From Centipeda periodontii DSM 2778 (GTDB taxonomy: Bacteria; Bacillota; Negativicutes; Selenomonadales; Selenomonadaceae), in assembly GCF_000213975.1 (NCBI RefSeq), contig NZ_GL892076.1, positions 2,030,125 to 2,094,124 of the forward strand: DNA of 64,000 nucleotides. Direction: 5' to 3'. Made by a program: the position numbers and the translations under genes. Of this stretch, positions 1 through 64,000 are shown piece after piece; positions within the stretch are counted from its first letter, which is position 1, and each line of letters begins with the position of its first letter. The notes beneath the pieces were generated by a model. The model ran no database searches. It saw only the letters and a program-made list of their open reading frames with translations, and was not told where the DNA came from.

Positions 1-98
1 AAGCTCATAAAAGCAAGCTTTCATTCGCTCCGTTCGACTTGCATGTGTTAAGCACGCCGCCAGCGTTCGTCCTGAGCCAGGATCAAACTCTCCGCTAA
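1..98 (-). rRNA. rrs: 16S ribosomal RNA, 5' end only (partial)
   Basis: Read on the minus strand, this is the universal start of a 16S rRNA gene. It contains the GAGTTTGATCCTGGCTCAG priming region followed by the conserved GACGAACGCTGGCGGCGTGC stretch, then the beginning of variable region V1. The V1 stem with AAGCTTGC/TTTATGAGCTT character resembles oral Selenomonas. The rest of the gene lies beyond the left edge. The mature 5' end is placed near position 98 by analogy with other 16S genes and could be off by a few bases. Confidence 0.97.
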
Positions 99-294
99 TG
101 TGAAGAGCCTGTTGGCTCAAAAGTTCATTCTTGTAAAAGAATTGTGTTTCGTTGACTGACATCAACGATGTTGCATCTGGCTTGTTAGAGTTTCCTCTAA
201 CGTGTTTTGCATTGTGTAGTTTTCAGGGTACATCCTGCACCATTCAGAGGCTTTCAGCGTTTTTCTTCGCTTTCATTTCCCTCATCGGCGCGAC
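99..294 (-). other. 16S rRNA leader with processing hairpins
   Basis: This is the transcribed leader between the inferred rrn start site and the mature 16S 5' end. Short stem-loops are visible: GAGCC/GGCTC at 105-118, CGTTGA/TCAACG at 150-167 and GTTAGAG/CTCTAAC at 184-201. Leader stems of this kind commonly take part in RNase III processing or antitermination; that role is inferred. I see no coding sequence here. Confidence 0.6.
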
Positions 295-300
295 TGTCAT

Positions 301-330
301 AATATAACACAGGGAGCTGACTCTCGTCAA
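301..330 (-). promoter_or_regulatory. rrn promoter
   Basis: On the minus strand TTGACG (325-330) and TATATT (301-306) are separated by 18 bp. They lie about 200 bp upstream of the 16S start, the usual position for an rRNA promoter. An A/T-rich stretch just upstream (330-360) could act as an UP element. The start site would be near 294. Confidence 0.7.
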
Positions 331-380
331 CCCCCTTTTTTCATTTTTTCATCATTCTTTTTGAAAAAATCCCACGCGCC

Positions 381-941
381 TTACGCGCTGTAAGTAAAAT
401 TGAGTTCTGTTCGCGCGGCAAGAAGGGGCGCGTTGGCATCTTTATCAGAGAGAACAGTAGGCGTGATCGGCCAGTCGACGCCAATCTCCGGATCATCCCA
501 GCGGATATTGCCATCGCAGGCAGGCGCGTAGAGATTGTCCGCCTTGTACTGCACCTCGACATCATCGGTAAGTGTAATGAAGCCATGTGCAAATCCACGC
601 GGAATAAAGAGCTGACGATAGTTCTCCGCCGACAGCTCCACACCAACCCATTTCGCATAGGTCGGCGAACCGCGACGAATGTCCACGGCAACATCGAAGA
701 TCGAACCACGCGAAACGCGCAGCAGCTTTGCCTGTGCCATGGGATTCAGCTGATAGTGCAGACCGCGCAGTGTCCCCTTCTGCGCCGAAAAGGAATGGTT
801 GTCCTGCACAAAGTCAACGAAAATACCCGCGTCCTCCATCTTCTTTTTCGACCAGCTCTCCATGAACCAGCCACGTGCGTCACCAAACACTTGAGGCTCG
901 AGGATGCGGACACCCACAAGTGCCGTTTCAATTACGTTCAT
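381..941 (-). CDS. rfbC: dTDP-4-dehydrorhamnose 3,5-epimerase
   Basis: The 186-residue protein is full length for RmlC/RfbC, the cupin enzyme that epimerises dTDP-4-keto-6-deoxyglucose at C3 and C5 during dTDP-L-rhamnose synthesis in the cytoplasm. Family motifs are clear: FGDARGWF (19-26), LRGLHYQ (58-64, catalytic His62), the VAVDIRRGSPT segment around Asp87, and IPRGFAHGF (113-121). The ATG at 941 was chosen because the family N-terminus begins there; the frame is open further upstream, but that part runs back into rfbA. It lies 11 bp downstream of rfbA and is probably co-transcribed with it. The two remaining pathway genes, rfbB and rfbD, are not in the window. Confidence 0.95.
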   Translation of the reverse strand: MNVIETALVGVRILEPQVFGDARGWFMESWSKKKMEDAGIFVDFVQDNHSFSAQKGTLRGLHYQLNPMAQAKLLRVSRGSIFDVAVDIRRGSPTYAKWVGVELSAENYRQLFIPRGFAHGFITLTDDVEVQYKADNLYAPACDGNIRWDDPEIGVDWPITPTVLSDKDANAPLLAARTELNFTYSA

Positions 942-952
942 ATACGCGCTCC

Positions 953-1828
953 CTATACGTCCTTGATCAGTCGTTTCAAATAAACACCATACTCGTTCTT
1001 TGCAAGGGGTTCGGCGAGGCGAAGCACCTGCTCGGCATCGATGTAGCCCATGCGATAGGCAATCTCCTCGATGCAGGAGATCTTGAGCCCCTGCCGCGCC
1101 TGTATGGTCTGGACAAAGGTGGCAGCCGAGAGCAGCGACTCGTGCGTCCCCGTATCGAGCCATGCGTAACCGCGCCGCAGGCGCTCCACATGGAGTTTTC
1201 CCGCTGCAAGATATTCCTTGTTCACGTCGGTGATCTCAAGCTCGCCGCGCGCCGAGGGGCGAATGCCGCGCGCAATCTCGACAATATCACTGTCATAGAA
1301 GTAGAGCCCTGTGACGGCGTAGTTGGACTTCGGCTCTTTCGGTTTCTCCTCAAGCGTGAGCGCATTTCCTGCCTCGTCGAAGGAAACGACACCGTAACGC
1401 TCGGGATCGGACACATAGTAGGCAAACACGGTCGCCCCATCCTCACGACGCACGGTGCGCTGCAGGACCTGTGCAAAGTCGGAACCATAGAAGATGTTGT
1501 CACCGAGCACGAGCGCACAGCCCTCGCCCGCAACGAAATCCGCACCGATGATAAACGCCTGTGCGAGTCCATCCGGGCTTGGCTGCACGGCATACGATAT
1601 GGAAATTCCAAGTTGACTGCCGTCGCCGAGCAACTCCCGATAGAGGGCGCTGTCATTCGGCGTTGTAATAATGAGGATGTCCCGTATCCCCGCGAGCATC
1701 AGCGCGCTCAAGGGATAATAGATCATTGGCTTGTCGTAGATCGGCATGAGCTGCTTCGATACGACCTTCGTGAGCGGATAGAGCCGCGTCCCCGAACCTC
1801 CCGCGAGGATAATTCCCTTCTGAATCAT
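953..1828 (-). CDS. rfbA: glucose-1-phosphate thymidylyltransferase
   Basis: The 291-residue protein matches RmlA/RfbA, which makes dTDP-glucose from dTTP and glucose-1-phosphate, the first step of the dTDP-rhamnose pathway. The nucleotidyltransferase signature [11 protein letters not shown] is at residues 10-20, followed by the [18 protein letters not shown] stretch typical of this family. The ATG at 1828 is preceded by a strong AGAGGTG ribosome site, so it is preferred over an in-frame start six codons upstream. rfbC follows 11 bp downstream. A promoter is visible at 1861-1889. Confidence 0.96.
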
Positions 1829-1860
1829 TCCGTCACCTCTCTGCATTTTATCTATGCTTT

Positions 1861-1889
1861 ATTCTACGGTGTTTTCGCTTATAAAGCAA
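1861..1889 (-). promoter_or_regulatory. promoter of rfbA-rfbC
   Basis: On the minus strand TTGCTT (1884-1889) and TAGAAT (1861-1866) are spaced 17 bp apart, about 33 bp upstream of the rfbA start codon. This is a reasonable sigma-70-type promoter. Confidence 0.55.
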
Positions 1890-1920
1890 GAAGATATTGT
1901 TCTATCTATCCCATCAACGC

Positions 1921-1964
1921 AAAAAGCACCGCAGACGAGTCGTACTCCATCTACGATGCTTTTA
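1921..1964 (-). terminator. terminator downstream of the amino-acid binding protein gene
   Basis: A long imperfect hairpin with outer arms AAAAAGCA/TGCTTTT and an inner GAGT/ACTC stem. Read on the minus strand it ends in GCTTTTTG. It lies about 75 bp past the stop of the binding-protein gene and just upstream of the rfbA promoter. Confidence 0.6.
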
Positions 1965-1977
1965 TCGTTATTCAATG

Positions 1978-2041
1978 TTTAGGAAGCACTGATAAATTCA
2001 GCACCATCATCTTGACGCATCTTTTATCAGGGGTTCCTTTA
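1978..2041. repeat. palindromic repeat, copy 1
   Basis: An approximately 64-bp element bounded by AGGAAGCACTGATAAA and its imperfect inverse TTTATCAGGGGTTCCT, with the core CAGCACCATCATCTTGACGC. The same ends and core recur at 13270, 13602 and 18966 in either orientation. It ends on the stop codon of the binding-protein gene. It looks like a small non-coding mobile-type (MITE or REP-like) repeat; no protein is encoded. Confidence 0.7.
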
Positions 2042-2812
2042 CTTGTTCGTTCCGAACCACTTCTGATAAATCTTGTCATACTCGCCGTTCTCACGAAGTT
2101 TTTTGAGCGCATCGTTGATCTTCTTCTGGAGATCGGCGTTGTCCTTTGCCATCGCAATGCCGTAGTCCTCCGCCGAGAGTTTGTCCTCGAGGGACTTCAC
2201 GCCGACCGCCTGTGTCTGCTTGATGTAGTAGTCGTTGACCGGGCGATCGTTCACAACAGCATCAACGCCGCGCGCTTTGAGCTCCATAAAGCAGTCTGCA
2301 GGCGTGTTGAGCTCGGTGACGGTAACACCTTCCATATCCTTGACCATGTTCGCGCTTGTCGTACCGATCTGTACGGCGACCTTGTGTCCCTTGAGATCCT
2401 TGAAGGACTTGATCGCCTCCTCATCGCTACGCACGACCATCGTAAGTCCCGACTGATAGTACGGATCGGAGAAGTTCACCTTCTGTGCACGTTCGTCGTT
2501 GATCGTCATACCACTGATGATGACATCGATATTCTTTGCCTGCAGAGCGGGAATGAGTCCGTCAAAGCCGATGTTCTGGATCTCCGCCTCGCTGCCCATC
2601 TCCTTGGCGATCGCGCGGATGAGATCCATATCGAAGCCCTGATAGTCCTTCTGTCCCTCATCCTGGAACTCAAACGGTGCAAAGTCAATCGCAGAGCCGA
2701 CACGAAGCACCTTCGCCTCCTGTTTTGCCTGATCTGTGCCACCACCGCAGCCGACGAGGGCAAGGCTCACAAGAGCGCCGGTAAGAATGAGTGCCAATTT
2801 TTTCAGTTTCAT
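2039..2812 (-). CDS. amino-acid ABC transporter substrate-binding lipoprotein
   Basis: This 257-residue protein belongs to the HisJ/GlnH/ArtJ solute-binding family (SBP_bac_3), which captures polar or basic amino acids for ABC import. A lipoprotein signal peptide ends in LVGC with Cys22, so it should be anchored at the outer face of the cytoplasmic membrane. The mature part starts with LRVGSAIDFAPFEF and GFDMDLIRAIAKEM, the standard family opening, and keeps the GTTSANMVKDM and DAVVNDRPVNDYYI segments of lobe 2. The start has an AGGAGG site 8 bp upstream. No permease or ATPase is adjacent; the nearest amino-acid ABC membrane and ATPase genes are at 10567-11950, which have no binding protein of their own. 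Confidence 0.93.
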   Translation of the reverse strand: MKLKKLALILTGALVSLALVGCGGGTDQAKQEAKVLRVGSAIDFAPFEFQDEGQKDYQGFDMDLIRAIAKEMGSEAEIQNIGFDGLIPALQAKNIDVIISGMTINDERAQKVNFSDPYYQSGLTMVVRSDEEAIKSFKDLKGHKVAVQIGTTSANMVKDMEGVTVTELNTPADCFMELKARGVDAVVNDRPVNDYYIKQTQAVGVKSLEDKLSAEDYGIAMAKDNADLQKKINDALKKLRENGEYDKIYQKWFGTNK

Positions 2813-2908
2813 AGGGAAACCTCCTCATACAGACGAAAACAAAAGAGGGACGCCGCAACGAATGCCGCAATCCCTCCATCGAAGGAGGCAGAGCCTCCTC
2901 AAAAATCC

Positions 2909-3205
2909 TTAGAAACGTGCTGCGCGCTTCGAGTTGAAGCAGTCGCGGCAGTAGACCGGACGATCCGTCTTCGGCTGGAACGGGACTTCCGTTTCCTTGC
3001 CGCACGCGGCGCAGGTCACGGGGAACATCTGACGCTCGCCGCTGCTCTGCTCGTCACGACTGCGACGACGCTTGTCACGGCAGTCACGGCAGCGTGCTGG
3101 CTCGTTCTCAAAGCCCTTCTCCGCGTAGAACTCCTGCTCACCGGCGGTGAATACGAAGTTGCCGCCGCATTCCTTGCATACGAGTGTCTTGTCTTCAAAT
3201 GCCAT
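2909..3205 (-). CDS. double zinc-ribbon protein
   Basis: The 98-residue protein has four CxxC pairs at Cys10/13, Cys39/42, Cys65/68 and Cys86/89. They suggest two zinc ribbons joined by an Arg-rich hinge (DKRRRSRDEQ). The first ribbon, with CKECGGNFVFTAGEQEFYAEKGF, is the zinc-binding domain often seen in small Firmicutes proteins of unknown function; the second is a CxxC-x17-CxxC motif. The ATG at 3205 matches the usual start of such proteins, and the 22 codons upstream look non-coding. A nucleic-acid or protein interaction role is likely but unproven. Confidence 0.85.
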   Translation of the reverse strand: MAFEDKTLVCKECGGNFVFTAGEQEFYAEKGFENEPARCRDCRDKRRRSRDEQSSGERQMFPVTCAACGKETEVPFQPKTDRPVYCRDCFNSKRAARF

Positions 3206-3426
3206 TCTTCCACAATCTCCCTTGAAAAATATAGTTAGTCTCTCCATTCGCCGAACTGGGAAAGCGTTCACTGAGATTATGGTACGGTCAAGCGTTGATT
3301 ACATAAACAAGGCTTCACTCGTTCATTGAACGACTATCAGGTCTTGAGGAACGGATTTCAACGCTCTGTATTATACAGATGTTTTTCATAAAGTGCAAGC
3401 ATTTTTTCCATGCCTGAAAATATTGG

Positions 3427-4353
3427 TCAAAACAGGCTCTCCTGCACGTCCAGCCAGCTCTCCTGCCGCGCCGTGTGCATGCGGTCGCCTGCCTCCGCAT
3501 GCCCGATGAGAAAGGGCGATGCGGGATCGTGGCGGCGACAATTTTTTTGGACACGCGTGAGATGTGTATTCGCGTAGCAGTAGCGACAGAGATGCGGGCA
3601 GCTGTCATAGGCACCGATGTCCGCACCGAGGTAGCAGTCACACTCCTTGCGCTGACGCTGATACTTGGGGAAGCGAATGCTCCGTCCGAGCGCGCGCTCG
3701 TAAATGCGCGGCGTCATGCAGCCGCCCGTATCTGCGCCGAATGCAGCGAGCTCTGCGCCGTCGCCGCAGGGATAGACGGTCATTCCATAGGTGCGTGCTG
3801 TCTCAACAATGTACGCGCCAAGTTCCAGCCGTTCGAGACGCGTGACATCGCGTGAGGCAGGAAAGTTGCGCCGTGTTTTTGCGTAACGCATGAGAAAGCT
3901 GATAACGACCATCTCAGTCGCGCCCGCAAGCGTCTCTGCCATCGCGGCGAACATCTGCTGATGCCAATTGATTGTATGGCGTTCGTCGATCATGATCGGA
4001 TCGTAACGCCAGCCGATCGCACGCGTACCGACGATCATGGAGAGTTGCCGGAATGTGTGCGCGACCTCCTGCCATACGGGCACATTCGGCTCGATGTCCC
4101 TGCCGTAAGGAGTGATCGTGACATACCAGAATTGTCCGTACGGCGCGAGAAGTTGCATATGAGGAAGCATGGGCGCGGGATTCTTGGTACAGAAGGCGAT
4201 GATGTCGACGACAGAGGGATCGAGACGGTAGCGCGTGACCTGCTGTGCATCATATGGGTTGCGTACGCACACTTCGCCCGCATGCAAGCGATTGACGAAC
4301 CACGGCGCATAGAACGCAGGAATATCCGTACGCATACCCGTATGCAAAACCAT
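3427..4353 (-). CDS. DUF1848 family protein with C-terminal Fe-S-type cysteine cluster
   Basis: This 308-residue protein resembles the DUF1848 family, whose members carry a C-terminal cysteine cluster and are thought to bind an iron-sulfur centre. The N-terminal part begins with a TDIPAFY-W segment. An IIAFCTKNPAPML segment (51-63) and a YVTITPYG strand (77-84) follow, as in TIM-barrel proteins. The cluster is Cys238, Cys240, Cys252, Cys256 and Cys259, ending in a C-x3-C-x2-C pattern reminiscent of radical SAM enzymes but placed at the C-terminus. The ATG at 4353 lies 8 bp after a GGGGGAG ribosome site. The biochemical function is unknown. It appears monocistronic. Confidence 0.85.
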   Translation of the reverse strand: MVLHTGMRTDIPAFYAPWFVNRLHAGEVCVRNPYDAQQVTRYRLDPSVVDIIAFCTKNPAPMLPHMQLLAPYGQFWYVTITPYGRDIEPNVPVWQEVAHTFRQLSMIVGTRAIGWRYDPIMIDERHTINWHQQMFAAMAETLAGATEMVVISFLMRYAKTRRNFPASRDVTRLERLELGAYIVETARTYGMTVYPCGDGAELAAFGADTGGCMTPRIYERALGRSIRFPKYQRQRKECDCYLGADIGAYDSCPHLCRYCYANTHLTRVQKNCRRHDPASPFLIGHAEAGDRMHTARQESWLDVQESLF

Positions 4354-4403
4354 GATGCTCCCCCCTTTTTCCCATAGAATAGCACAGATGAGCGCAAAGA
4401 TAA

Positions 4404-4431
4404 ATCCCCAACCGCGACAGCGATCGGGGAT
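4404..4431 (-). terminator. probable terminator after the ArsB/NhaD-type transporter gene
   Basis: Arms ATCCCC and GGGGAT enclose a GC-rich partly paired loop, 18 bp past the transporter stop codon. On the minus strand it is followed by TTTATCTTT. Confidence 0.5.
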
Positions 4432-4448
4432 AGCGCGACCAAAAATTC

Positions 4449-5735
4449 TCAGAGATATCGAATCCAAACGTAGATATTCGAGATGATGATGGTGAAAATC
4501 ATGACGGGGAACGCAATCTTCATAAAGCCGAGGAAGGAAATCGGTCGTCCGCGCTGCGCCGACATGGACGCGACAACGACGTTTGCACTCGCGCCGATGA
4601 GCGTACCGTTGCCGCCAAGGCATGCACCAAGAGCAAGCGACCACCACATCGGATCGAGATTCGTGAGCCCCATCTCACCCATATCCTGAATGAGCGGAAT
4701 CAGCGTTGCAACGAATGGGATGTTGTCGATGAATGCGGATGCAATCGCGCTCATCCAGAGGATGAGGATCGCTGTCGCCTCGACATTGCCGCCCGTCGCC
4801 TTGATCGCTTCGGCGGCGAGCATACGGATAACACCCGTTTCGACCAGCGCACCGACGAGAATGAAGAGCCCGCCGAAGAAGAAGATCGCCGGCCACTCAA
4901 TCTTGGAGAGCACCTTGACAATCGCACCTTCATCGCGCGTCGCCGTGAGGAGCAGGAGAAGTCCTGCGCCCGAGAGCGCAACGGTCGCGGACTCCAGGCC
5001 GAGACTGCCGTGCAGGACGAAGAGCGTGATCGTGAGGAAGATGACAGCGAGACATTTCTTCAGCAGTGCATGATCCGTGATCTGCGCGCCCGCCGGCAGA
5101 CGCATGATCTTATCCTGCAGTTCGGGCTGCGTGTGCAGCCCCTTACGGTAGATCGCGATAAGAATGAATTGTACCAAGATAAAGATAATTATCGAGATGA
5201 GCGTCAGATTTTCCACGAATGCCATGAAGTCCAGTCCGACGGCACTGCCGATCATGATGTTCGGCGGATCGCCGATGAGCGTTGCCGTGCCGCCGATATT
5301 CGAGGAGAGAATCTGTGAGATCAGATACGGCATGACATCGACCTTGAGCTGCGACGTAATGCTGAAGGTGATCGGGACGGTCAGCAGAACCGTTGTGACG
5401 TTGTCAAGCAGAGCCGAGCAGACCATCGTAATGGTCGAGAGGACGACGAGGAGTGCAATTGGCTGTGCCTTGACTTTCTGCGCTGCCCAGATGGCAAGAA
5501 AGTTAAAGAGCCCTGTCTCGCTCGTGATATTGACAATAATCATCATGCCCATGAGGAGTCCAAGCGTGTTGAAATCAATGTGGTGAACCGCTGTCTCCTG
5601 CTCGATGATTCCGAAGAGTATCATGAGCATTGCGCCGAACAGTCCGACGATGGTGCGGTGCACCTTTTCGGAGATGATGAGCGCGTATGCGATGACGAAG
5701 ATGACAATCGCCACAATCGTTGCATTTTCCATCAT
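4449..5735 (-). CDS. ArsB/NhaD-type ion transporter (SLC13-like, P protein family)
   Basis: The 428-residue protein is almost entirely hydrophobic with about 11 membrane segments, typical of the ArsB/NhaD/CitM superfamily of anion and Na+/H+ transporters. Two inverted-repeat signature loops are visible: SSNIGGTATLIGDPPNIMIG in the first half and CLGGNGTLIGASANVVVAS in the second. SALLDNVTTVLLTVP and SAFIDNIPFVATLIP are the matching helical hairpins with conserved Asp-Asn pairs, which in NhaD-like members take part in ion binding. Either of two adjacent ATG codons (5735 or 5732) could start it, with AGGA just upstream. The substrate (Na+/H+ exchange, arsenite or a dicarboxylate) cannot be decided from sequence; no ars genes are nearby. 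Confidence 0.88.
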   Translation of the reverse strand: MMENATIVAIVIFVIAYALIISEKVHRTIVGLFGAMLMILFGIIEQETAVHHIDFNTLGLLMGMMIIVNITSETGLFNFLAIWAAQKVKAQPIALLVVLSTITMVCSALLDNVTTVLLTVPITFSITSQLKVDVMPYLISQILSSNIGGTATLIGDPPNIMIGSAVGLDFMAFVENLTLISIIIFILVQFILIAIYRKGLHTQPELQDKIMRLPAGAQITDHALLKKCLAVIFLTITLFVLHGSLGLESATVALSGAGLLLLLTATRDEGAIVKVLSKIEWPAIFFFGGLFILVGALVETGVIRMLAAEAIKATGGNVEATAILILWMSAIASAFIDNIPFVATLIPLIQDMGEMGLTNLDPMWWSLALGACLGGNGTLIGASANVVVASMSAQRGRPISFLGFMKIAFPVMIFTIIISNIYVWIRYL

Positions 5736-5800
5736 TTCACATCCTTTTTCTCGTTGCGAGAAATCCAGAAGTCACAAACAAATTGATCCGTGACTCCACA

Positions 5801-6097
5801 TCACGTCGCCGTGATGATCACCTGCCGGCCCTTGCGCTGAATCTTGAGCTTATAGTGCTGTACGCCTTCCTGCGCCAGCGCAAGTTTCAGCTCCATCAGC
5901 GCGCGGCCGAGTTCATCCGTCTGCGCAGAGGAAAGCCCCGCACGGGCAAGGTCGGCGGGAGGAATGCGCTCTGCTTGCTGACGCGCGCGTTCCTCCTCCT
6001 GCCGCTCCTTTTTCAGCAGAACCTCGGCGAGGGTTTCCTCCTCCTCAAAGCCCTGCATCATATCCTTATCAGATCGGTTCTTCGGTATCTTTGCCAC
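5801..6097 (-). CDS. small charged protein of unknown function
   Basis: I do not recognise this 98-residue protein. The likely start is a GTG at 6097, placed 6 bp after a perfect AGGAGG; an upstream in-frame ATG overlaps that ribosome site and is unlikely. Residues 15-45 are very rich in Glu, Lys and Arg and may form a helix or short coiled coil. The C-terminal third (GVQHYKLKIQRKGRQVIITA) looks like a beta hairpin. It sits between glnS and the transporter gene, 57 bp downstream of glnS, and may be transcribed with it. Confidence 0.6.
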   Translation of the reverse strand: MAKIPKNRSDKDMMQGFEEEETLAEVLLKKERQEEERARQQAERIPPADLARAGLSSAQTDELGRALMELKLALAQEGVQHYKLKIQRKGRQVIITAT

Positions 6098-6154
6098 GGC
6101 AAACCTCCTCATACCGTCCGCATCGGGCGGCATATGTGCACCATCGGAAAAGAA

Positions 6155-7822
6155 TCATTTCACCTTGCTCCACGAATCCTTAAGTCCGACAATGCGGTTG
6201 AACACTATATGATCCGGCGTTGTGTCCGGGTCAACAACAAAGTAGCCAACGCGCAGGAACTGATAATGTGCTCCTGCTGCCGTTAGGTAAACGCTCGGCT
6301 CGATCTTCGCATCCGTGAGGATCTCAAGCGAGTGCGGGTTCAGCGCGTCAATAAAGTGCTCCGGCTCCTCCTCACCCTCCGGGATGTCACGCAAAAGGCT
6401 CTCGTAGAGACGCACCTCCGCCGTGAGCGCGTGCTCTGCCGCAACCCACTGGATCGTCCCCTTCACCTTGCGGTTTGCAGCAACGCCGCCGCTCCGTGTC
6501 TCGCGATCGTAGGTGCAACGCAGCTCCGTGATCTCCCCCGCCGCATCCTTGACGACTTCCTCGCATTTGATGATGTAGGCGTGCTTGAGACGCACCTCCC
6601 CGCCCGGCTTCAGGCGGAAGAACTTTTTCGGCGCGTCCTCCATGAAGTCCTCGCGGTCGATATAGAGCTCACGCGCAAACGGTACATAGCGCTGTCCGCC
6701 GTGCGTGGGGCTGTTTTCTGCGAGCAGATATTCCGTCTCACCCGCGGGATAGTTCGTGAGGACGAGCTTCAGCGGGTGCAGTACGGCCATGACACGCGGC
6801 GCATTCTGATTCAGGTCATCGCGCACGCTGTGCTCAAGCATTGCATTGTCAACGGTGCTGTTGCTCTTAGCGACGCCGATCTCCTCACAGAACGCACGCA
6901 CTGCCGCAGGCGGATATCCGCGGCGGCGCATCCCCGAGATGGTCGGCATACGCGGATCGTCCCAACCGCGCACATGCCCCTCCTCGACGAGCTGGCGCAG
7001 CTTGCGCTTGCTCGTGATCGCGCCCGAGAGGTTGAGCCGTGCGAACTCGATCTGACGCGGACGCTCTCCCGCCGGGAACCCCAGTGCCTCGAGCAGCCAG
7101 TCATAGAACGGACGGTGCTCCTCGAACTCGAGCGTGCAGAGGGAGTGTGTAATGCCCTCGATCGCATCCGAGATTGGGTGCGCAAAGTCATACATCGGAT
7201 AGATGCACCACGCATCGCCCGTTCGATGATGGGGAACGTGCGCGATGCGGTAGATGACCGTGTCGCGCATAACGAGGTTCGGTGACGCCATGTCGATCTT
7301 CGCACGCAGGACGCGCGCACCATCGGGGAACTCACCCGCACGCATGCGCGTGAAGAGGTCGAGATTCTCCTCCACGGAGCGGCTGCGATATGGGCTTTCC
7401 CTGCCCGGCTCTGTCAGCGTGCCGCGATAGGCACGAATCTCCTCCGCCGAGAGATCGTCCACATAGGCAAGCCCCTTCTTTATCAATTCAACTGCATATT
7501 CATACATCTGCTCGAAGTAATCCGAGGCATAGAAGCAGCGATCGTCCCACGTAAAGCCGAGCCAGCGGATATCCTCCTGAATGGAGTCCACATACTCGAC
7601 GTCCTCCTTCGTCGGATTCGTATCATCAAAGCGCAGGTTGCAGAGACCATTGTAGTCTTCGGCAACACCGAAGTTGAGGCAGATGGACTTTGCGTGCCCG
7701 ACGTGCAGGTAGCCGTTCGGCTCTGGCGGGAAGCGCGTGTGAATCCCCTCCGCGTGCCGTCCTGCACGCAGATCCTCGTCGATGATATTTCGGATGAAAT
7801 TCGATGTCTTTACGTCCGCCAT
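6155..7822 (-). CDS. glnS: glutaminyl-tRNA synthetase
   Basis: The 555-residue protein is a full-length class I GlnRS, which charges tRNA-Gln with glutamine in the cytoplasm. The HIGH motif appears as [14 protein letters not shown] (residues 32-45) and the KMSKS-equivalent as ITSKRKL, followed by the C-terminal anticodon-binding beta barrels ([31 protein letters not shown]). Having GlnRS means charging of tRNA-Gln need not rely on the GatCAB transamidation route used by many Firmicutes. The HD-domain gene lies 30 bp upstream and the two are probably co-transcribed. Confidence 0.97.
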
Positions 7823-7852
7823 GTCCCTACCCCTTTATCCGTATAATGCCAA

Positions 7853-8641
7853 TCAATCGTTCCGTGCGCAGCACTGCTCGATATAGGTGCGCAGGCGCGC
7901 GACGCCCTCGGCAATCCCCTCCTGCGCCGGAAGGCTCTCAATGAATGCGTCCACATAGCCGCGTTCTACAATGCGGCGCAGTGTCCACATGAAATTGATG
8001 TCATAGATCCACATGAGCCGCACGATCTTGCGGTCGCCGTGCGTACGCAGCCGGTAGTAGTCCGCCTGCCTCCCCGCCGCAAAGTCTGCGATAAAGTCAG
8101 GGCTGACCTCCTGCGCCGCGTCCGACGGCACGAAGTTCGGCGCCTTTTCTGCCGCATCGGGCGCGAGGAACGGCAGGAGCACACGGTAGATGTCGAGTTT
8201 GTCCGCATCGCGGATCAGCTTTGCAAAAAACAGCTTGCGCTCGTCGTCTGTCGGTGCGATCTCTCTTTTATTGTGATACTTGATCGCAAAGCGCACAGTG
8301 TCGGCATCCTGCGGACGAAGGCGATCCAGAAAGGCGACCTCTTCCGCAAGCACCTTCAATCCGAGTTCCGCGTGATCCTCCGACATCGCATCGTTAAATG
8401 TCTGATAGACGGCATATTGTCGGAAGCGCCCAACATCATGAAAGAGACCGATGATCTCGGCAAGTGCCATATCGTGCGCATTGCAGCCGAGATGCTTTGC
8501 GAGCGCCCGCGCGTTCGTCGTGACATAGCCCGTATGAATCTCTTTCAGACGAATCCCGAGCATGACATCGGGATCATTCGTGCGGAAGGAACGCATATAG
8601 TCGTTCATCCATACATGCATCTCATGCAGCAGTTCTTTCAT
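7853..8641 (-). CDS. HD domain metal-dependent phosphohydrolase
   Basis: The 262-residue protein has the HD-domain pattern: His37, the HD doublet His68-Asp69 in GLFHDVGRF, His90, and a downstream Asp in the DADKLDIYR segment. HD proteins hydrolyse nucleotides or other phosphate esters with divalent metals. The sequence resembles small uncharacterised HD proteins of Firmicutes rather than RelA/SpoT or dGTPase. The ATG at 8641 follows an AAAGGAGG site; a GTG six codons upstream lacks one. It lies 27 bp downstream of the ftsZ-like gene. Confidence 0.87.
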   Translation of the reverse strand: MKELLHEMHVWMNDYMRSFRTNDPDVMLGIRLKEIHTGYVTTNARALAKHLGCNAHDMALAEIIGLFHDVGRFRQYAVYQTFNDAMSEDHAELGLKVLAEEVAFLDRLRPQDADTVRFAIKYHNKREIAPTDDERKLFFAKLIRDADKLDIYRVLLPFLAPDAAEKAPNFVPSDAAQEVSPDFIADFAAGRQADYYRLRTHGDRKIVRLMWIYDINFMWTLRRIVERGYVDAFIESLPAQEGIAEGVARLRTYIEQCCARND

Positions 8642-8668
8642 CTGCGTTCCTCCTTTCACATGCTTCCC

Positions 8669-9649
8669 TTAGCCCTGCGAAGCACTGACATAGGCATCGT
8701 CAAAATCCGTTGCAATCAGTGTCGCCTGTACTTTGCCCACCATCTCCGGCTGAACAACGATCCCCACAATAATATCGACCTCTGGATGTGCACGCTTGTG
8801 AATATACTGCACCGCCTCGTCCACATCGCGCAGACTCATCGTGGGATCGCCCGTAAGGTTGAGCACGACTCCACGTGCTCCCTCAATGCCGCGGTCGATC
8901 AGAGGACTCTTGATCGCCCTCAGCACCGCCTTCTGCGGGCTTTCGTCCACCCCGATGGCGAGCAGCGCGTCGCTCGATGTGCTCTGACGAAAGATCGTCG
9001 TCACATCGGAGAAGTCAACATTGATGATGCCCGTCGTGAGAATGAGCTCTGCCACGCAGCCTACCGTCTGTCGCAGGACCTCATCTGCGAGGGCAAAGGC
9101 ATCGACGAAGGACATATTGCGGTCGGGTGCAATCTTGAGCAAGTTATCGTTGTGTATCGTGATAAAGGCGTCCGTATGCCCCTGCATACGTGCAATGCCC
9201 TCCTGCGCCGTCTGCATCTTGCGTGCCATCTCGAAGTGAAATGGCGTCGTCACAACGCCGATCGAGAGAATGCCCATGTCGCGAGCGATCTCCGCGACGA
9301 CAGGAGCGGCCCCTGTTCCGAGTCCCCCGCCCATCGTCGCTGCGATAATGACGAGATCCGAACCCTCGAGCACGGCGCGGATCGCCCGCTCCTCCTCACG
9401 CGCCGCCTGCTCGCCGATCTCAACCCGTCCGCCCGTACCGCGCCCATTTGTCAGCTTCTCGCCGATGGGCAGAACCGTAATGCCCTGCTTGTGCAGGGTA
9501 TTCAGCTGGCGCAGATCGGAGTTAATGCCGATGAGCGTGATATCGAGATCGTATTTCTCGTGCACACAGCGTACGATATTGTTGCCGCCGCCGCCAACGC
9601 CGACCACCTTGATTGTGATTTTCGGTTTGATAATTTCAGCTGCCGGCAT
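8669..9649 (-). CDS. FtsZ/tubulin-like GTPase, tail-less paralogue
   Basis: The 326-residue protein has the full FtsZ GTPase fold. It shows VGVGGGGNNIV at 16-26, a tubulin G-box GGGLGTG at 107-113 where normal FtsZ has GGGTGTG, the FxLADEVLRQTVGCVAELI helix, and the catalytic T7 loop NVDFSD at 210-215 with both acidic residues kept. It ends about 10 residues after the core, so the variable linker and the conserved C-terminal peptide that bind FtsA, ZipA or SepF are missing. No cell-wall or division genes surround it; its neighbours are an HD phosphohydrolase and an EamA exporter. It is probably a second FtsZ-family protein with a non-divisome role. The start has AGGAG 6 bp upstream. Confidence 0.88.
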   Translation of the reverse strand: MPAAEIIKPKITIKVVGVGGGGNNIVRCVHEKYDLDITLIGINSDLRQLNTLHKQGITVLPIGEKLTNGRGTGGRVEIGEQAAREEERAIRAVLEGSDLVIIAATMGGGLGTGAAPVVAEIARDMGILSIGVVTTPFHFEMARKMQTAQEGIARMQGHTDAFITIHNDNLLKIAPDRNMSFVDAFALADEVLRQTVGCVAELILTTGIINVDFSDVTTIFRQSTSSDALLAIGVDESPQKAVLRAIKSPLIDRGIEGARGVVLNLTGDPTMSLRDVDEAVQYIHKRAHPEVDIIVGIVVQPEMVGKVQATLIATDFDDAYVSASQG

Positions 9650-9684
9650 AGTGTACTCCTTACAGAAGTGCCGATAAAATAGCG

Positions 9685-10563
9685 CTATAACACACCTTTT
9701 TCCGTGCCTCCCCGAATCTGTGCCATCAGCGCACCGCCGAGGAGGAGTGCGCAGCCCATAATCTGAACGCCGCTCATGGTCTCACCGAGAATGATCCACC
9801 CCGACACAGCAGCAAAAACCGCCTCCGTCGACAGGAGAATCGACGCCTGCATCGGCTCTACATATGCCTGCCCGAGAATCTGACAGGTGTAGGCGACGCC
9901 GCAGGAGAGAACCCCTGCGTAGAGAATCGGAATCGCCGCACGGACGACATCGCTCCACAGGAACGTTTCATAGACGGCGGCGAGCGCCGCGTTGCCGACC
10001 GTGCAGACGATCATCTCCATGAGACAGAGCTCGATGGCATCCACAGTGCTTGCATAGCGGTCAATGAGGAGAATCTGCGCCATCCAGAAGAAGGAGCAGA
10101 TGAAGACGAGCAGATCGCCCGTATTGATCGTCAGCTCCCCATAGGCGGAGAGGAAGTAAACACCGATGAACGCAAGCAGTGCGCCTCCCCACTGCGCCAC
10201 GCGGACGCGCTGACCGAGCAGAACCGCAGCGAGCGGTACGAGCACGATATACAGCGTCGTGATGAACGCCGTCTTACCCGCCGTCGTATAGAGGAGTGCG
10301 ACCTGTTGGAGCGTCACGCCGATGAACATCGCAACTCCGACGGGAATCCCCGGGAGAAATCCCGAGCGAAATGTCCCCGCGCGCCGCTCGTCCGCGCGCT
10401 TGCCGCGATAAGCGAACCAGAGCGCCCCCATAAACAGCGTTCCAAGAGCAAAGCGGAATGCCGCATAGGTGTAAGGACCAAGCCCCTCCATCCCGAGAAC
10501 CTGAGCAACGAACGTCGTTCCCCAGAAGAACGACGCCGCAAGCAACATCAGATTTCCGCGCAT
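9685..10563 (-). CDS. EamA-family (DMT) transporter
   Basis: This 292-residue membrane protein has ten predicted helices in two EamA repeats. The first repeat starts with the family phrase LAASFFWGTTFVAQ and the second contains STEAVFAAVSGWIILGE. Members export amino acids and other small metabolites; the substrate here cannot be told. Its start codon lies only 3 bp after the stop of the amino-acid ABC ATPase gene, so it is probably the last gene of that operon. Confidence 0.9.
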   Translation of the reverse strand: MRGNLMLLAASFFWGTTFVAQVLGMEGLGPYTYAAFRFALGTLFMGALWFAYRGKRADERRAGTFRSGFLPGIPVGVAMFIGVTLQQVALLYTTAGKTAFITTLYIVLVPLAAVLLGQRVRVAQWGGALLAFIGVYFLSAYGELTINTGDLLVFICSFFWMAQILLIDRYASTVDAIELCLMEMIVCTVGNAALAAVYETFLWSDVVRAAIPILYAGVLSCGVAYTCQILGQAYVEPMQASILLSTEAVFAAVSGWIILGETMSGVQIMGCALLLGGALMAQIRGGTEKGVL

Positions 10564-10566
10564 GGA

Positions 10567-11286
10567 TCAGAGCACCTTCGACAGGAAGCTGCGCGTACGC
10601 TCCTCCTTTGGATGCTCGAACACCTCGCGCGGCACCCCAGACTCGATGATGCGCCCCTCGTCCACGAAGAGCAGGCGGTCGCCCACCTCGCGGGCAAAGC
10701 CCATCTCATGCGTGACAACGACCATCGTCATGCCCTCGTTTGCAAGTGCACGCATGACATCGAGCACCTCGCCGACCATCTCTGGGTCGAGCGCCGAGGT
10801 CGGCTCATCGAAGAGCATGACCTTCGGGTGCATGGCGAGCGCACGCGCGATCGCGACGCGCTGCTGCTGACCGCCCGAGAGATTGTCAGGATAGGCATCC
10901 GCCTTTTCTGCAAGTCCCACACGTGCGAGCAGTTCGCGTGCCGTCTTTTCGGCTGCATCACGAGAAACGTGCTTGACCTTCATCGGCGCGAGCATGATGT
11001 TCTCAAGCACTGTCATATGAGGAAAGAGGTTGAAGCGTTGAAACACCATGCCTACCTCTTCGCGCACCTTGTTAATATTTGCCTCACTCGAAAGCGTGAT
11101 ACCGTCAACGACGACCTCGCCCCCCGTCGGCTCCTCGAGGTGGTTCATGCAACGGAGCAATGTACTTTTACCGGATCCCGAAGGGCCGATAATAACGACG
11201 ACCTCTTTCTCATCAATCGAGAGGTCGATCCCCTTCAGCACCTCATCCGTACCAAATGACTTGCGGAGGCCCTTAATCTCAATCAT
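10567..11286 (-). CDS. amino-acid ABC transporter ATP-binding protein (GlnQ-like)
   Basis: The 239-residue ATPase has Walker [10 protein letters not shown] (34-42), the signature LSGGQQQR (136-143), Walker [13 protein letters not shown] (156-167) and the H-loop [10 protein letters not shown]. The length and the [15 protein letters not shown]-loop region are characteristic of polar amino-acid importers. The ATG at 11286 overlaps the end of the permease gene by 8 bp, indicating translational coupling. Confidence 0.94.
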
Positions 11287-11950
11287 GGACACGATACCTC
11301 CGTTCCAGATATGCGACAAAGCGCGAAATCGTCAGCGTCATCACGAGATAGATAACGGCGACACTCATCCATATTTCAAACGAGCCGTACGTCTTTGCAA
11401 TGATGAGCTGTCCCCGACGCGTCAGCTCCTCGAAGCCGATGACCGACACAAGGGAGGAGTCCTTCAGCATGGCGATGAACTCATTGCCAAGCGGCGGGAT
11501 GACGCGTTTGAATGCCTGCGGCACGATGATGTAGCGCATGGTCTGCAACCACGTCATGCCGAGCGAACGCCCCGCCTCCATCTGTCCGTCGTCGACCGAC
11601 TGGATGCCCGCACGGAAAATCTCCGCCACGTATGCACCCGAGTTGATGCCGCACGCAGAGATTGCCGCAATGAATGGGTCGATGCGCTGCCCCGTGATGA
11701 CCGGCAGGGCAAAGTAAAAGAGAAAGATCTGCACGAGCAGCGGCGTCCCGCGAAAGAATTCCACGTAGACCTCCGCGAGCATCCGAAGTACACGCAGATT
11801 CGAGATGCGCGCCACACCGACAATCAGACCGATCACAAAGCCGATCGCCGTCGACAGCATCGTAATCTGTATCGTAACCCCCGCACCGATGAGCAGTAGC
11901 GGAAATGAGTTGACGACGAGATTCATATCAAAGTTCATAAGTTCATCCAT
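11279..11950 (-). CDS. amino-acid ABC transporter permease
   Basis: The 223-residue protein is a His/Glu/Gln/Arg/opine-type permease with about five membrane helices. The EAA loop ([20 protein letters not shown]) contacts the ATPase encoded next door. It has [18 protein letters not shown], a hallmark of this family. It is the first gene of a permease-ATPase-EamA operon that lacks a binding protein; the lipoprotein at 2039-2812 is the nearest candidate partner. A later ATG at 11938 is an alternative start. Confidence 0.93.
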
Positions 11951-12087
11951 TCTCCCTGTATAGATTCATAATTCCCATGATATTCCTGCATAAATAGCCG
12001 TTCTCCATATTATATTTCAATCAAAGAGTGGTGTCAATAAATTCGCGCTCTTTGTCGAAATCGAATCACGTCAATCGCGAAAAAATA

Positions 12088-12126
12088 CACCCCACGAGCC
12101 GGTGATGAGCACCGGCTCGTGGGGTG
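12088..12126 (-). terminator. strong terminator after the PAS/MCP gene
   Basis: A perfect 17-bp stem (arms 12088-12104 and 12110-12126) with a 5-base loop, 21 bp past the chemoreceptor stop. On the minus strand it runs into TATTTTTTCG, a classic intrinsic terminator. Confidence 0.92.
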
Positions 12127-12147
12127 CTTAAGGAATTGCAGTTTCCT

Positions 12148-13254
12148 TTACAACTTCTTGGACAGCGCCTCAATGTTGTCGGACATCGCCTTTGCCTCCT
12201 CAACGGACGCGCTGATCTCCTTCATGTTCGCCGCCTGATTCTCGATCAGACCGTTGATGGACTTGATGCGCTCGGTAATATGATTCGCCGCCTTTCCCAT
12301 GGAGCCGAGTTCTTCAAGGATTTTGCTCGCGGCATCACGGCTGCTGTCGGCAAGTTTTCCAACCTCCTCCGCCACAACAGAGAAGCCGCGCCCTGCCTCG
12401 CCCGCACGGGCAGCCTCAATGGAGGCATTCAGCGAGAGAAGGTTTGTCTGCTTCGAGATCGTCATGACAAGCTCGGACATCTTGAGCGTGTTCTCCGTCT
12501 GGCTGCGCGTATCCTCCGCCGCCTTTGTGATCTCCTCCTGTACGTTCGAGATCTCCATCGTGCGCTCCATCGTCTGGCTCACACTCTCTGTGATCGTGTC
12601 GATGGACGCATACAGACTGCTGAGCATCGTCTCAAGCTCGCTATAGAACTTTTCCTTCTTCTGCGATGTCTGCTCAAGCTCTTCCGATTTCCGCCTCTCC
12701 TCATCGATATCGACAAAGACGCCGATGATCTCCTCCGGATGTCCACTCTTGTCGCGTACGACGTTGCCGGAGGCATGATACCAGCGGTAGCTGCCGTCAT
12801 GGATCTTCAGGCGATAGTCCGCATTGTATGTCGTATGACCACTGAGATCTCGGATACAGGCGTTAAACGAGGAGAATGTCCCCTCCACATCATCCGGGTG
12901 CAGACGTGAACTCCACGACTCAATCGTGTTCGGGAAGTCCGACTCCCCACGGAAACCGATCATGCGGCGAAACTCATCCGACCAGATCGCATAGGCGATG
13001 CTGAAATCCGGATTGATCTTCATATACCACATGCCGGAGTTGATCGCCTCATTGACCGTACGGAGACGGAAACGCTGGTACTCAAGTTCCTCGTTCACGC
13101 AGTCAATCAATTCATTCAACTCAGCTGCATATGGCTCATTACTGCGCAGTTTTGTGAAAAGCTCATTTTTCTCATGTCCCGCAACGATTCCCTGAATCGC
13201 TCCCGCGAAATCGTGTGCCCCGCCTGTTCCGTTATTCTTGTCTAACAATTGCAT
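12148..13254 (-). CDS. soluble PAS domain chemoreceptor (MCP)
   Basis: The 368-residue protein has no membrane helix. Residues about 70-185 form a PAS domain of the PAS_3 type, with GMWYMKINP at the start and [28 protein letters not shown] at the end. Residues about 205-368 are a methyl-accepting signalling coiled coil with the conserved hairpin tip around [19 protein letters not shown] (280-298), which binds CheA/CheW. It should be a cytoplasmic sensor of an internal signal, perhaps redox or a small ligand; no cofactor ligand is obvious. The ATG at 13254 follows GGAGGG closely. No other chemotaxis gene is present in the window. Confidence 0.93.
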
Positions 13255-13269
13255 TCCCTCCAAAAAGTT

Positions 13270-13330
13270 TTAGGAATCACTGATAAATGCGCCAAGACGA
13301 TGGTGCTGAATTTATCCGTGCTCCCTTTAC
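13270..13330. repeat. palindromic repeat, copy 2
   Basis: The ends AGGAATCACTGATAAA and ATTTATCCGTGCTCCCT flank the core GCGCCAAGACGATGGTGCTGA. This is the inverse orientation of copy 1, with a core 18 of 21 bases identical. It lies just upstream of the chemoreceptor start codon. Confidence 0.7.
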
Positions 13331-13393
13331 TCCCACTGTTACGCTTATTGTATCATATCAGAGCATATATGCAAGCAGGAGTTGAGATAAAGC

Positions 13394-13558
13394 TTGATTT
13401 GCTTTTCCGATAAACTTGACTTTGGAAATCGGTCAAACGCAGTACGGACGGAACGTGCACATGCGGAGTTGCCATCCGATGCTCTGCTCGACTATGTCGA
13501 GGAACGTCTGGAACTTTTGGAATTTCTGCGGCGAAAGATTGACACGCTCAACAAATAG
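13394..13558 (+). CDS. possible small protein (54 aa) or gene remnant
   Basis: A short plus-strand frame opens with TTG, 12 bp after an AGGAG, and ends in TAG at 13558. A clear terminator hairpin follows within a few bases. The last 30 residues (ALLDYVEERLELLEFLRRKI and onward) read like a genuine amphipathic helix. I do not recognise the protein. It could be a small gene or the tail of a decayed one. It is the only plus-strand coding signal in the left 27 kb. Confidence 0.4.
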   Translation: MICFSDKLDFGNRSNAVRTERAHAELPSDALLDYVEERLELLEFLRRKIDTLNK

Positions 13559-13561
13559 AAA

Positions 13562-13600
13562 AATCCCCTTCGACGAATCGTCTCCGTCAAAGGGGATTCT
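13562..13600 (+). terminator. intrinsic terminator, possibly bidirectional
   Basis: Arms AATCCCCTT and AAGGGGATT, extended by an inner GACG/CGTC pairing, are followed on the plus strand by CTTTTAG. It sits directly after the 54-codon plus-strand frame and could also stop minus-strand transcripts from htpX. Confidence 0.75.
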
Positions 13601-13601
13601 T

Positions 13602-13637
13602 TTAGGAATCGCTGATAAAATTATCAGTGCTTCCTAT
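13602..13637. repeat. palindromic repeat, copy 3 (core deleted)
   Basis: Only the two ends of the repeat remain, AGGAATCGCTGATAA and TTATCAGTGCTTCCT, joined by AA to make a near-perfect palindrome. It lies 4 bp beyond the htpX stop codon. The internal deletion of the core suggests that the ends are what is conserved or mobile. Confidence 0.7.
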
Positions 13638-13641
13638 ATAT

Positions 13642-14511
13642 TCAGCGGATGTGCATGCGCTGTGCCTGCGCGCGCAGACGCGCGATGCGCTCCTGCGTGT
13701 CCGGATGAGTCGAGAACAAGCTCTTGAACGAGATGTCACGCCCCGTGAGCGGATTGATGATGCACATGTGTGCCGTCGCGGGCGTTGCCTCCGGCAAGGG
13801 TGCGCCGTGCACGGCGTAGTACTCGATCTTCTCGAGTGCCGAGGCGAGGTAGTTCGGGTTGCCGCAGATCTCTGCGCCCCCCTCGTCCGCACTGTACTCA
13901 CGCGAGCGCGAGATCGCCATCTGGATGAGCGCCGCCGCAATCGGTGCGATAATCGCCGTCGCGATGAGACCGATGATGCCGCCGCGATCGTCGTCGCTCG
14001 AACGCCCGCCTCCAAAGATAGCCGCCCACTGGGCGATGCTCGCCGCATAGGAGATGACGGTCGCCATCGTCGCTGCAATCGTCGAGATGAGAATGTCACG
14101 GTGCTTTACATGCGCGAGCTCATGACCGAGTACCCCCGAGATTTCGTTGTAGTCGAGCGCACGCATGAGCCCCGTCGTCACAGCGACCGCCGCGTTCGAG
14201 GGATTGCGCCCCGTCGCGAATGCGTTCGGCGCATCCTCGTTGATGATGTAGACGCGCGGCATTGGGAGCCCTGCACGCTCCGCAAGCTTCTCAACGAGCC
14301 CATAGAGCTCCGGGGCACTCGCACGATCCACCTCGCGTGCATGATACATGCTGAGCACCATACGATCGGAGAACCAGTACGAGAAGAAGTTCATGCCAAG
14401 CGCGATGATGAGCATGACAGTCATACCCGTATGTCCGGCGAAGATGCCGCCGAGAGCAACCATGAGCGCCATGAGGAGCGCCATAAGCATTGTCGTCTTA
14501 AGTGTGTTCAT
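13642..14511 (-). CDS. htpX: membrane zinc metalloprotease HtpX
   Basis: The 289-residue M48 protease has two N-terminal membrane helices and a second hydrophobic pair at about 143-200. The zinc site HELAH is at 130-134 and the third ligand Glu205 lies in SREYSADE. HtpX degrades misfolded membrane proteins at the inner face of the cytoplasmic membrane, commonly under heat or envelope stress. The length and the [21 protein letters not shown] segment are typical. A 12-bp palindrome, TTGTCGCGACAA, lies directly upstream of its ribosome site. Confidence 0.96.
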
Positions 14512-14525
14512 AGGCTTCTTCCTCC

Positions 14526-14537
14526 TTGTCGCGACAA
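14526..14537. promoter_or_regulatory. palindrome upstream of htpX
   Basis: TTGTCGCGACAA is a perfect 12-bp inverted repeat just before the AAGGAGGAAG ribosome site of htpX. It could be an operator or a small 5'-UTR hairpin. No regulator is assigned. Confidence 0.35.
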
Positions 14538-14596
14538 ATTCTTTGTCCTTTTGACTATATCATACAGGGACATTATGGAAAAAGGCTGGAATCCTC

Positions 14597-16192
14597 TCAA
14601 ATCGTTTCGAAATTGACCAGTTTCGCGTCAAAGATACCGTCAATGGCGAGCAAGCGTGCGAGCGTATCGTCGGGGATGTCGTGATCAATCGTGAGTGCCA
14701 TGATGCTCATCCCCTCACGTTTTGACTTGCCCACCTGCATGGACGAAATGTTGATGCCCGCCTCGCCCATAATAGAACCGACTGTGCCGATGACACCGGG
14801 ACGGTTGATATGCGGACAGATGAGGAGGCGTGCGTGTGGATCGATATCCACGCGGAAGCCGTTGATCCGCACGATACGTCCATCGGTGCCGAAGAGTGCG
14901 CCCTGAACCTCTGCCGTGCCCGCTTCTGCCGTACCCGCCGCTGTCGTGACACGCACGGTGATGAGCGTCGAATAGTGCGAGTTTTCCTTTTCCTTGATCT
15001 CCGTCACCTTGATGCCGCGCGATTTCGCGACACTCGGGGCGTTGACGTAGTTGATCTCGCTCTCGAGGATGGGATTGAGCATGCCTTTGAGAATCGCCGT
15101 CGTAAGGAAACTCGTGTTGACCTCCGTAATCTCGCCGTTGTAGATGACCTCCACATGGGAGATGGGTCCTTCGGCGAGCGAACAAACGGTACAACCGAGC
15201 TGCTCCGCGAGTGTGATGTAGGGACGGATGACGCGCATGACTTCCTTCGATACGGGCGCCATGTTGACCGCTGCCGTCACAGGCTCACCACGCAGTGCCG
15301 CGCGAATGCCCTCTGCCACGTCTACGGACACACCGATCTGTGCCTCCACCGTGGATGCACCGAGGTGTGGCGTGAGCACGATTCCCGGAACATCGCGCAG
15401 AGGGCTGTCCTCTACGAGCGGCTCGCTCTCGAACACATCGATCGCTGCGCCCGCAACGATTCCTTCCTTGATCGCCGCCGCCAGATCCTTCTCGTTGATG
15501 ATGCCGCCGCGCGCGCAGTTTACGAGGCGCACGCCCGGCTTCATCTTGCGCATTTGATTCATGGAGATCATACCGCGCGTTTCCTTCGTGAGCGGCATGT
15601 GCACGGTGATAAAGTCCGCCGCCGCAAAGATATCGTCCAGTGTTCCCACGGTCACGCCGAGCGCCTTGGCTCTCTCTTCATTGATATACGGATCATAGGC
15701 GATAATGTTCATATCAAAGGCGAGCGCGCGTTTTGCGACCCCACTGCCGATGCGCCCCATACCGATGACGCCGAGTGTCTTGCCACGCAGCTCCACGCCG
15801 ACGTACGCCTTACGGTTCCACTCTCCCGCATGCATGGTCGCATCCGCCACAGGAATGTTGCGCGCCATCGAGAGCATCATCGCCATCGTGTGCTCTGTCG
15901 CCGCGATCGTGTTGCCGCCCGGCGAGTTAATGACGATAATGCCGCGCTCCGTCGCCGCCTTCACGTCGATGTTGTCGACACCGACGCCCGCACGCCCAAT
16001 GATCTTCAGTTTATCCGCGCGCGCGAGCACGTCCGCCGACACCTTCGACGCCGAGCGCACCATGAGTGCGTCATAGTCACCGATGATCTCCACAAGCTCT
16101 TCATGCGAGATCTTGTCACGCACATCAACTTCATACTCTGCCAGCAGACCAATCCCCTCGGGTGAAATCCCATCCGCAGCCAAAATCTTCAT
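14597..16192 (-). CDS. serA: D-3-phosphoglycerate dehydrogenase
   Basis: The 531-residue protein oxidises 3-phosphoglycerate with NAD, the first step of serine synthesis. The NAD fold carries GVIGMGRIGSGVA at 141-153. The catalytic Arg lies in NCARGGIINE and the catalytic His in LTPHLGAST. As in long-form enzymes of Clostridia and Bacillus, an allosteric-substrate-binding (ASB) domain follows. A C-terminal ACT domain starts near residue 455 (LLICPHINRPGVIGTVGSIM), which usually senses serine. It is monocistronic behind a consensus promoter. Confidence 0.97.
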   Translation of the reverse strand: MKILAADGISPEGIGLLAEYEVDVRDKISHEELVEIIGDYDALMVRSASKVSADVLARADKLKIIGRAGVGVDNIDVKAATERGIIVINSPGGNTIAATEHTMAMMLSMARNIPVADATMHAGEWNRKAYVGVELRGKTLGVIGMGRIGSGVAKRALAFDMNIIAYDPYINEERAKALGVTVGTLDDIFAAADFITVHMPLTKETRGMISMNQMRKMKPGVRLVNCARGGIINEKDLAAAIKEGIVAGAAIDVFESEPLVEDSPLRDVPGIVLTPHLGASTVEAQIGVSVDVAEGIRAALRGEPVTAAVNMAPVSKEVMRVIRPYITLAEQLGCTVCSLAEGPISHVEVIYNGEITEVNTSFLTTAILKGMLNPILESEINYVNAPSVAKSRGIKVTEIKEKENSHYSTLITVRVTTAAGTAEAGTAEVQGALFGTDGRIVRINGFRVDIDPHARLLICPHINRPGVIGTVGSIMGEAGINISSMQVGKSKREGMSIMALTIDHDIPDDTLARLLAIDGIFDAKLVNFETI

Positions 16193-16253
16193 CCGTTAGC
16201 CCTCCCATGCGGCGCTTTGGCGCACATCGTTTCTTTTACACAGTGTACGGCTC

Positions 16254-16283
16254 ATTATAGTCAAAAGAGGCGTCCGGTGTCAA
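16254..16283 (-). promoter_or_regulatory. promoter of serA
   Basis: TTGACA (16278-16283) and TATAAT (16254-16259) on the minus strand are separated by 18 bp, about 60 bp upstream of the serA start codon. Both hexamers match the consensus exactly. Confidence 0.8.
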
Positions 16284-16397
16284 ATATTTCGACGGGGTTC
16301 TATGATAGCGGATTTCGCCGTTCAATCGAAGGGCGTTTAGATGTAGAGAATTTTCCGCCGAAGTGTGGGCAAAAAGATGCGTCAATTTCCCCCACGC
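16284..16397. other. non-coding stretch between serA promoter and hcp terminator
   Basis: Part of the 320-bp interval between serA and hcp. I see no gene, repeat or hairpin of note here. The interval's recognisable content is the serA promoter on one side and the hairpin at 16398-16440 on the other. Confidence 0.5.
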
Positions 16398-16440
16398 AAA
16401 GAGGCTGTTGCACGAAACAAAACGTACAACAGCCTCTTTT
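16398..16440. terminator. bidirectional terminator between hcp and serA
   Basis: Perfect 13-bp arms AAAGAGGCTGTTG and CAACAGCCTCTTT enclose a 17-base loop. The A- and T-ending stems suit termination in both directions. It lies about 75 bp beyond the hcp stop codon. Confidence 0.75.
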
Positions 16441-16512
16441 TGATTTCAGCTATTCTGACAGGTTCTTTCGCTGTTTTTCGAAGATCATCCTATCATATGA
16501 AAAGATATTCTC

Positions 16513-18174
16513 TTACACCGCAGCGGCTTCCGACTCGTCCGCTTCGATGCCGAACATTGCCATATCGTCCTCGACGTTCGTGATGCCGCCGATGCCGAAG
16601 GTCTCGACGAGCACCTTTGCGACATTCGGAGAGAGGAACGCGGGGAGCGTGGGTCCGAGGTGGATGTTCTTCACGCCGAGGTGGAGCAGCGCGAGGAGAA
16701 CGATGACAGCCTTCTGCTCGTACCACGCGATATTGTACGCAATCGGGAGCTTGTTCACATCATCCAGACCGAATACTTCCTTAAGCTTCAGCGCAATCAG
16801 CGCAAGCGAATAGGAGTCGTTGCACTGCCCTGCGTCAAGGACACGCGGGATACCGCCGATGTCGCCGAGATCCTTCTTGATATACTTGTATTTCGCGCAG
16901 CCCGCCGTGAGAATGACCGTGTCATGCGGCAGAGCCTCAGCGAACTCAGCATAGTACTCACGCGACTTCATACGGCCATCGCAGCCCGCCATGACGACGA
17001 ATTTCTTGATCGCGCCGCTCTTCACCGCCTCGACAACCTTGTCCGCGACGGCAAAGACCTGCTCATGCGCGAAGCCGCCGACGATCTCGCCCGTCTCCAG
17101 CTCCGTCGGAGGCGCGCACTTCTTCGCACACTCGATGACGGGTGTAAAGTCCTTCTCACCGTTCACGAGAGGGATGTGCGTGCAGCCCGGCACGCCGACC
17201 GCAGCCGTCGTAAAGAGGCGATCCTTGTAGCTGTCCTTCGGCGGAACGACACAGTTCGTCGTCATGAGGATCGCGCCATTAAACTTCTCGAACTCCTCTT
17301 TCTGCAGCCACCATGCGTTGCCGTAGTTGCCGACGAGGTTGTCGTACTTCTTGAATGCGGGGTAGTAGTGCGCGGGGATCATCTCGCCATGCGTATAGAC
17401 ATCGACGCCCGTGCCCTTCGTCTGCTCCAAGAGACGCTCAAGATCCTTGAGGTCATGCCCGGAGATGAGGATACCGGGGCGGTTACGAACGCCGAGGTTG
17501 ACCTTTGAGATCTCGGGATGACCGTACGTGCCCGTGTTCGCACCGTCGAGGAGTGCCATCCCCGCAACGCCCCACTTGCCCGTCTCAAGCACGAGCGCCG
17601 TCAGCGCATCGCCATCCATCGTATCATCGAGCAGCTGTGCCAGCGCGTGCTGCATGAATGCGTCGATCTCCTCGTTCTCGTGACCGAGCGCATTTGCGTG
17701 CTCGACATAGGCGGACAGCCCCTTCAGACCGTACGTCGTCAGCTCACGCAGGCTGCGTACATCCTCGTTCTCCGTCGCGAGCACGCCGACCGTCTTCGCC
17801 TTTGCCTCGAACTCTGCACGCGGCGCCGTCCAATGTGCCGCCTCTGGCAGATGCGACGCATCAGAGAGCTGCCCAAGCAGATCCGCCTTGATCGCAAGCG
17901 TCTCCTCAATCACGTCCATGATCGCCTCGCGGTCGAAGTTCGCATTCGTGATCGTAATGAAGAGGTTCATCGTCACGCGATGGTTCACCTCGATGGCAAC
18001 CTTCTTGCCCGCTGCGCGCAGTGCCGTCGTCACCGCGCCGAGCCCCTTCGTCACATAGACGAGCAGATCCTGCATGTCGGCGACATCCGGCTTCTTGCCG
18101 CAGACTCCCTGCACCGTGCAGCCCTTGCCACCCGCTGTCTCCTGACACTGATAACAAAACATTTTAGCATCCAT
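16513..18174 (-). CDS. hcp: hybrid cluster protein (hydroxylamine/NO reductase)
   Basis: The 553-residue protein is a typical anaerobe Hcp. The N-terminal cysteines Cys7, Cys10, Cys19 and Cys25 bind a [4Fe-4S] cluster. The hybrid-cluster ligands fall in the conserved segments [16 protein letters not shown] and [11 protein letters not shown]. Hcp detoxifies nitric oxide or hydroxylamine under anaerobic nitrosative stress. The ATG at 18174 has AAAGGAG upstream; the frame extends further, but only through the promoter region. No hcr reductase gene is adjacent. Regulation is visible: a perfect palindrome centred at -41.5 of the predicted start site. Confidence 0.97.
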
Positions 18175-18220
18175 GAGAAACTCTCCTTTGCGATATATCC
18201 AATACACATTTGTTGTCTTG

Positions 18221-18262
18221 ATTATAGCAAAGGGCTTTCTCAATAGATGTAACATATGTTAC
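18221..18262 (-). promoter_or_regulatory. hcp promoter with class II CRP/FNR-type operator
   Basis: The -10 box TATAAT is at 18221-18226 on the minus strand, giving a start near 18214, and no good -35 box is present. The 14-bp perfect palindrome GTAACATATGTTAC at 18249-18262 is centred 41.5 bp upstream of that start. This is the spacing at which CRP/FNR-family activators contact RNA polymerase. HcpR-type regulators of this family are known to control hcp genes in anaerobes; assignment to HcpR is inference. Confidence 0.75.
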
Positions 18263-18291
18263 CAGTCAATAATCAATAAAAGTTCTCACTT

Positions 18292-18350
18292 TAAGAAGAA
18301 GCCCTCGCCACTCTGTTGTAAAGCAACAGTGCGGTGAGAGCTTCTTATTG
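18292..18350 (-). terminator. probable terminator of the DUF1232 gene
   Basis: A long hairpin with outer arms AAGAAGC/GCTTCTT and inner CTGTTG/CAACAG, about 10 bp past the stop codon. A modest T-rich run (CTTTTATTG) lies farther downstream on the minus strand. Confidence 0.55.
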
Positions 18351-18358
18351 TAAACAGT

Positions 18359-18766
18359 TCAGTCATCCAGCTTCTTGAGTACATCCTCACCAAGCAAATC
18401 AGCCAGCTTTGCCTTTGCCTGCGCACGAATCTCATCGGTGATATAGATCTGCGCAAGCGCGACCGCCGTCGCAATCGCGATCGCATCATCGGCAAATCCG
18501 ATGCCTGGCAGCATATCCGGAATCAGATCAAGCGGCGAGATCAGATAGCCTAGCGCGCCGATGATGCCCGCCTTGATCTTTGTGGGGCAATTCGGTGACT
18601 GTGCCACATAGAAGAGCAGTAGTGCCTGATAGATCACCTTCACACCGATCTTGGCAATGTTCTTGCGGATCTTGTCCCACAGCCCCGCCTCAGAATACTT
18701 GTCCTCATACTTCTCAAAGTCCAGATTCTCAATTTCCTCGACCTTGATATCCTCCTGCGTACTCAT
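18359..18766 (-). CDS. DUF1232 (YkvA-like) membrane-associated protein
   Basis: The 135-residue protein contains the DUF1232 motif GALGYLISPLDLIPDMLPGIGFADDAIAI, two short hydrophobic helices around a PLDLIPD turn, preceded by an acidic N-terminus. The family is widespread and of unknown function. An AGGAGG sits 6 bp upstream of the ATG. It stands alone, with no close neighbour in the same operon. Confidence 0.9.
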   Translation of the reverse strand: MSTQEDIKVEEIENLDFEKYEDKYSEAGLWDKIRKNIAKIGVKVIYQALLLFYVAQSPNCPTKIKAGIIGALGYLISPLDLIPDMLPGIGFADDAIAIATAVALAQIYITDEIRAQAKAKLADLLGEDVLKKLDD

Positions 18767-18965
18767 GTGATTACCTCCTGTTTTCTTTCAACCAATACCC
18801 GAACTGCATATTCTGAATTCCTATTGACAAAATCACGCCCTTACATTCATTGCCTCCTCTGATAAAATAGACCCTCAGATTGGCGTAGACTTTTTCGTCC
18901 GATTGAGGAGGAAAACCGCACGCAGAGCGGTGCTCTGTGGAAGATCGAGGGCAAAAAGAAGGAAA

Positions 18966-19010
18966 AAATGCGCCAAGATGATGACCTTGAATTTATCAGT
19001 GATTCCCTAA
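18966..19010. repeat. palindromic repeat, copy 4 (right half)
   Basis: Contains the core AATGCGCCAAGATGATG and the end GAATTTATCAGTGATTCCCTAA, matching copies 1 and 2. The left end is missing and is replaced by unrelated sequence. It lies about 50 bp past the ECF gene stop codon. The rest of the 18767-19061 interval shows no gene. Confidence 0.6.
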
Positions 19011-19061
19011 CTCATAGGGATCAACATTAGAATCCACGTCATTCTCCTTTATGAATATGCC

Positions 19062-19571
19062 CTAAAATCTCGGAAACCGCTCCCACAGTACGGGCAAAAG
19101 CAAAAATGCGACAACACTGTTGACCAGCCCCTCCATCAAAAGTCCGGGAGAAGAGGCGAGTGCGGCGGGCAGGCTCGCATAGAGCACGGCTCCCGCAAGG
19201 GTATACGCCGCCGCCATCCAGAGGCTCGAGAGGAAAAGCGCTGCGATGATGCTTATGCGGGGTGCAAGCACAGCCCCCCGCCGTCCGATGCGGCAGACGA
19301 TCTCCGCCATCACAAATTTGATGATAAGTGTCGGCACGATCCAGAGCGCGAAACCTCCGAGGAGGTCGGCGAGCGCCGAGCCGATGCAGGCGGCGAAGAA
19401 CGCACTGCGGCGCGGCGTGAGGAGCGCAAGCAGGAAGATCACTGCATCTCCGAGATGCGCGTAACCGAGGGGAATCGGGATATGCGGCAGATAGGTCGCA
19501 ACAAAGACGAGCGCCGTCATGAGCGCGGTGAAGACAAGCTCCTGTACGGTGAAGTAATTTTTTTGCTGCAT
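19062..19571 (-). CDS. ECF transporter S component, substrate unknown
   Basis: The 169-residue membrane protein has about six helices and opens with YFTVQELVFTALMTALVFVATYL, the phrase used by S components of energy-coupling-factor vitamin transporters. GDAVIFLLALLTPRRSAFFAACIGSALAD is the matching middle section. S components bind a vitamin or metal and dock on a shared EcfA/A'/T module, which is not encoded here. No riboswitch that would reveal the ligand is visible in the upstream 130 bp. Confidence 0.82.
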   Translation of the reverse strand: MQQKNYFTVQELVFTALMTALVFVATYLPHIPIPLGYAHLGDAVIFLLALLTPRRSAFFAACIGSALADLLGGFALWIVPTLIIKFVMAEIVCRIGRRGAVLAPRISIIAALFLSSLWMAAAYTLAGAVLYASLPAALASSPGLLMEGLVNSVVAFLLLPVLWERFPRF

Positions 19572-19648
19572 GATATCAGATCTCCTTTGTCCCCTATCAT
19601 ATCATTCACTCCATTATAATTCAATGACAAGCGTCAAAACGACATGCA

Positions 19649-19695
19649 AAAACCCATGACACAGTGCCAAACGGCACAGATGTCACGGATTTTGT
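19649..19695 (-). terminator. terminator after ccdA
   Basis: A hairpin with arms AAAACCCATGACA and TGTCACGGATTTTG and an inner GTGCC/GGCAC stem, starting 14 bp past the ccdA stop. It ends in a run of T on the minus strand (GGGTTTTTGC). Confidence 0.7.
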
Positions 19696-19708
19696 TATGC
19701 GAAAATAT

Positions 19709-20392
19709 TCATGACAGGATACGCACGAGATAGGTCAGCGAGTCCGACCAGAGCAGAATGCCGAGGAGGACGAGCACAACCCCCGCTCCCTGTTGGATGC
19801 GCGGCAGATACTGATAGAACGCGCGCAACTTCATGATGTGCCGCCGCCAGATGACGGCGAGCAAAAAGAACGGCACGGCAAAGCCGAGGCTGTAGACGAG
19901 GAGTAGAAACGCCCCTGCCCCGACGGTCGCCGTATCCCCTGCATAGAGGAGAATGGTCGCAAGCATGGGACCTGTGCACGGCGTCCAGCCGAGCGTAAAG
20001 CCGCAACCGAGGAGGAACGCGCCGCCGATGCCACCGAAGCCACGGCGTTGAAACGGGCGATACTCACGCAGCAACAGCGGAATCTTGATCCATCCCGTCA
20101 TAAAGAGCCCCATGACGATGATAAGAATCGCAGCACCCTGCCGCAGAATCTCCTGATAGGAAAAGAGCCATGAGCCGATGTACGACGCCGTTGCGCCGAG
20201 CAGGACAAAGACAAGGGTGAAACCCGCGAGAAACGCGGTCGTATTTGTATAGAGACGCTGCGTTTCCCTGCCGTCCTGCGAACTGTTCTTCGCAAGAATC
20301 AGTGAGAATGTAGGCAGGAGAGGCAGGACGCAGGGCGAGATGAACGAGAGAAAGCCCGCGAGAAACGCCCCGCCAAGAAGAGTCAGTTCCAT
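19709..20392 (-). CDS. ccdA: CcdA thiol-disulfide electron carrier
   Basis: The 227-residue protein has six membrane helices and the two redox cysteines of CcdA/short DsbD, Cys21 in FISPCVLPLLP and Cys139 in GWTPCTGPM. CcdA carries reducing equivalents from cytoplasmic thioredoxin across the membrane. The thioredoxin-like lipoprotein encoded 27 bp upstream is the natural acceptor. The pair would keep extracytoplasmic thiols reduced, for example for cytochrome maturation, for which no genes are seen here. Confidence 0.93.
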   Translation of the reverse strand: MELTLLGGAFLAGFLSFISPCVLPLLPTFSLILAKNSSQDGRETQRLYTNTTAFLAGFTLVFVLLGATASYIGSWLFSYQEILRQGAAILIIVMGLFMTGWIKIPLLLREYRPFQRRGFGGIGGAFLLGCGFTLGWTPCTGPMLATILLYAGDTATVGAGAFLLLVYSLGFAVPFFLLAVIWRRHIMKLRAFYQYLPRIQQGAGVVLVLLGILLWSDSLTYLVRILS

Positions 20393-20419
20393 ATGGCAAA
20401 TCCTCCGTCTGAAAAGAAC

Positions 20420-20962
20420 TTAGAGCTTGCTGATGACATCTTCGAGCTCCTCTTTGGTTACCCCGCCCGTCTTGCGGTAGGCAACCTTCCCCTCCTTGTC
20501 AACGACAACGGTCGTCGGAATGGCACGCACACCGTAGAGCGTCGCAGCACCCCCCTTTCGGTCGAGCACGACAGGGAGTTCCGCCTTGCGCTCCGTCATA
20601 AATTTCTGAACGACCTGTGCATCCTCCTGCAGGTTGACGGCGTAGAAGTCCACCGTGTCCATATGCGACGCATAGAACGCCGCGAGATCGGGGATCTCCG
20701 CCTGACAGGGCGGGCACCACGTCGCCCAGAAGTTGATGATGTAGGGCTTGCCCTTCGCCTCGACGGCGACATCCTCACCCGCGATGTTTTTGAGCGTGAA
20801 CGTCGGCGCTGCCTCACCGCGCAGTCCCGCCCCCTTCCCCTGCTCCACAGCAGGCTGTGCTTTTGCCGTCGCTCCCGTATCCGCCTTCTCATTGCCGCCA
20901 CAGCCCGCAATCATGCTGAGTGCAAATGCCGCCGCGAAAAGCGCCGTATATCTCTTCTTCAT
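20420..20962 (-). CDS. TlpA/ResA-like thioredoxin lipoprotein
   Basis: The 180-residue protein has a lipoprotein signal ending in SMIAGC (Cys21), a Gly/Ala/Gln-rich linker, then a TlpA-type thioredoxin fold with the active site WCPPC at 82-86 and the cis-proline loop RAIPTTVVVD. It would act as a membrane-tethered thiol reductase outside the cytoplasmic membrane, recharged by CcdA encoded next in the operon. The ATG at 20962 has AGGAAA upstream; an earlier in-frame ATG would disrupt the signal peptide. Confidence 0.93.
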   Translation of the reverse strand: MKKRYTALFAAAFALSMIAGCGGNEKADTGATAKAQPAVEQGKGAGLRGEAAPTFTLKNIAGEDVAVEAKGKPYIINFWATWCPPCQAEIPDLAAFYASHMDTVDFYAVNLQEDAQVVQKFMTERKAELPVVLDRKGGAATLYGVRAIPTTVVVDKEGKVAYRKTGGVTKEELEDVISKL

Positions 20963-20982
20963 AGATTTTCCTTTCTGAATCA

Positions 20983-21729
20983 TCAAAGATCAAAATTACC
21001 AAGTTCGTACTGCGTTACGGCAAGTGCCGTCACCGCCGCCGTCTCCGCGCGCAAGATAAGCTGCCCGAGGGAAACGGACTGCGCACCCGCCGCACGAATG
21101 TGCTCCGCCTCGACGGGCGAAAAGCCGCCCTCCGCACCGACGATCAGTACAATGCGGCGTGCCTCAATGGAGCGCAGCACCGCACGCGCGGACTGCGTGC
21201 CCTCGCTTTCATAGCAGAATATGACCGCCGTATCTGGCGTGTCAAAAAGTTCGGCATTCTGCAAAAGTGCAGAAAGTGCCGTGACCTCTGCAACGCGCAT
21301 CAGCGCACGCCGTCCGCACTGCTTTGCCGCCTCATCTGCGATCTTCTGCCAGCGCGCCGCCTTTGCCGCCGCCTTTTTCGCATCGTAGCGCACGACGACA
21401 TGCTCTGTTTTGAGGGGATAGAGCGCCGATGCACCGAGCTCCACTGCTTTTTGCACGACAAAGTCCATCTTCTCGCCCTTGAGGAGCGCCTGTACGAGGA
21501 TGACCTCGGTACGCGTCCGCTCCTCGGATGCGACATATTCCACCAGACGAAGATGGACGGCATCGCGGTCAATCGCCGTGATCGTCATGCGGGCAGCCCG
21601 CCCGTCGACATCTGCGACAACAATCTCATCCCCCGCCTGTGCACGCATGACGTGCGCAAGATGGTGCGCATCGCCGCCCGTAATCTCGATTTCCTCCGCA
21701 AGTACCCCCGCATAGAACAGTCGTCGCAT
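20983..21729 (-). CDS. rsmE: 16S rRNA (uracil-1498-N3) methyltransferase
   Basis: The 248-residue protein is a SPOUT methyltransferase of the RsmE family, which methylates U1498 of 16S rRNA in the 30S subunit. It has a PUA-like N-terminus (ITGGDAHHLAHVMRAQAGDEIVV) and the knotted C-terminal SAM site in VLIVGAEGGFSPVEAEHIRAAG and SLGQLILRAETAAV. The ATG at 21727-21729 shares one base with the prmA stop (TGATG), so translation is coupled. The prmA-rsmE order is common in Firmicutes. Confidence 0.95.
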   Translation of the reverse strand: MRRLFYAGVLAEEIEITGGDAHHLAHVMRAQAGDEIVVADVDGRAARMTITAIDRDAVHLRLVEYVASEERTRTEVILVQALLKGEKMDFVVQKAVELGASALYPLKTEHVVVRYDAKKAAAKAARWQKIADEAAKQCGRRALMRVAEVTALSALLQNAELFDTPDTAVIFCYESEGTQSARAVLRSIEARRIVLIVGAEGGFSPVEAEHIRAAGAQSVSLGQLILRAETAAVTALAVTQYELGNFDL

Positions 21730-22679
21730 CAGAAGCCAAGCTCCGAACTGCGCCGGATAATCATCGCCGCCCATTCCTTTTCGCATGTCATGTCGAGCAC
21801 GGTGTAGCCATGCTCTGCCGCAACACGCTCCACATCGGAAATACGGTCATCAATAATTCCGGAGGCGAGGAAGACACCACCCGGTGCCAGATGTGCATCC
21901 AACTGATCAAAGAGGCGAATAATGATGTCTGCAATGATGTTCGCAATGATGAGTTCAGCGGGTTCTGCACCCGCGCACATCGCAAGCAGATCGCTCTCAA
22001 AGACAACGACATTCGGAGTGTTGTTCTGCCGTATATTCTCAGCTGCAACGGAGACTGCCACAGGATCGTAATCCATCGCAATGATTTCACCGGCACCGAG
22101 TTTCGACGCCGCGATGGAGAGAATCCCGGAGCCGCAGCCTACATCATAGACACGCATACCGGGACATACGATGTGCTCAAGCCAGCGCAGACACATTGCC
22201 GTCGTTGCATGCGCCCCGGTGCCGAACGCTGCCCCCGGATCGAGATCAATGACGATCTCATCCCCCGATGGCGTGTATTCCTCCCACGTCGGACGAACAA
22301 CGATCCGTCGTCCGATCTTCTCCGTGTGGATATACGCCTTCCACGTCTCTGCCCAGTCCTCATCGGCGACAAATGTATGTGAGATCGTTCCCGCACCGAT
22401 GGGGACATCTGCGCGACGCAGGTTCTCCACACGCTCCGTGAGTGTCAGGAGACTGCCCTCAAGGCGCTCGTCCTCGGGCAGATACGCGCGCACGGTGACT
22501 GTTTCCGTGTCCTCCGCGCGCGGCAGATCCGTGTAGTCCCACAGCCCCGCATCAATGTACTCATTCACGAGCAACGGATCGTCGATCTCTGTTCCCGCCG
22601 CGCCGAGCTCCATCAGGACATTCCCGATCAGATCCGCGCCCTCACGCGTCGTCACAACGCTCACCCGTGCCCAGCGCAT
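21729..22679 (-). CDS. prmA: ribosomal protein L11 methyltransferase
   Basis: The 316-residue protein is a full-length PrmA, which trimethylates lysines of ribosomal protein L11. The N-terminal substrate-recognition domain is followed by a Rossmann methyltransferase domain with the DPGAAFGTGAHATT motif, the SAM loop YDVGCGSGILSIAA and the catalytic-region phrase IIANIIADIII. The ATG at 22679 lies close to an AGGGGG site; the 46 codons upstream in frame have no family similarity. Confidence 0.96.
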   Translation of the reverse strand: MRWARVSVVTTREGADLIGNVLMELGAAGTEIDDPLLVNEYIDAGLWDYTDLPRAEDTETVTVRAYLPEDERLEGSLLTLTERVENLRRADVPIGAGTISHTFVADEDWAETWKAYIHTEKIGRRIVVRPTWEEYTPSGDEIVIDLDPGAAFGTGAHATTAMCLRWLEHIVCPGMRVYDVGCGSGILSIAASKLGAGEIIAMDYDPVAVSVAAENIRQNNTPNVVVFESDLLAMCAGAEPAELIIANIIADIIIRLFDQLDAHLAPGGVFLASGIIDDRISDVERVAAEHGYTVLDMTCEKEWAAMIIRRSSELGF

Positions 22680-22805
22680 TTCATCGCCCCCTACGTTCAC
22701 TCGGATATTTTCTCTCTCGCTGAGAGCTATTATACATGATAAAGATTGGAAATGCGATAAATTTTTAACGGACTCTTTCAATCCATAGCAGCACATCAAA
22801 AAAAA

Positions 22806-22842
22806 CCCTCTCTGCATCTGCTTTTCAGCAAACGCAGAGAGA
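22806..22842 (-). terminator. terminator of the PTS-aldolase-dhaK-dhaL operon
   Basis: Arms CTCTCTGC and GCAGAGAG with a partly paired inner loop, 20 bp past the dhaL stop. On the minus strand it is followed by GGGTTTTTTTT, a strong intrinsic terminator. Confidence 0.88.
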
Positions 22843-22863
22843 GCCGAACGTCATTCGACTGTC

Positions 22864-23496
22864 CTATCGTACCGCTTTGGCGATGCCGCTCACAATATAC
22901 ATCATTGCGGTTGCGCCGGGATCCTGTCTGCCGACGGACTTCTCCTGATAGTAGGCAGCACGCCCGTGAACAGACTGCATGGACGTCGTTTTCTCCATAC
23001 CGTCCTTGGCAGCTTCATACGCCTTTTGCCACGCATCCGTGAGGGAGTCCCCCGCAGCCGCTGCTGCGCCGAGCGCTTCCACAGCGGGATAAAGAGCATC
23101 CAGCATGGTCTTATCGCCGGGCTTCGACTTGCCGCGCTCCATGACCCCCGCAACAGCCCCCCTGCCCATCTCGACCATATCTGCGAGCGTGAGCTCCGTT
23201 TTGCCCTTTGCCGCAGGCGCTGCCTTGAGGAAGCAGGTGGAGACGAGGGTGCCCATCGTGGACGGGGCCGTTGCATTCATCTTCAACCCGAGCTTCATCA
23301 TGATCTTGCCCATATCGGTTTCATCGAGCGTGCGAATCTCCTCTGCGACGGCGGTAAAGCCCTTCACCATTGTGAGACCGAGGTCCCCGTCGCCCATCGC
23401 ACCGTCAAGTTCGATCAGCTCGTCTTTCGCGCCCTCCATCGTCGTAACAATTTCATCAAGGATTTGAGTGAGCTCTTCCTTCCGAATGATATCCAT
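22864..23496 (-). CDS. dhaL: dihydroxyacetone kinase subunit L (DhaL-type)
   Basis: The 210-residue all-helical protein is DhaL, the nucleotide-binding subunit. The metal/ADP ligands lie in DGAMGDGDLG, with Asp31, Asp36 and Asp38 in the conserved D-x4-D-x-D arrangement. DhaL passes a phosphoryl group to the substrate held by DhaK, encoded 10 bp upstream. In PEP-dependent systems ADP on DhaL is rephosphorylated by DhaM, which has no gene here. The ATG at 23496 has a perfect AGGAGG 5 bp upstream. Confidence 0.92.
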   Translation of the reverse strand: MDIIRKEELTQILDEIVTTMEGAKDELIELDGAMGDGDLGLTMVKGFTAVAEEIRTLDETDMGKIMMKLGLKMNATAPSTMGTLVSTCFLKAAPAAKGKTELTLADMVEMGRGAVAGVMERGKSKPGDKTMLDALYPAVEALGAAAAAGDSLTDAWQKAYEAAKDGMEKTTSMQSVHGRAAYYQEKSVGRQDPGATAMMYIVSGIAKAVR

Positions 23497-23506
23497 TACA
23501 TCCTCC

Positions 23507-24511
23507 TCATTTGGACTGCTCAAAAAACGGAGAACGGCACGGCGCATCAATCAGTTCTTTGAGTTCATCATCAAGACGCAGGAGCGAAATGGACATTCCC
23601 GCCATCTCAAGAGAGGTTGCATACTCCCCGATGTAGTTCCGATGAACGGAAATCCCCTTCTCGCACAGAACAGCCGCCGCTTTCCGATAGGCGATGTAGA
23701 GCTCTTCCTTTGGCGTTGCACCAAGTCCATTGACCAGAACGGCGACCGTATCGCCGGAGGCAAAGGGAAGATCATCCAAAATCCGTGCAAGCATCGTCTC
23801 CACCGTCGCATCAATCGTCTGCAGCTTCGTACGCTCAATGCCCGGCTCGCCATGGATGCCCATACCGATCTCCATCTCATCATCGCCGATGGAGAAGGTT
23901 GCCTTTCCTGCCTCCGGAACGATGCACGGCGTCAGTGCGACGCCCATCGTGCGCGTATTGTCGACAGTCTTCTGTGCAATACGCGTGACCTCATCCAGCG
24001 GAAGCATCCTCTCAGCGGCTGCACCCGCGATCTTATACGCAAATACAAGCCCTGCAACGCCGCGGCGCTTATCCTCGCTGCCTTTCGGGGCAGATGCGAC
24101 ATCATCCGTCACAAGGACTTCGCGCACCTCGATATCATCCATCTCGCAGAGATCTTTTGCCATACCGAAGTTCATGATATCGCCGCCATAGCGACCGTAG
24201 AGATGGAGCACACCGGCGCCGCTGTGGGCAGCCTTGTCCACCTCGTACATATCCTCCGCGCTTGGCGAAGCAAATACATTGCCGATCGTCACCCCATCGC
24301 AGAGCCCATAGCCGACATAGCCGAGAAACACGGGGAGATGCCCGGAGCCGCCGCCCGTTGTGATAGCAACCTTGCCGACCTTCTTCTCATCGGCGCGCAC
24401 CATGCGATGCCAGCTGTCATCAAGGATTTTCAGCTGATCCGGATGAGCGGCAACGATGCCTTCCACGGTCTCGCGTGCAAAGTCCTCGGGACTGTTGATT
24501 AATTTCTTCAT
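23507..24511 (-). CDS. dhaK: dihydroxyacetone kinase subunit K (DhaK-type)
   Basis: The 334-residue protein is a full-length DhaK substrate-binding subunit. The three active-site residues are kept: His58 in GGGSGHLP, Asp111 in GRYGGDIMNF, and His220 in GIHGEPG, which binds the substrate carbonyl covalently as a hemiaminal. The substrate could be dihydroxyacetone, but DhaK homologues also phosphorylate tetruloses such as erythrulose. Its place next to an aldolase and a PTS leaves the true substrate open. dhaL follows 10 bp downstream. Confidence 0.92.
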   Translation of the reverse strand: MKKLINSPEDFARETVEGIVAAHPDQLKILDDSWHRMVRADEKKVGKVAITTGGGSGHLPVFLGYVGYGLCDGVTIGNVFASPSAEDMYEVDKAAHSGAGVLHLYGRYGGDIMNFGMAKDLCEMDDIEVREVLVTDDVASAPKGSEDKRRGVAGLVFAYKIAGAAAERMLPLDEVTRIAQKTVDNTRTMGVALTPCIVPEAGKATFSIGDDEMEIGMGIHGEPGIERTKLQTIDATVETMLARILDDLPFASGDTVAVLVNGLGATPKEELYIAYRKAAAVLCEKGISVHRNYIGEYATSLEMAGMSISLLRLDDELKELIDAPCRSPFFEQSK

Positions 24512-24538
24512 CGCTGAACCCCTTCCTTTTTATTTCGT

Positions 24539-25207
24539 CTACTTTTGGAGGAGTTTGATCTCCTTCGGATACTCCCATTTCTGCAGTTCGCTCTTAGGAA
24601 CTGACTGCGGCTCCTTACCGCCGAGAATCGTCAGCGTCGTGAGATAGATCTCTGCCATCTCCTCAACGTAGGATGCCTTGAGAAGCGCCTCCTTGAGTTC
24701 GCTTCCATCAACAGCGATGACGCCATGCTTCTCCATCAGTGCGACATCGGAGATCTTCAGCGGCTCGATGATGGACTCGGCAAGCGCCGGCGTACCGGGT
24801 CTGCCATACGGTGCGACAGGGATATAGCCCTCCTTGCAACCCAACGCAGCAATCTCATAGACAACGGCTGGGATGGGCTTGTTCAGAACAGCAAATGCCG
24901 TTGCGATCTTCGAGTGCGTATGTGCAATGGCATGAACATCAGGACGCGTCTTGTACGCCATCAGGTGCATCAGTGACTCGCTCGTCGGACGCTGCCCGGT
25001 CTCAGCCTCGACGACTTCGGCATCCAGTGTCATGACGACGATATCATGATAGGACATCTCCTCGCGATCCATGCCGGTCGGCGTGATGCAGACCAGCTGC
25101 GTCTCCTCGTCGCGTATGCTGAAATTTCCCGAGCGATGCTTACACAGCCCCATGCGGTCTGCCTGAAGCGCATATTCCACAACCTGCTTTTTCAAAGTCT
25201 CTAACAT
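24539..25207 (-). CDS. class II aldolase/adducin family protein (FucA-like)
   Basis: The 222-residue zinc aldolase is of the L-fuculose-1-phosphate aldolase / L-ribulose-5-phosphate 4-epimerase family. Zinc ligands His96 and His98 (HTHS) and His161 (EKHGV), the catalytic Glu77 and the GNFSIR phosphate-binding start are in place. Fuculose-phosphate-type aldolases give dihydroxyacetone phosphate plus a small aldehyde. It sits between the PTS EIIC gene and dhaK, so it probably cleaves the product of the PTS or of DhaKL. The exact sugar is unknown. Confidence 0.9.
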   Translation of the reverse strand: MLETLKKQVVEYALQADRMGLCKHRSGNFSIRDEETQLVCITPTGMDREEMSYHDIVVMTLDAEVVEAETGQRPTSESLMHLMAYKTRPDVHAIAHTHSKIATAFAVLNKPIPAVVYEIAALGCKEGYIPVAPYGRPGTPALAESIIEPLKISDVALMEKHGVIAVDGSELKEALLKASYVEEMAEIYLTTLTILGGKEPQSVPKSELQKWEYPKEIKLLQK

Positions 25208-25247
25208 GATACGACCTTCCTTTCAGCGCCGGAAACAGCGCCAAAGA

Positions 25248-26603
25248 TTATGCCTTGTCCGCAGCCTCAAGCTCCGCATCACGCGTCTTCATCCGCCTGA
25301 AGTACCAGACAAACATTGCACAGAACGCGATGAGCAGACCGATGCCCGCAATCTCTCCGTTAAACGCGTGTGCAAGAGCCCAACGCAGTTCCGGAACCTC
25401 AAGCTGAATCCATGTGATGTACTGCCCTGCATTCACCTGCAGTGTTCCGGTCTGCGCCGCCATTTCGGTCAGCATACCGGCGAAGCTCGTCGCGACCCAG
25501 AGATAGGTCGGTGTCGCTATGATGCAGATGATAATCATGCGAATGAGGTTTCCGCCCGTTACAATCAGAGCCGGAACAGCGACCACGACATTAATTACCG
25601 ATGCCAGCGGGATAACATTATTCATATCGAAATAGCTGAGACCAACCGCCCACAGCAGTTCAAACGGAACGAGAATGATTGCCGTCACCCAAAGTTCGGA
25701 CGAGCCGGCAAGAAACGGCCAGTCAAGTCCGACGTAGAACTCACGCCCTTTGAAACGAGCCTTCATAAATGCGCCCGCTGCATCGGCAATCGGTGCAAGT
25801 GCCTGCATGAAGAGCTTTGCCACCATCGGAAAGAGTACGAGGGAGGTTGCAACCTGCATGGCAGTCGTGAGAACCCCCTTGACATCATAGCCGCCCATCA
25901 CAGCAATAAGTGCACCGATGAGGAAGCCCATGACGCTGTTTTCGCCGAAGAGTCCAAGTTTCTTGCGCATATCCGCCGCATTCATATTGACCGCGTTCAG
26001 CCCCGGAATGAAGTCCAACCCACGGTTGATGAGCGCAAGCAGAGGCGCCTGCAGCATCATCGGATGTGTGCAGGTAACACCTGGAATTTTACAAATACGG
26101 TAGAGCTGCTTCTGGATGAGGTCCCCATTGATCAGCTCGAATACAATCTGAATCCCGGCAGCGATCAGGCCGAATACCAAACTGCCCGTCAGCCCCATGA
26201 CCATTGCTGCGACAAAGATCTTGCCCCAAACATTCCAGAGATCGACGTTCAGACAGTTTGTCCACTTGAGCGCAAGCATCAGGATATTGATGCCGATCTG
26301 CACAGGAAACAGAATCAGTGCATACGGCCAAGCCCAAGCGATCGCCGCAATGGGAGACCAGCCGACATCAATTGCAGTCAGTTGAAGCCCCGTATGCTCG
26401 ACGAGCGCCGTTGCTGCGGGACCGATGGCATCGAACATGAATCCGAGGATGACGTTCATGCCTGTAAACGCGATCCCAAGCGTAAGACCTGCAGAGATTG
26501 CCTTTTTCAGGGACATTCCCATCGCAAGTCCGAGAACGATCATGACGAGCGGCAGGAAGATCGCAGCACCCAGACCAAGAATATAATTTACTGCATCCAA
26601 CAT
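25248..26603 (-). CDS. PTS galactitol-type EIIC transport component
   Basis: The 451-residue membrane protein belongs to the GatC/SgcC family, the membrane channel of galactitol-type PTS systems. It has about ten helices. It starts with VNYILGLGAAIFLPLVMIVLGLAMG, a family phrase, and its C-terminus is cytoplasmic. The ATG at 26603 has GGGGGA upstream. The substrate is probably a polyol or deoxy sugar; galactitol itself is unlikely because no galactitol-phosphate dehydrogenase or GatYZ aldolase is encoded here. Confidence 0.9.
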   Translation of the reverse strand: MLDAVNYILGLGAAIFLPLVMIVLGLAMGMSLKKAISAGLTLGIAFTGMNVILGFMFDAIGPAATALVEHTGLQLTAIDVGWSPIAAIAWAWPYALILFPVQIGINILMLALKWTNCLNVDLWNVWGKIFVAAMVMGLTGSLVFGLIAAGIQIVFELINGDLIQKQLYRICKIPGVTCTHPMMLQAPLLALINRGLDFIPGLNAVNMNAADMRKKLGLFGENSVMGFLIGALIAVMGGYDVKGVLTTAMQVATSLVLFPMVAKLFMQALAPIADAAGAFMKARFKGREFYVGLDWPFLAGSSELWVTAIILVPFELLWAVGLSYFDMNNVIPLASVINVVVAVPALIVTGGNLIRMIIICIIATPTYLWVATSFAGMLTEMAAQTGTLQVNAGQYITWIQLEVPELRWALAHAFNGEIAGIGLLIAFCAMFVWYFRRMKTRDAELEAADKA

Positions 26604-26635
26604 AGATAAATTCCCCCAATAACGGTTTTTACCTG

Positions 26636-26917
26636 TTATGCTTCGATATAGGATTTGAGCTGTTCCCATGTCTCATCGAGCCCGACGCCCGTGAGGAACG
26701 GAATGCCGCTGACCGTCGGCTTTCCATAGTTTTCCGCGTCGCTGGATACAATGGACACATAGATATCACACTGATCGATGATGCTCTCGAGCGACTTGAT
26801 GTCGACCGCCTCCACGGACGCATCCAGTCCCTCATCCTCGATCATATTGCCGATTTTGGAAGCAACCGTCTGACTGGTCGCAACCCCCGATCCGCAGGCG
26901 ACAAAAATCTTCTTCAT
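26636..26917 (-). CDS. PTS galactitol-type EIIB component
   Basis: The 93-residue protein is an EIIB domain of the galactitol type, with the phosphorylated Cys8 in VACGSGVATSQTV. It passes phosphate from EIIA to the sugar in EIIC. The short length is normal. The ATG at 26917 follows AAGGAGCAG. A 106-bp gap separates it from the EIIA gene; I see no gene or strong terminator there. Confidence 0.92.
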   Translation of the reverse strand: MKKIFVACGSGVATSQTVASKIGNMIEDEGLDASVEAVDIKSLESIIDQCDIYVSIVSSDAENYGKPTVSGIPFLTGVGLDETWEQLKSYIEA

Positions 26918-27023
26918 AATACTGCTCCTTTCGACGCAGCCGATCCACATCCACATGGAAACGGCAGACAGAAACGCTGTTCCGCAGCGAGAACCACATA
27001 CGGAACAATATTTGACAAGACCC

Positions 27024-27479
27024 TCATTCAATTACCCTTGCCAGCTTTGCGATAACTTCCTTCGGATCGTTTGTCTCATAGAGATCAACGAGTTTTTCCT
27101 CATCACAAAAAATGGACATAAACTTCCCAAGCATAATGACATGCCCCTCAGGATCATCAATGGACAGCATGAAAATCAGACGGGCGGGGACATCTTTCCC
27201 GCTTCCGCCCATCTCCTTGAACGTGATAGGATTTTTCAGCCGTGCAACGAGAATTGCTGCCTCATTCGCGTGTTCTGCTGCGGCATGGGGCATCGCAATG
27301 GCAACACCCTTTGTGTTGAGCCCCGTCGGATAGGCTGCCTCACGCGCTAAAATCGCTCCCGGATAAGAGTCCTTGACATAGCCCTTCTCCAATAGAACGT
27401 GTGCAAGCCGCTTCAGCAATTCTTCGCTGTTTTCCGCCTCCACATCAAATAGAACAAGCTCCTCATGCAACAGCGCCAT
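27024..27479 (-). CDS. PTS EIIA component (fructose/mannitol/galactitol type)
   Basis: The 151-residue EIIA protein carries the phosphorylated His65 in the family motif GVAIAMPHAAAEHA. It accepts phosphate from HPr and gives it to EIIB. The ATG at 27479 has GGAG 8 bp upstream. As the first structural gene of the operon it lies 87 bp downstream of the small XRE regulator gene, with a candidate operator between them. Confidence 0.92.
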   Translation of the reverse strand: MALLHEELVLFDVEAENSEELLKRLAHVLLEKGYVKDSYPGAILAREAAYPTGLNTKGVAIAMPHAAAEHANEAAILVARLKNPITFKEMGGSGKDVPARLIFMLSIDDPEGHVIMLGKFMSIFCDEEKLVDLYETNDPKEVIAKLARVIE

Positions 27480-27556
27480 TCGTTTCACTCCTCACTTCAA
27501 CAATCCCATGAAAGAAAGATCTCTCGACGTTCATTTCCAACCATATTTTACTTAAC

Positions 27557-27572
27557 GTCAAATATACTAGAC
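27557..27572. promoter_or_regulatory. candidate XRE operator, site 1
   Basis: GTCAAATATACTAGAC, the inverse of GTCTAGTATATTTGAC, straddles the stop codon of the small XRE gene upstream of the PTS EIIA gene. It lies between weak hexamers TGTCTA and TAAAAT (17 bp apart on the minus strand), where binding would block an operon promoter. The same motif recurs at 27787 and 27817. Confidence 0.5.
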
Positions 27573-27764
27573 ACCAAAGATAAAAATATCCCCAACACTG
27601 CACTGCAAAGCCTCTGCCAGTTTTGTCAATGTGGCGGTTGTGGTATTCACCACCTTGCCGTTCTCCAAATCAGAAATAGTCTGTCGGGACACGCCGGACA
27701 CCCTGCTGAGTTCTTCCTGTGAAAAACCTCTGGCAAGTCGTATTTCTTTGACTTTATACGGCAT
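27567..27764 (-). CDS. small XRE-family transcriptional regulator
   Basis: The 65-residue protein is little more than a Cro/C1-type helix-turn-helix (LARGFSQEELSRVSGVSRQTISDLENGK), of the short type often found as autoregulators. An AAAGGAGG site precedes the ATG at 27764. It is transcribed towards the PTS-aldolase-dhaKL genes, and its own promoter is overlapped by repeated AGTATATT motifs, so it probably represses itself and the operon. Confidence 0.88.
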   Translation of the reverse strand: MPYKVKEIRLARGFSQEELSRVSGVSRQTISDLENGKVVNTTTATLTKLAEALQCSVGDIFIFGV

Positions 27765-27786
27765 AATAGATCCTCCTTTCATTTTC

Positions 27787-27831
27787 GTCTAGTATATTAT
27801 GCAGTAAAACCTCTGGCAAGTATATTTGACA
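27787..27831. promoter_or_regulatory. divergent XRE promoters with repeated operators
   Basis: For the minus-strand XRE gene, TTGCCA (27814-27819) and TATACT (27791-27796) are 17 bp apart. For the plus-strand XRE gene, the -35 TTGACA is at 27826-27831 and the -10 TATAAA at 27848-27853 with 16 bp between. GTCTAGTATATTAT (27787-27800) and CAAGTATATTTGAC (27817-27830) are direct repeats 28 bp apart that overlap these hexamers, and both match site 1 at 27557. Binding there would control both promoters. Confidence 0.65.
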
Positions 27832-27882
27832 GATTTATCCAAAGCGTTATAAAATAAGATTTAGAATTGAGGTGCTTAAAAT

Positions 27883-28326
27883 ATGAAGCTAGGTGCGTGG
27901 TTAAAGTCCTATCGACAACAACACAGTTTGTCCATGCAGGCTTTGGCGGATCTGTGCGGATTCAGCAAAGCATACATCAACATTCTTGAAAAGGGAATCA
28001 ATCCAAAAACGAATAAGCCCATATCCCCCACGATGTTGACTTTTGAAAAAATCGCACGTGGGACAAAAACCGACGTAGATTCCCTGCTGAAAATACTCGA
28101 TGGAGACCAACCGATCACGATCACGCCCCTACCCAAGCTCCAACAGAATTTTGAACAGATGGATGCACAGCAGATCATGCGGACACTTGAGAATATTCAG
28201 CACGCACTGCAGGTATCTGACTCCATCCAGCAGCAATATGATTCGGAAGACGTAGAACTGCTTCATTCCGCCGTCGAAACCGCCGCACGTATCGCACGAC
28301 GGCTTGCCGGAAAGAAAGTGCGCTGA
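27883..28326 (+). CDS. XRE-family regulator with C-terminal extension
   Basis: The 147-residue protein has an N-terminal helix-turn-helix (LSMQALADLCGFSKAYINILEKG, about 16-38) followed by a roughly 80-residue helical region of unknown role, rich in Gln and charged residues. The NPKTNKPISPTMLTFEKIA segment is typical of prophage and stress-type XRE proteins. It is divergent from the small XRE gene and shares its control region. GAGGTG lies 8 bp before the ATG. Confidence 0.85.
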   Translation: MKLGAWLKSYRQQHSLSMQALADLCGFSKAYINILEKGINPKTNKPISPTMLTFEKIARGTKTDVDSLLKILDGDQPITITPLPKLQQNFEQMDAQQIMRTLENIQHALQVSDSIQQQYDSEDVELLHSAVETAARIARRLAGKKVR

Positions 28327-28339
28327 CTTTCCGCATGCA

Positions 28340-28371
28340 AAACGGCGCTGCAACAATATGCAACGCCGTTT
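28340..28371. terminator. terminator shared by the XRE and superoxide reductase genes
   Basis: Arms AAACGGCG and CGCCGTTT with a TGCA/TGCA inner pairing, located between two convergent stop codons. The A- and T-ending stem fits bidirectional use. Confidence 0.75.
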
Positions 28372-28389
28372 CTCCCTATGTACTTCTGT

Positions 28390-28770
28390 TTAGAACTCTG
28401 CCTGCCAGAGGCCGTGCAGATTACAGTATTCGAGGACCTTCACCGGAGTATCGCCGTCCGCGAGTCGAAACGTCGCCTCGGGCGCATCTGTCGGCGTCAA
28501 GTTAATACGCTGCGAGCCCTTCTTTGTCACAAGAATAACACACGTGATCAGATGCTCCTCGGTCATCGGATGCGCGACGGAGCCGACCTTTACATGCACC
28601 TCGTTCTTTGCGGCATCGTAGGTTGCCACGGGAACGTGCTTCTCTTGCGCCGCATCCACCGTATTCGGTTGGATCGCCTTGAGTTCCTGTCCATTGGCAG
28701 TGAGTTTGAGCTCTTCATCGCCATAGACCTCAATCATGTGCTTCTTGTCTGCGATGTAAAATACTGACAT
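28390..28770 (-). CDS. superoxide reductase (desulfoferrodoxin family, class III-like)
   Basis: The 126-residue protein carries the catalytic Fe(His4Cys) site of superoxide reductase: His45 and Glu43 in EKHVP, His67 in AHPM, His73, Cys116 and His119 in YCNLHGLW. It reduces superoxide to peroxide without making oxygen, which suits an anaerobe. The N-terminal 36 residues align with the rubredoxin-like Dfx domain but contain none of its four cysteines, so this domain cannot bind iron. That is the class III situation known from Treponema pallidum. It is monocistronic. Confidence 0.93.
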   Translation of the reverse strand: MSVFYIADKKHMIEVYGDEELKLTANGQELKAIQPNTVDAAQEKHVPVATYDAAKNEVHVKVGSVAHPMTEEHLITCVILVTKKGSQRINLTPTDAPEATFRLADGDTPVKVLEYCNLHGLWQAEF

Positions 28771-28912
28771 AGATAACCCTCCTATTGCGAAAGCTCATGC
28801 TTCCTATACATAAATACACAGCAAAGTAAAAATTAAAAATGTGGAGTGTGACAGACGCGATCGATATCATCTATTTCGTCTTTCACGAATAATAATTCTC
28901 CACAAAATAACA

Positions 28913-29920
28913 TTATCCTTCTTTTTTCCCAACTTTTTTTGCAAAAAAAGAATTATTTTTTTCGTTTGCGTTTGCGTCGATAAAATCCTGCACAAGGAAA
29001 CGTGGTCGGCGCTTGACCTCGAGATATATCTTCGCAATGTATTCCCCAATCACGCCGATGGAGAGGAGGATCAGTCCGCCGAGGAACCAGAGCGAAACGA
29101 CAAGACTTGTCCAGCCGACGATTGTCTCCCCCGACACGTAGCGAACAATCGACCACGCAAGAATCAATCCGCTGATAAAGGAGATAGACACTCCGATCTG
29201 CGAGATGAGCCGAATGGGACGCGCTGAAAGGGAGGTCACTCCCTCCCATGCAAACGACGCCATACGCCGCCACGGGTATTTTGAGTCTCCGGCGAGGCGC
29301 TGCCTGCGCACGTAGTAGACGACATCGTGCGTAAGACCGATCATGGGCACAATACCGCGCAGGAAGAGGTTGACCTCCGGATACTCTGCGAGCGCTGCGA
29401 GCGCGCGCCGATCCATCAGGCGAAAATCCGCATGATTGAACACGATATCCGCGCCGAGCCCACGCATGGCGCGGTAGAATGTCTCCGCAGTAAAACGCTT
29501 GAGAAAGGTATCCGAAGCGCGGTTTTCGCGCACACCGTAGACAATGTTCGCCCCTGCTGCATGTTTTTCGAGCATGGCGTCAATCGCGTCGATGTCGTCC
29601 TGCAGGTCGGCGTCCATGCTGATCGTCACATCTGCATGCGGGAGCACGGTCATCAGTCCCGCAAGCAGGGCGTTCTGATGTCCCTCATTGTGCGCGAGGT
29701 TGATCCCGGAAAAGATCGGACTCCGCACCGTGCACTGCACGATCAGCTCCCATGTGCGGTCACGGCTGCCGTCGTTGACAAAAGCGATGCGGCTCCGCGC
29801 ACTCACAACACCCGCATCGATGAGATCCATCAGCTTTTGCTGCAGTTTATCTGCCGTATCGTTCAGCACTTCCTGCTCATTGTAGCAGGGCACAACGAGA
29901 TAGAGGACAGGTGCCGTCAT
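28913..29920 (-). CDS. family 2 glycosyltransferase (GtrB/DPM1-like)
   Basis: The 335-residue membrane enzyme has an N-terminal GT-A domain with VVPCYNEQEVL, the FVNDGSRDRT nucleotide motif and the metal-binding MDADLQDD. Two C-terminal helices follow (about 228-305). Enzymes of this type load a sugar onto undecaprenyl phosphate for use outside the membrane. The partner that would use the lipid-linked sugar is the ArnT-like transferase, whose gene overlaps the start by 4 bp (ATGA). The last 15 codons include an A-rich palindrome that makes the Lys-rich tail. Confidence 0.93.
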   Translation of the reverse strand: MTAPVLYLVVPCYNEQEVLNDTADKLQQKLMDLIDAGVVSARSRIAFVNDGSRDRTWELIVQCTVRSPIFSGINLAHNEGHQNALLAGLMTVLPHADVTISMDADLQDDIDAIDAMLEKHAAGANIVYGVRENRASDTFLKRFTAETFYRAMRGLGADIVFNHADFRLMDRRALAALAEYPEVNLFLRGIVPMIGLTHDVVYYVRRQRLAGDSKYPWRRMASFAWEGVTSLSARPIRLISQIGVSISFISGLILAWSIVRYVSGETIVGWTSLVVSLWFLGGLILLSIGVIGEYIAKIYLEVKRRPRFLVQDFIDANANEKNNSFFAKKVGKKEG

Positions 29921-31503
29921 TCTTTATCATCCTTAAATATACAGAGTCCGTCACGCTCCTCGACGAGCTGCCAGTTCTCCGCACCGAGTTCCTTTTTCAT
30001 CTTGGTATACATAAAGTCACGCATGATGATGTACTTCGGGCGCACGTCCGCACGCAGGGCGCTGAGCGAATCCGCACGGTTCGTATCCGCCTCGATACCG
30101 GGGATATCCGTGTAGAGCATGACGCCGGGGCGCAGCTGTTTGTCGATGTAGAGGACTCGCCCCTCCGCCTCTGCCGCAGCGTGGTAGTTTTCCGCATAGT
30201 GAAGCGCGATCTGCTTCACGCTGAAGTTCCCCTCGATCGCTGGCATCATAAATCCGAACGCGATGACCATCGTCACAACGCCGGCAAAGACATGCAGCCA
30301 CGCCGCACATATGAGATTGTGCGATGCCGTGATGGTGTAAACAATCGCTGCACCGAGGACGAGGGTAATCGCACCGAGCCAGAGCCCGCCCTCGGCGAGC
30401 CCCGCGAAACTGTCTCCGCTCATGAGCCAGCCGAGTCCCAAGAGGAGGAACATGAGGGCACTGCCGCCTGCCCACGCAAAATGCGTCTGCCTCCAATCCT
30501 CGATCATACGCGCGAGATTCCAACCGATGATGGTCGAGAGCGCAGGCGTCAGGAGGAGCATATAGGAGACCTGCTTCGTCTGTGCAATCGAAAAGAAGAC
30601 GAGAACGAAGATCCACCACACTTGGAAGAAGGCAAGCATCCGCGCCTCCTCACCAAAGCTCCGGCGGAAGGCATTTTTGACCGACTGGATGAGTATGCCC
30701 GTCCATGGGAAGAAGCCGAGAATCACGACGGGCAGGTAGAACCACCAATGTGCGCGCACGGGATGAAGCGGTGCGGTGAAGCGGCTGACGTTGTGGAATC
30801 CGATGAACTCGTAGATGAACGCCATGCCGTGTACCTCATACATATAGAGATACCACGGGAGCCCCACGGCGATGATGAGCAGGAGCCCGCGCAAAATATG
30901 CATGCGAAAAAGCTGCTCGAGCTGACGCGTAGCGAGCAGATAAAAGAAAACGATCCCTGCGGGGAATACCACCCCAATGGGTCCCTTCGTCATCACCGCG
31001 AACCCACAGGCGAGATACATCAGCCAATACTGCCGATGGATGAACGAAAAGAGCGCCGCTGTTAGAAAGAAGAGCAGCGTCGAGTCCGTCACAGACGCCT
31101 TGCCCATATACATGAGGATGATGCTCGTCCCCATGACGAGTCCTGACCAGAACCCCGTACGCGCACCAAAGAGACGCGCTGCGGCGAGCGCCGTCATGAG
31201 AATGGAGCCGATCGCCATGAGCGCAGCGGGGAGGCGCGCCGCAAGTTCGCTGAATCCGCCAAACACCTTGAGTGAGGCGACCACGAGCCAGTAGAAGATG
31301 GGCGGCTTATCATACCAAAACTCATTGTAGATCCGCGGCGAGAGATAATCACCGAAGCGGATCATCTCCTTTGCCGTCTCTGCATAGACCGGCTCATCGG
31401 GGTCGAGCAGCGCCGTCCCGCCGATTCCAAATAGAATTTGAAAGGATATGATCACGAGCAGCAGAAGATAGACCAACCATCCAAGATTTTTCTCATCGTT
31501 CAT
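29917..31503 (-). CDS. ArnT/PMT-type lipid-linked sugar transferase
   Basis: The 528-residue polytopic membrane protein is a GT-C fold glycosyltransferase of the ArnT/dolichyl-phosphate mannosyltransferase group. The catalytic first loop is LLDPDEPVYAETAKEM, and YNEFWYDKPPIFYW follows. Ten or more hydrophobic helices precede a soluble C-terminal domain. It would transfer a sugar from polyprenyl phosphate to lipid A, a surface polymer or a protein. The ATG at 31503 has GAGGTG upstream. The pair is an operon behind the promoter at 31538-31565. Confidence 0.9.
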   Translation of the reverse strand: MNDEKNLGWLVYLLLLVIISFQILFGIGGTALLDPDEPVYAETAKEMIRFGDYLSPRIYNEFWYDKPPIFYWLVVASLKVFGGFSELAARLPAALMAIGSILMTALAAARLFGARTGFWSGLVMGTSIILMYMGKASVTDSTLLFFLTAALFSFIHRQYWLMYLACGFAVMTKGPIGVVFPAGIVFFYLLATRQLEQLFRMHILRGLLLIIAVGLPWYLYMYEVHGMAFIYEFIGFHNVSRFTAPLHPVRAHWWFYLPVVILGFFPWTGILIQSVKNAFRRSFGEEARMLAFFQVWWIFVLVFFSIAQTKQVSYMLLLTPALSTIIGWNLARMIEDWRQTHFAWAGGSALMFLLLGLGWLMSGDSFAGLAEGGLWLGAITLVLGAAIVYTITASHNLICAAWLHVFAGVVTMVIAFGFMMPAIEGNFSVKQIALHYAENYHAAAEAEGRVLYIDKQLRPGVMLYTDIPGIEADTNRADSLSALRADVRPKYIIMRDFMYTKMKKELGAENWQLVEERDGLCIFKDDKE

Positions 31504-31537
31504 GCAGATATGCACCTCACAGCTTTATAGTATCTGC

Positions 31538-31565
31538 ATTGTACCATATATTTCGCTTTTTACAA
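31538..31565 (-). promoter_or_regulatory. promoter of the glycosyltransferase pair
   Basis: TTGTAA (31560-31565) and TACAAT (31538-31543) on the minus strand are 16 bp apart. The -35 box abuts the stop codon of the sorC-type gene. Confidence 0.6.
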
Positions 31566-32525
31566 CTATATCAGATTCTCCGCGCAGTCAATGTCCGTGA
31601 TCAGCACGTTGATAAAACCGCCGCGGATGGCGCCGAGTACGGCGTCCTTTTTTTGACGCCCGCCGGCCACACCGACGCGGCGCGGAATCTTCTTCAGCGT
31701 ATCGAGCGGGATGCCTGCCACCCGTTCATTGAACTCTTGAAACGGCGTCGTATCGCCATTCGCGTCGAAATAGCGCAGGGCAATGTCCCCCACCGCCCCG
31801 CGCGCCGTGAACTCCTCAAGAACAGCACGATCGACATAGCCCGTCTGGAGAATCGTGGAATGTTCCGTCGAGGGAATCCCGATCCCCATAAGGACGAGAT
31901 CGAGCCGTGAGTAGAGTCGAATCACATTGCGAATCGTCTTTTCCTCCAAAAAACCCTCGAGTACCTCCCGACGCGAGAACACCGCTGGCGCAAAGAATTG
32001 GATGCAGGCTCCGACAAAGCGGTCTGCAAATTCCTGCGCGAGATAGTTGGAGTGAATGTCGAGGCGACTCTCTGCCACCCCGCCTACGAGAGGGACGAAG
32101 GTCGCCTTGATCGGGCTGCGGATGAAGTAATCCGAGCGCACGACATTCTGGATCGCCAGCCCCATCGTAATGCCGACAAGATAGCCATCCATCAGCACGC
32201 GCGACAGATATTCGAGCGTTGCACTGCCGATCTCCGAGTTGATCGGATACTGCCCATCCGAGATGGGACTGGACGGAACGATGATGACCTCCTGCAGGTC
32301 GTATTTTTTTTCGATTTCACGCTCCATCTTTCCATAGGCGATGTTGTCCGGGTTTTGGATCTCGATACGGACGATACCGCGCTCCTTGCCGATGGTAAGC
32401 ATCCGCGAGACCGTCGGGCGCGAGATTCCGAGTACTTCACAGATCTCCTTCTGCCCCAACCCATCCTGATAGTATAGACTGCAGCATTTGAAGATGAGGC
32501 GCACATCGTCAACAATCTTCTTCAT
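31566..32525 (-). CDS. SorC/DeoR-type sugar-responsive regulator
   Basis: The 319-residue protein has an N-terminal helix-turn-helix (YYQDGLGQKEICEVLGISRPTVSRML) and the large SorC-type sugar-phosphate-binding domain with the IGPRV-like effector region replaced by KIPRRVGVAGGRQKKDAVLGAI near the C-terminus. Such proteins sense a phosphorylated sugar and control neighbouring catabolic operons. It lies directly downstream of the glucitol-type PTS operon but behind a terminator, so it has its own transcript and probably controls that operon. Confidence 0.92.
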   Translation of the reverse strand: MKKIVDDVRLIFKCCSLYYQDGLGQKEICEVLGISRPTVSRMLTIGKERGIVRIEIQNPDNIAYGKMEREIEKKYDLQEVIIVPSSPISDGQYPINSEIGSATLEYLSRVLMDGYLVGITMGLAIQNVVRSDYFIRSPIKATFVPLVGGVAESRLDIHSNYLAQEFADRFVGACIQFFAPAVFSRREVLEGFLEEKTIRNVIRLYSRLDLVLMGIGIPSTEHSTILQTGYVDRAVLEEFTARGAVGDIALRYFDANGDTTPFQEFNERVAGIPLDTLKKIPRRVGVAGGRQKKDAVLGAIRGGFINVLITDIDCAENLI

Positions 32526-32608
32526 CGTGAAAACCTCTTAATTTGTATCGAACACATTCTGACTTTTGCTATCTCTTTTGACATATTTTCTATACATGTG
32601 CCGAAAAA

Positions 32609-32636
32609 GGGAGCTGCCGCTGCTGCGGCAGCTCCC
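32609..32636 (-). terminator. terminator of the gutM-srlEAB operon
   Basis: Perfect 12-bp arms GGGAGCTGCCGC/GCGGCAGCTCCC with loop TGCT, 13 bp past the EIIA stop. On the minus strand it is followed by TTTTTCGG. Confidence 0.92.
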
Positions 32637-32649
32637 CCATGAATACTAA

Positions 32650-33021
32650 TCAGTGTACTTCGATCGTGGCACCCATCTTGACATCATCCTTCACGAACGG
32701 CACGTCCCCCTGCAACATGATGCAGCCGGGACGCTCTGCCGTCTCGCCCCCACGGAAGGAAAGCGTGCAGTGTCCAAGTTCCTTCAGCGTATGCAGGGCC
32801 TCATCGCCGATCGCCGTGATTGTGAACGCCTTGTCACAGACGATCATCGTATCGCCGACAGCAGGATCCTCGTTGTAGTTCGCCGGCGTATGCAGGACGG
32901 AAAACGATGCGAGCTCCGGCGGTGCGTTGTTGTTGAAAATGATGATAAAATTAGAGTTTGGGTCATCCAGAAAGAGAAGAGACTCCTCGCCCCAACTTGT
33001 AATTTCGCAATAGTATTTCAT
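32650..33021 (-). CDS. srlB: PTS glucitol/sorbitol-type EIIA component
   Basis: The 123-residue protein is a GutA/SrlB-type EIIA. The phosphorylated histidine is most likely His44 in SVLHTPANY. GDTMIVCDKAFTITAIGDEALHTLKELGHCTLSF matches the family core. The ATG at 33021 has AGGAGG 7 bp upstream. It is the last gene of a gutM-EIIBC-EIIC-EIIA operon. The E. coli operon continues with srlD, but here a terminator follows. Confidence 0.92.
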   Translation of the reverse strand: MKYYCEITSWGEESLLFLDDPNSNFIIIFNNNAPPELASFSVLHTPANYNEDPAVGDTMIVCDKAFTITAIGDEALHTLKELGHCTLSFRGGETAERPGCIMLQGDVPFVKDDVKMGATIEVH

Positions 33022-33081
33022 CCTGCATCCTCCTGTCTCATAAAAACACACTGCTCCGAGATGGCGAGACGCTGCGTTTTC

Positions 33082-33609
33082 CTACGCCTGCTTCGCCTCA
33101 CGGCGCCTCATATAGAGATAGATCTTCTCCGTGACAATGCCGCGTACGAGAATGACGACAATGCCGACGAGGAAGTAGCGGACGGCGAGATCTCCAAGCG
33201 GCAGCCCAAGTGTTGTGATGCCCGCCGCGATGCCCATGTAGACGAAAAGCTCACCGCCATTGGCATGCGGGAAGAGTCCCGTCACGGGATGGACGAAGCT
33301 GACCGCCGCGTCATAGTAGGCGGGCTTGTACTTCTGCTCAACGAAGTTGCCGAATGTGTAGCACATGGGATTGCCAAGAAAGAGCACGGCGAGTACGGGG
33401 AGAACCGTGTAGCGTGTGATGATGTTCTGCGTCGCACGCTGTGCCACACCGTTCACGCGCTCTTCACCGATGAGCTTGATGAGCGAGTTGACCGCCGTCA
33501 TCATGATGACAAGCAGGGGAATGATCCCCGTGACCCACGATGTAAAGATGCCCGCACCCGCGCGGAAGAGATCCATAAAGCCGTTTGCTGCTGTTGCTAT
33601 CAGTTCCAT
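33082..33609 (-). CDS. srlA: PTS glucitol/sorbitol-type EIIC component
   Basis: The 175-residue membrane protein is the SrlA/GutA-type EIIC2 subunit with about four helices. Family phrases GIIPLLVIMMTAVNSLIKLIG, VLAVLFLGNPMCYTFGNFVEQKYKPAYYDA and GLFPHANGGELFVYMGIAAG are present. With the EIIBC subunit it forms the sugar-alcohol channel. The start at 33609 was chosen for the family N-terminus (MELIATAANGFMDLF) and a GGGAGGG site. Confidence 0.93.
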   Translation of the reverse strand: MELIATAANGFMDLFRAGAGIFTSWVTGIIPLLVIMMTAVNSLIKLIGEERVNGVAQRATQNIITRYTVLPVLAVLFLGNPMCYTFGNFVEQKYKPAYYDAAVSFVHPVTGLFPHANGGELFVYMGIAAGITTLGLPLGDLAVRYFLVGIVVILVRGIVTEKIYLYMRRREAKQA

Positions 33610-33628
33610 AATACTATATCCCTCCCGA

Positions 33629-34618
33629 TTAGTAAAGACCAATACTTGCCGCGTAGGCGATCAGCACCGCCAAGGGCCCCGTAATAACACGCGAGTAAAG
33701 GACGGCGGGTACGCCGAGCTCAATGGTCTCAGGATCCGCCTCTCCGAGGCTGAGCCCGACCGGAACGAAGTCCGCACCGACCTGTGCGTTGATCGCAAAG
33801 AGTGCGGGCAGTGCATACTGCGGTGGGATGTTGCCCATGCCGATCTGTGCGCCGAGCAGCGTGCCCACGACCTGCGCGATGACTGCGCCCGGCCCGAGGA
33901 CGGGAGAGATGAACGGAATCGCGCAGATGAGCGAGATGATGAGCATGCCGGGGAGCGTGCTTGCGAGCGGCGAGATCGTATTCGCAATCACGTTACCGAG
34001 TCCCGAGACAGAGATGATGCCGAGGATCATGGAAACAAACGCCATGAACGGCAGGATGCTCTTGACCGTGATGTCGATCGTCTCGCGTCCTGCGGCATAG
34101 AATTTATTGACCACGCCGCCAATGGCAATGCCGAGGCGCGTGACAAAATTCTTCTCGCGCCCCTTCTGCATCTCCGCGATCTCCGCGCGTGCTTCAGCCT
34201 TTGTCTTGGGTGTGTGAGCGGGTGCCGCAGCAGCGGCCGCACTTTCGCTCTCATCCGCAAGGGAGAGGCAGGAGAGATCGACTGCCGATACGTAGAGCTC
34301 CTTCGTGATGAACTGCGCAAGGGGCCCTGTCTTTCCAACCGGGAGCACGTTCGCGGTCAAGATGCCCTTCTTCGGATAGACGCCGCATCGCGCCGTACCG
34401 CCGCAATCCACAACAGCGAGCAGGATCTCCTCATCCGGAACCCCTGTTGAGAAACCGTCGACTGCCGTACAGCCCGTCATCTCGGCAATCTTTGCGGCGA
34501 GTGGATGCACCCCGCCGCCCGTCACGCTGACGATCTTATTCCGCATGTCTGTCGGAACGAGGACGAGCGGACCGCCCCAGCCGCCATTTCCGGCGACAAT
34601 CTTTAATGAGTTATACAT
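33629..34618 (-). CDS. srlE: PTS glucitol/sorbitol-type EIIBC component
   Basis: The 329-residue protein has an N-terminal EIIB domain whose phosphorylated cysteine lies in DCGGTARCGVYPKKG (Cys72, with Cys78 near). An Ala-rich linker (about 128-145) follows, then a membrane EIIC domain with roughly five helices. GPGAVIAQVVGTLLGAQIGMGNIPPQYALPALFAINAQVGADFVPVGLSLGEA is the diagnostic C-terminal block and matches SrlE well. It works with srlA and srlB to import and phosphorylate a hexitol or similar polyol. Confidence 0.94.
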   Translation of the reverse strand: MYNSLKIVAGNGGWGGPLVLVPTDMRNKIVSVTGGGVHPLAAKIAEMTGCTAVDGFSTGVPDEEILLAVVDCGGTARCGVYPKKGILTANVLPVGKTGPLAQFITKELYVSAVDLSCLSLADESESAAAAAAPAHTPKTKAEARAEIAEMQKGREKNFVTRLGIAIGGVVNKFYAAGRETIDITVKSILPFMAFVSMILGIISVSGLGNVIANTISPLASTLPGMLIISLICAIPFISPVLGPGAVIAQVVGTLLGAQIGMGNIPPQYALPALFAINAQVGADFVPVGLSLGEADPETIELGVPAVLYSRVITGPLAVLIAYAASIGLY

Positions 34619-34692
34619 TCGCTTTCCTCCTATGCAACATACTTCTTTAATACTTAAGGAAGCCGCTCCCGCAAAGGAGATGCTCCCACCAA

Positions 34693-35094
34693 CTACCGTG
34701 CTTCGCTTTGCTCTGCGTTATGTAACCGTGTGATCAGTGCATCGAGTGCCTGCATATGCCCCTTGTAGTGGACGCGCCGCTTTTGGGGCAGCGCCGCATA
34801 CTCCGCATGCAGATCGTAGATCGTGCGCCCGACAATATCCTCCATCGGACGAAATCGGCTGAGGATCGTCATGCCCTGCATGATCCGCCCGTCCAGAATC
34901 TCGCCTGCGGAGTTGCACGCAATCACAACGATGTTCGATGCGCCGAGCTTGCGTCTGCGCGAACCGATCCCAACATTGCCGAGCTTGTGCATCTCGCGCA
35001 CAGCCCCCTTATAGGCCTTCACCTGCAAATGCGTACCGATGACTTGAATGACAAAGAGTAAGAAAACAGCGCCGACGAGCATCTCTGTCTGCAA
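34693..35094 (-). CDS. gutM: GutM-type activator of the glucitol PTS operon
   Basis: The 133-residue protein has one N-terminal membrane helix (LVGAVFLLFVIQVIGTHLQV) and the basic GIGSRRRKLGASNIVVIACNSAGEILDGRIMQG segment typical of GutM, a membrane-anchored co-activator of glucitol genes. The start is most probably TTG at 35094, since AGGGGGG lies 6 bp before it. An upstream ATG at 35157 falls within the promoter spacer and would not be transcribed from it; an ATG at 35082 is the other option. It heads the srl-type operon. Confidence 0.85.
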   Translation of the reverse strand: MQTEMLVGAVFLLFVIQVIGTHLQVKAYKGAVREMHKLGNVGIGSRRRKLGASNIVVIACNSAGEILDGRIMQGMTILSRFRPMEDIVGRTIYDLHAEYAALPQKRRVHYKGHMQALDALITRLHNAEQSEAR

Positions 35095-35131
35095 GATCGT
35101 CCCCCCTTCGACTTCCGTATTCCATCTGACG

Positions 35132-35166
35132 AAATGAATTATACCATCCAAATTCATTTTTTACAA
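35132..35166 (-). promoter_or_regulatory. promoter and operator of the gutM-srlEAB operon
   Basis: TTGTAA (35161-35166) and TATAAT (35138-35143) on the minus strand are 17 bp apart. A perfect inverted repeat, AAATGAATT and AATTCATTT, overlaps the -10 and spacer (35132-35159), a good position for a repressor such as the nearby SorC-type protein. Which regulator binds is inference. Confidence 0.7.
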
Positions 35167-35237
35167 TAATTGCTTTCTTGAATTTTTGTAAATGTAATTA
35201 CTCATTTCCGATTGCCTTGTCATTTGTTCCAATATAA

Positions 35238-35263
35238 AAAGCTGTCGGACAAATCGACAGCTT
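35238..35263 (-). terminator. terminator of the class II aldolase gene
   Basis: Arms AAAGCTGTCG and CGACAGCTTT enclose a short loop, about 18 bp past the aldolase stop codon. It is followed on the minus strand by TTATATT. It separates the aldolase gene from the gutM operon. Confidence 0.85.
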
Positions 35264-35280
35264 TGTTAGAAGAAAACGCT

Positions 35281-36117
35281 TTATGACGTTTTGGAGATGA
35301 GATTGATGTAATGCGTGAGCACCTTGCGCATCCCCTCGTCTACCGCCTTCTGTGTCTCGATCAAAGAGTCCGTATGCGCCGCCTTGATCTCCGCCATCGC
35401 GCCAACGAGAAAGTCCGTATAGATGTTCAGCTTCGTAATGCCCTCGCGTACGGCGCGGTGCAGATTCTCATCCCCTGTGCCGGATCCGCCGTGCAGTACG
35501 AGCGGTACGGGAACGGCAGCAGCAAGCTCACGCAGGCGCTCGAAGTTCAGCTCCGGTGTCTTATTGCTCTTGTAAACACCATGCGAGGTACCGATGGATA
35601 CAGCAAGAGAATCGACGCCCGTCGCCTCCACAAAGATCTTTGCTTCCTCCACCGTTGTATAGACACTGTCCGAGGTTGCGCCCTCAACCCCCTCGGAGGC
35701 TCCCCCGACATGACCGATCTCCGCCTCGACACTGACCCCTTTGGTATGCGCGTAGTCAACGACTTCCTTCGTCAAACGAATATTCTCATCCATATCTTTC
35801 ATGGAGGCATCCAGCATAACAGAGGTAAAACCAAGCTCGATTGCGCGGTGCAGGAAATCAAAATCCTGCCCGTGATCGAGATGCAGCACGATCGGCGTCG
35901 TCACCTTCTCTGCCCAATATTTGCCGACAAGTGCCGCCTCTTCAAGAGAGATCAGCCCAGAATGCCCCTGTGCAAATGAGAGCAGGATCGGGGTTTTGAG
36001 TGCGTCTGCCGTCTGCACAAAAATGCGCGCGGCATTCAGTGTGAGAAAGTCGGGCGCAACAATACCGTAGCGCCCGGCTTTTGCGGCATCGAGCACAGAT
36101 TTTCCATCAACCAACAT
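35281..36117 (-). CDS. class II fructose-bisphosphate aldolase family protein
   Basis: The 278-residue zinc aldolase is of the FbaA/GatY/KbaY family. Zinc ligands His82 in LHLDHGQD, His179 in GTSHGVY and His209 in VLHGGSGTG are conserved, as is the phosphate-binding LNIYTD segment. Members cleave ketose 1,6-bisphosphates or tagatose bisphosphate to dihydroxyacetone phosphate and an aldehyde phosphate. Placement between the glucitol-type PTS and a GntR regulator, with a GntR operator just upstream, points to a catabolic aldolase for a specific sugar rather than glycolysis. It forms a single-gene transcript. Confidence 0.92.
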   Translation of the reverse strand: MLVDGKSVLDAAKAGRYGIVAPDFLTLNAARIFVQTADALKTPILLSFAQGHSGLISLEEAALVGKYWAEKVTTPIVLHLDHGQDFDFLHRAIELGFTSVMLDASMKDMDENIRLTKEVVDYAHTKGVSVEAEIGHVGGASEGVEGATSDSVYTTVEEAKIFVEATGVDSLAVSIGTSHGVYKSNKTPELNFERLRELAAAVPVPLVLHGGSGTGDENLHRAVREGITKLNIYTDFLVGAMAEIKAAHTDSLIETQKAVDEGMRKVLTHYINLISKTS

Positions 36118-36158
36118 GAGAATTCCTCCTTTTCTGAAATCACATTCATTTTTTGATT

Positions 36159-36209
36159 ATCATATGTCAGAGAAATCCATTTGTCAATCGTTTTATTTAC
36201 CAGTGGTTA
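36159..36209 (-). promoter_or_regulatory. aldolase promoter with GntR operator
   Basis: On the minus strand TTGACA (36182-36187) and TATGAT (36159-36164) are 17 bp apart, an excellent promoter for the class II aldolase. TTACCAGTGGTTA at 36197-36209 lies 9 bp upstream of the -35 box and matches the two operators at 37021 and 37042. Confidence 0.7.
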
Positions 36210-36938
36210 TTATTTTTTTGTCGAACGCACACGAAACCGACTGCGGAATGCATCTGCCTTCGACGTTGCATACTGAATGATCCGTCCTTCACGATCCGTC
36301 GTCAGGATGCGTGTGACGAAGATTGGCGCCTGCTCTGCCACCTCAAGATAGAGCGCGATCTCGGGCGTGGCGTGAATCACCTCGATGGTCTTGTCCTCTG
36401 CATAGGGATGGACATCATGTGCCTCGAGCGTGCGCAGGAGTCCGTGCTGCGTGAAATCCGTGTGCACCAGCTCGGGGCAGAGCGCGAGCGGGATATAGTC
36501 ATCCGTGACGGCATAGATCTTCTCATCCACATAGCGCAGACGTTTGAGATGAAAGACGAGCGTCTCCTCGGCGAGTCCGAGCATAGAGGCAAGGTTGCCG
36601 CGCGCGGGCTCGACAACCTGCTGCAGAACCGTGCTCCGCGTGACGCGCCCCTCTGCCGAAAACATCTGCGCGAGTCCGAACCCTCGCTGTGCTGCCTCGG
36701 AATAATCGACGGGGATTTTCTCCCCCGTGTAGAACGAGCCGCGCCCCTGCATGCGCACAATCTTATTCTCCGCCTCGAGCAGTTCGAGTGCCTTGCGTAC
36801 GGTCGGCCGACTCACACCGAGAATCTGACAGAGTTCCCGCTCACCCGGGATCGGTGAGAAATATGCGAGATCGGCGAACTGCTTCTCCATTGCATCGCGA
36901 ATCTTCTCATGCAGACGCTGCTGTTTTTTGCTCGACAT
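36210..36938 (-). CDS. GntR/HutC-type regulator with UTRA domain
   Basis: The 242-residue protein has a winged helix-turn-helix of the GntR type (LAYFSPIPGERELCQILGVSRPTVRKALELLEAE) and a C-terminal UTRA effector domain (LVFHLKRLRYVDEKIYAVTDDYIP, IFVTRILTTDREGRIIQYATSKADAFRSRF). UTRA regulators bind small, usually phosphorylated, sugars. Copies of TTACC-N3-GGTAA lie on both sides of the gene, upstream of the aldolase and of the divergent TIM-like gene, so it probably controls both. The ATG at 36938 has AAAGGAGGG upstream. Confidence 0.92.
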   Translation of the reverse strand: MSSKKQQRLHEKIRDAMEKQFADLAYFSPIPGERELCQILGVSRPTVRKALELLEAENKIVRMQGRGSFYTGEKIPVDYSEAAQRGFGLAQMFSAEGRVTRSTVLQQVVEPARGNLASMLGLAEETLVFHLKRLRYVDEKIYAVTDDYIPLALCPELVHTDFTQHGLLRTLEAHDVHPYAEDKTIEVIHATPEIALYLEVAEQAPIFVTRILTTDREGRIIQYATSKADAFRSRFRVRSTKK

Positions 36939-37007
36939 GAACAGCCCTCCTTTTTTACTTTTGTTATAGTATGGGATTACTTGTCTTTTTGTCAACAGGA
37001 AAGCCTC

Positions 37008-37054
37008 TTGCAAGTATATTTTACCTGTGGTAATATTTTATTAACCAATGGTAA
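37008..37054 (+). promoter_or_regulatory. TIM-like/yjbQ promoter with two GntR operators
   Basis: On the plus strand TTGCAA (37008-37013) and TAATAT (37031-37036) are 17 bp apart. TTACCTGTGGTAA (37021-37033) fills the spacer and TAACCAATGGTAA (37042-37054) covers the expected start site. Their centres are 21 bp apart, two helical turns, so two dimers could bind one face. This geometry suggests repression by the adjacent GntR protein. Confidence 0.75.
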
Positions 37055-37083
37055 TTAATCATCTCATACAGGAGGTCATCATC

Positions 37084-37791
37084 ATGAAGAGCAGCCTTGC
37101 CCCCTTCCTCGTTGTCAACCCAAAGTCCTATCTCTACGGCAAAAAGTCACTTGCGCTTGCACGGGCTGCCGATCATGCTTCCAAGGAGACGGGACTGAAG
37201 ATCTACTTCACCTGCCCCTTCTCCGATATTCGTTACATTCGTGAGAACACCGAGGCGATCATCGTCACGGCACAGGCGATGGAGAGCCTGAAACCGGGGC
37301 GCGGCATGGGGCATCTCCTCCCCGAGGCGCTCTACGAGGCGGGTGCGCGCGCGACCTTTCTCAACCACGCGGAGAACCCCATGACGATGGCAGAGCTCGC
37401 AAAGACGATTGCACGCGCACGCGAGCTTGGCATCGAGACGATTGCCTGCGCAGATTCGCTCGCTGAGGGAACAGCCATTGCCGCATTCCATCCCGATATC
37501 CTTCTCTGCGAGCCGACCGATCTCATCGGCACCGGCAAAACCGCAGATGACAGCTACACGACCTCGATTGTCGCAAAGATCCGCAGCATCGATCCCACTA
37601 TTGGCATCATGATCGCCTCCGGCATCACGACGGCAGACGATGTCTACCGTGTCGTACGCCTCGGTGCGGATGGCAGCGGTGCGACAAGCGGTATTCTGAA
37701 CGCCCCCGATCCGGCAGAGCGCATCATGGAGATGGCAGAGGCGATTGTACGTGCTGCAGAGGCACGTGAGGCAACCGAGGGTGCGGCATAA
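37084..37791 (+). CDS. triosephosphate isomerase family protein (archaeal-like TIM)
   Basis: The 235-residue protein is a short TIM of the archaeal type. Active-site equivalents are Asn12 and Lys14 in VVNPKSY, His95 in LNHAE, Glu143 in LCEPTDLIGTG and phosphate loop 6 IGTGKTA (148-154). It is shorter than the usual roughly 250-residue bacterial TpiA and lies in a sugar operon under GntR control. It may therefore be a dedicated isomerase for a triose or tetrulose phosphate, as known for TIM-like enzymes of erythritol and erythrulose pathways. A housekeeping role cannot be excluded. The ATG at 37084 follows AGGAGGTCATC. Confidence 0.88.
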   Translation: MKSSLAPFLVVNPKSYLYGKKSLALARAADHASKETGLKIYFTCPFSDIRYIRENTEAIIVTAQAMESLKPGRGMGHLLPEALYEAGARATFLNHAENPMTMAELAKTIARARELGIETIACADSLAEGTAIAAFHPDILLCEPTDLIGTGKTADDSYTTSIVAKIRSIDPTIGIMIASGITTADDVYRVVRLGADGSGATSGILNAPDPAERIMEMAEAIVRAAEAREATEGAA

Positions 37792-37803
37792 GGGAGAATC
37801 ATC

Positions 37804-38325
37804 ATGAGCGTATTTAAGAAGAAGTTGACTCTCACATCGCACGGCGGCACACCGACCTTTATCAACATCACCGCAGAACTGCGCGCCGCCATCGAAGAGA
37901 GCGGCATTGCAGAGGGCATTGCGACCGTCATCTCTCCACACACCACCTGCGGCGTATTCTTTGAGGAGTTCGTGCACGATGTCGATGAGACGGGCACGGA
38001 GTTCCTGCAGAACGATCTCAATGCTGTTCTTGAAAAGATCATCCCGAACCAGACAGGTTGGAACCAGTACCAGTATCCCGGCGCGGAACACTATCGCGCC
38101 GTCGAGAGTTGGCCCGATGCCGATGTGTATCTGCCGGGCGGCGACCGCACGGCGCTCTGGAACTGTGACGCCCACCTCAAGGCGACCCTCATCGGCTCCT
38201 CAGAGACCTTTGAGGTCGCGGACGGCAAGCTCGCCGTCGGTACAACCGGCTACTGCTACTTCGTCGACTTCGACCGCACGCGATCGCGCACACGAAAGTG
38301 TACGATTGTGGTGATGGGTGAATAA
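37804..38325 (+). CDS. YjbQ family (UPF0047) protein
   Basis: The 173-residue protein carries the YjbQ signature SPHTTCGVFFEE, with His46 and two Glu residues, and a C-terminal GTTGYCYFVDFDRTRSRTRKCTIVVMG strand pair. The family is a small metal-containing barrel with reported weak thiamine-phosphate synthase activity; its physiological role is unclear. It starts 12 bp after the TIM-like gene and must be co-transcribed with it, which suggests a function in handling a sugar phosphate or reactive carbonyl. Confidence 0.88.
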   Translation: MSVFKKKLTLTSHGGTPTFINITAELRAAIEESGIAEGIATVISPHTTCGVFFEEFVHDVDETGTEFLQNDLNAVLEKIIPNQTGWNQYQYPGAEHYRAVESWPDADVYLPGGDRTALWNCDAHLKATLIGSSETFEVADGKLAVGTTGYCYFVDFDRTRSRTRKCTIVVMGE

Positions 38326-38340
38326 TACAGATAGCAAGTG

Positions 38341-38392
38341 AAAAAGCACAAAGTCATCTCCGCATGAAAACGGCACAGACTTTGTGCTTTTT
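38341..38392. terminator. bidirectional terminator between yjbQ and deoD
   Basis: Perfect 15-bp arms AAAAAGCACAAAGTC and GACTTTGTGCTTTTT, between convergent stop codons. Confidence 0.88.
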
Positions 38393-38404
38393 GTGTGGGA
38401 TTTT

Positions 38405-39112
38405 TCAGCCGATCACAGTCTCAAGTGCGATCTTGATCATATCGTTGAACGTCGTTTGCCGCTCCTCTGCCGTGCAGCGTTCCCCCGTGAGGAGATGGTC
38501 GCTGACCGTGAAGAGTGCGAGCGCCTGCCGCCCGTATTTTGCCGCGAGCGTATAGAGCGCTGCCGCCTCCATCTCTACAGCGAAAACGCCGTACTGACGG
38601 AGCTTTGCGTTATCGATCTCCTCATCATAAAAACGATCGACGGAGATGACGTTGCCGACACGCACAGGAAGGTTCAGCTTTCGCGCATTCTCCACAGCAG
38701 CAGAGAGGAGGTCATAGTCCGCGAGCGGTGCATAGTTGATCGCACCGCCGAAGATGCTCCGAATCATACCGGAGTCTGTCGTTGCGCCCTGCGCAATGAA
38801 GACATCGCGCAGTTTGACCTTCTCGTGCATACCGCCACAGGTACCGACACGGATGAGCTTCTGCACATGATAATAGTCCATCAGCTCATTGACATAGATG
38901 GAGATGGAGGGCATGCCCATGCCCGTTCCCTGTACGGATACAGGAACGCCGTGATACGTCCCCGTATAGCCGAGGATATTGCGGATAGATGTGTATTCCT
39001 TCGCCCCCTCAAGAAAATTCTCCGCGATGAACTTCGCACGCAGCGGATCCCCCGGCAGCAGGATGCGCTCGGCGATCTCGCCCTTTTCGGCAGCAATATG
39101 CAATGAACTCAT
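38405..39112 (-). CDS. deoD: purine nucleoside phosphorylase, DeoD type
   Basis: The 235-residue hexameric-type enzyme phosphorolyses purine nucleosides to base and ribose-1-phosphate. [67 protein letters not shown] and [11 protein letters not shown] are all standard DeoD segments including the phosphate, ribose and base (Asp in VSDH) sites. It stands alone between the sugar region and the tetrapyrrole locus. Confidence 0.96.
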
Positions 39113-39223
39113 AGGTACGCTCCTCTTCTGATCTCAACACAGCATGGATATATCCGCAGACATTCTCCCTCCATTTTATCAGGGCTCTCCTGAAAATCAA
39201 GCCTTCCTGCTGTTGTTTTACAA

Positions 39224-41143
39224 TCAGAAGCTCTGCTCCACCCCGATCATGAAGTTGCGGCCCGGTGCCGTCCACCACTGTCCGCGAGAGCCATACCTTA
39301 CATTCGAATGCTCGGCATAGAACTGGTTGAAGATATTATTCGCCTTGAGATAAACTTTTGTCGCGTCAGCGATCTGGTAGTTCATCGCAAGATCGACAAC
39401 CCAGTAGTTATCGGTCGGGAATGCCCCACTCACAGGTCCCGGACGACCGATCATACCACGTGCAAGGAGCGAAGAATCGAAGTCACGGTTGCGGTAGTCC
39501 ACACCGATGTTCCACTGATCCCTTGGCAGATAACCGTCGATATTTACGTCACGCTGTGCCGTCTTTCCAACATGTGTCTGTGTATATCCGAGGCGTGCGC
39601 GCAGGTGGGAATCAATGCGCTTTGCGAATTGCAGTGACCATCCATGCGCGTCCTCATCCCCAACATTGATATTCTGATAGGTCATGGGATGGTAACCGAT
39701 TCGGTTCTTCGAATGGCGCTTGAAATAGCTCGCCGTAAGGCTGAGTCCTCTGCCAAAGTCATGTGCAATGCCGATTTCCTTCGTATTGCCCGACTCCGGT
39801 TTGAGCTTTGCATTCCCATAGGTCGGCGCATAGAGTTGATTGGGTGTCGGCGTGATAAAATATTCACTATAAGAAACATAAGCATGCGTCATCGGATCAA
39901 TGTCATACCCAAGGCTGACGCTCGGACTGTTGTGGCTGCCGAATGCAGAGTTGCTGTCATGACGAATGCCTGCCGTGAGCTTCAATGTGGGAATGATACT
40001 CCACTGATCCTGAAGGTAGAAGGAGCGGTTCAAAAGAGTGCGATCACCGATACTTACAGCGCCGCCGTTCTTGATCGTCGTATCATCCTTCGTAAACTCA
40101 AAGCCCGCTGTCAGCAGGTGATCACCAAGCTGCTTGTCAAACTGGTCGCTAAATCTCCATGTTTGAACGTCAAAATCATAAAAAGATTTCACGGGCAAGA
40201 GCGTCAGCCAATCCAAGCTGTAAGTGGTAAGATCATAATTATACTTACTGCGGGAGACACTCATCTGATTCTTTGTCGAGTCGTCGATCTGCACATTCCA
40301 AATCAGGTTGGTATCAAAATGATCATAGTTCCCAAGATTAACTGGAAACCCCTGCTCTTTTTCATAGAGGGCCTGATAGTGATCCGAGTCCTTATAGGAA
40401 CGGAAATTAAGAGCGAGATAGGACGCCTTGCTCAAATCCTTGCCAATGTGAACATTGACCGAGTCGGCATCCAGTTTCGATGGTGTCTTGTTTCCATGCG
40501 CGTCCTTGAAGTCACTGCTCTTGTCCTTTTGGTACTTAACACGCCAATCCCAGCCGTTCGCACTGCCCTCATTTGCCACGCTATAGAGCTGGCGACCATA
40601 GCTGCCGTAGCCGATGCCGAGCGTTGTCTTCACTCCCTGCGCCTTCTTCGTGATGATGTTGATGACACCCCCCTTTGCATCTGAGCCATAGAGCGTCGAT
40701 GCCGAGCCATGCAGCACCTCAATGCGCTCGATACCACTGAGATCCTTCAACGCAGACGCAAGAGATGCACCAAAGCCGCCCGCATAGTTCTGCCGAACAC
40801 CGTCAATGAGAAGAACAACATCCTCCGAACCATTGATATAGAATTTGGTACTGTTATTGTATCCTGCTGGTGCATACTGATTGACCGCAACCCCGGGCAC
40901 ATCGCGCAGAGCCTGCGTCAGATCAGTGTAGTGACGGCGCTCGATATCCTTGCCCGTAATCACCGTGATATTCGCGTTTGCCTTCAGTTCCTCGTTGGGC
41001 GTTCGCGTCGCCGTGACAACGGTCTCTCCAAGTGCATGCTCATCCGCAGAGTTATTGTGATCTGCCGCGTACGTTTGCCCCCCGATGGACAGGATACCAA
41101 AGGCAAGCGCAGCTGTCACAGCTATGCGAATACTCTTCTTCAT
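39224..41143 (-). CDS. TonB-dependent outer-membrane receptor 1
   Basis: The 639-residue protein has a signal peptide ending near residue 26 and a TonB-box-like ETVVTATRTPN (from residue 40). The plug domain shows VITGKDIERRHYTDLTQALRDVPGV and SASTLYGSDAKGGVINIITKKAQG, followed by a 22-strand barrel that ends in Phe. It is very similar throughout to receptor 3 at 60224-62119, so the two are paralogues. It would import a large or scarce ligand across the outer membrane with energy from TonB. The gene lies 86 bp downstream of the epimerase-like gene. Confidence 0.95.
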   Translation of the reverse strand: MKKSIRIAVTAALAFGILSIGGQTYAADHNNSADEHALGETVVTATRTPNEELKANANITVITGKDIERRHYTDLTQALRDVPGVAVNQYAPAGYNNSTKFYINGSEDVVLLIDGVRQNYAGGFGASLASALKDLSGIERIEVLHGSASTLYGSDAKGGVINIITKKAQGVKTTLGIGYGSYGRQLYSVANEGSANGWDWRVKYQKDKSSDFKDAHGNKTPSKLDADSVNVHIGKDLSKASYLALNFRSYKDSDHYQALYEKEQGFPVNLGNYDHFDTNLIWNVQIDDSTKNQMSVSRSKYNYDLTTYSLDWLTLLPVKSFYDFDVQTWRFSDQFDKQLGDHLLTAGFEFTKDDTTIKNGGAVSIGDRTLLNRSFYLQDQWSIIPTLKLTAGIRHDSNSAFGSHNSPSVSLGYDIDPMTHAYVSYSEYFITPTPNQLYAPTYGNAKLKPESGNTKEIGIAHDFGRGLSLTASYFKRHSKNRIGYHPMTYQNINVGDEDAHGWSLQFAKRIDSHLRARLGYTQTHVGKTAQRDVNIDGYLPRDQWNIGVDYRNRDFDSSLLARGMIGRPGPVSGAFPTDNYWVVDLAMNYQIADATKVYLKANNIFNQFYAEHSNVRYGSRGQWWTAPGRNFMIGVEQSF

Positions 41144-41196
41144 CGTGAACTCCTCCTAAAATTTCATCCTACTGCAAATAAGATCTTCTTATGACA

Positions 41197-41218
41197 CTGT
41201 TGGCATGGACTCCAACAG
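41197..41218 (-). other. hairpin upstream of TonB-dependent receptor 1
   Basis: CTGTTGG and CCAACAG (7-bp arms, 8-base loop) in the short gap after the epimerase-like gene. Without a T run it is unlikely to be a full terminator; it may tune expression of the receptor relative to the upstream gene. Confidence 0.4.
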
Positions 41219-41229
41219 GCAAGAGCTCT

Positions 41230-42198
41230 TTACAAAATCCCCAACGCAAAGCGCTGCGTCCGCAATTTCTGCTCCAAGTCCGCCCGCGATCGATGCAGGA
41301 ACTCGTGGACGAGATAATCCGGCTGAACCATATCGACGATCCTGCGCGCTGCCTCTGTCCGGAACGGCTCATGACGATCGACATGGCGCACGTAGTCCAT
41401 CGTCTCCCGCCAATCGAGGGGATGAAACTCGCCCATGTGCCGATGTATCATCTCCCGTGTATACGCACCGGAAAGCGACTGATGCAGGTGAACCCCGCAG
41501 ATGCGCTTGCCCAACGCCCCGAGCGCGTGATAGATCTTCGCCACATATGCAGCACCGTCGGACTCGCTTCGCAGATCGAAGTTCGTGTTCATCAGATGCC
41601 CAACATCCAGCATAAAACCTGCATTGTCATAGTCGATTCGCTCCAGGAGCATTTCGGCAAGATGCGGTTCACGAAAAGTCAGCCCCGGCCACCAAAGATT
41701 TTCAAAGAGGAGCCGACATCCCTGCGGAATTTCACGCGCAATTTCATTCACGAGCTCAATCGTCGCACGGATGACAGACTCATCCGACATGGAAAATCTT
41801 CGCGCATACATCTCCGATGTCCGATTGTGTGCGACATGAAAGATGATATAATGCGGCTGACATTCCGCCGCCTGCCTCAAATTTTCCTTCCACGCCGCCA
41901 CCCAATCACCGGTATCCAGTGAACCATAATATCTGCGGATATTCTCCTCACTGCCGAACTCCTCCATGAGCGCAACACGATCGCCGCGCCAAAAATCCAC
42001 CCATGTCGGCCAGAACATGAGATGCACGCCCTTGATATAGGTCGGTGGAAACATCACGCGATCCCACGGCGCACAGAGCATGAATTCGATGCCGTCCAGC
42101 TCATGTACGCGCAGGAGCGTCGGAAGAGTGTCCGCACTGTTTTGCAGCACATTCTCCACATCACAGTCCGCATTGGAGAGATTCGTCAGTGCAAGCAT
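41230..42198 (-). CDS. xylose isomerase-like TIM barrel protein
   Basis: The 322-residue protein belongs to the AP_endonuc_2 sugar epimerase/isomerase superfamily. LLFENLWWPGLTF, AGFMLDVGHLMNTN and ICGVHLHQSL supply the usual Glu, Asp/His and His metal ligands, and HYIIFHVAHNRTSEM is a fourth strand motif. Similar proteins are found next to corrinoid and metallophore uptake genes, but no substrate is established to my knowledge. It is co-oriented with the tetrapyrrole locus and is the first gene after an AT-rich palindromic control region. Confidence 0.82.
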   Translation of the reverse strand: MLALTNLSNADCDVENVLQNSADTLPTLLRVHELDGIEFMLCAPWDRVMFPPTYIKGVHLMFWPTWVDFWRGDRVALMEEFGSEENIRRYYGSLDTGDWVAAWKENLRQAAECQPHYIIFHVAHNRTSEMYARRFSMSDESVIRATIELVNEIAREIPQGCRLLFENLWWPGLTFREPHLAEMLLERIDYDNAGFMLDVGHLMNTNFDLRSESDGAAYVAKIYHALGALGKRICGVHLHQSLSGAYTREMIHRHMGEFHPLDWRETMDYVRHVDRHEPFRTEAARRIVDMVQPDYLVHEFLHRSRADLEQKLRTQRFALGIL

Positions 42199-42222
42199 AT
42201 GCCCCCCGTTCTACAACAAATG

Positions 42223-42258
42223 ATAGTGTTAGATTATATTGCAATATTTTAACACTAT
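42223..42258 (-). promoter_or_regulatory. palindromic promoter region of the epimerase-receptor 1 pair
   Basis: Nine-base arms ATAGTGTTA (42223-42231) and TAACACTAT (42250-42258) flank an inner palindrome ATATTGCAATAT (42236-42247). On the minus strand a TATAAT box lies inside. The design is of a promoter that a dimeric regulator can cover. No clear -35 box is present, so activation is also possible. Confidence 0.6.
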
Positions 42259-42288
42259 TCTCACAGGCTGTAAAGAAGGGCGTAAGTC

Positions 42289-44298
42289 TTAGAACTTATA
42301 GCTGTAGCTGAGGAGATAGTTGATTGGGGCATTGTGATAACGTGCCCCACTGTGCATCGTCGTATCGTCGCGGTCAAGCACGTTGTCGATGCACAGGCTG
42401 ATCTCGCTGTTCTCATCGGGTGCATAGGTTGTGTTCCACGTAGTGAGCAGATATGGCTTTACCGCGCTTGGCTTCTCTCGTGACGGAAGAACCACACGGC
42501 TGGCCAGATAGGTTGCCGTGAGTGACGATGTCCACTTATCCTTCTGGTAGGTCACACCGCCCGTAAGCTGAACTTTTCCAAAGGTACGATACCACCCGCC
42601 CGGGCGGTCGGTGTTGTTCGTCTGAGGGTTCTGCCATGTCACGCCCCATCGATAGGAGAGCCCGTGTGTCCCGCGAATCTCGTCGGACAGCTCAATCCCC
42701 GTATTGCGAAAATCTTCGTTGACATACTTATACTCCGTTTTTCCGCGTTCCACCGATGCCGTAATATTATCCTTGATATCGATATGGAACAGCGCTGCTT
42801 TCCATGTGTGCCCGCCATGATTTTTCTTCCAGCCGATTTCATAGTTGACACCCTTTTGCGGTTTCAGATTCGGCGCAGCTTTTTGGCGGTCATTATTTGG
42901 GTACATCTGGGAAAAGGTCGGCATGACAAAGGACTGACTGACGTTCAGATAGAGACTGTTGTCGCGATTGAGCTTATGCAACCACTGCCCCGATGCACTG
43001 AGATTGTTATAGTTTTGCCCGCGCGCAGCTCCTGTCGTCCACGTCTCGCGTAGACCGAAGATCCCCGTATTTTTCTCGTCAAATTTCTGCTCCCACTGCC
43101 CAAACACACCCCAGTTATTGCGTGTATAATGTGATGCCGCCGCCGTCGTTCGTGTTTGCAGAACGTCATAAACCTCATGCGCCAGATTGACCCCCGCAAT
43201 CGCGGTAGACTTTTTGCCGATACGCCATGTGCGCTGTAAGTCCAAACCGTATGTCGTGTTCTTTTCGCGTGTGTTGTACCACCCATTCGGTGTTCTTCTT
43301 CCGACTGAGGAGATGAGATTTGGTCCCATCGACTCAATCGTCCCCGTATTGAAATACAGGCTTCCCTTCCAGTCTCGATCCTTATAGTTGATCTGTGTTG
43401 TATATCGCTTTGTCGTATACTTACGCGAATTATACGGCTCGCCCACACGAATGCCATTGGTACTGAGAGTGACCTCCGAGAATATACGGTCGTACCTTGC
43501 CTCCGTTTCATAGTAACTCAAAAGAAAGTCGAGATGCGGATTCACTTGATACGTAAATCCTGCACTTTGCTTTTTTATATTGTGTATATCCGTACGCGTT
43601 TCTCCTGTGAGTTGCGGGACTTTGCTGCTGTTTAGCAGATTTACATCTGCATAGGTGATACCGTCCCTGCGGCCAAACTTATCATAATTGTAGTATAAAC
43701 CAAATTTTTCATCCCCGACACTCACGCCGTAGCTGCGCTGTCCATAGTTGCCAAAGCCTGCATGAACAGCGTTTTCCGTCTTTTTCTTCGTGATGATATT
43801 GACAACACCGGCTATCGCCTCACTGCCATAGAGGACAGAGCCGCTTCCCTTAACGATCTCAATGCGCTCAATGCTGCTTGCAGGGATTGCATCGAGATTG
43901 TACTTGCCGCGCCATGCAATTGGATTGCCGTTCATGAGCACGAGTGCACCACTTCTCACGCCGCGTACATTCAGTTCATTCGTCATCGTTCCCATCGATG
44001 CGCCGTTCGGTCCGAAAGCTTTGTAAGTAAAGCCATCCACTTTCTCAAGCACATCCGAAACATTCGCTGCGCCGCTGTTCTTGATCTCATCTGCCGTGAT
44101 AACGGTCGTCGCGGCGGGCACATCGATATCCCGCTTCTGAGTGCGCGTTGCCGTCACGACAACCTCGCCAAGCGAATACGAGGGCAGCAGTTCATCATCT
44201 CCTGTTCCCGTATGTGCGGTCTCTGCCGCATAGACATGCCCCGTCATCGCCGAAAGCGCAACTGCTGCTGCAAGGAAATTTTTACGCCACATCTTCAT
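42289..44298 (-). CDS. TonB-dependent outer-membrane receptor 2
   Basis: The 669-residue protein has a signal peptide (ends near AYAAET), TonB-box-like GEVVVTATRTQ, a plug with VITADEIKNSGAANVSDVLEKVDG and GSGSVLYGSEAIAGVVNIITKKK, and a barrel ending in SYSYKF. It is only distantly related to receptors 1 and 3 and resembles BtuB/HmuR-type receptors in length. It lies 20 bp downstream of tonB and is translated from the ATG at 44298, seven bases after GAGGAG. Confidence 0.95.
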   Translation of the reverse strand: MKMWRKNFLAAAVALSAMTGHVYAAETAHTGTGDDELLPSYSLGEVVVTATRTQKRDIDVPAATTVITADEIKNSGAANVSDVLEKVDGFTYKAFGPNGASMGTMTNELNVRGVRSGALVLMNGNPIAWRGKYNLDAIPASSIERIEIVKGSGSVLYGSEAIAGVVNIITKKKTENAVHAGFGNYGQRSYGVSVGDEKFGLYYNYDKFGRRDGITYADVNLLNSSKVPQLTGETRTDIHNIKKQSAGFTYQVNPHLDFLLSYYETEARYDRIFSEVTLSTNGIRVGEPYNSRKYTTKRYTTQINYKDRDWKGSLYFNTGTIESMGPNLISSVGRRTPNGWYNTREKNTTYGLDLQRTWRIGKKSTAIAGVNLAHEVYDVLQTRTTAAASHYTRNNWGVFGQWEQKFDEKNTGIFGLRETWTTGAARGQNYNNLSASGQWLHKLNRDNSLYLNVSQSFVMPTFSQMYPNNDRQKAAPNLKPQKGVNYEIGWKKNHGGHTWKAALFHIDIKDNITASVERGKTEYKYVNEDFRNTGIELSDEIRGTHGLSYRWGVTWQNPQTNNTDRPGGWYRTFGKVQLTGGVTYQKDKWTSSLTATYLASRVVLPSREKPSAVKPYLLTTWNTTYAPDENSEISLCIDNVLDRDDTTMHSGARYHNAPINYLLSYSYKF

Positions 44299-44318
44299 TG
44301 TCATTCTCCTCTATAAAA

Positions 44319-45077
44319 TTAATTCAACTGGAAACGAAACGTCTTTGTCCAAACACCTCTCCGTCCGTTATCCCCCGGATTAAAGCGAAAGCGCCACCCC
44401 GCGGCGACCGCCGCTCTGTCCATCGCGCGATAGCCCGATGAGGACTCAACGCTGACGGATTCCACGGAGCCATCCGCCGCCACAAGGATCTTGATCGTAA
44501 CCACCCCCTCCACATCATCATCAATGAGCTCCTGCGGGTACTCCGGAACAGCCTCTGAACGAAGGCTCGCCTCCACGCGTTCTTTCGGCGGTGCAGCAAC
44601 AGAACCAATCCCGGGGCTCCCATCTCCGCTTCCATCTCCGCCCTCAGTTCCGCTCCCTGTTCCTGATCCGCTGCTCGTTCCGGCAGAGGAAGTCTCTGTC
44701 CCGCTGCCCGAGCTGCTGCTCTCCCCCGCTGATCCCGTCTGCACCGCATGCACAGAATTCTGTACCGTGCGTGGTGTATTCTGCTGCGGTTTTGTTTGCG
44801 GCTTCTGCTCCTCCTGCTGCACGATATTTTTATCCTGCACAACGATGTCATCCATCGTCACCACAGGAGCGGCGGCCGGAGCAGCATCACCGGCGGCGCT
44901 GCCCGTATCGCCGCCCGCATCGTAGAGCACAACGTCGATGGGCGCTCTCTTTCCGGACGGCTCCGCAACGGAGAAGAGCCCACACGCCGCCGCGATCAGA
45001 AAAAGTATGAGATGCAGGATCAGAGAGCCTGCAAGAGCTTTGCGTTCACCGTCACGTTCCATCACATTTTCTTCCAT
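44319..45077 (-). CDS. tonB: energy transducer TonB
   Basis: The 252-residue protein has an N-terminal membrane anchor (SLILHLILFLIAAACGLFSVA), a long linker and a C-terminal TonB domain (YPQELIDDDVEGVVTIKILVAADGSVESVSVESSSGYRAMDRAAVAA). The linker is dominated by Ser, Gly and Thr (about 115-160) instead of the Pro-Lys/Glu repeats of enteric TonB. ExbB and ExbD are not encoded nearby. The start lies 1 bp after the permease stop, so it is coupled to the ABC transporter genes. Confidence 0.93.
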   Translation of the reverse strand: MEENVMERDGERKALAGSLILHLILFLIAAACGLFSVAEPSGKRAPIDVVLYDAGGDTGSAAGDAAPAAAPVVTMDDIVVQDKNIVQQEEQKPQTKPQQNTPRTVQNSVHAVQTGSAGESSSSGSGTETSSAGTSSGSGTGSGTEGGDGSGDGSPGIGSVAAPPKERVEASLRSEAVPEYPQELIDDDVEGVVTIKILVAADGSVESVSVESSSGYRAMDRAAVAAGWRFRFNPGDNGRRGVWTKTFRFQLN

Positions 45078-45078
45078 G

Positions 45079-46116
45079 TCATGCCACCATCTTCATATGC
45101 CTGCGCAGGAGATACAGGAAGTAGGGCGTGCCGATAAACGCCGTCATAATGCCGACACGAATCTCCATCCCATGAAGCAAAATGCGCCCGAGCGAATCAC
45201 AGAGCACGAGGAATACGGCACCTGCCAAGAGACTCGCGGGCAGCAGGCGGCGATGGTCGGGACCGATCAGGAGGCGCACCATATGCGGAACAACGAGTCC
45301 CACAAAGCCGATGTTGCCGCTGATGCAGACGCCTGCCGCCGTCGTGAGCGAGGCGAGTACGAGGAAGAGCAGGCGAAACGCCGTCACGGGCATGCCCGCT
45401 GCGCGCGCCTCCACCTCGCCGAACGCAAGCAGGTTCAGATGCCGCGCGAGGAGCACCATGACGGATGCACCGACGCCGATCGGACCTATGCCGAGCAGGA
45501 CATGATCCCAGCGCCGATAATCGAGTCCGCCGATCGTCCAAAAGAGGTACTGCTGCATCTTCTGCTCGTTCATCACCGTGAGAATTGCTGCCGTGCACGC
45601 CGCGAGGAACATTCCCACCACAACACCTGAGAGCAGGAGTGTCATAACCGGGATCCGCCCGCGCCGCATCGACAGCGATACGGTCAGCCCCACGGCAAGG
45701 ATTGCCCCCGTAAAGGCAAAGGCGGGCAGCGAGAGCACGCTCCTCGCCGTCACCCCGATGCCGATGGCGAGCACCGCACCGACGGAGGCACCGCTCGATA
45801 CGCCGATGATGCCGGGATCGGCAAGAGGATTGCTGAAGATCCCCTGCAGAACCGCACCCGAGACACCGAGCCCCGCACCGACCATCATGCCGACAAGTGT
45901 ACGCGGGAGGCGGATATGCCAGAGCACCGCCTCCTGCTCGGGCGTCACGACAACATCCGTAAAGATAGGAAGCCCTGCCGCATGTGCAAAGGAAGCAACG
46001 ACCGCCTCCATCGGGATATCGTACTGCCCCGAGCTCATAGACAGGAGGATCGCAAAGAGGAGCGCTCCAACGAGAGCACATAGAAAGAGCTGTGTTCGAT
46101 GCTGTCCAAAACTCAT
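45079..46116 (-). CDS. FecCD/BtuC-type ABC permease
   Basis: The 345-residue membrane protein has about ten helices and the family phrases LPRTLVGMMVGAGLGVSGAVLQGIFSNPLADPGIIGVSSGASVGAVLAI and GNIGFVGLVVPHMVRLLIGPDHRRLLPASLLAGA. This family moves cobalamin, haem or ferric siderophores. It overlaps the ATPase gene by 4 bp (ATGA) and is followed immediately by tonB. Confidence 0.95.
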   Translation of the reverse strand: MSFGQHRTQLFLCALVGALLFAILLSMSSGQYDIPMEAVVASFAHAAGLPIFTDVVVTPEQEAVLWHIRLPRTLVGMMVGAGLGVSGAVLQGIFSNPLADPGIIGVSSGASVGAVLAIGIGVTARSVLSLPAFAFTGAILAVGLTVSLSMRRGRIPVMTLLLSGVVVGMFLAACTAAILTVMNEQKMQQYLFWTIGGLDYRRWDHVLLGIGPIGVGASVMVLLARHLNLLAFGEVEARAAGMPVTAFRLLFLVLASLTTAAGVCISGNIGFVGLVVPHMVRLLIGPDHRRLLPASLLAGAVFLVLCDSLGRILLHGMEIRVGIMTAFIGTPYFLYLLRRHMKMVA

Positions 46117-46964
46117 ACCGTCACCACCTCTTTCTCCGATCTTCCGAGGATCACGCTGAGGAGCTGCGCGCTCTCTCCCCCGTCCACCTTCGCCTCCGTA
46201 TACACCTCTGCATGATGTGTCAATGGGTTCTCAACAACGCGCACAGGCGCTCCATATGCCCGTGTCAGGAGCTCATCTGTCAGCACATCGCGCGGTGCTC
46301 CATCGGCGAGAAGTTTTCCATGACCGACGAGGAGGAGCCGCGAGCAGAAGCGTGCGGCAAGACTCAGTTCATGCGCAACCAGCAGTACCGTTTTGCCCGC
46401 CGCACAAAGGTCCCGACAAAAGCGGAAAATCTCCTCCTGATAGATAATGTCGAGTCCCGTTGCGGGTTCGTCGAGGAAAAGCACGGGCGTCTGTTGGGCG
46501 AGCACCTTTGCGAGCAGGACGCGCTGACGCTGCCCGCCCGACATGGCGTGTAGCGGCGTATCGGCGAGCTCCGATACACCTGTATACGCCATACAGGCAT
46601 CGGCAATCGCAAGATCATCCGCCTTTTCCTGACTCCACCATGAGAGATAGGGGTAGCGACCAGCGAGCACAATATCTCGTGCCGTATATGCAAAGGTCAT
46701 CTCCATGTGCTGCTGCAGATATGCCACACGGCGTGCAAACTCCTTTGCTTCAAGCGCATGGATGTCATCCCCCATCAACACAGCACTCCCGGACAGGATC
46801 GGAAGTATTCCGCGCAACGTCTTTAGAAGTGTGCTCTTGCCCGCGCCGTTGGGTCCGATCAGCCCGACAATCTCCCCCGTCCCCACGGTGAATGACACAT
46901 CCTCGAGGATGACCTTTCCGTTATACCCTGCATAGAGATTTTCCGCACGGATCATCTCGTTCAA
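46113..46964 (-). CDS. FecE/BtuD/HmuV-type ABC ATPase
   Basis: The 283-residue ATPase has GLIGPNGAGKSTLLKTL (Walker A), the signature MSGGQRQRVLLAKVLAQQTPVLFLDEPATGLD and an H-loop VLLVAHELSLAARFC. It pairs with the FecCD permease encoded downstream. The best start is TTG at 46964, 7 bp after AAGGGGG; an ATG three codons later has no ribosome site. The C-terminal extension beyond residue 230 is typical for corrinoid and haem importers. Confidence 0.93.
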   Translation of the reverse strand: MNEMIRAENLYAGYNGKVILEDVSFTVGTGEIVGLIGPNGAGKSTLLKTLRGILPILSGSAVLMGDDIHALEAKEFARRVAYLQQHMEMTFAYTARDIVLAGRYPYLSWWSQEKADDLAIADACMAYTGVSELADTPLHAMSGGQRQRVLLAKVLAQQTPVLFLDEPATGLDIIYQEEIFRFCRDLCAAGKTVLLVAHELSLAARFCSRLLLVGHGKLLADGAPRDVLTDELLTRAYGAPVRVVENPLTHHAEVYTEAKVDGGESAQLLSVILGRSEKEVVTV

Positions 46965-46986
46965 ATAAAATCCCCCTTCCACACGG

Positions 46987-47973
46987 TTACTTCACTGCAG
47001 AAAGATGTTCATCCTCACCCTGCTTAAATTCATCGCCGTAAACACGATAGGCAATCTCCTGCACACCGAAAACGAAATCCTGCGAACAGTTGTAGATGTA
47101 ACCTTCAAACGGCTCCGCAAAAGCCTCATTCCGGATCGCCTTCATCGTCTGCAGGGATGGATCGTCCAAATACTCCCTGCGGAATTTCTCCACATCGTAT
47201 TTCCCATGATCGTTGTACGTCGGCAGGAAGAGAATATCGGGATCAATCTGGACAAGCTGCTCCTTCGTCATGACTTGAAAGTCACGAATGCCGAGTTCTG
47301 CACGCCCATTGATCACGCCCGCATAGTGACACGCCTCGTCAAAGCTACTGCCGAGTCCGCCGTAGCCCGACATGAGCGAGATGAGGACAACACGCTTGCG
47401 CTCGGTCTGTGGAATTTTCGCGACCTTTTCCTGAATCTCCGCGAGCTTTGCATCCATCATCGCGCGGAGTTTTTGTCCGCGCTCCGGCACCCCCGCCGCC
47501 GCCGCAAGGAGTTCGATCGTCTCGCGAATCTCTGCAAGATTCGATGCGCCCTTGCAGACGATGACTTTGAGTCCCACCTCTCGCAGGGAGGGCACCATCG
47601 TAAGATCACCCCAGTCCGGAACGACGACGAGATCGGGCTGCAGCGCCATGATCTCCTCCACCGTCGGATTTCCGATGCGCTGCGGAATCTCCTTGACGAG
47701 TCCTGTGACATTGGAGCTCACAGGATCATCGAGCAGCGTATTGACCGCCGCCATACGCTGCGGCTCGACGAGGCCGAGCATCGTTTCATCCGTGCTCATC
47801 GAGAGTGTGACGATGCGCTTTGGCGGTGAGGGGAAGTCAACGACCGTCCCCTCAATATCCGTAACCGTATATGCCGCAGGCTTCTCCTCAGCCGACTTTG
47901 GCATGCTGCACGCCGTGAGCAAGACACACAGCATACAGAGAAAAACCACAGGGAGCTTTTTCTTTAACAACAT
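46987..47973 (-). CDS. FecB/BtuF-type substrate-binding lipoprotein 1
   Basis: The 328-residue protein has a lipoprotein signal (LLTACS, Cys22) and a periplasmic-binding fold of the helical-backbone type used for corrinoids, haem and siderophores. Marker segments are PPKRIVTLSMSTDETMLGL, ALQPDLVVVPDW, KVIVCKGASNLAEI, SGYGGLGSSFDEACHYAGVING and YIYNCSQDFVFGVQEIAYRVYGDEF. The last two recur in lipoproteins 2 and 3, so the three share an origin and probably ligand type. It immediately precedes the ATPase gene in transcription order. Confidence 0.93.
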   Translation of the reverse strand: MLLKKKLPVVFLCMLCVLLTACSMPKSAEEKPAAYTVTDIEGTVVDFPSPPKRIVTLSMSTDETMLGLVEPQRMAAVNTLLDDPVSSNVTGLVKEIPQRIGNPTVEEIMALQPDLVVVPDWGDLTMVPSLREVGLKVIVCKGASNLAEIRETIELLAAAAGVPERGQKLRAMMDAKLAEIQEKVAKIPQTERKRVVLISLMSGYGGLGSSFDEACHYAGVINGRAELGIRDFQVMTKEQLVQIDPDILFLPTYNDHGKYDVEKFRREYLDDPSLQTMKAIRNEAFAEPFEGYIYNCSQDFVFGVQEIAYRVYGDEFKQGEDEHLSAVK

Positions 47974-48006
47974 CTCTCTTCCTTTCCGATGCTTGTGCGG
48001 CTTCCT

Positions 48007-49284
48007 CTATGAAAGAGAGATCTTTCGCCGCAAAATATTGCCGTTCCACAGCTGCTCTTCGATATGGCGTGCACCGCGCAGTCCCATAAAGGGAACATCC
48101 GTCAAACGCAGTGCATCCTGTACGGGATAGGATATAGGAAGGTATTGCGTCCCCTTCGGATCGATATGCGCCGACTCATTGCTGCTGCCGAGCAGCAGTC
48201 CACCCTCCATCGCAGAGAGGATCTGCTGTATCCGCACGGCATCCGTTTCTCCCGGAATCTCGTCCGCAATCTTCATGACTTCCTGCGTGCGCTCAGCCTC
48301 CGCCGCCACGGCGAGGTGGCAGACATCTGCCCACTCCGTCCGCAGCGCATGGGCAATCCCCCATGCAACGGAGCGCGGCGCACGAATGAGCGCCGTATCG
48401 TAGCGGAGCTCCCCCCACAGGCTCTTGCACTCGTTGATACGCAGGAAGTCCTCGCACGTCACACGTGCGATCTCTGCCTCTGTTTCATCCCCGCGCACAG
48501 GCGGCAATGCACGCGCAATTTCTTCCAGCCAGCGCCGCGTCCCCGCACGTCCATACGGCGGCAGAGGTGCAATATAGGGCGTACTGCAGATATCCTCCAG
48601 CAAGCGAGCGCTCTCAAGCCCCAATTCATCATGCACCACAATGTTCAGCGCTGCACGCGACAGAGTGCAAAGTTCCGCAGCGAACATCTCGCTGCCAAAG
48701 ACTGCATGCACTGTATAGCCTGCCATCTCGAGCAGACGCACGAGCTCGCGCACATCATTCCCGCCGTTGTAATAGGCACTCGTCATGCCGATCAGATTGA
48801 CCGTATTCACCTGAGGCTCCTGCCGCTCCGGCAGGAGCACCGAAAGTGCAGTGTGCGCCGCCTTGTCCCATCCGTCCGCAAAGCTGCCAACCAATCCGCT
48901 CGTGTCAAGCGCGACAATCGGACAGGTGATCCCGGCTCCGTGTGCAATCGCCTCGATATCATCCCCGATCAGCCCTGCCGCACAGCTGCTGACGATGGCA
49001 AGCAGCGCAGGCGGCTGCTCCACATAGGGGACAAGTGCATCGTGCAGATATTCCTCCGCGCCGAATACAATCGCGTCGTTGTCGAGCTGCGTACAGATCA
49101 TACGATGCGAGATCGTGCTTTGGCTATGCTCGATGTGACGCATCGCAAAGAAATAACACCAAAGCGGGCCGTTGACGACAATGACCGCATCCTGAATCCC
49201 TGCGAAGAACGCCGATGCACCTGCAAGAGCGCAGGTGTCCGTGCACATGCAGACATCATCGAAGGATTTTTCGCACTCATCCAT
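48007..49284 (-). CDS. nitrogenase component 1 family protein (NifD/NifK-like), subunit B
   Basis: The 425-residue protein belongs to the oxidoreductase/nitrogenase component 1 family, which includes NifD/NifK, BchN/BchB, BchY/BchZ and CfbD. It has cysteines at 12, 14 and 18, then Cys43 in VVNGPLWCYFF and Cys101 in SSCAAGLIGDDIEAI. These are the positions at which the family binds its bridging Fe-S cluster. It overlaps the preceding component gene by 8 bp. It is about 425 residues, shorter than true NifD/NifK, and lies outside any nif context. It probably forms a heteromer with the product of 49277-50584, receiving electrons from the NifH-like protein. Confidence 0.9.
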   Translation of the reverse strand: MDECEKSFDDVCMCTDTCALAGASAFFAGIQDAVIVVNGPLWCYFFAMRHIEHSQSTISHRMICTQLDNDAIVFGAEEYLHDALVPYVEQPPALLAIVSSCAAGLIGDDIEAIAHGAGITCPIVALDTSGLVGSFADGWDKAAHTALSVLLPERQEPQVNTVNLIGMTSAYYNGGNDVRELVRLLEMAGYTVHAVFGSEMFAAELCTLSRAALNIVVHDELGLESARLLEDICSTPYIAPLPPYGRAGTRRWLEEIARALPPVRGDETEAEIARVTCEDFLRINECKSLWGELRYDTALIRAPRSVAWGIAHALRTEWADVCHLAVAAEAERTQEVMKIADEIPGETDAVRIQQILSAMEGGLLLGSSNESAHIDPKGTQYLPISYPVQDALRLTDVPFMGLRGARHIEEQLWNGNILRRKISLS

Positions 49285-50584
49285 AGATCAGCCCTCCCCT
49301 GCTCTCATGCCTGTGCAGGATCTGACGCATATCATCGAGCAGGCGCCGCTCCATCGACCAACCGACCGACGGCAGTAGCGCGAGAAAGAGCTGGCGCAGC
49401 TTCGCATCGACGAGTTCGTGCGTCGTGAGGACAAAATCTACCGCGTGCAGCAGTTTCTCCGCTGCGGCATCCCCCTCATGATAAATAGATACATCCGTTC
49501 TGCGGCGCAGTTCCTCCTCCATCACTTCGCACCGCGCAGGCATAAAGCAGTCGAGCAGAATGATACCGGTCAGTTCCACCCCCACCCGTTTCAGAAGACG
49601 CAGAACGATCTCCGGCTGGAACCATGTAAGATCGCGCCCGATTGCCAGCACACAGCGCCGGCTCGCGAGATCAACGCGTGCCTTTTCCACGGCGCCGGCA
49701 AAGGATTCCTCCTCAACCGCAATGGCGCGCTCTGCCGCCTCCTCACGGTGACAGAGCTGACCAACACGCCGCAGCCAGACCTTCGTCTCCTCCGCTCCGA
49801 CCGCATAGATATCTCCGAGATACGGCGTGCCGAAGCGCTCCTTCATATGCTCGGCGAGTTCCACCAACTGCGCCTGTTTCTCATCGTCCATGCGGCGCCC
49901 GAGCAGGATGATGAGCTCCGCCTCCGGCACCGCCTGCAGTTCATCGAGTGCAAGATAGGAGGGAAACTGTGCCGTGACGCGCAGATCGAGCAGAGAGAGC
50001 AGACGACGCAATTCTTTTACATATTCTCCATGCATGCCGCCGCAGTCACCGAGCAGGGCAATCGTCCCTTCTCTTCGCCGTGCGGCGGGCTGCATAAAAC
50101 GATCCACGAGCGCACGCGCGGCATCAAGATACCCCGCATAGTATTCACCGTCGAGAAAACCGTGCGCCGATACCGCCGTGACAGGCAGCCCCAGTTCCTC
50201 CTCCATCTCCGCCGCAATCGCCTTCGTATCGTCACCAATCACGCCGCTGACACAGGAGTTTGCAATGAATACCGCCTGCGGATGATATTTCTGTGCGGCA
50301 AAGCGAACGCACTCCCGCAGGCGCTCCTCCCCGCCAAAGACCGCCTCGCTCTCCCCAAGCCCGCTCGTCAGGAGAGGAACGGGAGAGAGACGTACCGACG
50401 TTCCCGCCGCCGTCAACCGATGGAAGCTGCTCACATCCATCCCGTGCGCAATGTGTGCGCATGGACGCGGGCTGTGGAAGACGACAAGGGCACCGCGCAC
50501 AAAGGAGAGCGCACGCCAGACGCCCGGCATACTGCAGCTGCAGTTTGTACGGCGCACACCGACGCGTTTGACCTCAATCCCCAT
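49277..50584 (-). CDS. nitrogenase component 1 family protein (NifD/NifK-like), subunit A
   Basis: The 435-residue protein is a second member of the nitrogenase component 1 family. Candidate cluster ligands are Cys15/Cys17, Cys42 in HSPRPCAH and Cys111 in [13 protein letters not shown]; the segment [25 protein letters not shown] is the usual helix before the third cysteine. Its ATG at 50584 overlaps the end of the NifH-like gene by 11 bp and its own end overlaps the next component gene by 8 bp. The three therefore form a strictly coupled H-D-K-like set. FeMo-cofactor insertion genes (nifE, nifN, nifB) are absent. Confidence 0.9.
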
Positions 50585-51386
50585 AGCTCTCCACCAGATC
50601 CTCAAGTTCCTCGAACTCCATCGGTGTCGGTATGGTCAGCATCTCATTCGTATCGATCTCCTGCGCGAGTGCCGTATAGTGCTGCGCCTGTTCCGACTCC
50701 GGCGCATAGGCGATGAGCGTCTGCCGGTGAATCTCCGCCTCGTGCACGGCACGGGAGCGTGGAATGTAGGCGATTAGCTGCGTGCCGAGCCGTGCGGCAA
50801 ACGCCGCGAGAAGTTCGCGCTCGTTCAGCACATCACGCCCGTTGCCGATGATGCCGCCGAGCTTTACCGCGCCGCGCGCGGCAAAGCGACGCACCCCCTT
50901 TGCAATGTTGTTTGTCGCATAGAGCGACATGAGCTCACCTGAGGAGACGATGTAGATCTCCTCGGCATAGCCCTCGCGGATCGGCACGGCAAAGCCGCCG
51001 CAGACCACATCGCCGAGGACATCATAGAGCACGACATCCAGATCGTCAAAGGCATGAAGTTCCTTAAGGCGCTCAAGTGCAACGATAATCCCACGCCCCG
51101 CACAGCCGACCCCCGGATCCGGTCCGCCGGCCTCAATGCAGCGAATGCCGTTCCAGCCCTCATGTATGATGTCTGTGAGCGTCAGCGCCGCACCCTTCTT
51201 CTCCCGCTCCAGATCGAGGATCGTGGAGGGTGCAATACGTCCGAGCAAGAGACGGGTCGAGTCATTCTTCGGATCGCAGCCGATCTGGCAGACGCGCCGC
51301 CCCATGCGCGAGAACGCGGCAGATACGTTTGCGGCTGTTGTGGACTTACCGATGCCGCCCTTGCCGTAGAACGCAATTTTTTTCAT
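50574..51386 (-). CDS. NifH/BchL-type ATP-dependent reductase
   Basis: The 270-residue protein is a nitrogenase iron protein homologue. P-loop GKGGIGKST is at 8-16. The two cysteines that hold a [4Fe-4S] cluster across the dimer are Cys95 in GVGCAGRG and Cys129 in [12 protein letters not shown], and switch I contains the CDPKNDST segment. It hydrolyses ATP to drive low-potential electrons into its partner, here the two component 1 proteins encoded downstream. Known relatives reduce N2, protochlorophyllide, chlorophyllide, Ni-sirohydrochlorin diamide or thioethers. Context with CobN and CbiZ favours a tetrapyrrole. Confidence 0.95.
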
Positions 51387-51395
51387 AGGATCACC

Positions 51396-52382
51396 TTATT
51401 CCACGGCGGTGAGGAACTCATGCCGCGACTGTTTGAACTCGTCACCGTAGAGAATCCACGCCGTCTCCTGAATACCATACACAATGTCCTGCGAGAGATT
51501 GTAGACATAGCGCGCCCACGGATGACCGATCTGCCGCTCCCGCACGGCGGTCATCTGCGCAAGTGAGGGATCCTCCAGATACTGACGTCCGTAGTTCTCC
51601 TCATTCGTCGCGCCGTCTTCATAGCTTGGGAAAAAGAGATAGTCCGGATTCGCCGCGACGAGCTGCTCCTTCGTCATCTCTTGCCCCATGCGGTTTCCTG
51701 CCGCCGCCTTCGCGTTGATCGAATCCGTATAGCGGCAGAGCTCGTCAAAGGTGCAGCCGGCACCGCCGTAGTTCACCATGATGGAGATGAGTGCAATGCT
51801 CTTATGCTTCTTCTCCTCGGGAACCTTTTCCACCTTGGCGCGAATCTCCGCGAGCTTTTCCTCCATCATGCCGATGAGCTTCTCCCCGCGCTCCACTTCG
51901 CCGACAGCCGCCGCATAGAGTCGGATATTATCGTGAATATCCTCCATGGTCGCAGCAGATTTACAGACGAGAACGGGGACATTCAGCTCGCGGATGGCAT
52001 CGATGTTCTCGCGCGGCATCCACGGTGTCACGACGACGAGATCCGGATGCAGTGCGGCAATCTGTTCGACGGACGGGCTGCGGGGGATGACCGTCGGAAT
52101 CCGATCGCACACCCACGGGATATTCGTATGCTCCCGATCGGCGAGCGATTCATTGATCGCCGCCATGCGCTCCGGCTCCACAAGGCCGAGCATCAGCTCG
52201 TCCGTCCCCGCGCTGACCGTCAGGATGCGCTGCGGCTTGTGTTCAAACGTGACGACCGTGCCCTCCACGTCTGTGATTTGATAGCCGCCCGCCTGTTGCT
52301 CCGAGGAGTTTATGCAGCCGCCGATCAACAGCGCGGCAAAAATCACCGTGAGCGCAGCGAGTGCACGCATATGCCTTCTCAT
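51396..52382 (-). CDS. FecB/BtuF-type substrate-binding lipoprotein 2
   Basis: The 328-residue protein has a lipoprotein signal (LIGGCI, Cys23) and the same fold as lipoproteins 1 and 3, with PQRILTVSAGTDELMLGL, ALHPDLVVVTPW and YVYNLSQDIVYGIQETAWILYGDEF. It differs from the other two in having YNLSQD instead of YNCSQD and MVNYGGAGCTFDELCRYTDSI instead of the GSSFD-ACHYAGVING form, so it may hold a different ligand form. Its ATG overlaps the CobN stop by 4 bp, tying it to the chelatase and to the NifH-like gene 9 bp downstream. Confidence 0.92.
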   Translation of the reverse strand: MRRHMRALAALTVIFAALLIGGCINSSEQQAGGYQITDVEGTVVTFEHKPQRILTVSAGTDELMLGLVEPERMAAINESLADREHTNIPWVCDRIPTVIPRSPSVEQIAALHPDLVVVTPWMPRENIDAIRELNVPVLVCKSAATMEDIHDNIRLYAAAVGEVERGEKLIGMMEEKLAEIRAKVEKVPEEKKHKSIALISIMVNYGGAGCTFDELCRYTDSINAKAAAGNRMGQEMTKEQLVAANPDYLFFPSYEDGATNEENYGRQYLEDPSLAQMTAVRERQIGHPWARYVYNLSQDIVYGIQETAWILYGDEFKQSRHEFLTAVE

Positions 52383-55300
52383 CGTGCGCCCTCCGCCCGT
52401 TCCTCAAGATCGCCCTCGATGGAGAGGTAGAGACTGCGCAGTTCGGCAAGCGTATCCTCGGATGCGTTCCACAGTCCGCGCTGCTGTGCCTCAAGCAGGA
52501 CCTCCGCCATGCGGTGAAGCGCCCACGGGTTGACATCCTCCATCCACTCCTGCATCTCCGCATCCAGTACATATTTGCGCGCGTAGCCTTCGTACATCCA
52601 GTCCTTCATTATAGCACTCGTCGCATCCCACTGGTAGCTGTGCGCGAGATAGTTCGCGAGATCGGATGCGCCTTTATAGCCATGTTTCTTCATGCCCTCG
52701 ATAAACTTCGGATTCATCGCCTCCCCGCGGAAGAGGCGTGCCGCCTCCTCCGCGACGCTGCGCAGAACAATGCGCTGCCGATCGCTCGAATCGCCCGTGT
52801 AGGATCGCGGTGCCTTGCCCGTCAGTGCCCGCACGGTCGCAATCATGCCGCCATGGTAGGCGTTGTAGTCATCGGAGCTGAACATATGCGTCTCGCGCGT
52901 ATCCTCATTCTTGACGGTAACGTCGAGCCCCGCCATGCGCCGCTGAAAAACCTCCGGATCATAGCCGCGCGCCATTCCATCGCCGCCGTATGCCGTCCCC
53001 GAAAAGCGCGTATAAACGGCGGCAAGATCATCCAATGTCTCCCACGCCTTTGACTCAAGCAGAGCAGCAACACCAGCACCATAGACGCCCGGCGGATCGC
53101 CGAAGATACGGACGGAGGCGCGCTCCCACGCATTCTCCCGTGCCTCGCCCTGCTCCTCAAGCCATGCGGTATCTGCGAGAACGTGCTTGCGCACATAGTT
53201 CTCCTCATCGCTCTCATCGAGATCGCGCACCATACGCACCGCCTCGTCCACCCAGTGTACGGCGTTCGGGACGGCATCGCGGAACAGGCCGCTGATGCGC
53301 GCCGTCACATCGATGCGCGGTCGCCGCAGCTCCGCTATCGGGATGACATCGAGTGCACAGACACGCTGTGACGGACGCCGCCATACGGGACGAACGCCCA
53401 TGAGATAGAAGAGCTCTGCGATGCACTGCCCGTGGCTGCGCATATTCGAACCCGCCCAGAAGACAATGCCAACCGCCTCGGGATAGCGCCCCTCATCGCT
53501 GATGTACTGCTCGATGAGTGCGTCGCCCAGCTGTTTTCCGTACTCCCATGCTGCGGGCGTCGGCATGCAGCGCGGATCGAGCCCGTAGAAATTCCGCCCC
53601 GTCGGCAGTACATCGACGCCATTTGTCGTCGGTGCCCCCGCAGGGCTCGGTTCGATATATCTGCCCGTGAGTGCCCGCAGCGTCTCCGTGATCTCTCCCT
53701 CTGTCCGGCGCAGACGCGGCACCATGTCCGTCACAATCTCGTGCAGTGCATGGGCAAATGTGGCACGCTCCTCGGCAGAGGATGCGGCAATAACAGGGAG
53801 CCTCATCGCCCGCTCGACCGCCTCCGGCGCATAGTCATGTGCACCAAGGAAGGAGATCAGCGCACGCATCTCCGTCTCGACCGCATCCAGCTTTCTGCCG
53901 TAGGTCATGCCGTCCGATGTCATACGCTCGCTATGCGTGAGCAGATCCTCATAGTCATAGCCCGCCTGCTCTGCAATAAGACGGATAAGCGACTTCTCCC
54001 CGCCGTGCTCCATGCGAACGAGCGCGCACAAAAAGTCGATGAGCTGTTCCCCCTCCGGCATGCGCCCGAGGATATGCAACCCCGTGCGGATCTGCATATT
54101 CTTGATGTCCGTCACATAGTTGTGAAGCGCTGCAGCATAGTCGTCGAAGTTCGCCCCCTCTTCGATCTCATCCTCGAAGTGACAGGCAGCAGCCTTCTCT
54201 CGGACAAGCATCTGCGCAGCCTCTATATTGTCCGGCTGTGACGCACGAAAATGAACGTATTCATCGAGCGCCTGCTCAAGCTCTGCCAGCTCCTCAAATC
54301 CGCCCGCCATCTCCATCGGTGGCGAGAGATGACTAATCAGGCATGCCGCACCGCGCCGCTTTGCCTGCAACCCCTCCCCGACAATCGTGATCCAGTAGGG
54401 ATAGATGTCCGGCAGGTCGCCGAGCGACACATCTGGGTAGCAGGCATTCGAGAGCCCCGTCCCCTTGCCGGGCAGCCACTCAAGCGAGCCATGCGTCCCG
54501 ACGTGAATCACCGCGTCCGCCTTCCAGATGTCGCGCAGCCAATGATAGTAACCAATGTAGTGATGCGTCGGCGCGGCGTCGGGCGAGTGCAGGAGCTTGC
54601 CGGGATCCTCGCCGAAGCCGCGCGGCGGCTGCACCGTGATAAAGATATTTCCATTCAGCGTGCCCGGAATGAGGAGCGCACCGTCGTAATTGAACACGTC
54701 CCCCGGAGCCTCCCCCCAGTCCCGCACAAGCTGCACACGCACCTTCTCGGGCAGTTCCTTGAAGAATGCTCCGTACTGCGCCGCCGTCAGCTGCCCGTCG
54801 GCAGCCTTTGCCTGTTCCACGCTCATGAAGCGGCGGTCGTTCGTCGCGTGATCCGTCAACAGCTTCATAAACGCCTTGCTGCTCTCAGGAATCTCATCCA
54901 TGACATAGCCGGCGGCACGCATCGCCGTCAGCAGACGGAGCACGCTCTCGGGGGAATCCAGTCCCGCCGCACTGCCGATGTTTGAATTCGTCGGCGGATA
55001 GTTATGGAAAACGATCGCAATCTTTTTCTCCACGTTTGGCTTATGCCGCAGTGCCGCCCACTTCCGCGCCTTACGTGCGATCCGCTCCATGCGCTCATCG
55101 AGCGCCGCATAGCTGATCTCTCCGCTCTCGTCGCGCACCTTCGCTGCGATCGGTACGGCATGGATCACACCGTCAAACTCCGGCATGGCGACGCTCATCG
55201 AAACTTCCATGGGGTCAAGCCCCGCCGGAGATTTCTCCCACTCCTCCTTCGGAGCGAGCACCGTGTACGCCTCGAGGACGGGAACCCCGAGCGCATAGAG

Positions 55301-56062
55301 ATCCTCGATGCGCGTTCCGCCCGCCTTGATGGAGAACTTCATCGTGCTGATGATGACATCGACAAAGGGATGCCCATCCCTGCAAAAATATTTCTCGATC
55401 GCCGCCATCAGCGTCGGCGACTCCACGCGTTCATCGCGGTAGGAATTCGAGAACACAGCGACCGCATTCATCCCCTCCGCCTCGATTGCACGGACGAGTG
55501 CCGCATGATAGGTAAAGTCTCCCGTAATCCATTCCGAGCGGTAGAAAATCACGCCGACCGTCGGACGCCCCTCCGTATAGTGGGACGCGAGATAGCCCGC
55601 AATGTCCTCGGGATCCCCCGCCCAGTTTGGATGGTAGACACCGTTCCACGCAAGCGGCGCGGGCGGCTCTGCTGTGCAGGAAAGCCCCCCGAACTCCCTG
55701 CCGAGCCAGAGAAAAAGATTGCGCATATTCTCCTCGCCGTCATAGCGAAAATATGCCCACGCCGTCCGGATCTGCTCCTCCGAAAAGCCGTACGTCACCT
55801 TGTCATGTTCCGCATTGTCCACGACAATCAGATGCGGAATACGATGCTTCTGTAAGAAGCGCGATGCCTTCTTCAGGAATTCATTGTCGAGACCCGTACC
55901 CATCCAAAGGAAGAGATGAAGATCCGCATCCGCGCGTACCGCATTCCAATCGTCCATGCCGCTGACAGAGCATACGCACACCTCGGGTTTCGCCATATCG
56001 GCGGCGCATCGGCGCGCGAGCACGCGAACACGCAGGATGTTCGTATAGACTGCTATCCTCAT
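52379..56062 (-). CDS. cobN: CobN/BchH-type metal chelatase large subunit
   Basis: The 1227-residue protein is full length for the CobN/BchH/HmuS superfamily. Recognisable blocks are the N-terminal ALGVPVLEAYTVLAPKEEW, the NYPPTNSNIGSAAGLDSPES segment, AVIHVGTHGSLEWLPGKGTGLSN, RPVWRRPSQRVCALDVIP and GVYGAGVAALLESKAWE. CobN inserts cobalt in the aerobic B12 pathway, BchH inserts magnesium, and the related HmuS is linked to haem use in Bacteroidetes. The start at 56062 has AGGAGG 6 bp upstream and overlaps the CbiZ stop by 4 bp. ChlI- and ChlD-like subunits are encoded just upstream in the same operon. An anaerobe with this gene need not use it for de novo B12 synthesis. Confidence 0.94.
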   Translation of the reverse strand: MRIAVYTNILRVRVLARRCAADMAKPEVCVCSVSGMDDWNAVRADADLHLFLWMGTGLDNEFLKKASRFLQKHRIPHLIVVDNAEHDKVTYGFSEEQIRTAWAYFRYDGEENMRNLFLWLGREFGGLSCTAEPPAPLAWNGVYHPNWAGDPEDIAGYLASHYTEGRPTVGVIFYRSEWITGDFTYHAALVRAIEAEGMNAVAVFSNSYRDERVESPTLMAAIEKYFCRDGHPFVDVIISTMKFSIKAGGTRIEDLYALGVPVLEAYTVLAPKEEWEKSPAGLDPMEVSMSVAMPEFDGVIHAVPIAAKVRDESGEISYAALDERMERIARKARKWAALRHKPNVEKKIAIVFHNYPPTNSNIGSAAGLDSPESVLRLLTAMRAAGYVMDEIPESSKAFMKLLTDHATNDRRFMSVEQAKAADGQLTAAQYGAFFKELPEKVRVQLVRDWGEAPGDVFNYDGALLIPGTLNGNIFITVQPPRGFGEDPGKLLHSPDAAPTHHYIGYYHWLRDIWKADAVIHVGTHGSLEWLPGKGTGLSNACYPDVSLGDLPDIYPYWITIVGEGLQAKRRGAACLISHLSPPMEMAGGFEELAELEQALDEYVHFRASQPDNIEAAQMLVREKAAACHFEDEIEEGANFDDYAAALHNYVTDIKNMQIRTGLHILGRMPEGEQLIDFLCALVRMEHGGEKSLIRLIAEQAGYDYEDLLTHSERMTSDGMTYGRKLDAVETEMRALISFLGAHDYAPEAVERAMRLPVIAASSAEERATFAHALHEIVTDMVPRLRRTEGEITETLRALTGRYIEPSPAGAPTTNGVDVLPTGRNFYGLDPRCMPTPAAWEYGKQLGDALIEQYISDEGRYPEAVGIVFWAGSNMRSHGQCIAELFYLMGVRPVWRRPSQRVCALDVIPIAELRRPRIDVTARISGLFRDAVPNAVHWVDEAVRMVRDLDESDEENYVRKHVLADTAWLEEQGEARENAWERASVRIFGDPPGVYGAGVAALLESKAWETLDDLAAVYTRFSGTAYGGDGMARGYDPEVFQRRMAGLDVTVKNEDTRETHMFSSDDYNAYHGGMIATVRALTGKAPRSYTGDSSDRQRIVLRSVAEEAARLFRGEAMNPKFIEGMKKHGYKGASDLANYLAHSYQWDATSAIMKDWMYEGYARKYVLDAEMQEWMEDVNPWALHRMAEVLLEAQQRGLWNASEDTLAELRSLYLSIEGDLEERAEGAR

Positions 56063-57159
56063 ATCGTCCCTCCTGCCGGCAATTTCTCTGCCCTTGCACA
56101 GACCGCGTCCACCAGAAATACTGCCATTGCCTGCATATAGTCCTCCCCCGCCTGCCGCTCCGCAGGCAGCGGAACATCGGCGCAGCGTGCCATCTCCGTG
56201 AGAAAATACGCTCCTGCCGCGTGCGTTTCCTCCTCCGTGAGCAGCCCCCACAGGAACTCGTCATAGATGTGGATATAGCTCACGCCAAGCGCAAAAACTC
56301 CCGAACACGCTCCGATCTCATGGAGAATGTGCAGGAAACGCGGTTTGATAAGGTGCACGTCCTGCATCCGCCTCTCATAGTCACGCCAGAGCGTGTCGCC
56401 TGTAATCCCGAAACGGCGCAGACGGCGCAGGAGGTTATGCTGATGTTCTGGAGTCAGCCCCGACTGCTTTCCCAGCGTCTCCTTGACGGCAGCGATGACC
56501 GCCTGACCGATCAACTCGCCGAGCTTGGAGTGTTTGCCCGCCCCCTCAAAATAGAGCGGCGACTCCGTATTGGCAACGACGATGGTCTGATCGGTGCCCG
56601 AGCCCGTGGCAAGCCCGCAAGAGTATCGGCTCTCCGCCATGAGTTCCTGTAGCGCCGCCGTCTTTGCCTCCGTACACGTAACAAGGGCGCGCGCGAGAAT
56701 CCCCGGCGGCAGATCGGCATCGATCACAAGAATGATGTTGATCGTCCCACATTTCTTTGGTACCGTCTTGTAATAAGATGCCGGGTCGCCAACGCGTCCG
56801 CCGTTCGTCTCCACGCCCCCCGTCACAAGGGCAGTCACCGTGAGTTCCTTGTAGCTGCGCGACTGCACGGAGACATTCTCCATCTGTGCGGCAGTTCCCA
56901 TCCCCGTCGTGCGGTCAGGATCCAGCCCGATCCTCTGCGCGACGATACGCATGCTCTCCACATAGGTGTCCGCAAACGTCTCGCAGGGCATGCCCGCTCC
57001 CTGCGTCATGTCGCGGTTGAACACCGCCGTAAAGTCCTCATGATACCCGCCGTTATACAGCGAGGTACTGAGCACCTTGCGCGGACCGGAAAAGAACAGC
57101 GCGATGCTCTTGTCATAGCGGTAGGCTACGTCTCCCGTTGTCAGTTTGGTCAGTTCCAT
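56059..57159 (-). CDS. cbiZ: adenosylcobinamide amidohydrolase family protein (CbiZ) with long C-terminal extension
   Basis: The 366-residue protein carries the CbiZ signature SCGLATGSGTDQTIV (180-194) and the TALVTGGVETNGGRVGDPASY block (109-129). CbiZ hydrolyses the aminopropanol amide of adenosylcobinamide so that salvaged corrinoids can be remade as the preferred cobamide. Residues after about 200 form an additional helical region, longer than in stand-alone CbiZ, with no motif I recognise. The gene sits between ChlD-like and CobN genes, overlapping CobN by 4 bp. It is the best direct evidence that corrinoids are one substrate of the locus. Confidence 0.88.
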   Translation of the reverse strand: MELTKLTTGDVAYRYDKSIALFFSGPRKVLSTSLYNGGYHEDFTAVFNRDMTQGAGMPCETFADTYVESMRIVAQRIGLDPDRTTGMGTAAQMENVSVQSRSYKELTVTALVTGGVETNGGRVGDPASYYKTVPKKCGTINIILVIDADLPPGILARALVTCTEAKTAALQELMAESRYSCGLATGSGTDQTIVVANTESPLYFEGAGKHSKLGELIGQAVIAAVKETLGKQSGLTPEHQHNLLRRLRRFGITGDTLWRDYERRMQDVHLIKPRFLHILHEIGACSGVFALGVSYIHIYDEFLWGLLTEEETHAAGAYFLTEMARCADVPLPAERQAGEDYMQAMAVFLVDAVCARAEKLPAGGTI

Positions 57160-57182
57160 GCGCTCTCTGTGCCTCCTGCCGC

Positions 57183-59084
57183 TCACGACTGCACCGCACG
57201 GGATGCGCGGACAATCTCCAGTACGCCCTCTGCCGAGAGCCGTTCCAATGTATAATACTGCGCCGCCATCCGACGCGCAAGTTCCGGTGCAACACCGACG
57301 CGCGGAACGGAATGCTCCGTATCGAGAACAAGGGTAAGTGCCGCGGTTTCCGCGATCTCCTCGGCTGCACGCAGGGCACGCTGCACGCCCGCATCTCCCT
57401 CTTTGGTATTTGTGCGTCCGTCTGTGACGAGGACAAGCACCGTCTTCTCGCTGCCCTTGCGCTCCAGTTCACGCAGTGTCCGATGTGCATGGGCAAGCCC
57501 CTCGGCAAGCGGCGTCCGCCCGCCCGTCGGCAGGTCGCGCAATGCTCTTTCCGCCAGCTCCACGCTGCGCGTCATCGGCAGGAGCGTCTCTGCACGATCC
57601 CGCCGAAAGGCAATGAGCCCAACACAGTCACGCTTTTGGTATGCCTCCCGCAGGAGGGCAAGGATGGCCCCCTTCACCGTCCGCATGCGTTCGCGTGCGC
57701 CCATCGACCCACTCGCATCAACGAGGAACAGGATGTGCGCCGCCGACCGCTTCGCACGCACCCAGACGCGCACATCCTCGGGATGGATCACAACCGCCTG
57801 CCCCCCTCTTCGTGTGCGCTGGTGCGGAGCTGCCGCACGCAGTGTAGCGGAGAGCGCAAGATCGAGGCGCGCACCGCGCCGCGGCAGATCCGTACGCAGA
57901 CCACGCCCGTCCGCCGTATGAATCTGAATGATGTCACGCCTGCCGCTCTTCCCGCCCTGCGCCCGCATCGTCATGGAGAGAAGCGAGAGCCGTGCCATAA
58001 CATTTTCGAGCGGAGCGGCGACCCGATCCTCATCCTCCGCACACGGCTCATCCTCCTCCGATGGAGGCGGGTCATCTGCTCCGTCCTGTGGTTCGTTCTC
58101 CTGCGTATGCTCCTGAGGCGCTTGTGCATCTCCATCGTTCTGCGGGGGAGTGGGTTCCTGCAGCTCATTGGGAAGATCATCCTGCTCCGGCGCATTCCCG
58201 TCACTCGGAGGCGGCAGCGGCTGCTGCTCCTCCTGCGGGCGGCTCATCCGATGCACGAGCACGAATACCGCAGCCTCCTCCACATCTTCGGGCATGACGA
58301 ACGATCTGCCCGCCAGTGCCGCAATCGCGCGTGCCGCCTCAATCAGATAGAGCTCCGCACGGTTGCCGACACAGTGCGCACGCGCAGCACAGGCAGCTGC
58401 AAAGCGAAGAATGGCTGACGGTGCCTCCACACGCGGCAGCAAGTCACGTGCGCGGCAGATCATCGTCCCGAATGCCTCCTCCTGTGCGGCGTAGGAGGCA
58501 CGAAATACTGCCGAGTCGCGCTCATAGGCAAGGACACGCGCCACAATCTCCCTGCACTGCGCAGCGTCTTCGATCTCCTCCATCGCTGCAAACATCCCGA
58601 ACGAATCCAGCAGTGCAGAGCGGAGCGTGCCCTCTGCGGGATCCATCGTTCCGACAGGCGTATAGGAAACATCCTCGGTAAACGAAAGCCCGTCCCGCTC
58701 AAGGTGAAAGAAGCCGTCTCCCGCGCATTTCAGCACAGTGGACAGAATGTCCTCCCGCAGGAGATTGACCTCATCCATATAGAGGATGGTATCGTGTGCA
58801 CGATGCAACAGCCCGTGCCGCAGCTGCCGCTCCCCTTTTTGGAGTGCCGTCTCCATATCGATTGTGCCGAAGATCATATCCTCCGAGGCTCCAAGCGGCA
58901 GCTCCATAATTTGTCCTGTCGGTGTAAAGGGTGCAGTTGCACGAACGAGAACAGACTTTGCCGTGCCGCGTGTACCGGAGATCAAAAGCCCGCCTGCACG
59001 CGGATTGACAAGTGCAATCGAAAGCGCGCGCCGTGCATGCTCCTGTCCGACAATGGCAGTCAACGGATAACGCGGGATATTCAA
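57183..59084 (-). CDS. ChlD/BchD-type chelatase subunit (AAA+ plus VWA)
   Basis: The 633-residue protein has an N-terminal AAA+ module with Walker A GTRGTAKS (37-44) and Walker B TILYMDE (99-105). An acidic Pro/Glu/Asp/Gln-rich linker (about 283-353) follows, then a C-terminal von Willebrand A domain with MIDAS DASGS (456-460). This is the plan of magnesium chelatase ChlD and cobaltochelatase CobT-like partners, which couple ATP hydrolysis to metal handling by BchH/CobN. No ATG fits; the likely start is TTG at 59084, 7 bp after GGAGG. It lies 22 bp after the ChlI-like gene. Confidence 0.93.
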   Translation of the reverse strand: MNIPRYPLTAIVGQEHARRALSIALVNPRAGGLLISGTRGTAKSVLVRATAPFTPTGQIMELPLGASEDMIFGTIDMETALQKGERQLRHGLLHRAHDTILYMDEVNLLREDILSTVLKCAGDGFFHLERDGLSFTEDVSYTPVGTMDPAEGTLRSALLDSFGMFAAMEEIEDAAQCREIVARVLAYERDSAVFRASYAAQEEAFGTMICRARDLLPRVEAPSAILRFAAACAARAHCVGNRAELYLIEAARAIAALAGRSFVMPEDVEEAAVFVLVHRMSRPQEEQQPLPPPSDGNAPEQDDLPNELQEPTPPQNDGDAQAPQEHTQENEPQDGADDPPPSEEDEPCAEDEDRVAAPLENVMARLSLLSMTMRAQGGKSGRRDIIQIHTADGRGLRTDLPRRGARLDLALSATLRAAAPHQRTRRGGQAVVIHPEDVRVWVRAKRSAAHILFLVDASGSMGARERMRTVKGAILALLREAYQKRDCVGLIAFRRDRAETLLPMTRSVELAERALRDLPTGGRTPLAEGLAHAHRTLRELERKGSEKTVLVLVTDGRTNTKEGDAGVQRALRAAEEIAETAALTLVLDTEHSVPRVGVAPELARRMAAQYYTLERLSAEGVLEIVRASRAVQS

Positions 59085-59106
59085 AATCTTTCCTCCGAAA
59101 AAAGTT

Positions 59107-60138
59107 TTATGCGCTTTCTCCCAAGATCGCATCCACCGCAGTCCAGTCGACCGCGCCCTCCTCGAACGGGCGGCGGCGCATGCGATGTGCGAGGACGAGC
59201 CGGCTGACACGCTGCAGATCCTCTGCCGTCACCGCCATGCGTCCTGCAAGCGCTGCATGAGCAATGCCTGCCTTGATCAGCGTAATATCCGCACGATGTC
59301 CATCGACACCGAGAGTCAGCGAGATCTGAGCAGCATAGCCGAGAATTTCATCCGGCACCTCTACATGGGGAACACGTGCACGCGCCTCAAGAATCTGCGT
59401 GCGCAGGTGATCCTGCTCTGCCGCATACATTTCCGCAAAGCCATCGGGATCACGTTCGTAGGCGATGCGGCGGCGGATAACCTCGACGCGCGTCTCTGCC
59501 TCGCGTTCCCCCGCGACAGTCACGGAAAGCGCAAAACGATCGAGAAGCTGCGGACGGATGTCCCCCTCCTCCGGATTCATCGTCCCGACGAGAACAAAAC
59601 GCGCCGGATGCGCATAAGAGATCCCCTCGCGCTCGACGGTATTGACCCCCATCGCCGCAGAGTCGAGCAGAATATCGACAATGTGATCCTCCAGCAGGTT
59701 GATCTCATCCACGTAGAGAATATTGCGGTTCGCCGCTGCTAAGATACCCGGCTCGAACTCCTTGCGCCCATGCTGGATCGCTGCCTCCATGTCGAGCGTT
59801 CCAACCACGCGGTCCTCCGTCGCACTAACGGGCAGTTCCACCACGCGCATCGGAATTTCCTCTGCCGTGAGCTCTTCTCCGAATCCCCGCCTTGCACGGC
59901 AGGCATCACAGTACAGATCCGGCAGCGACGGGTCACAGTGACAGGCACAGCCGGTCACCGCCCGCAAATCCGGCAGGAGTGCTGCAGCCGCTCGGACGGC
60001 GGTAGACTTCGCCGTCCCCTTCTCCCCCTTGATCAGCACACCTCCGAGTGACGGCATCACAATACTGAGGAGAAGCGCCGTCTTCATCTCCTCCTGCCCA
60101 ACAATAGCGGAAAAGGGGTACGTCACCCTCTTTTTCAT
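59107..60138 (-). CDS. ChlI/BchI-type AAA+ chelatase subunit with cysteine insert
   Basis: The 343-residue protein matches magnesium chelatase subunit I: Walker [10 protein letters not shown] (38-46), Walker [12 protein letters not shown], sensor 1 [22 protein letters not shown] and Arg-rich sensor 2 near the end. Residues 64-80 carry a cluster CACHCDP...CDAC with five cysteines (64, 66, 68, 77, 80), which could bind zinc or an Fe-S cluster. Known BchI enzymes have a partial version of this insert. It is the first of the chelatase genes in transcription order. Confidence 0.93.
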
Positions 60139-60168
60139 TCCTATTTCCTTTCATGAGGAAGGAAAGCG

Positions 60169-60195
60169 CTATGGCAGTCAAATCGCCATAGCTCT
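60169..60195 (-). other. intercistronic hairpin before the chelatase genes
   Basis: GCTATGGC and GCCATAGC arms lie in the 85-bp gap between receptor 3 and the ChlI-like gene. There is no T run. It may lower expression of the cytoplasmic genes relative to the receptor or mark an mRNA processing point. Confidence 0.45.
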
Positions 60196-60223
60196 CCCTT
60201 GCTTCCTCTGCACAAAATATCGG

Positions 60224-62119
60224 TTAGAAGCTCTGCTCCACACCGATCATGAAGTTACGTCCGGGCGCTGTCCACCACTGTTCGGCAGCCCCCCACCAAC
60301 TGATGCGGGCATTGGAGTGCTCGGCGTAGAACTGGTTGAAGATATTGTTGACTTTCAGATAGACCTTCGTCTCCTCGGCAACCTTATAGTTCATTGCGAG
60401 ATCAACCACCCAGTAGTTATCGGTTGGGAAGAATTTACCAATCGCATCGGACGGCCCCGGGCGACCGACGATTCCGCGTGCAAGCAGCGAGGCATCGAAT
60501 GCGCGGTTGACATAATCGACACCAATGTTCCACTGATCCTTCGGCAGATAACCGTCTACGTTAAACTGGCGCTGCGCCGTTGCACCGACATGGGTCCGCG
60601 TATAGCCGAGACGTGCCCGCAGATGCGAGTCGACACGCTTCGCGAGCTGCAGCGACCAGCCATGCGCATCCTCATCGCCGACATTCGCATAGCGTGAAGT
60701 CATATAGCTGTATCCGATACGATCCTTAGAGTGCCGCTTGAAGTAGCTCGCCGTGAGGCTGAGTCCCCTTCCGAAATCACGTGCAATGCCGATCTCCTTC
60801 GTGTTGCCGGATTCGGGCTTTAGATTCGGATTTCCATAACGGGTGCTGTACAGATTGCTTGGGCTCGGTGTCAGGAAGTATGCGCTGTATGACGCATAGA
60901 CGTGCGTCGCGGGATCGATATCATAGCCAAGGCTGACGCTCGGACTGTTGTGGCTGCCAAACGATGAGTTATTGTCATGACGAATCCCTGCTGTCAGCTT
61001 CAGTTCCGGCAAGATACTCCACTGATCCTGCACATAGAAAGACCGATTGAACAGTCCGCGATTTGTCAGCTGCGTTCCATCCGTCTCATCCTTTGTATAG
61101 TCGAATCCCGCCGTCAGCAGATGATCGCCCAGTTTCTTGTCAAGCTGATTGCTGAATTTCGTTGTCCAAACGGTAAGTCCATATCCGCCAACCATATAGT
61201 CATATTTACTGCGCGCGATGGACATCTGATTCTTTGTCGTATCATCGATCTGCACATTCCAGATGAGATTGCCGTCGACACGATCATACTCCCCATCCTT
61301 CGGCGCCTGTCCCATCCGCTTTTCATAGAGTGCCTGATAGCGGTCCGAATCCTTATAGGAACGAACATTAAAGGCTAGATAGGATGCCTTGCTCAGCTGC
61401 TTGCCAAGATGCACGCCGACGGAGTTTGCATCGAGCTTCGACGGCGTTGTATCGCCGTGTGCGTCCTTGAAGTCACCGCTCTTATCCTTCTGGTATTTGA
61501 TGCGCCAATCCCATCCATCCGCACCGCCGGCATTGGTGATGCTGTACTGCTGACGGCTGTAGCTGCCGTAGCCGATGCCGATCGTCGTCTTCATCCCCTG
61601 TGCCTTCTTCGTGATGATGTTGATAACGCCGCCCTTGGCATCCGAGCCGTAGAGGGTCGATGCCGACCCGTGCAGCACCTCGATACGGTCAATGCCGCCG
61701 ATGTCCTTCATCGCGGAGACAATTGAACCCGCCTTGCCGCCTGCATAGTTCTGGCGCACACCATCGACAAGCACAACGACATCATCGGAACCGTTGATGT
61801 AGACCGCATCGCTGTTGTTGTATCCCGCCTGTGCATACTGGTTGACGACAACACCGGGCACATCGCGCAGTGCCTGCTTGAGATCCGTATAGTGACGGCG
61901 CTCGATGTCCTTGCCCGTAATCACTGTGACGTTTGCATCCGTCTTCAGCTCCTTATTGGGTGTCCTCGTTGCAGTGACAACCGTTTCGTCCAGCATACGC
62001 TCACGTGCAGATGACTCCGCATCTGCAGCAAGAGCATGTCCCCCTCCCGTGGATACAAATCCAAGAGTGAGTGCCATCGTCACCTGCATGACAATCTTCT
62101 TTGAAAGATAGCTTCGCAT
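60224..62119 (-). CDS. TonB-dependent outer-membrane receptor 3
   Basis: The 631-residue protein has a signal peptide, TonB-box-like DETVVTATRTPN, the plug motifs VITGKDIERRHYTDLKQALRDVPGV and GSASTLYGSDAKGGVINIITKKAQG, and a barrel ending in Phe. It is nearly collinear with receptor 1 (39224-41143), with shared stretches such as LTAGIRHD and SHNSPSVSLGYDIDP. They therefore arose by duplication and bracket the locus. Differences concentrate in barrel loops, as expected for changed ligand choice. Confidence 0.95.
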   Translation of the reverse strand: MRSYLSKKIVMQVTMALTLGFVSTGGGHALAADAESSARERMLDETVVTATRTPNKELKTDANVTVITGKDIERRHYTDLKQALRDVPGVVVNQYAQAGYNNSDAVYINGSDDVVVLVDGVRQNYAGGKAGSIVSAMKDIGGIDRIEVLHGSASTLYGSDAKGGVINIITKKAQGMKTTIGIGYGSYSRQQYSITNAGGADGWDWRIKYQKDKSGDFKDAHGDTTPSKLDANSVGVHLGKQLSKASYLAFNVRSYKDSDRYQALYEKRMGQAPKDGEYDRVDGNLIWNVQIDDTTKNQMSIARSKYDYMVGGYGLTVWTTKFSNQLDKKLGDHLLTAGFDYTKDETDGTQLTNRGLFNRSFYVQDQWSILPELKLTAGIRHDNNSSFGSHNSPSVSLGYDIDPATHVYASYSAYFLTPSPSNLYSTRYGNPNLKPESGNTKEIGIARDFGRGLSLTASYFKRHSKDRIGYSYMTSRYANVGDEDAHGWSLQLAKRVDSHLRARLGYTRTHVGATAQRQFNVDGYLPKDQWNIGVDYVNRAFDASLLARGIVGRPGPSDAIGKFFPTDNYWVVDLAMNYKVAEETKVYLKVNNIFNQFYAEHSNARISWWGAAEQWWTAPGRNFMIGVEQSF

Positions 62120-62157
62120 TCCATTTTCCTCCTAAAATCCAGATACACCAACAATAT

Positions 62158-63159
62158 TTATTCATCAACTGCCGATATGTGGGCATCATCCGACAGGTAA
62201 AAATCATCTCCATAGACACGGTAAGCAATCTCCTGCACGCCATAGACAAAATCCTGTGAGCAGTTGTAGAGGAATGACGAGCGCGGCGTGACGAGATGCC
62301 GGTTTTGGAGTGCTTTGAGCGGCCGAAGCGCCGGATCCTCCGTGTAGCTCCGAATATAAGCCGCCAGCCATTCCTCTCCCTTCCATGGATAATCCGGCAG
62401 AAACAGGATGTCAGGATTGATGGCAAGAATGACCTCCTTCGTCACCTCCTGCCCATTGCGCAGTCCAAAGGCAGAGACACCGTTGATGACACCCGCATAG
62501 TGACAAGCATCGTCAAAACTGGACCCAATCCCGCCATACGAGGGCATAAGCGATAGAAAGACCACCGTCTTACGCTCACTCTCCGGAATCGCCCGCACCT
62601 TCTCTGTGATCTCCGCCAGTTTTTCATCCATCTTGCGCAGTAAGATATCACCGCGCCGAGACTCTCCAATCGCATCCGTTGTGAGGCGAACGAGATCCCG
62701 CACCTCCGCCAGATTGTGCGGGCCGCGCCCGATCACGACCTTGAGCCCTGCATCCCGCAGCGGATCGGCAAGCTCAAGATACTGCCAGTCCGCAATCAAG
62801 ACGATGTCCGGATGCAGAGAAACGATATATTCCACGCTGGGGCGTTCTATCGTTTCCGCGACCTGATCCGCAATCCCAACCATGTTTGAGTTGATATGCT
62901 CCTTCATGCTCGCATTGATTGCCACCATACGCTCCGGTGGAAGGACGGAGAGAACTATTTGATCAAGCGTCGAAGACAATGTAACGATACGCTGCGGAGG
63001 AGCATCAAAATGAATTGTTCGTCCCGTAATATCCGTAACAGAGTATCCGACTTCTGCCGTACGCTCCTTTTCGACACTGCCGCAGGCGGCGGTCAGCTGT
63101 ATCAAACAGAGCAAAAGAACAACCAATACAACCTGCGGTATATACTTTACTCCAGCCAT
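62158..63159 (-). CDS. FecB/BtuF-type substrate-binding lipoprotein 3
   Basis: The 333-residue protein has a hydrophobic signal ending in LTAACG (lipobox Cys). It is a close paralogue of lipoprotein 1, with SYGGIGSSFDDACHYAGVINGV and LYNCSQDFVYGVQEIAYRVYGDDF. The ATG at 63159 lies 5 bp after GGGGG and gives the best signal peptide. An ATG at 63177 overlaps the radical SAM stop by 4 bp and is the alternative. It would deliver ligand to the only permease and ATPase of the locus, encoded 16 kb downstream. Confidence 0.92.
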   Translation of the reverse strand: MAGVKYIPQVVLVVLLLCLIQLTAACGSVEKERTAEVGYSVTDITGRTIHFDAPPQRIVTLSSTLDQIVLSVLPPERMVAINASMKEHINSNMVGIADQVAETIERPSVEYIVSLHPDIVLIADWQYLELADPLRDAGLKVVIGRGPHNLAEVRDLVRLTTDAIGESRRGDILLRKMDEKLAEITEKVRAIPESERKTVVFLSLMPSYGGIGSSFDDACHYAGVINGVSAFGLRNGQEVTKEVILAINPDILFLPDYPWKGEEWLAAYIRSYTEDPALRPLKALQNRHLVTPRSSFLYNCSQDFVYGVQEIAYRVYGDDFYLSDDAHISAVDE

Positions 63160-63173
63160 AGAAGCCCCCAATG

Positions 63174-64000
63174 TCATTTCTCCACTGCTATCTTTATCGC
63201 AGATCGCTTCAGTGCACATTCGGCATTGGATGTTGCAGGGTGTCCCTGCCCTGCCCTGCGTGCATAGCACGCGCCGCCGCATCCTGCAAAGTCCGCACAC
63301 GCCCTGCAAAACGCCATGGCGCGCTGCATCTCATGCGCCACCGTCTCCTGCCGCCGAACGTCGATGCCGTGCTCCACATCGCCGAGCAGGAAGCGCGCAT
63401 CCCCCACAAAGGAAGCGCAAGCGTAGATACGTCCCGCAGCATCGATGTGCACGCCCGCCCCGCTCATCGCGTGGCAGTGGGAAAAGCCATCGCTCGTGCG
63501 CTGTAGGAGGCACGCCGCCTGCTCCTCCTGCGCAATGGAAATATGGCGTCCGGTCAGCTTCTCAAATTTCCTGCAAAGTGCAAAGACCTGCTCCATCGCC
63601 CGCGCCATATCCTCCTCCCGCGCGGGACGGACGGCAGAGCCCCGCCCCTGCGATCGCAGGAGATCAAAGCCGATGCGGCGCACATTGCCGAGATAGTACG
63701 CCATCTCGATAACGCCGGAGAGCTCCGCAACATTCTCCGCTGTGACAACGCATGTCAGACCGATCGCAATGCCACGCCGACCAAGGCGCTGAATCCCTGC
63801 AATCACATCCATTGATGAGCCGCGCCCGTCCGGATAACAGCGGTGCGCATCGTGTTCGGCAGGTCTGCCGTCAAGGCTGACGCCGATGCCGATGCGCGCA
63901 CACCGCAGGAAAGCAGCCGTCTCCTCCGTCAGCAATGTTCCGTTGGTCTGCAGATCCATGCGTGCCCGTATACGATTCGTGCGTATGTAGTCCACGATCT
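63174..64000 (-). CDS. radical SAM/SPASM domain protein (partial, N-terminus off the window)
   Basis: About 275 residues of the C-terminal part are visible. The TIM-barrel half contains RMDLQTNGTLLTEETA and IGIGVSLDGRPAEHDAHR, as in anaerobic sulfatase-maturase-like enzymes. The SPASM-type cysteines follow: one in HCHAMSGAGVHIDAAGRIYACAS, then CRACADFAGCGGACYARR and a last one near the C-terminus, enough for auxiliary [4Fe-4S] clusters. The N-terminal C-x3-C-x2-C SAM site must lie beyond position 64000. The stop abuts lipoprotein 3, so it is in the same transcript. Its substrate, a peptide or a tetrapyrrole side chain, is unknown. Confidence 0.88.
   Translation of the reverse strand, partial: IVDYIRTNRIRARMDLQTNGTLLTEETAAFLRCARIGIGVSLDGRPAEHDAHRCYPDGRGSSMDVIAGIQRLGRRGIAIGLTCVVTAENVAELSGVIEMAYYLGNVRRIGFDLLRSQGRGSAVRPAREEDMARAMEQVFALCRKFEKLTGRHISIAQEEQAACLLQRTSDGFSHCHAMSGAGVHIDAAGRIYACASFVGDARFLLGDVEHGIDVRRQETVAHEMQRAMAFCRACADFAGCGGACYARRAGQGHPATSNAECALKRSAIKIAVEK

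Follow-up and report, generated by a model that had tools for sequence, protein, structure and literature searches.

The HDK gene set, in which H codes for a NifH-like Fe protein and D and K for the two subunits of a component 1, probably specifies an ATP-driven two-component tetrapyrrole reductase that acts, within an uptake-and-salvage module, on a corrinoid or a direct precursor of one. All three genes lie on the minus strand of the window, the 64-kb stretch of DNA analysed here. H (50574-51386, 270 aa) overlaps D, the alpha-side subunit gene (49277-50584, 435 aa), by 11 bp, and D overlaps K, the beta-side subunit gene (48007-49284, 425 aa), by 8 bp; D was counted from its ATG, the mechanical ORF beginning at a TTG (50605). 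Recomputation gave the same gene set and overlaps as the initial annotation.

The PF00142 match was found to span the full length of H (E = 5.2e-111). The P-loop (GKGGIGKS) and the cluster cysteines, Cys95 and Cys129, were present where they had been reported, and in 33 of 33 H rows inspected, that of the window among them. H scored 392.9 bits against the NifH model (TIGR01287), slightly below the cut-off of 394.35, compared with 369.5 bits against CfbC (cut-off 402) and 224 bits against BchL. D and K belong to component 1 of the nitrogenase superfamily by domain and by fold, and their PF00148 E-values (2.9e-57 and 1.1e-57, respectively) indicate that this kinship is not due to chance. The cysteines listed for them at the outset were all located (Cys15, Cys17, Cys42 and Cys111 of D; Cys12, Cys14, Cys18, Cys43 and Cys101 of K), but Cys15 of D and Cys12 and Cys14 of K vary across the clade, so that the conserved set is narrower than that list. 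Cys17, Cys42 and Cys111 were invariant in 59 of 59 aligned D sequences (the window and 58 of 66 loci, excluding L033-L037 and L039-L041). Cys18 and Cys43 were found in 58 of 58 aligned K sequences, and Cys101 in 56 of 58 (the window and 57 loci, excluding the same eight loci, the partial L060 and additional K-like rows from L067, L086 and L095). L067 also has another, weakly matching D-like ORF, which was too short for the length filter and was dropped. Judged by alignment, three cysteines of each component 1 subunit fall at P-cluster positions, which is the nitrogenase P-cluster pattern. Glu220 of K is likewise a glutamate in 58 of 58 K sequences, as well as in the single BchB, BchZ and CfbD references, and in 0 of 8 other beta-type references. 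Asn214 and Trp252 of K are invariant as well. In a component 1 tree of 104 of 106 rows (L139_18907 and L103_12571 were excluded), D and K formed two supported clades, separate from the Nif, Bch, Cfb and array proteins, with a reference set free of any named Mar or Isr sequence; placement of the Bch rows is unsure in this tree and in the H tree, owing to long branches.

HDK is almost certainly not a nitrogen-fixing nitrogenase. The alignment proposed with the initial annotation revealed a Cys at the NifD Cys275 column in 0 of 59 D sequences, and a gap at the NifD His442 column in 59 of 59. The same annotation was to be abandoned if nifB-like and scaffold genes co-varying with the set occurred elsewhere in the genome, or if the FeMo-co ligands were retained; a profile search of the genome returned nothing above the NifB cut-off (top score 23.2 bits vs 343.65), and no NifEN pair was found. 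The genome contains four PF00148 matches, namely D and K of the window and one paralogous pair, which groups within the D and K clades and is therefore not NifEN. Because the ligands are absent, and neither a NifB above cut-off nor a NifEN pair was detected, a cofactor of the FeMo-co type is unlikely, as had been proposed, and nitrogen fixation was rejected on the same grounds.

A close known parallel is DPOR (BchL-BchNB), which shares with HDK a component 1 of two genes with an Fe protein and the lack of FeMo-co. The DPOR-like mode of action suggested earlier gained support from structure predictions of D and K as single chains: the ten best PDB matches of the K model in a fold search were all BchB or ChlB of DPOR (top Z 38.7, rmsd 2.8 over 405). 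The suggestion that the set resembles BchNB rather than CfbD held for the two-gene layout, but not for the cluster ligands. The NB-cluster of DPOR is bound by three Cys of N and an Asp of B, whereas in HDK three Cys are found in each subunit, and K carries a Cys in 58 of 58 sequences at the column where the BchB reference has Asp. HDK differs from DPOR further in that D and K form clades of their own, in that its neighbours are of B12 type instead of chlorophyll type, and in that H is far nearer to NifH and CfbC than to BchL. The equivalog models gave scores of 60.8 (D) and 71 bits (K) for BchB (TIGR01278, cut-off 490.35), 30.5 and 37.9 bits for BchN (TIGR01279, cut-off 419.95), and 35.8 and 45.6 bits for CfbD (TIGR03282, cut-off 268.4). 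Exact membership in the DPOR or CfbD family was rejected, given these scores far under the cut-offs and the differing cluster ligands. The column of BchB Asp274, a proton donor, is a gap in 58 of 58 aligned K sequences, and this counts against a tetrapyrrole reductase. Also on the debit side, the D model fitted known structures only with an rmsd near 5 A.

CfbCD provides a second precedent for a nitrogenase-like reductase of a tetrapyrrole, and is described as reducing Ni-sirohydrochlorin a,c-diamide (PMC7242693). The score of H against the CfbC model is in keeping with this likeness; however, CfbD is a single subunit of ~360 aa, whereas HDK is bacterial, has two subunits and is accompanied by B12-type uptake genes. 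With the methylthio-alkane and isethionate reductases (Group IV), HDK shares a two-subunit DK and an Fe protein. The top PDB match of D, by sequence and by fold, was a methylthio-alkane reductase chain, with 9d9u as the top fold match; the 9d9u entry names a P-cluster. The Isr, Mar and Nfa gene sets are described as containing a radical SAM B protein (PMC11423573), unlike HDK, which has a radical SAM gene beside it in some loci only. The unnamed array D references (L103, L104, L138 and L139) retain a Cys at the Cys275 column, unlike HDK D. In the tree, whose references include no named MarDK or IsrDK, the other arrays all fall outside the clades of D and K.

In the window, HDK lies in a run of 17 whole genes on a single strand (minus), with gaps of at most 90 bp and several 4-bp overlaps, an arrangement suggestive of a gene cluster for the uptake and processing of vitamin B12. 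This setting had gone unmentioned in the initial annotation, and the neighbours point to corrinoids as the substrate class. On one side of HDK are two TonB-dependent receptors (39224-41143 and 42289-44304), a TIM-barrel protein between them (41230-42198; PF01261, with homologues at 8 of 31 dereplicated HDK loci), TonB (44319-45077), a BtuC-like permease (45079-46116), a BtuD-like ATPase (46113-46982) and SBP1 (46987-47973). On the other side are SBP2 (51396-52382), the large subunit of a CobN-type class I chelatase (52379-56062, counted from the first in-frame ATG, the mechanical ORF extending to 56251), a CbiZ-domain protein of the adenosylcobinamide amidohydrolase family (56059-57186; 375 aa with a C-terminal extension; PF01955, E = 3.7e-61), ChlD-like (AAA and VWA; 57183-59210, start codon unsure, the ORF overlapping ChlI) and ChlI-like (AAA ATPase; 59107-60138) chelatase subunits, a third TonB-dependent receptor (60224-62119) and the periplasmic binding protein SBP3 (62158-63309; PF01497, start unsure). 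SBP1 and SBP2, periplasmic binding proteins of the metal-chelate/B12 type, had weak, mixed model matches. B12 or corrinoid models ranked first, in each case below cut-off, for two receptors (39224-41143 and 60224-62119, both TonB-B12), for the permease (vitamin B12 BtuC) and for the ATPase. CobN scored 942.7 bits against TIGR02257, above the cut-off of 822.05, 933.1 bits against another CobN model, NF004646, short of 1468, and 825.8 bits against the BchH model, barely below the cut-off of 829. The adjoining ChlI- and ChlD-like genes matched chelatase models with E-values of 5.5e-128 and 3.3e-171, below cut-offs. A partial radical SAM/SPASM gene (63174-63995) continues past the window; the fragment has no Pfam match, and the whole gene in L120 shows a 44% match to the SPASM reference. 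The same SPASM family was found at further HDK loci.

This association recurs across the clade, which is found mostly in Negativicutes, many of them from gut, mouth and rumen, and also in cultured species (Sporomusa ovata, for example). Among 31 of 35 dereplicated loci (those of at least 13 kb, with homologues counted anywhere along the fetched stretch), a chelatase (CobN/ChlI/ChlD or CbiK) was found at 23, and was not found within the stretch at 8. Individually, CobN occurred at 18 loci (the copies of L059 and L062 being broken), BtuC at 18, TonB-dependent receptors at 16, SPASM at 13, CbiZ at 9, CbiK at 5 and CobO at 4. All 18 relatives with close HDK, 14 of them from one genus, were found to have CobN, vs 5 of 42 others; counted by genus, the figures are 5 of 5 vs 5 of 40 (p = 2e-4). 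G046, the genome of locus L116, was placed among those without close HDK; next to its CobN is a K-like ORF of 229 aa (25%, 55.5 bits). HDK and CobN show no strict mutual need, since the sole CobN of a Schwartzia genome (G032) lies far from HDK, and CobN-ChlI-ChlD occurs without HDK in three genomes (G019, G021 and G025). In two Sporomusa species, the CobN next to HDK is broken and HDK is open, with other CobN copies intact, and CobN was found nowhere in 4 of the 14 genomes, Pelosinus propionicus included, behind 15 chelatase-less or similar loci.

Scans for cobalamin riboswitches (RF00174) took in 45 of 80 loci (L097 plus 44 of the HDK clade), the window and, as controls, 7 loci that carry other genes of nitrogenase type (L101, L103, L106, L107 and L108 being from the same 80). 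The riboswitch was present in 15 of the 44 HDK-clade loci and absent from 29. Twelve of the 15 carry it upstream of HDK and on the strand of these genes, and in 7 of the twelve (L050, L053, L057, L059, L068, L069 and L085) it stands directly before H, 10-192 nt from its ORF. None was found in the 64-kb window or in the 7 controls; by count the contrast with the controls, which are mostly of other classes, is weak (Fisher p = 0.09).

We infer the type of the cluster, the corrinoid as substrate and the reaction step. In the proposed mechanism, H would hydrolyse ATP and deliver electrons of low potential from its own [4Fe-4S] cluster to a second Fe-S cluster, for which D and K would each provide three Cys; this second cluster would in turn reduce the bound tetrapyrrole itself; by analogy with DPOR, the tetrapyrrole may sit in the cavity that FeMo-co uses in nitrogenase. 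The receptors and the BtuFCD-type transporter would import corrinoids, CobN-ChlI-ChlD (CbiK in some species) would handle the metal, HDK would reduce the metallated tetrapyrrole, and CobO and CbiZ, where present, would adenosylate and trim, respectively. The features counted for a corrinoid substrate are the neighbours, their conservation, the riboswitches, the co-occurrence with CobN, the K fold, Glu220 and the missing cofactor ligands. The step itself may be reduction of Co(II) to Co(I) before adenosylation, as an anaerobic counterpart of CobR, or reduction of the macrocycle, each of which is put forward tentatively; a role in enabling cobalt removal or exchange is doubtful, as is some further kind of reaction. 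The CobN-CobR-CobO steps are called to mind by the CobN and CobO types that adjoin HDK; CobR is a flavoenzyme, in contrast to HDK, which would be its ATP-driven Fe-S counterpart. It is a rather long shot that HDK forms a B12-serving branch of its own within the nitrogenase superfamily, in which ATP-driven reduction of the corrin ring or its cobalt yields a new reduced cobalt tetrapyrrole or, together with CobN-ChlI-ChlD, cobalt exchange in an intact corrinoid. We know of no chemical precedent for cobalt exchange in a corrinoid without loss of the ring. Aerobic B12 synthesis is outlined as proceeding from chelatase to Co(II) reduction to adenosylation (PMC7242693). Reduction ahead of adenosylation is described as apparently the work of free flavin (PMC7242693), and a dedicated cobalt reductase may therefore be unneeded.

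Other substrates would fit parts of these data. If heme were imported, a CobN-like protein could strip its iron and HDK could supply electrons or reduce the freed porphyrin, as an ATP-using cousin of Bacteroides HmuS. CobN-family heme de-chelatases are described, with HmuS requiring NADH (PMC12583661), and the CobN-like BtuS1 and BtuS2 of B. fragilis are described as serving heme iron use (PMC6460266). HmuS resembles the window protein as a CobN-family protein within an uptake operon of an anaerobe, the ATPase scored nearly level with the heme (240.3 bits) and corrinoid (244.3 bits) models, both under cut-off, and for the receptor at 42289-44304 siderophore and heme models ranked slightly over B12 (heme 133.3 vs B12 123.2). 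The window CobN, however, is much nearer to CobN (top PDB match 7c6o, 780.8 bits) than to HmuS (391.2 bits), and with its TIGR02257 score this led to rejection of a heme de-chelatase as the first-choice partner. Because ChlI, ChlD and CbiZ are present, CobO occurs at some loci and a cobalamin riboswitch lies upstream of HDK at 12 of 44, the heme route appears quite unlikely; the passages on HmuS mention no nitrogenase-like partner (PMC12583661).

A place for HDK in de novo B12 synthesis, where it would replace CbiJ, or reduce cobalt-factor III or cobalt-sirohydrochlorin much as CfbCD acts on Ni-sirohydrochlorin a,c-diamide (PMC7242693), is suggested by that precedent and by CbiK (PF06180 cobalt chelatase) at 5 of 31 loci. 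This is unlikely too, as HDK adjoins uptake genes, and CbiJ and CbiD were each found in 56 of 60 genomes, whereas close HDK was found in 18 of 60. In its own genome both lie ~0.5 Mb away from the HDK cluster; since CbiJ is present, HDK does not fill a CbiJ gap, and replacement of CbiJ was rejected. A complex cofactor of an unusual kind, built by the nearby radical SAM/SPASM protein, with a small substrate as in the methylthio-alkane and isethionate reductases, would be in line with SPASM genes at 13 of 31 loci and with the best PDB match of D. It is very improbable, given the Cys275 and His442 columns of the 59 D sequences, the 18 of 31 loci at which no SPASM gene was seen and the peptide maturases that are the top models of the SPASM protein.

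Searches of an open-access library brought up no report on the HDK clade or on nitrogenase-like genes preceded by a B12 riboswitch, nor was a description found of an ATP-driven reduction step on a B12-type molecule. Many Group IV nitrogenase-like enzymes have no known substrate; the riboswitches that precede the operon in a number of species, together with the recurrent chelatase, suggest a substrate class for the whole clade. Chlorophyll and F430 synthesis both pair a chelatase with a reductase of nitrogenase-like type; if HDK does act on corrinoids, this pairing extends to B12, and a context emerges for the CobN genes of anaerobes that use the early-cobalt pathway. For mostly archaeal CobN-annotated proteins without cob neighbours, the function is called unclear in one account (PMC12583661). 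A further chelatase-reductase pairing was seen on a Roseobacter litoralis plasmid, where bchB and bchL flank the gene for the chelatase H subunit.

In the window, the NifH-like gene H (50574-51386, minus strand) overlaps the D-type component 1 gene D (49277-50584, minus strand) by 11 bp, and D overlaps the K-type component 1 gene K (48007-49284, minus strand) by 8 bp. Family models and PDB searches agreed that H is an Fe protein and that D and K are component 1 subunits, and the cysteines listed for the three proteins in the initial annotation were correctly placed. D Cys17, Cys42, and Cys111 were invariant among 59 aligned sequences, as were K Cys18 and Cys43 among 58; K Cys101 was retained in 56 of the 58, the exceptions being serines in second-copy Selenomonas pairs (L038 and L042). 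These columns align with the P-cluster cysteines of NifD and NifK. The NifD Cys275 column held Cys in none of the 59 D sequences, and the His442 column was empty across all of them. Because both ligands are missing, no NifB scored over the cut-off in the C. periodontii genome, and PF00148 matched only the window DK pair and one other DK pair there, a FeMo-co type cofactor is unlikely, as the initial annotation had proposed. The second DK pair (L005 12997-15574, on C1 near 700 kb) is about 60% identical, and neither H nor a chelatase was found in L005. Serine at K Cys101 was given for the second-copy pairs of L005 and of other Selenomonas loci (L026, L028, L038, and L042); the pair of L026 has its own H gene.

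A component 1 tree of 104 rows, including NifD/E, NifK/N, Bch, CfbD, and array references, placed the D rows in a single clade (26 rows, SH-aLRT 98) and the K rows in another (27 rows, SH-aLRT 98), each excluding all of the reference rows used. An extra K-like row (L067_2721) fell outside the K clade on a long branch. The H rows formed one clade of 19 (support 97), separate from the CfbC and NifH rows. The nitrogenase superfamily and some of its functions are already known; clades lacking the cofactor ligands were described earlier in PMC3464626, where single NflD genes were tentatively proposed to reduce cobalamin. Full-text searches of open-access papers found no description of the HDK clade, of its association with a chelatase, or of the riboswitches. 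Coriobacterial loci L097 (7798-9999) and L098 (7774-10002) encode proteins (733 and 742 aa) in which an H-like part runs on in frame into a long extension, and a K-like gene adjoins each; PMC3464626 already refers to nifH-nifE fusions, under data not shown. Arrays of other nitrogenase-like DK genes were seen on Negativicutes contigs (L138, L139, and others), and a search with D gave 26 matches in one relative, G053 (E of 0.001 or lower).

In chlorophyll synthesis, Mg chelatase acts before DPOR and COR. In F430 synthesis, as outlined in PMC7242693, nickel is inserted by CfbA and the ring is later reduced by CfbCD. The known tetrapyrrole reducers of the superfamily act after a chelatase, and HDK adjoins one (CobN or CbiK), the two standing in B12-type uptake clusters. 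The aerobic B12 pathway, in the same outline, runs from CobN insertion through Co(II) reduction to CobO adenosylation (PMC7242693). HDK is most likely a reductase of corrinoids, and with CobN and CobO it could be the anaerobic form of this CobN/Co(II)-reduction/CobO trio. CbiZ, which acts on adenosylated cobinamide, would act after these steps. It counts against such a role that free flavin apparently reduces Co(II) ahead of adenosylation (PMC7242693, same outline), so that a dedicated cobalt reductase may be unneeded. Alternatively, HDK, like its relatives, could reduce the ring. CbiJ and CbiD each occur in 56 of 60 genomes (C. periodontii and 59 relatives), C. periodontii included, and HDK is therefore not a replacement for CbiJ.

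Between 39224 and 63309, 17 whole genes, none more than 90 bp from the next, lie on the minus strand like HDK: three TonB receptors, three binding proteins, BtuC-like, BtuD-like, TonB, TIM-barrel, ChlI, ChlD, CbiZ, CobN, H, D, and K. A radical SAM/SPASM gene extends beyond the window. The CobN scored over the TIGR02257 CobN cut-off and was closer to solved CobN than to HmuS; it was below the cut-off of another CobN model and barely under that of BchH. The best models were the B12 receptor for two TonB receptors, BtuC for the permease, and the corrinoid ATPase for the ATPase, all below cut-off. Against a corrinoid substrate, heme models came close for two parts: one almost equaled the corrinoid model for the ATPase, and siderophore and heme models scored slightly above B12 for the third TonB receptor. 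The window start cuts a 16S rRNA gene (1-98, minus strand).

A named-genome scan yielded 191 candidates, of which the best 80 loci were kept. These were mostly from Negativicutes (Selenomonas, Mitsuokella, Megamonas, Schwartzia, Phascolarctobacterium, Sporomusa, Pelosinus, Dialister, and Succiniclasticum), also from Pelotomaculum and one Acholeplasmataceae MAG, and the last of the 80 were distant homologues (Coriobacteria, methanogens, Moorella, and others). Clustering of 66 loci at 75% D identity left 35 representatives, 31 of them at least 13 kb long, in which homologues anywhere in the stretch were counted. CobN, ChlI, ChlD, or CbiK occurred in 23 of the 31; singly, CobN was found in 18 (two broken), BtuC in 18, a TonB receptor in 16, SPASM in 13, CbiZ in 9, and CobO in 4. 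Among the 60 genomes (C. periodontii and relatives), CobN was present in 18/18 with close HDK versus 5/42 others (p 4e-11); 14 of the 18 belong to one genus, and by genus the counts were 5/5 versus 5/40 (p 2e-4). The sole CobN of G032 lies far from HDK, and three genomes (G019, G021, and G025) have CobN-ChlI-ChlD without HDK. The corrinoid reading is opposed by the 8 of 31 representative loci with no chelatase in the stretch, and by two Sporomusa species that have intact HDK next to a CobN gene shortened by a frameshift or otherwise broken (L059 5457-7204; L062 737-3610; both frameshifted and shortened). Both Sporomusa genomes hold other whole CobN genes. Of 14 genomes (15 loci) picked mainly because the CobN next to HDK was absent or broken, 10 carry CobN somewhere and 4 lack it; by coordinates, G068 is apparently G032 again. 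Radical SAM/SPASM genes recur in HDK clusters (L051 8107-9168 and 15 other loci; L120 299-1579), often adjoining CobN or ChlI, and their closest models are peptide maturases. In genome G046, a 229-aa ORF that weakly resembles K (25%; L116 12252-12941) lies beside a CobN-SPASM-ChlI-ChlD cluster that also has CbiZ- and CbiK-like genes.

AlphaFold models of D and K were good (pLDDT 88.5 and 91.5). The ten best structural matches of K were all BchB/ChlB of DPOR (best Z 38.7, rmsd 2.8, 405 aligned), followed by methylthio-alkane reductase (Z 36.9) and Nif, Vnf, and Anf beta chains (Z ~31-34). K Glu220, conserved in 58/58 aligned K, is shared with the single BchB, BchZ, and CfbD references used (the CfbD alignment being unsure), whereas it is absent from all eight Nif- or array-type beta references, a hint drawn from few references. 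Two features count against a corrinoid reductase: the BchB Asp274 position is a gap in K, and the structural match of D is loose, the best being a methylthio-alkane reductase subunit (Z 26.4, rmsd 4.8), with NifD, NifEN, and DPOR chains at most about 2 Z units behind.

A scan of 44 HDK-clade loci with Rfam gave cobalamin riboswitches in 15, and 12 of these have one upstream of HDK in the same orientation. They stand directly before H, 10-192 nt from its ORF, in L050, L053, L057, L059 (Sporomusa ovata), L068, L069, and L085. CbiK intervenes in L045 (with a short ORF), L046, L086, and L095, D following CbiK in the last two, and one other ORF intervenes in L062; the riboswitches of L052, L063, and L092 occupy other places in the locus. 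Seven control loci that carry nitrogenase-type genes of other kinds, most of these loci being from other classes, had none, and the contrast is weak by count alone (p 0.09). None was found in the window, which counts against the corrinoid reading. Cobalamin riboswitches usually act through repression by cobalamin. If these act as usual, the operon would be needed at low B12 supply, a pattern that suits salvage or synthesis and is hard to square with B12 disposal. Downstream of D-K-CbiZ-CobO, Pelosinus has an additional K-like gene preceded by a cobalamin riboswitch of its own (L086 10674-12029; L095 13496-14824), and no H was seen in these fetched stretches. In Schwartzia, K is followed closely by a ZMP/ZTP riboswitch and then by an unassigned ORF (riboswitch at L046 11344-11424 and L045 11337-11417).
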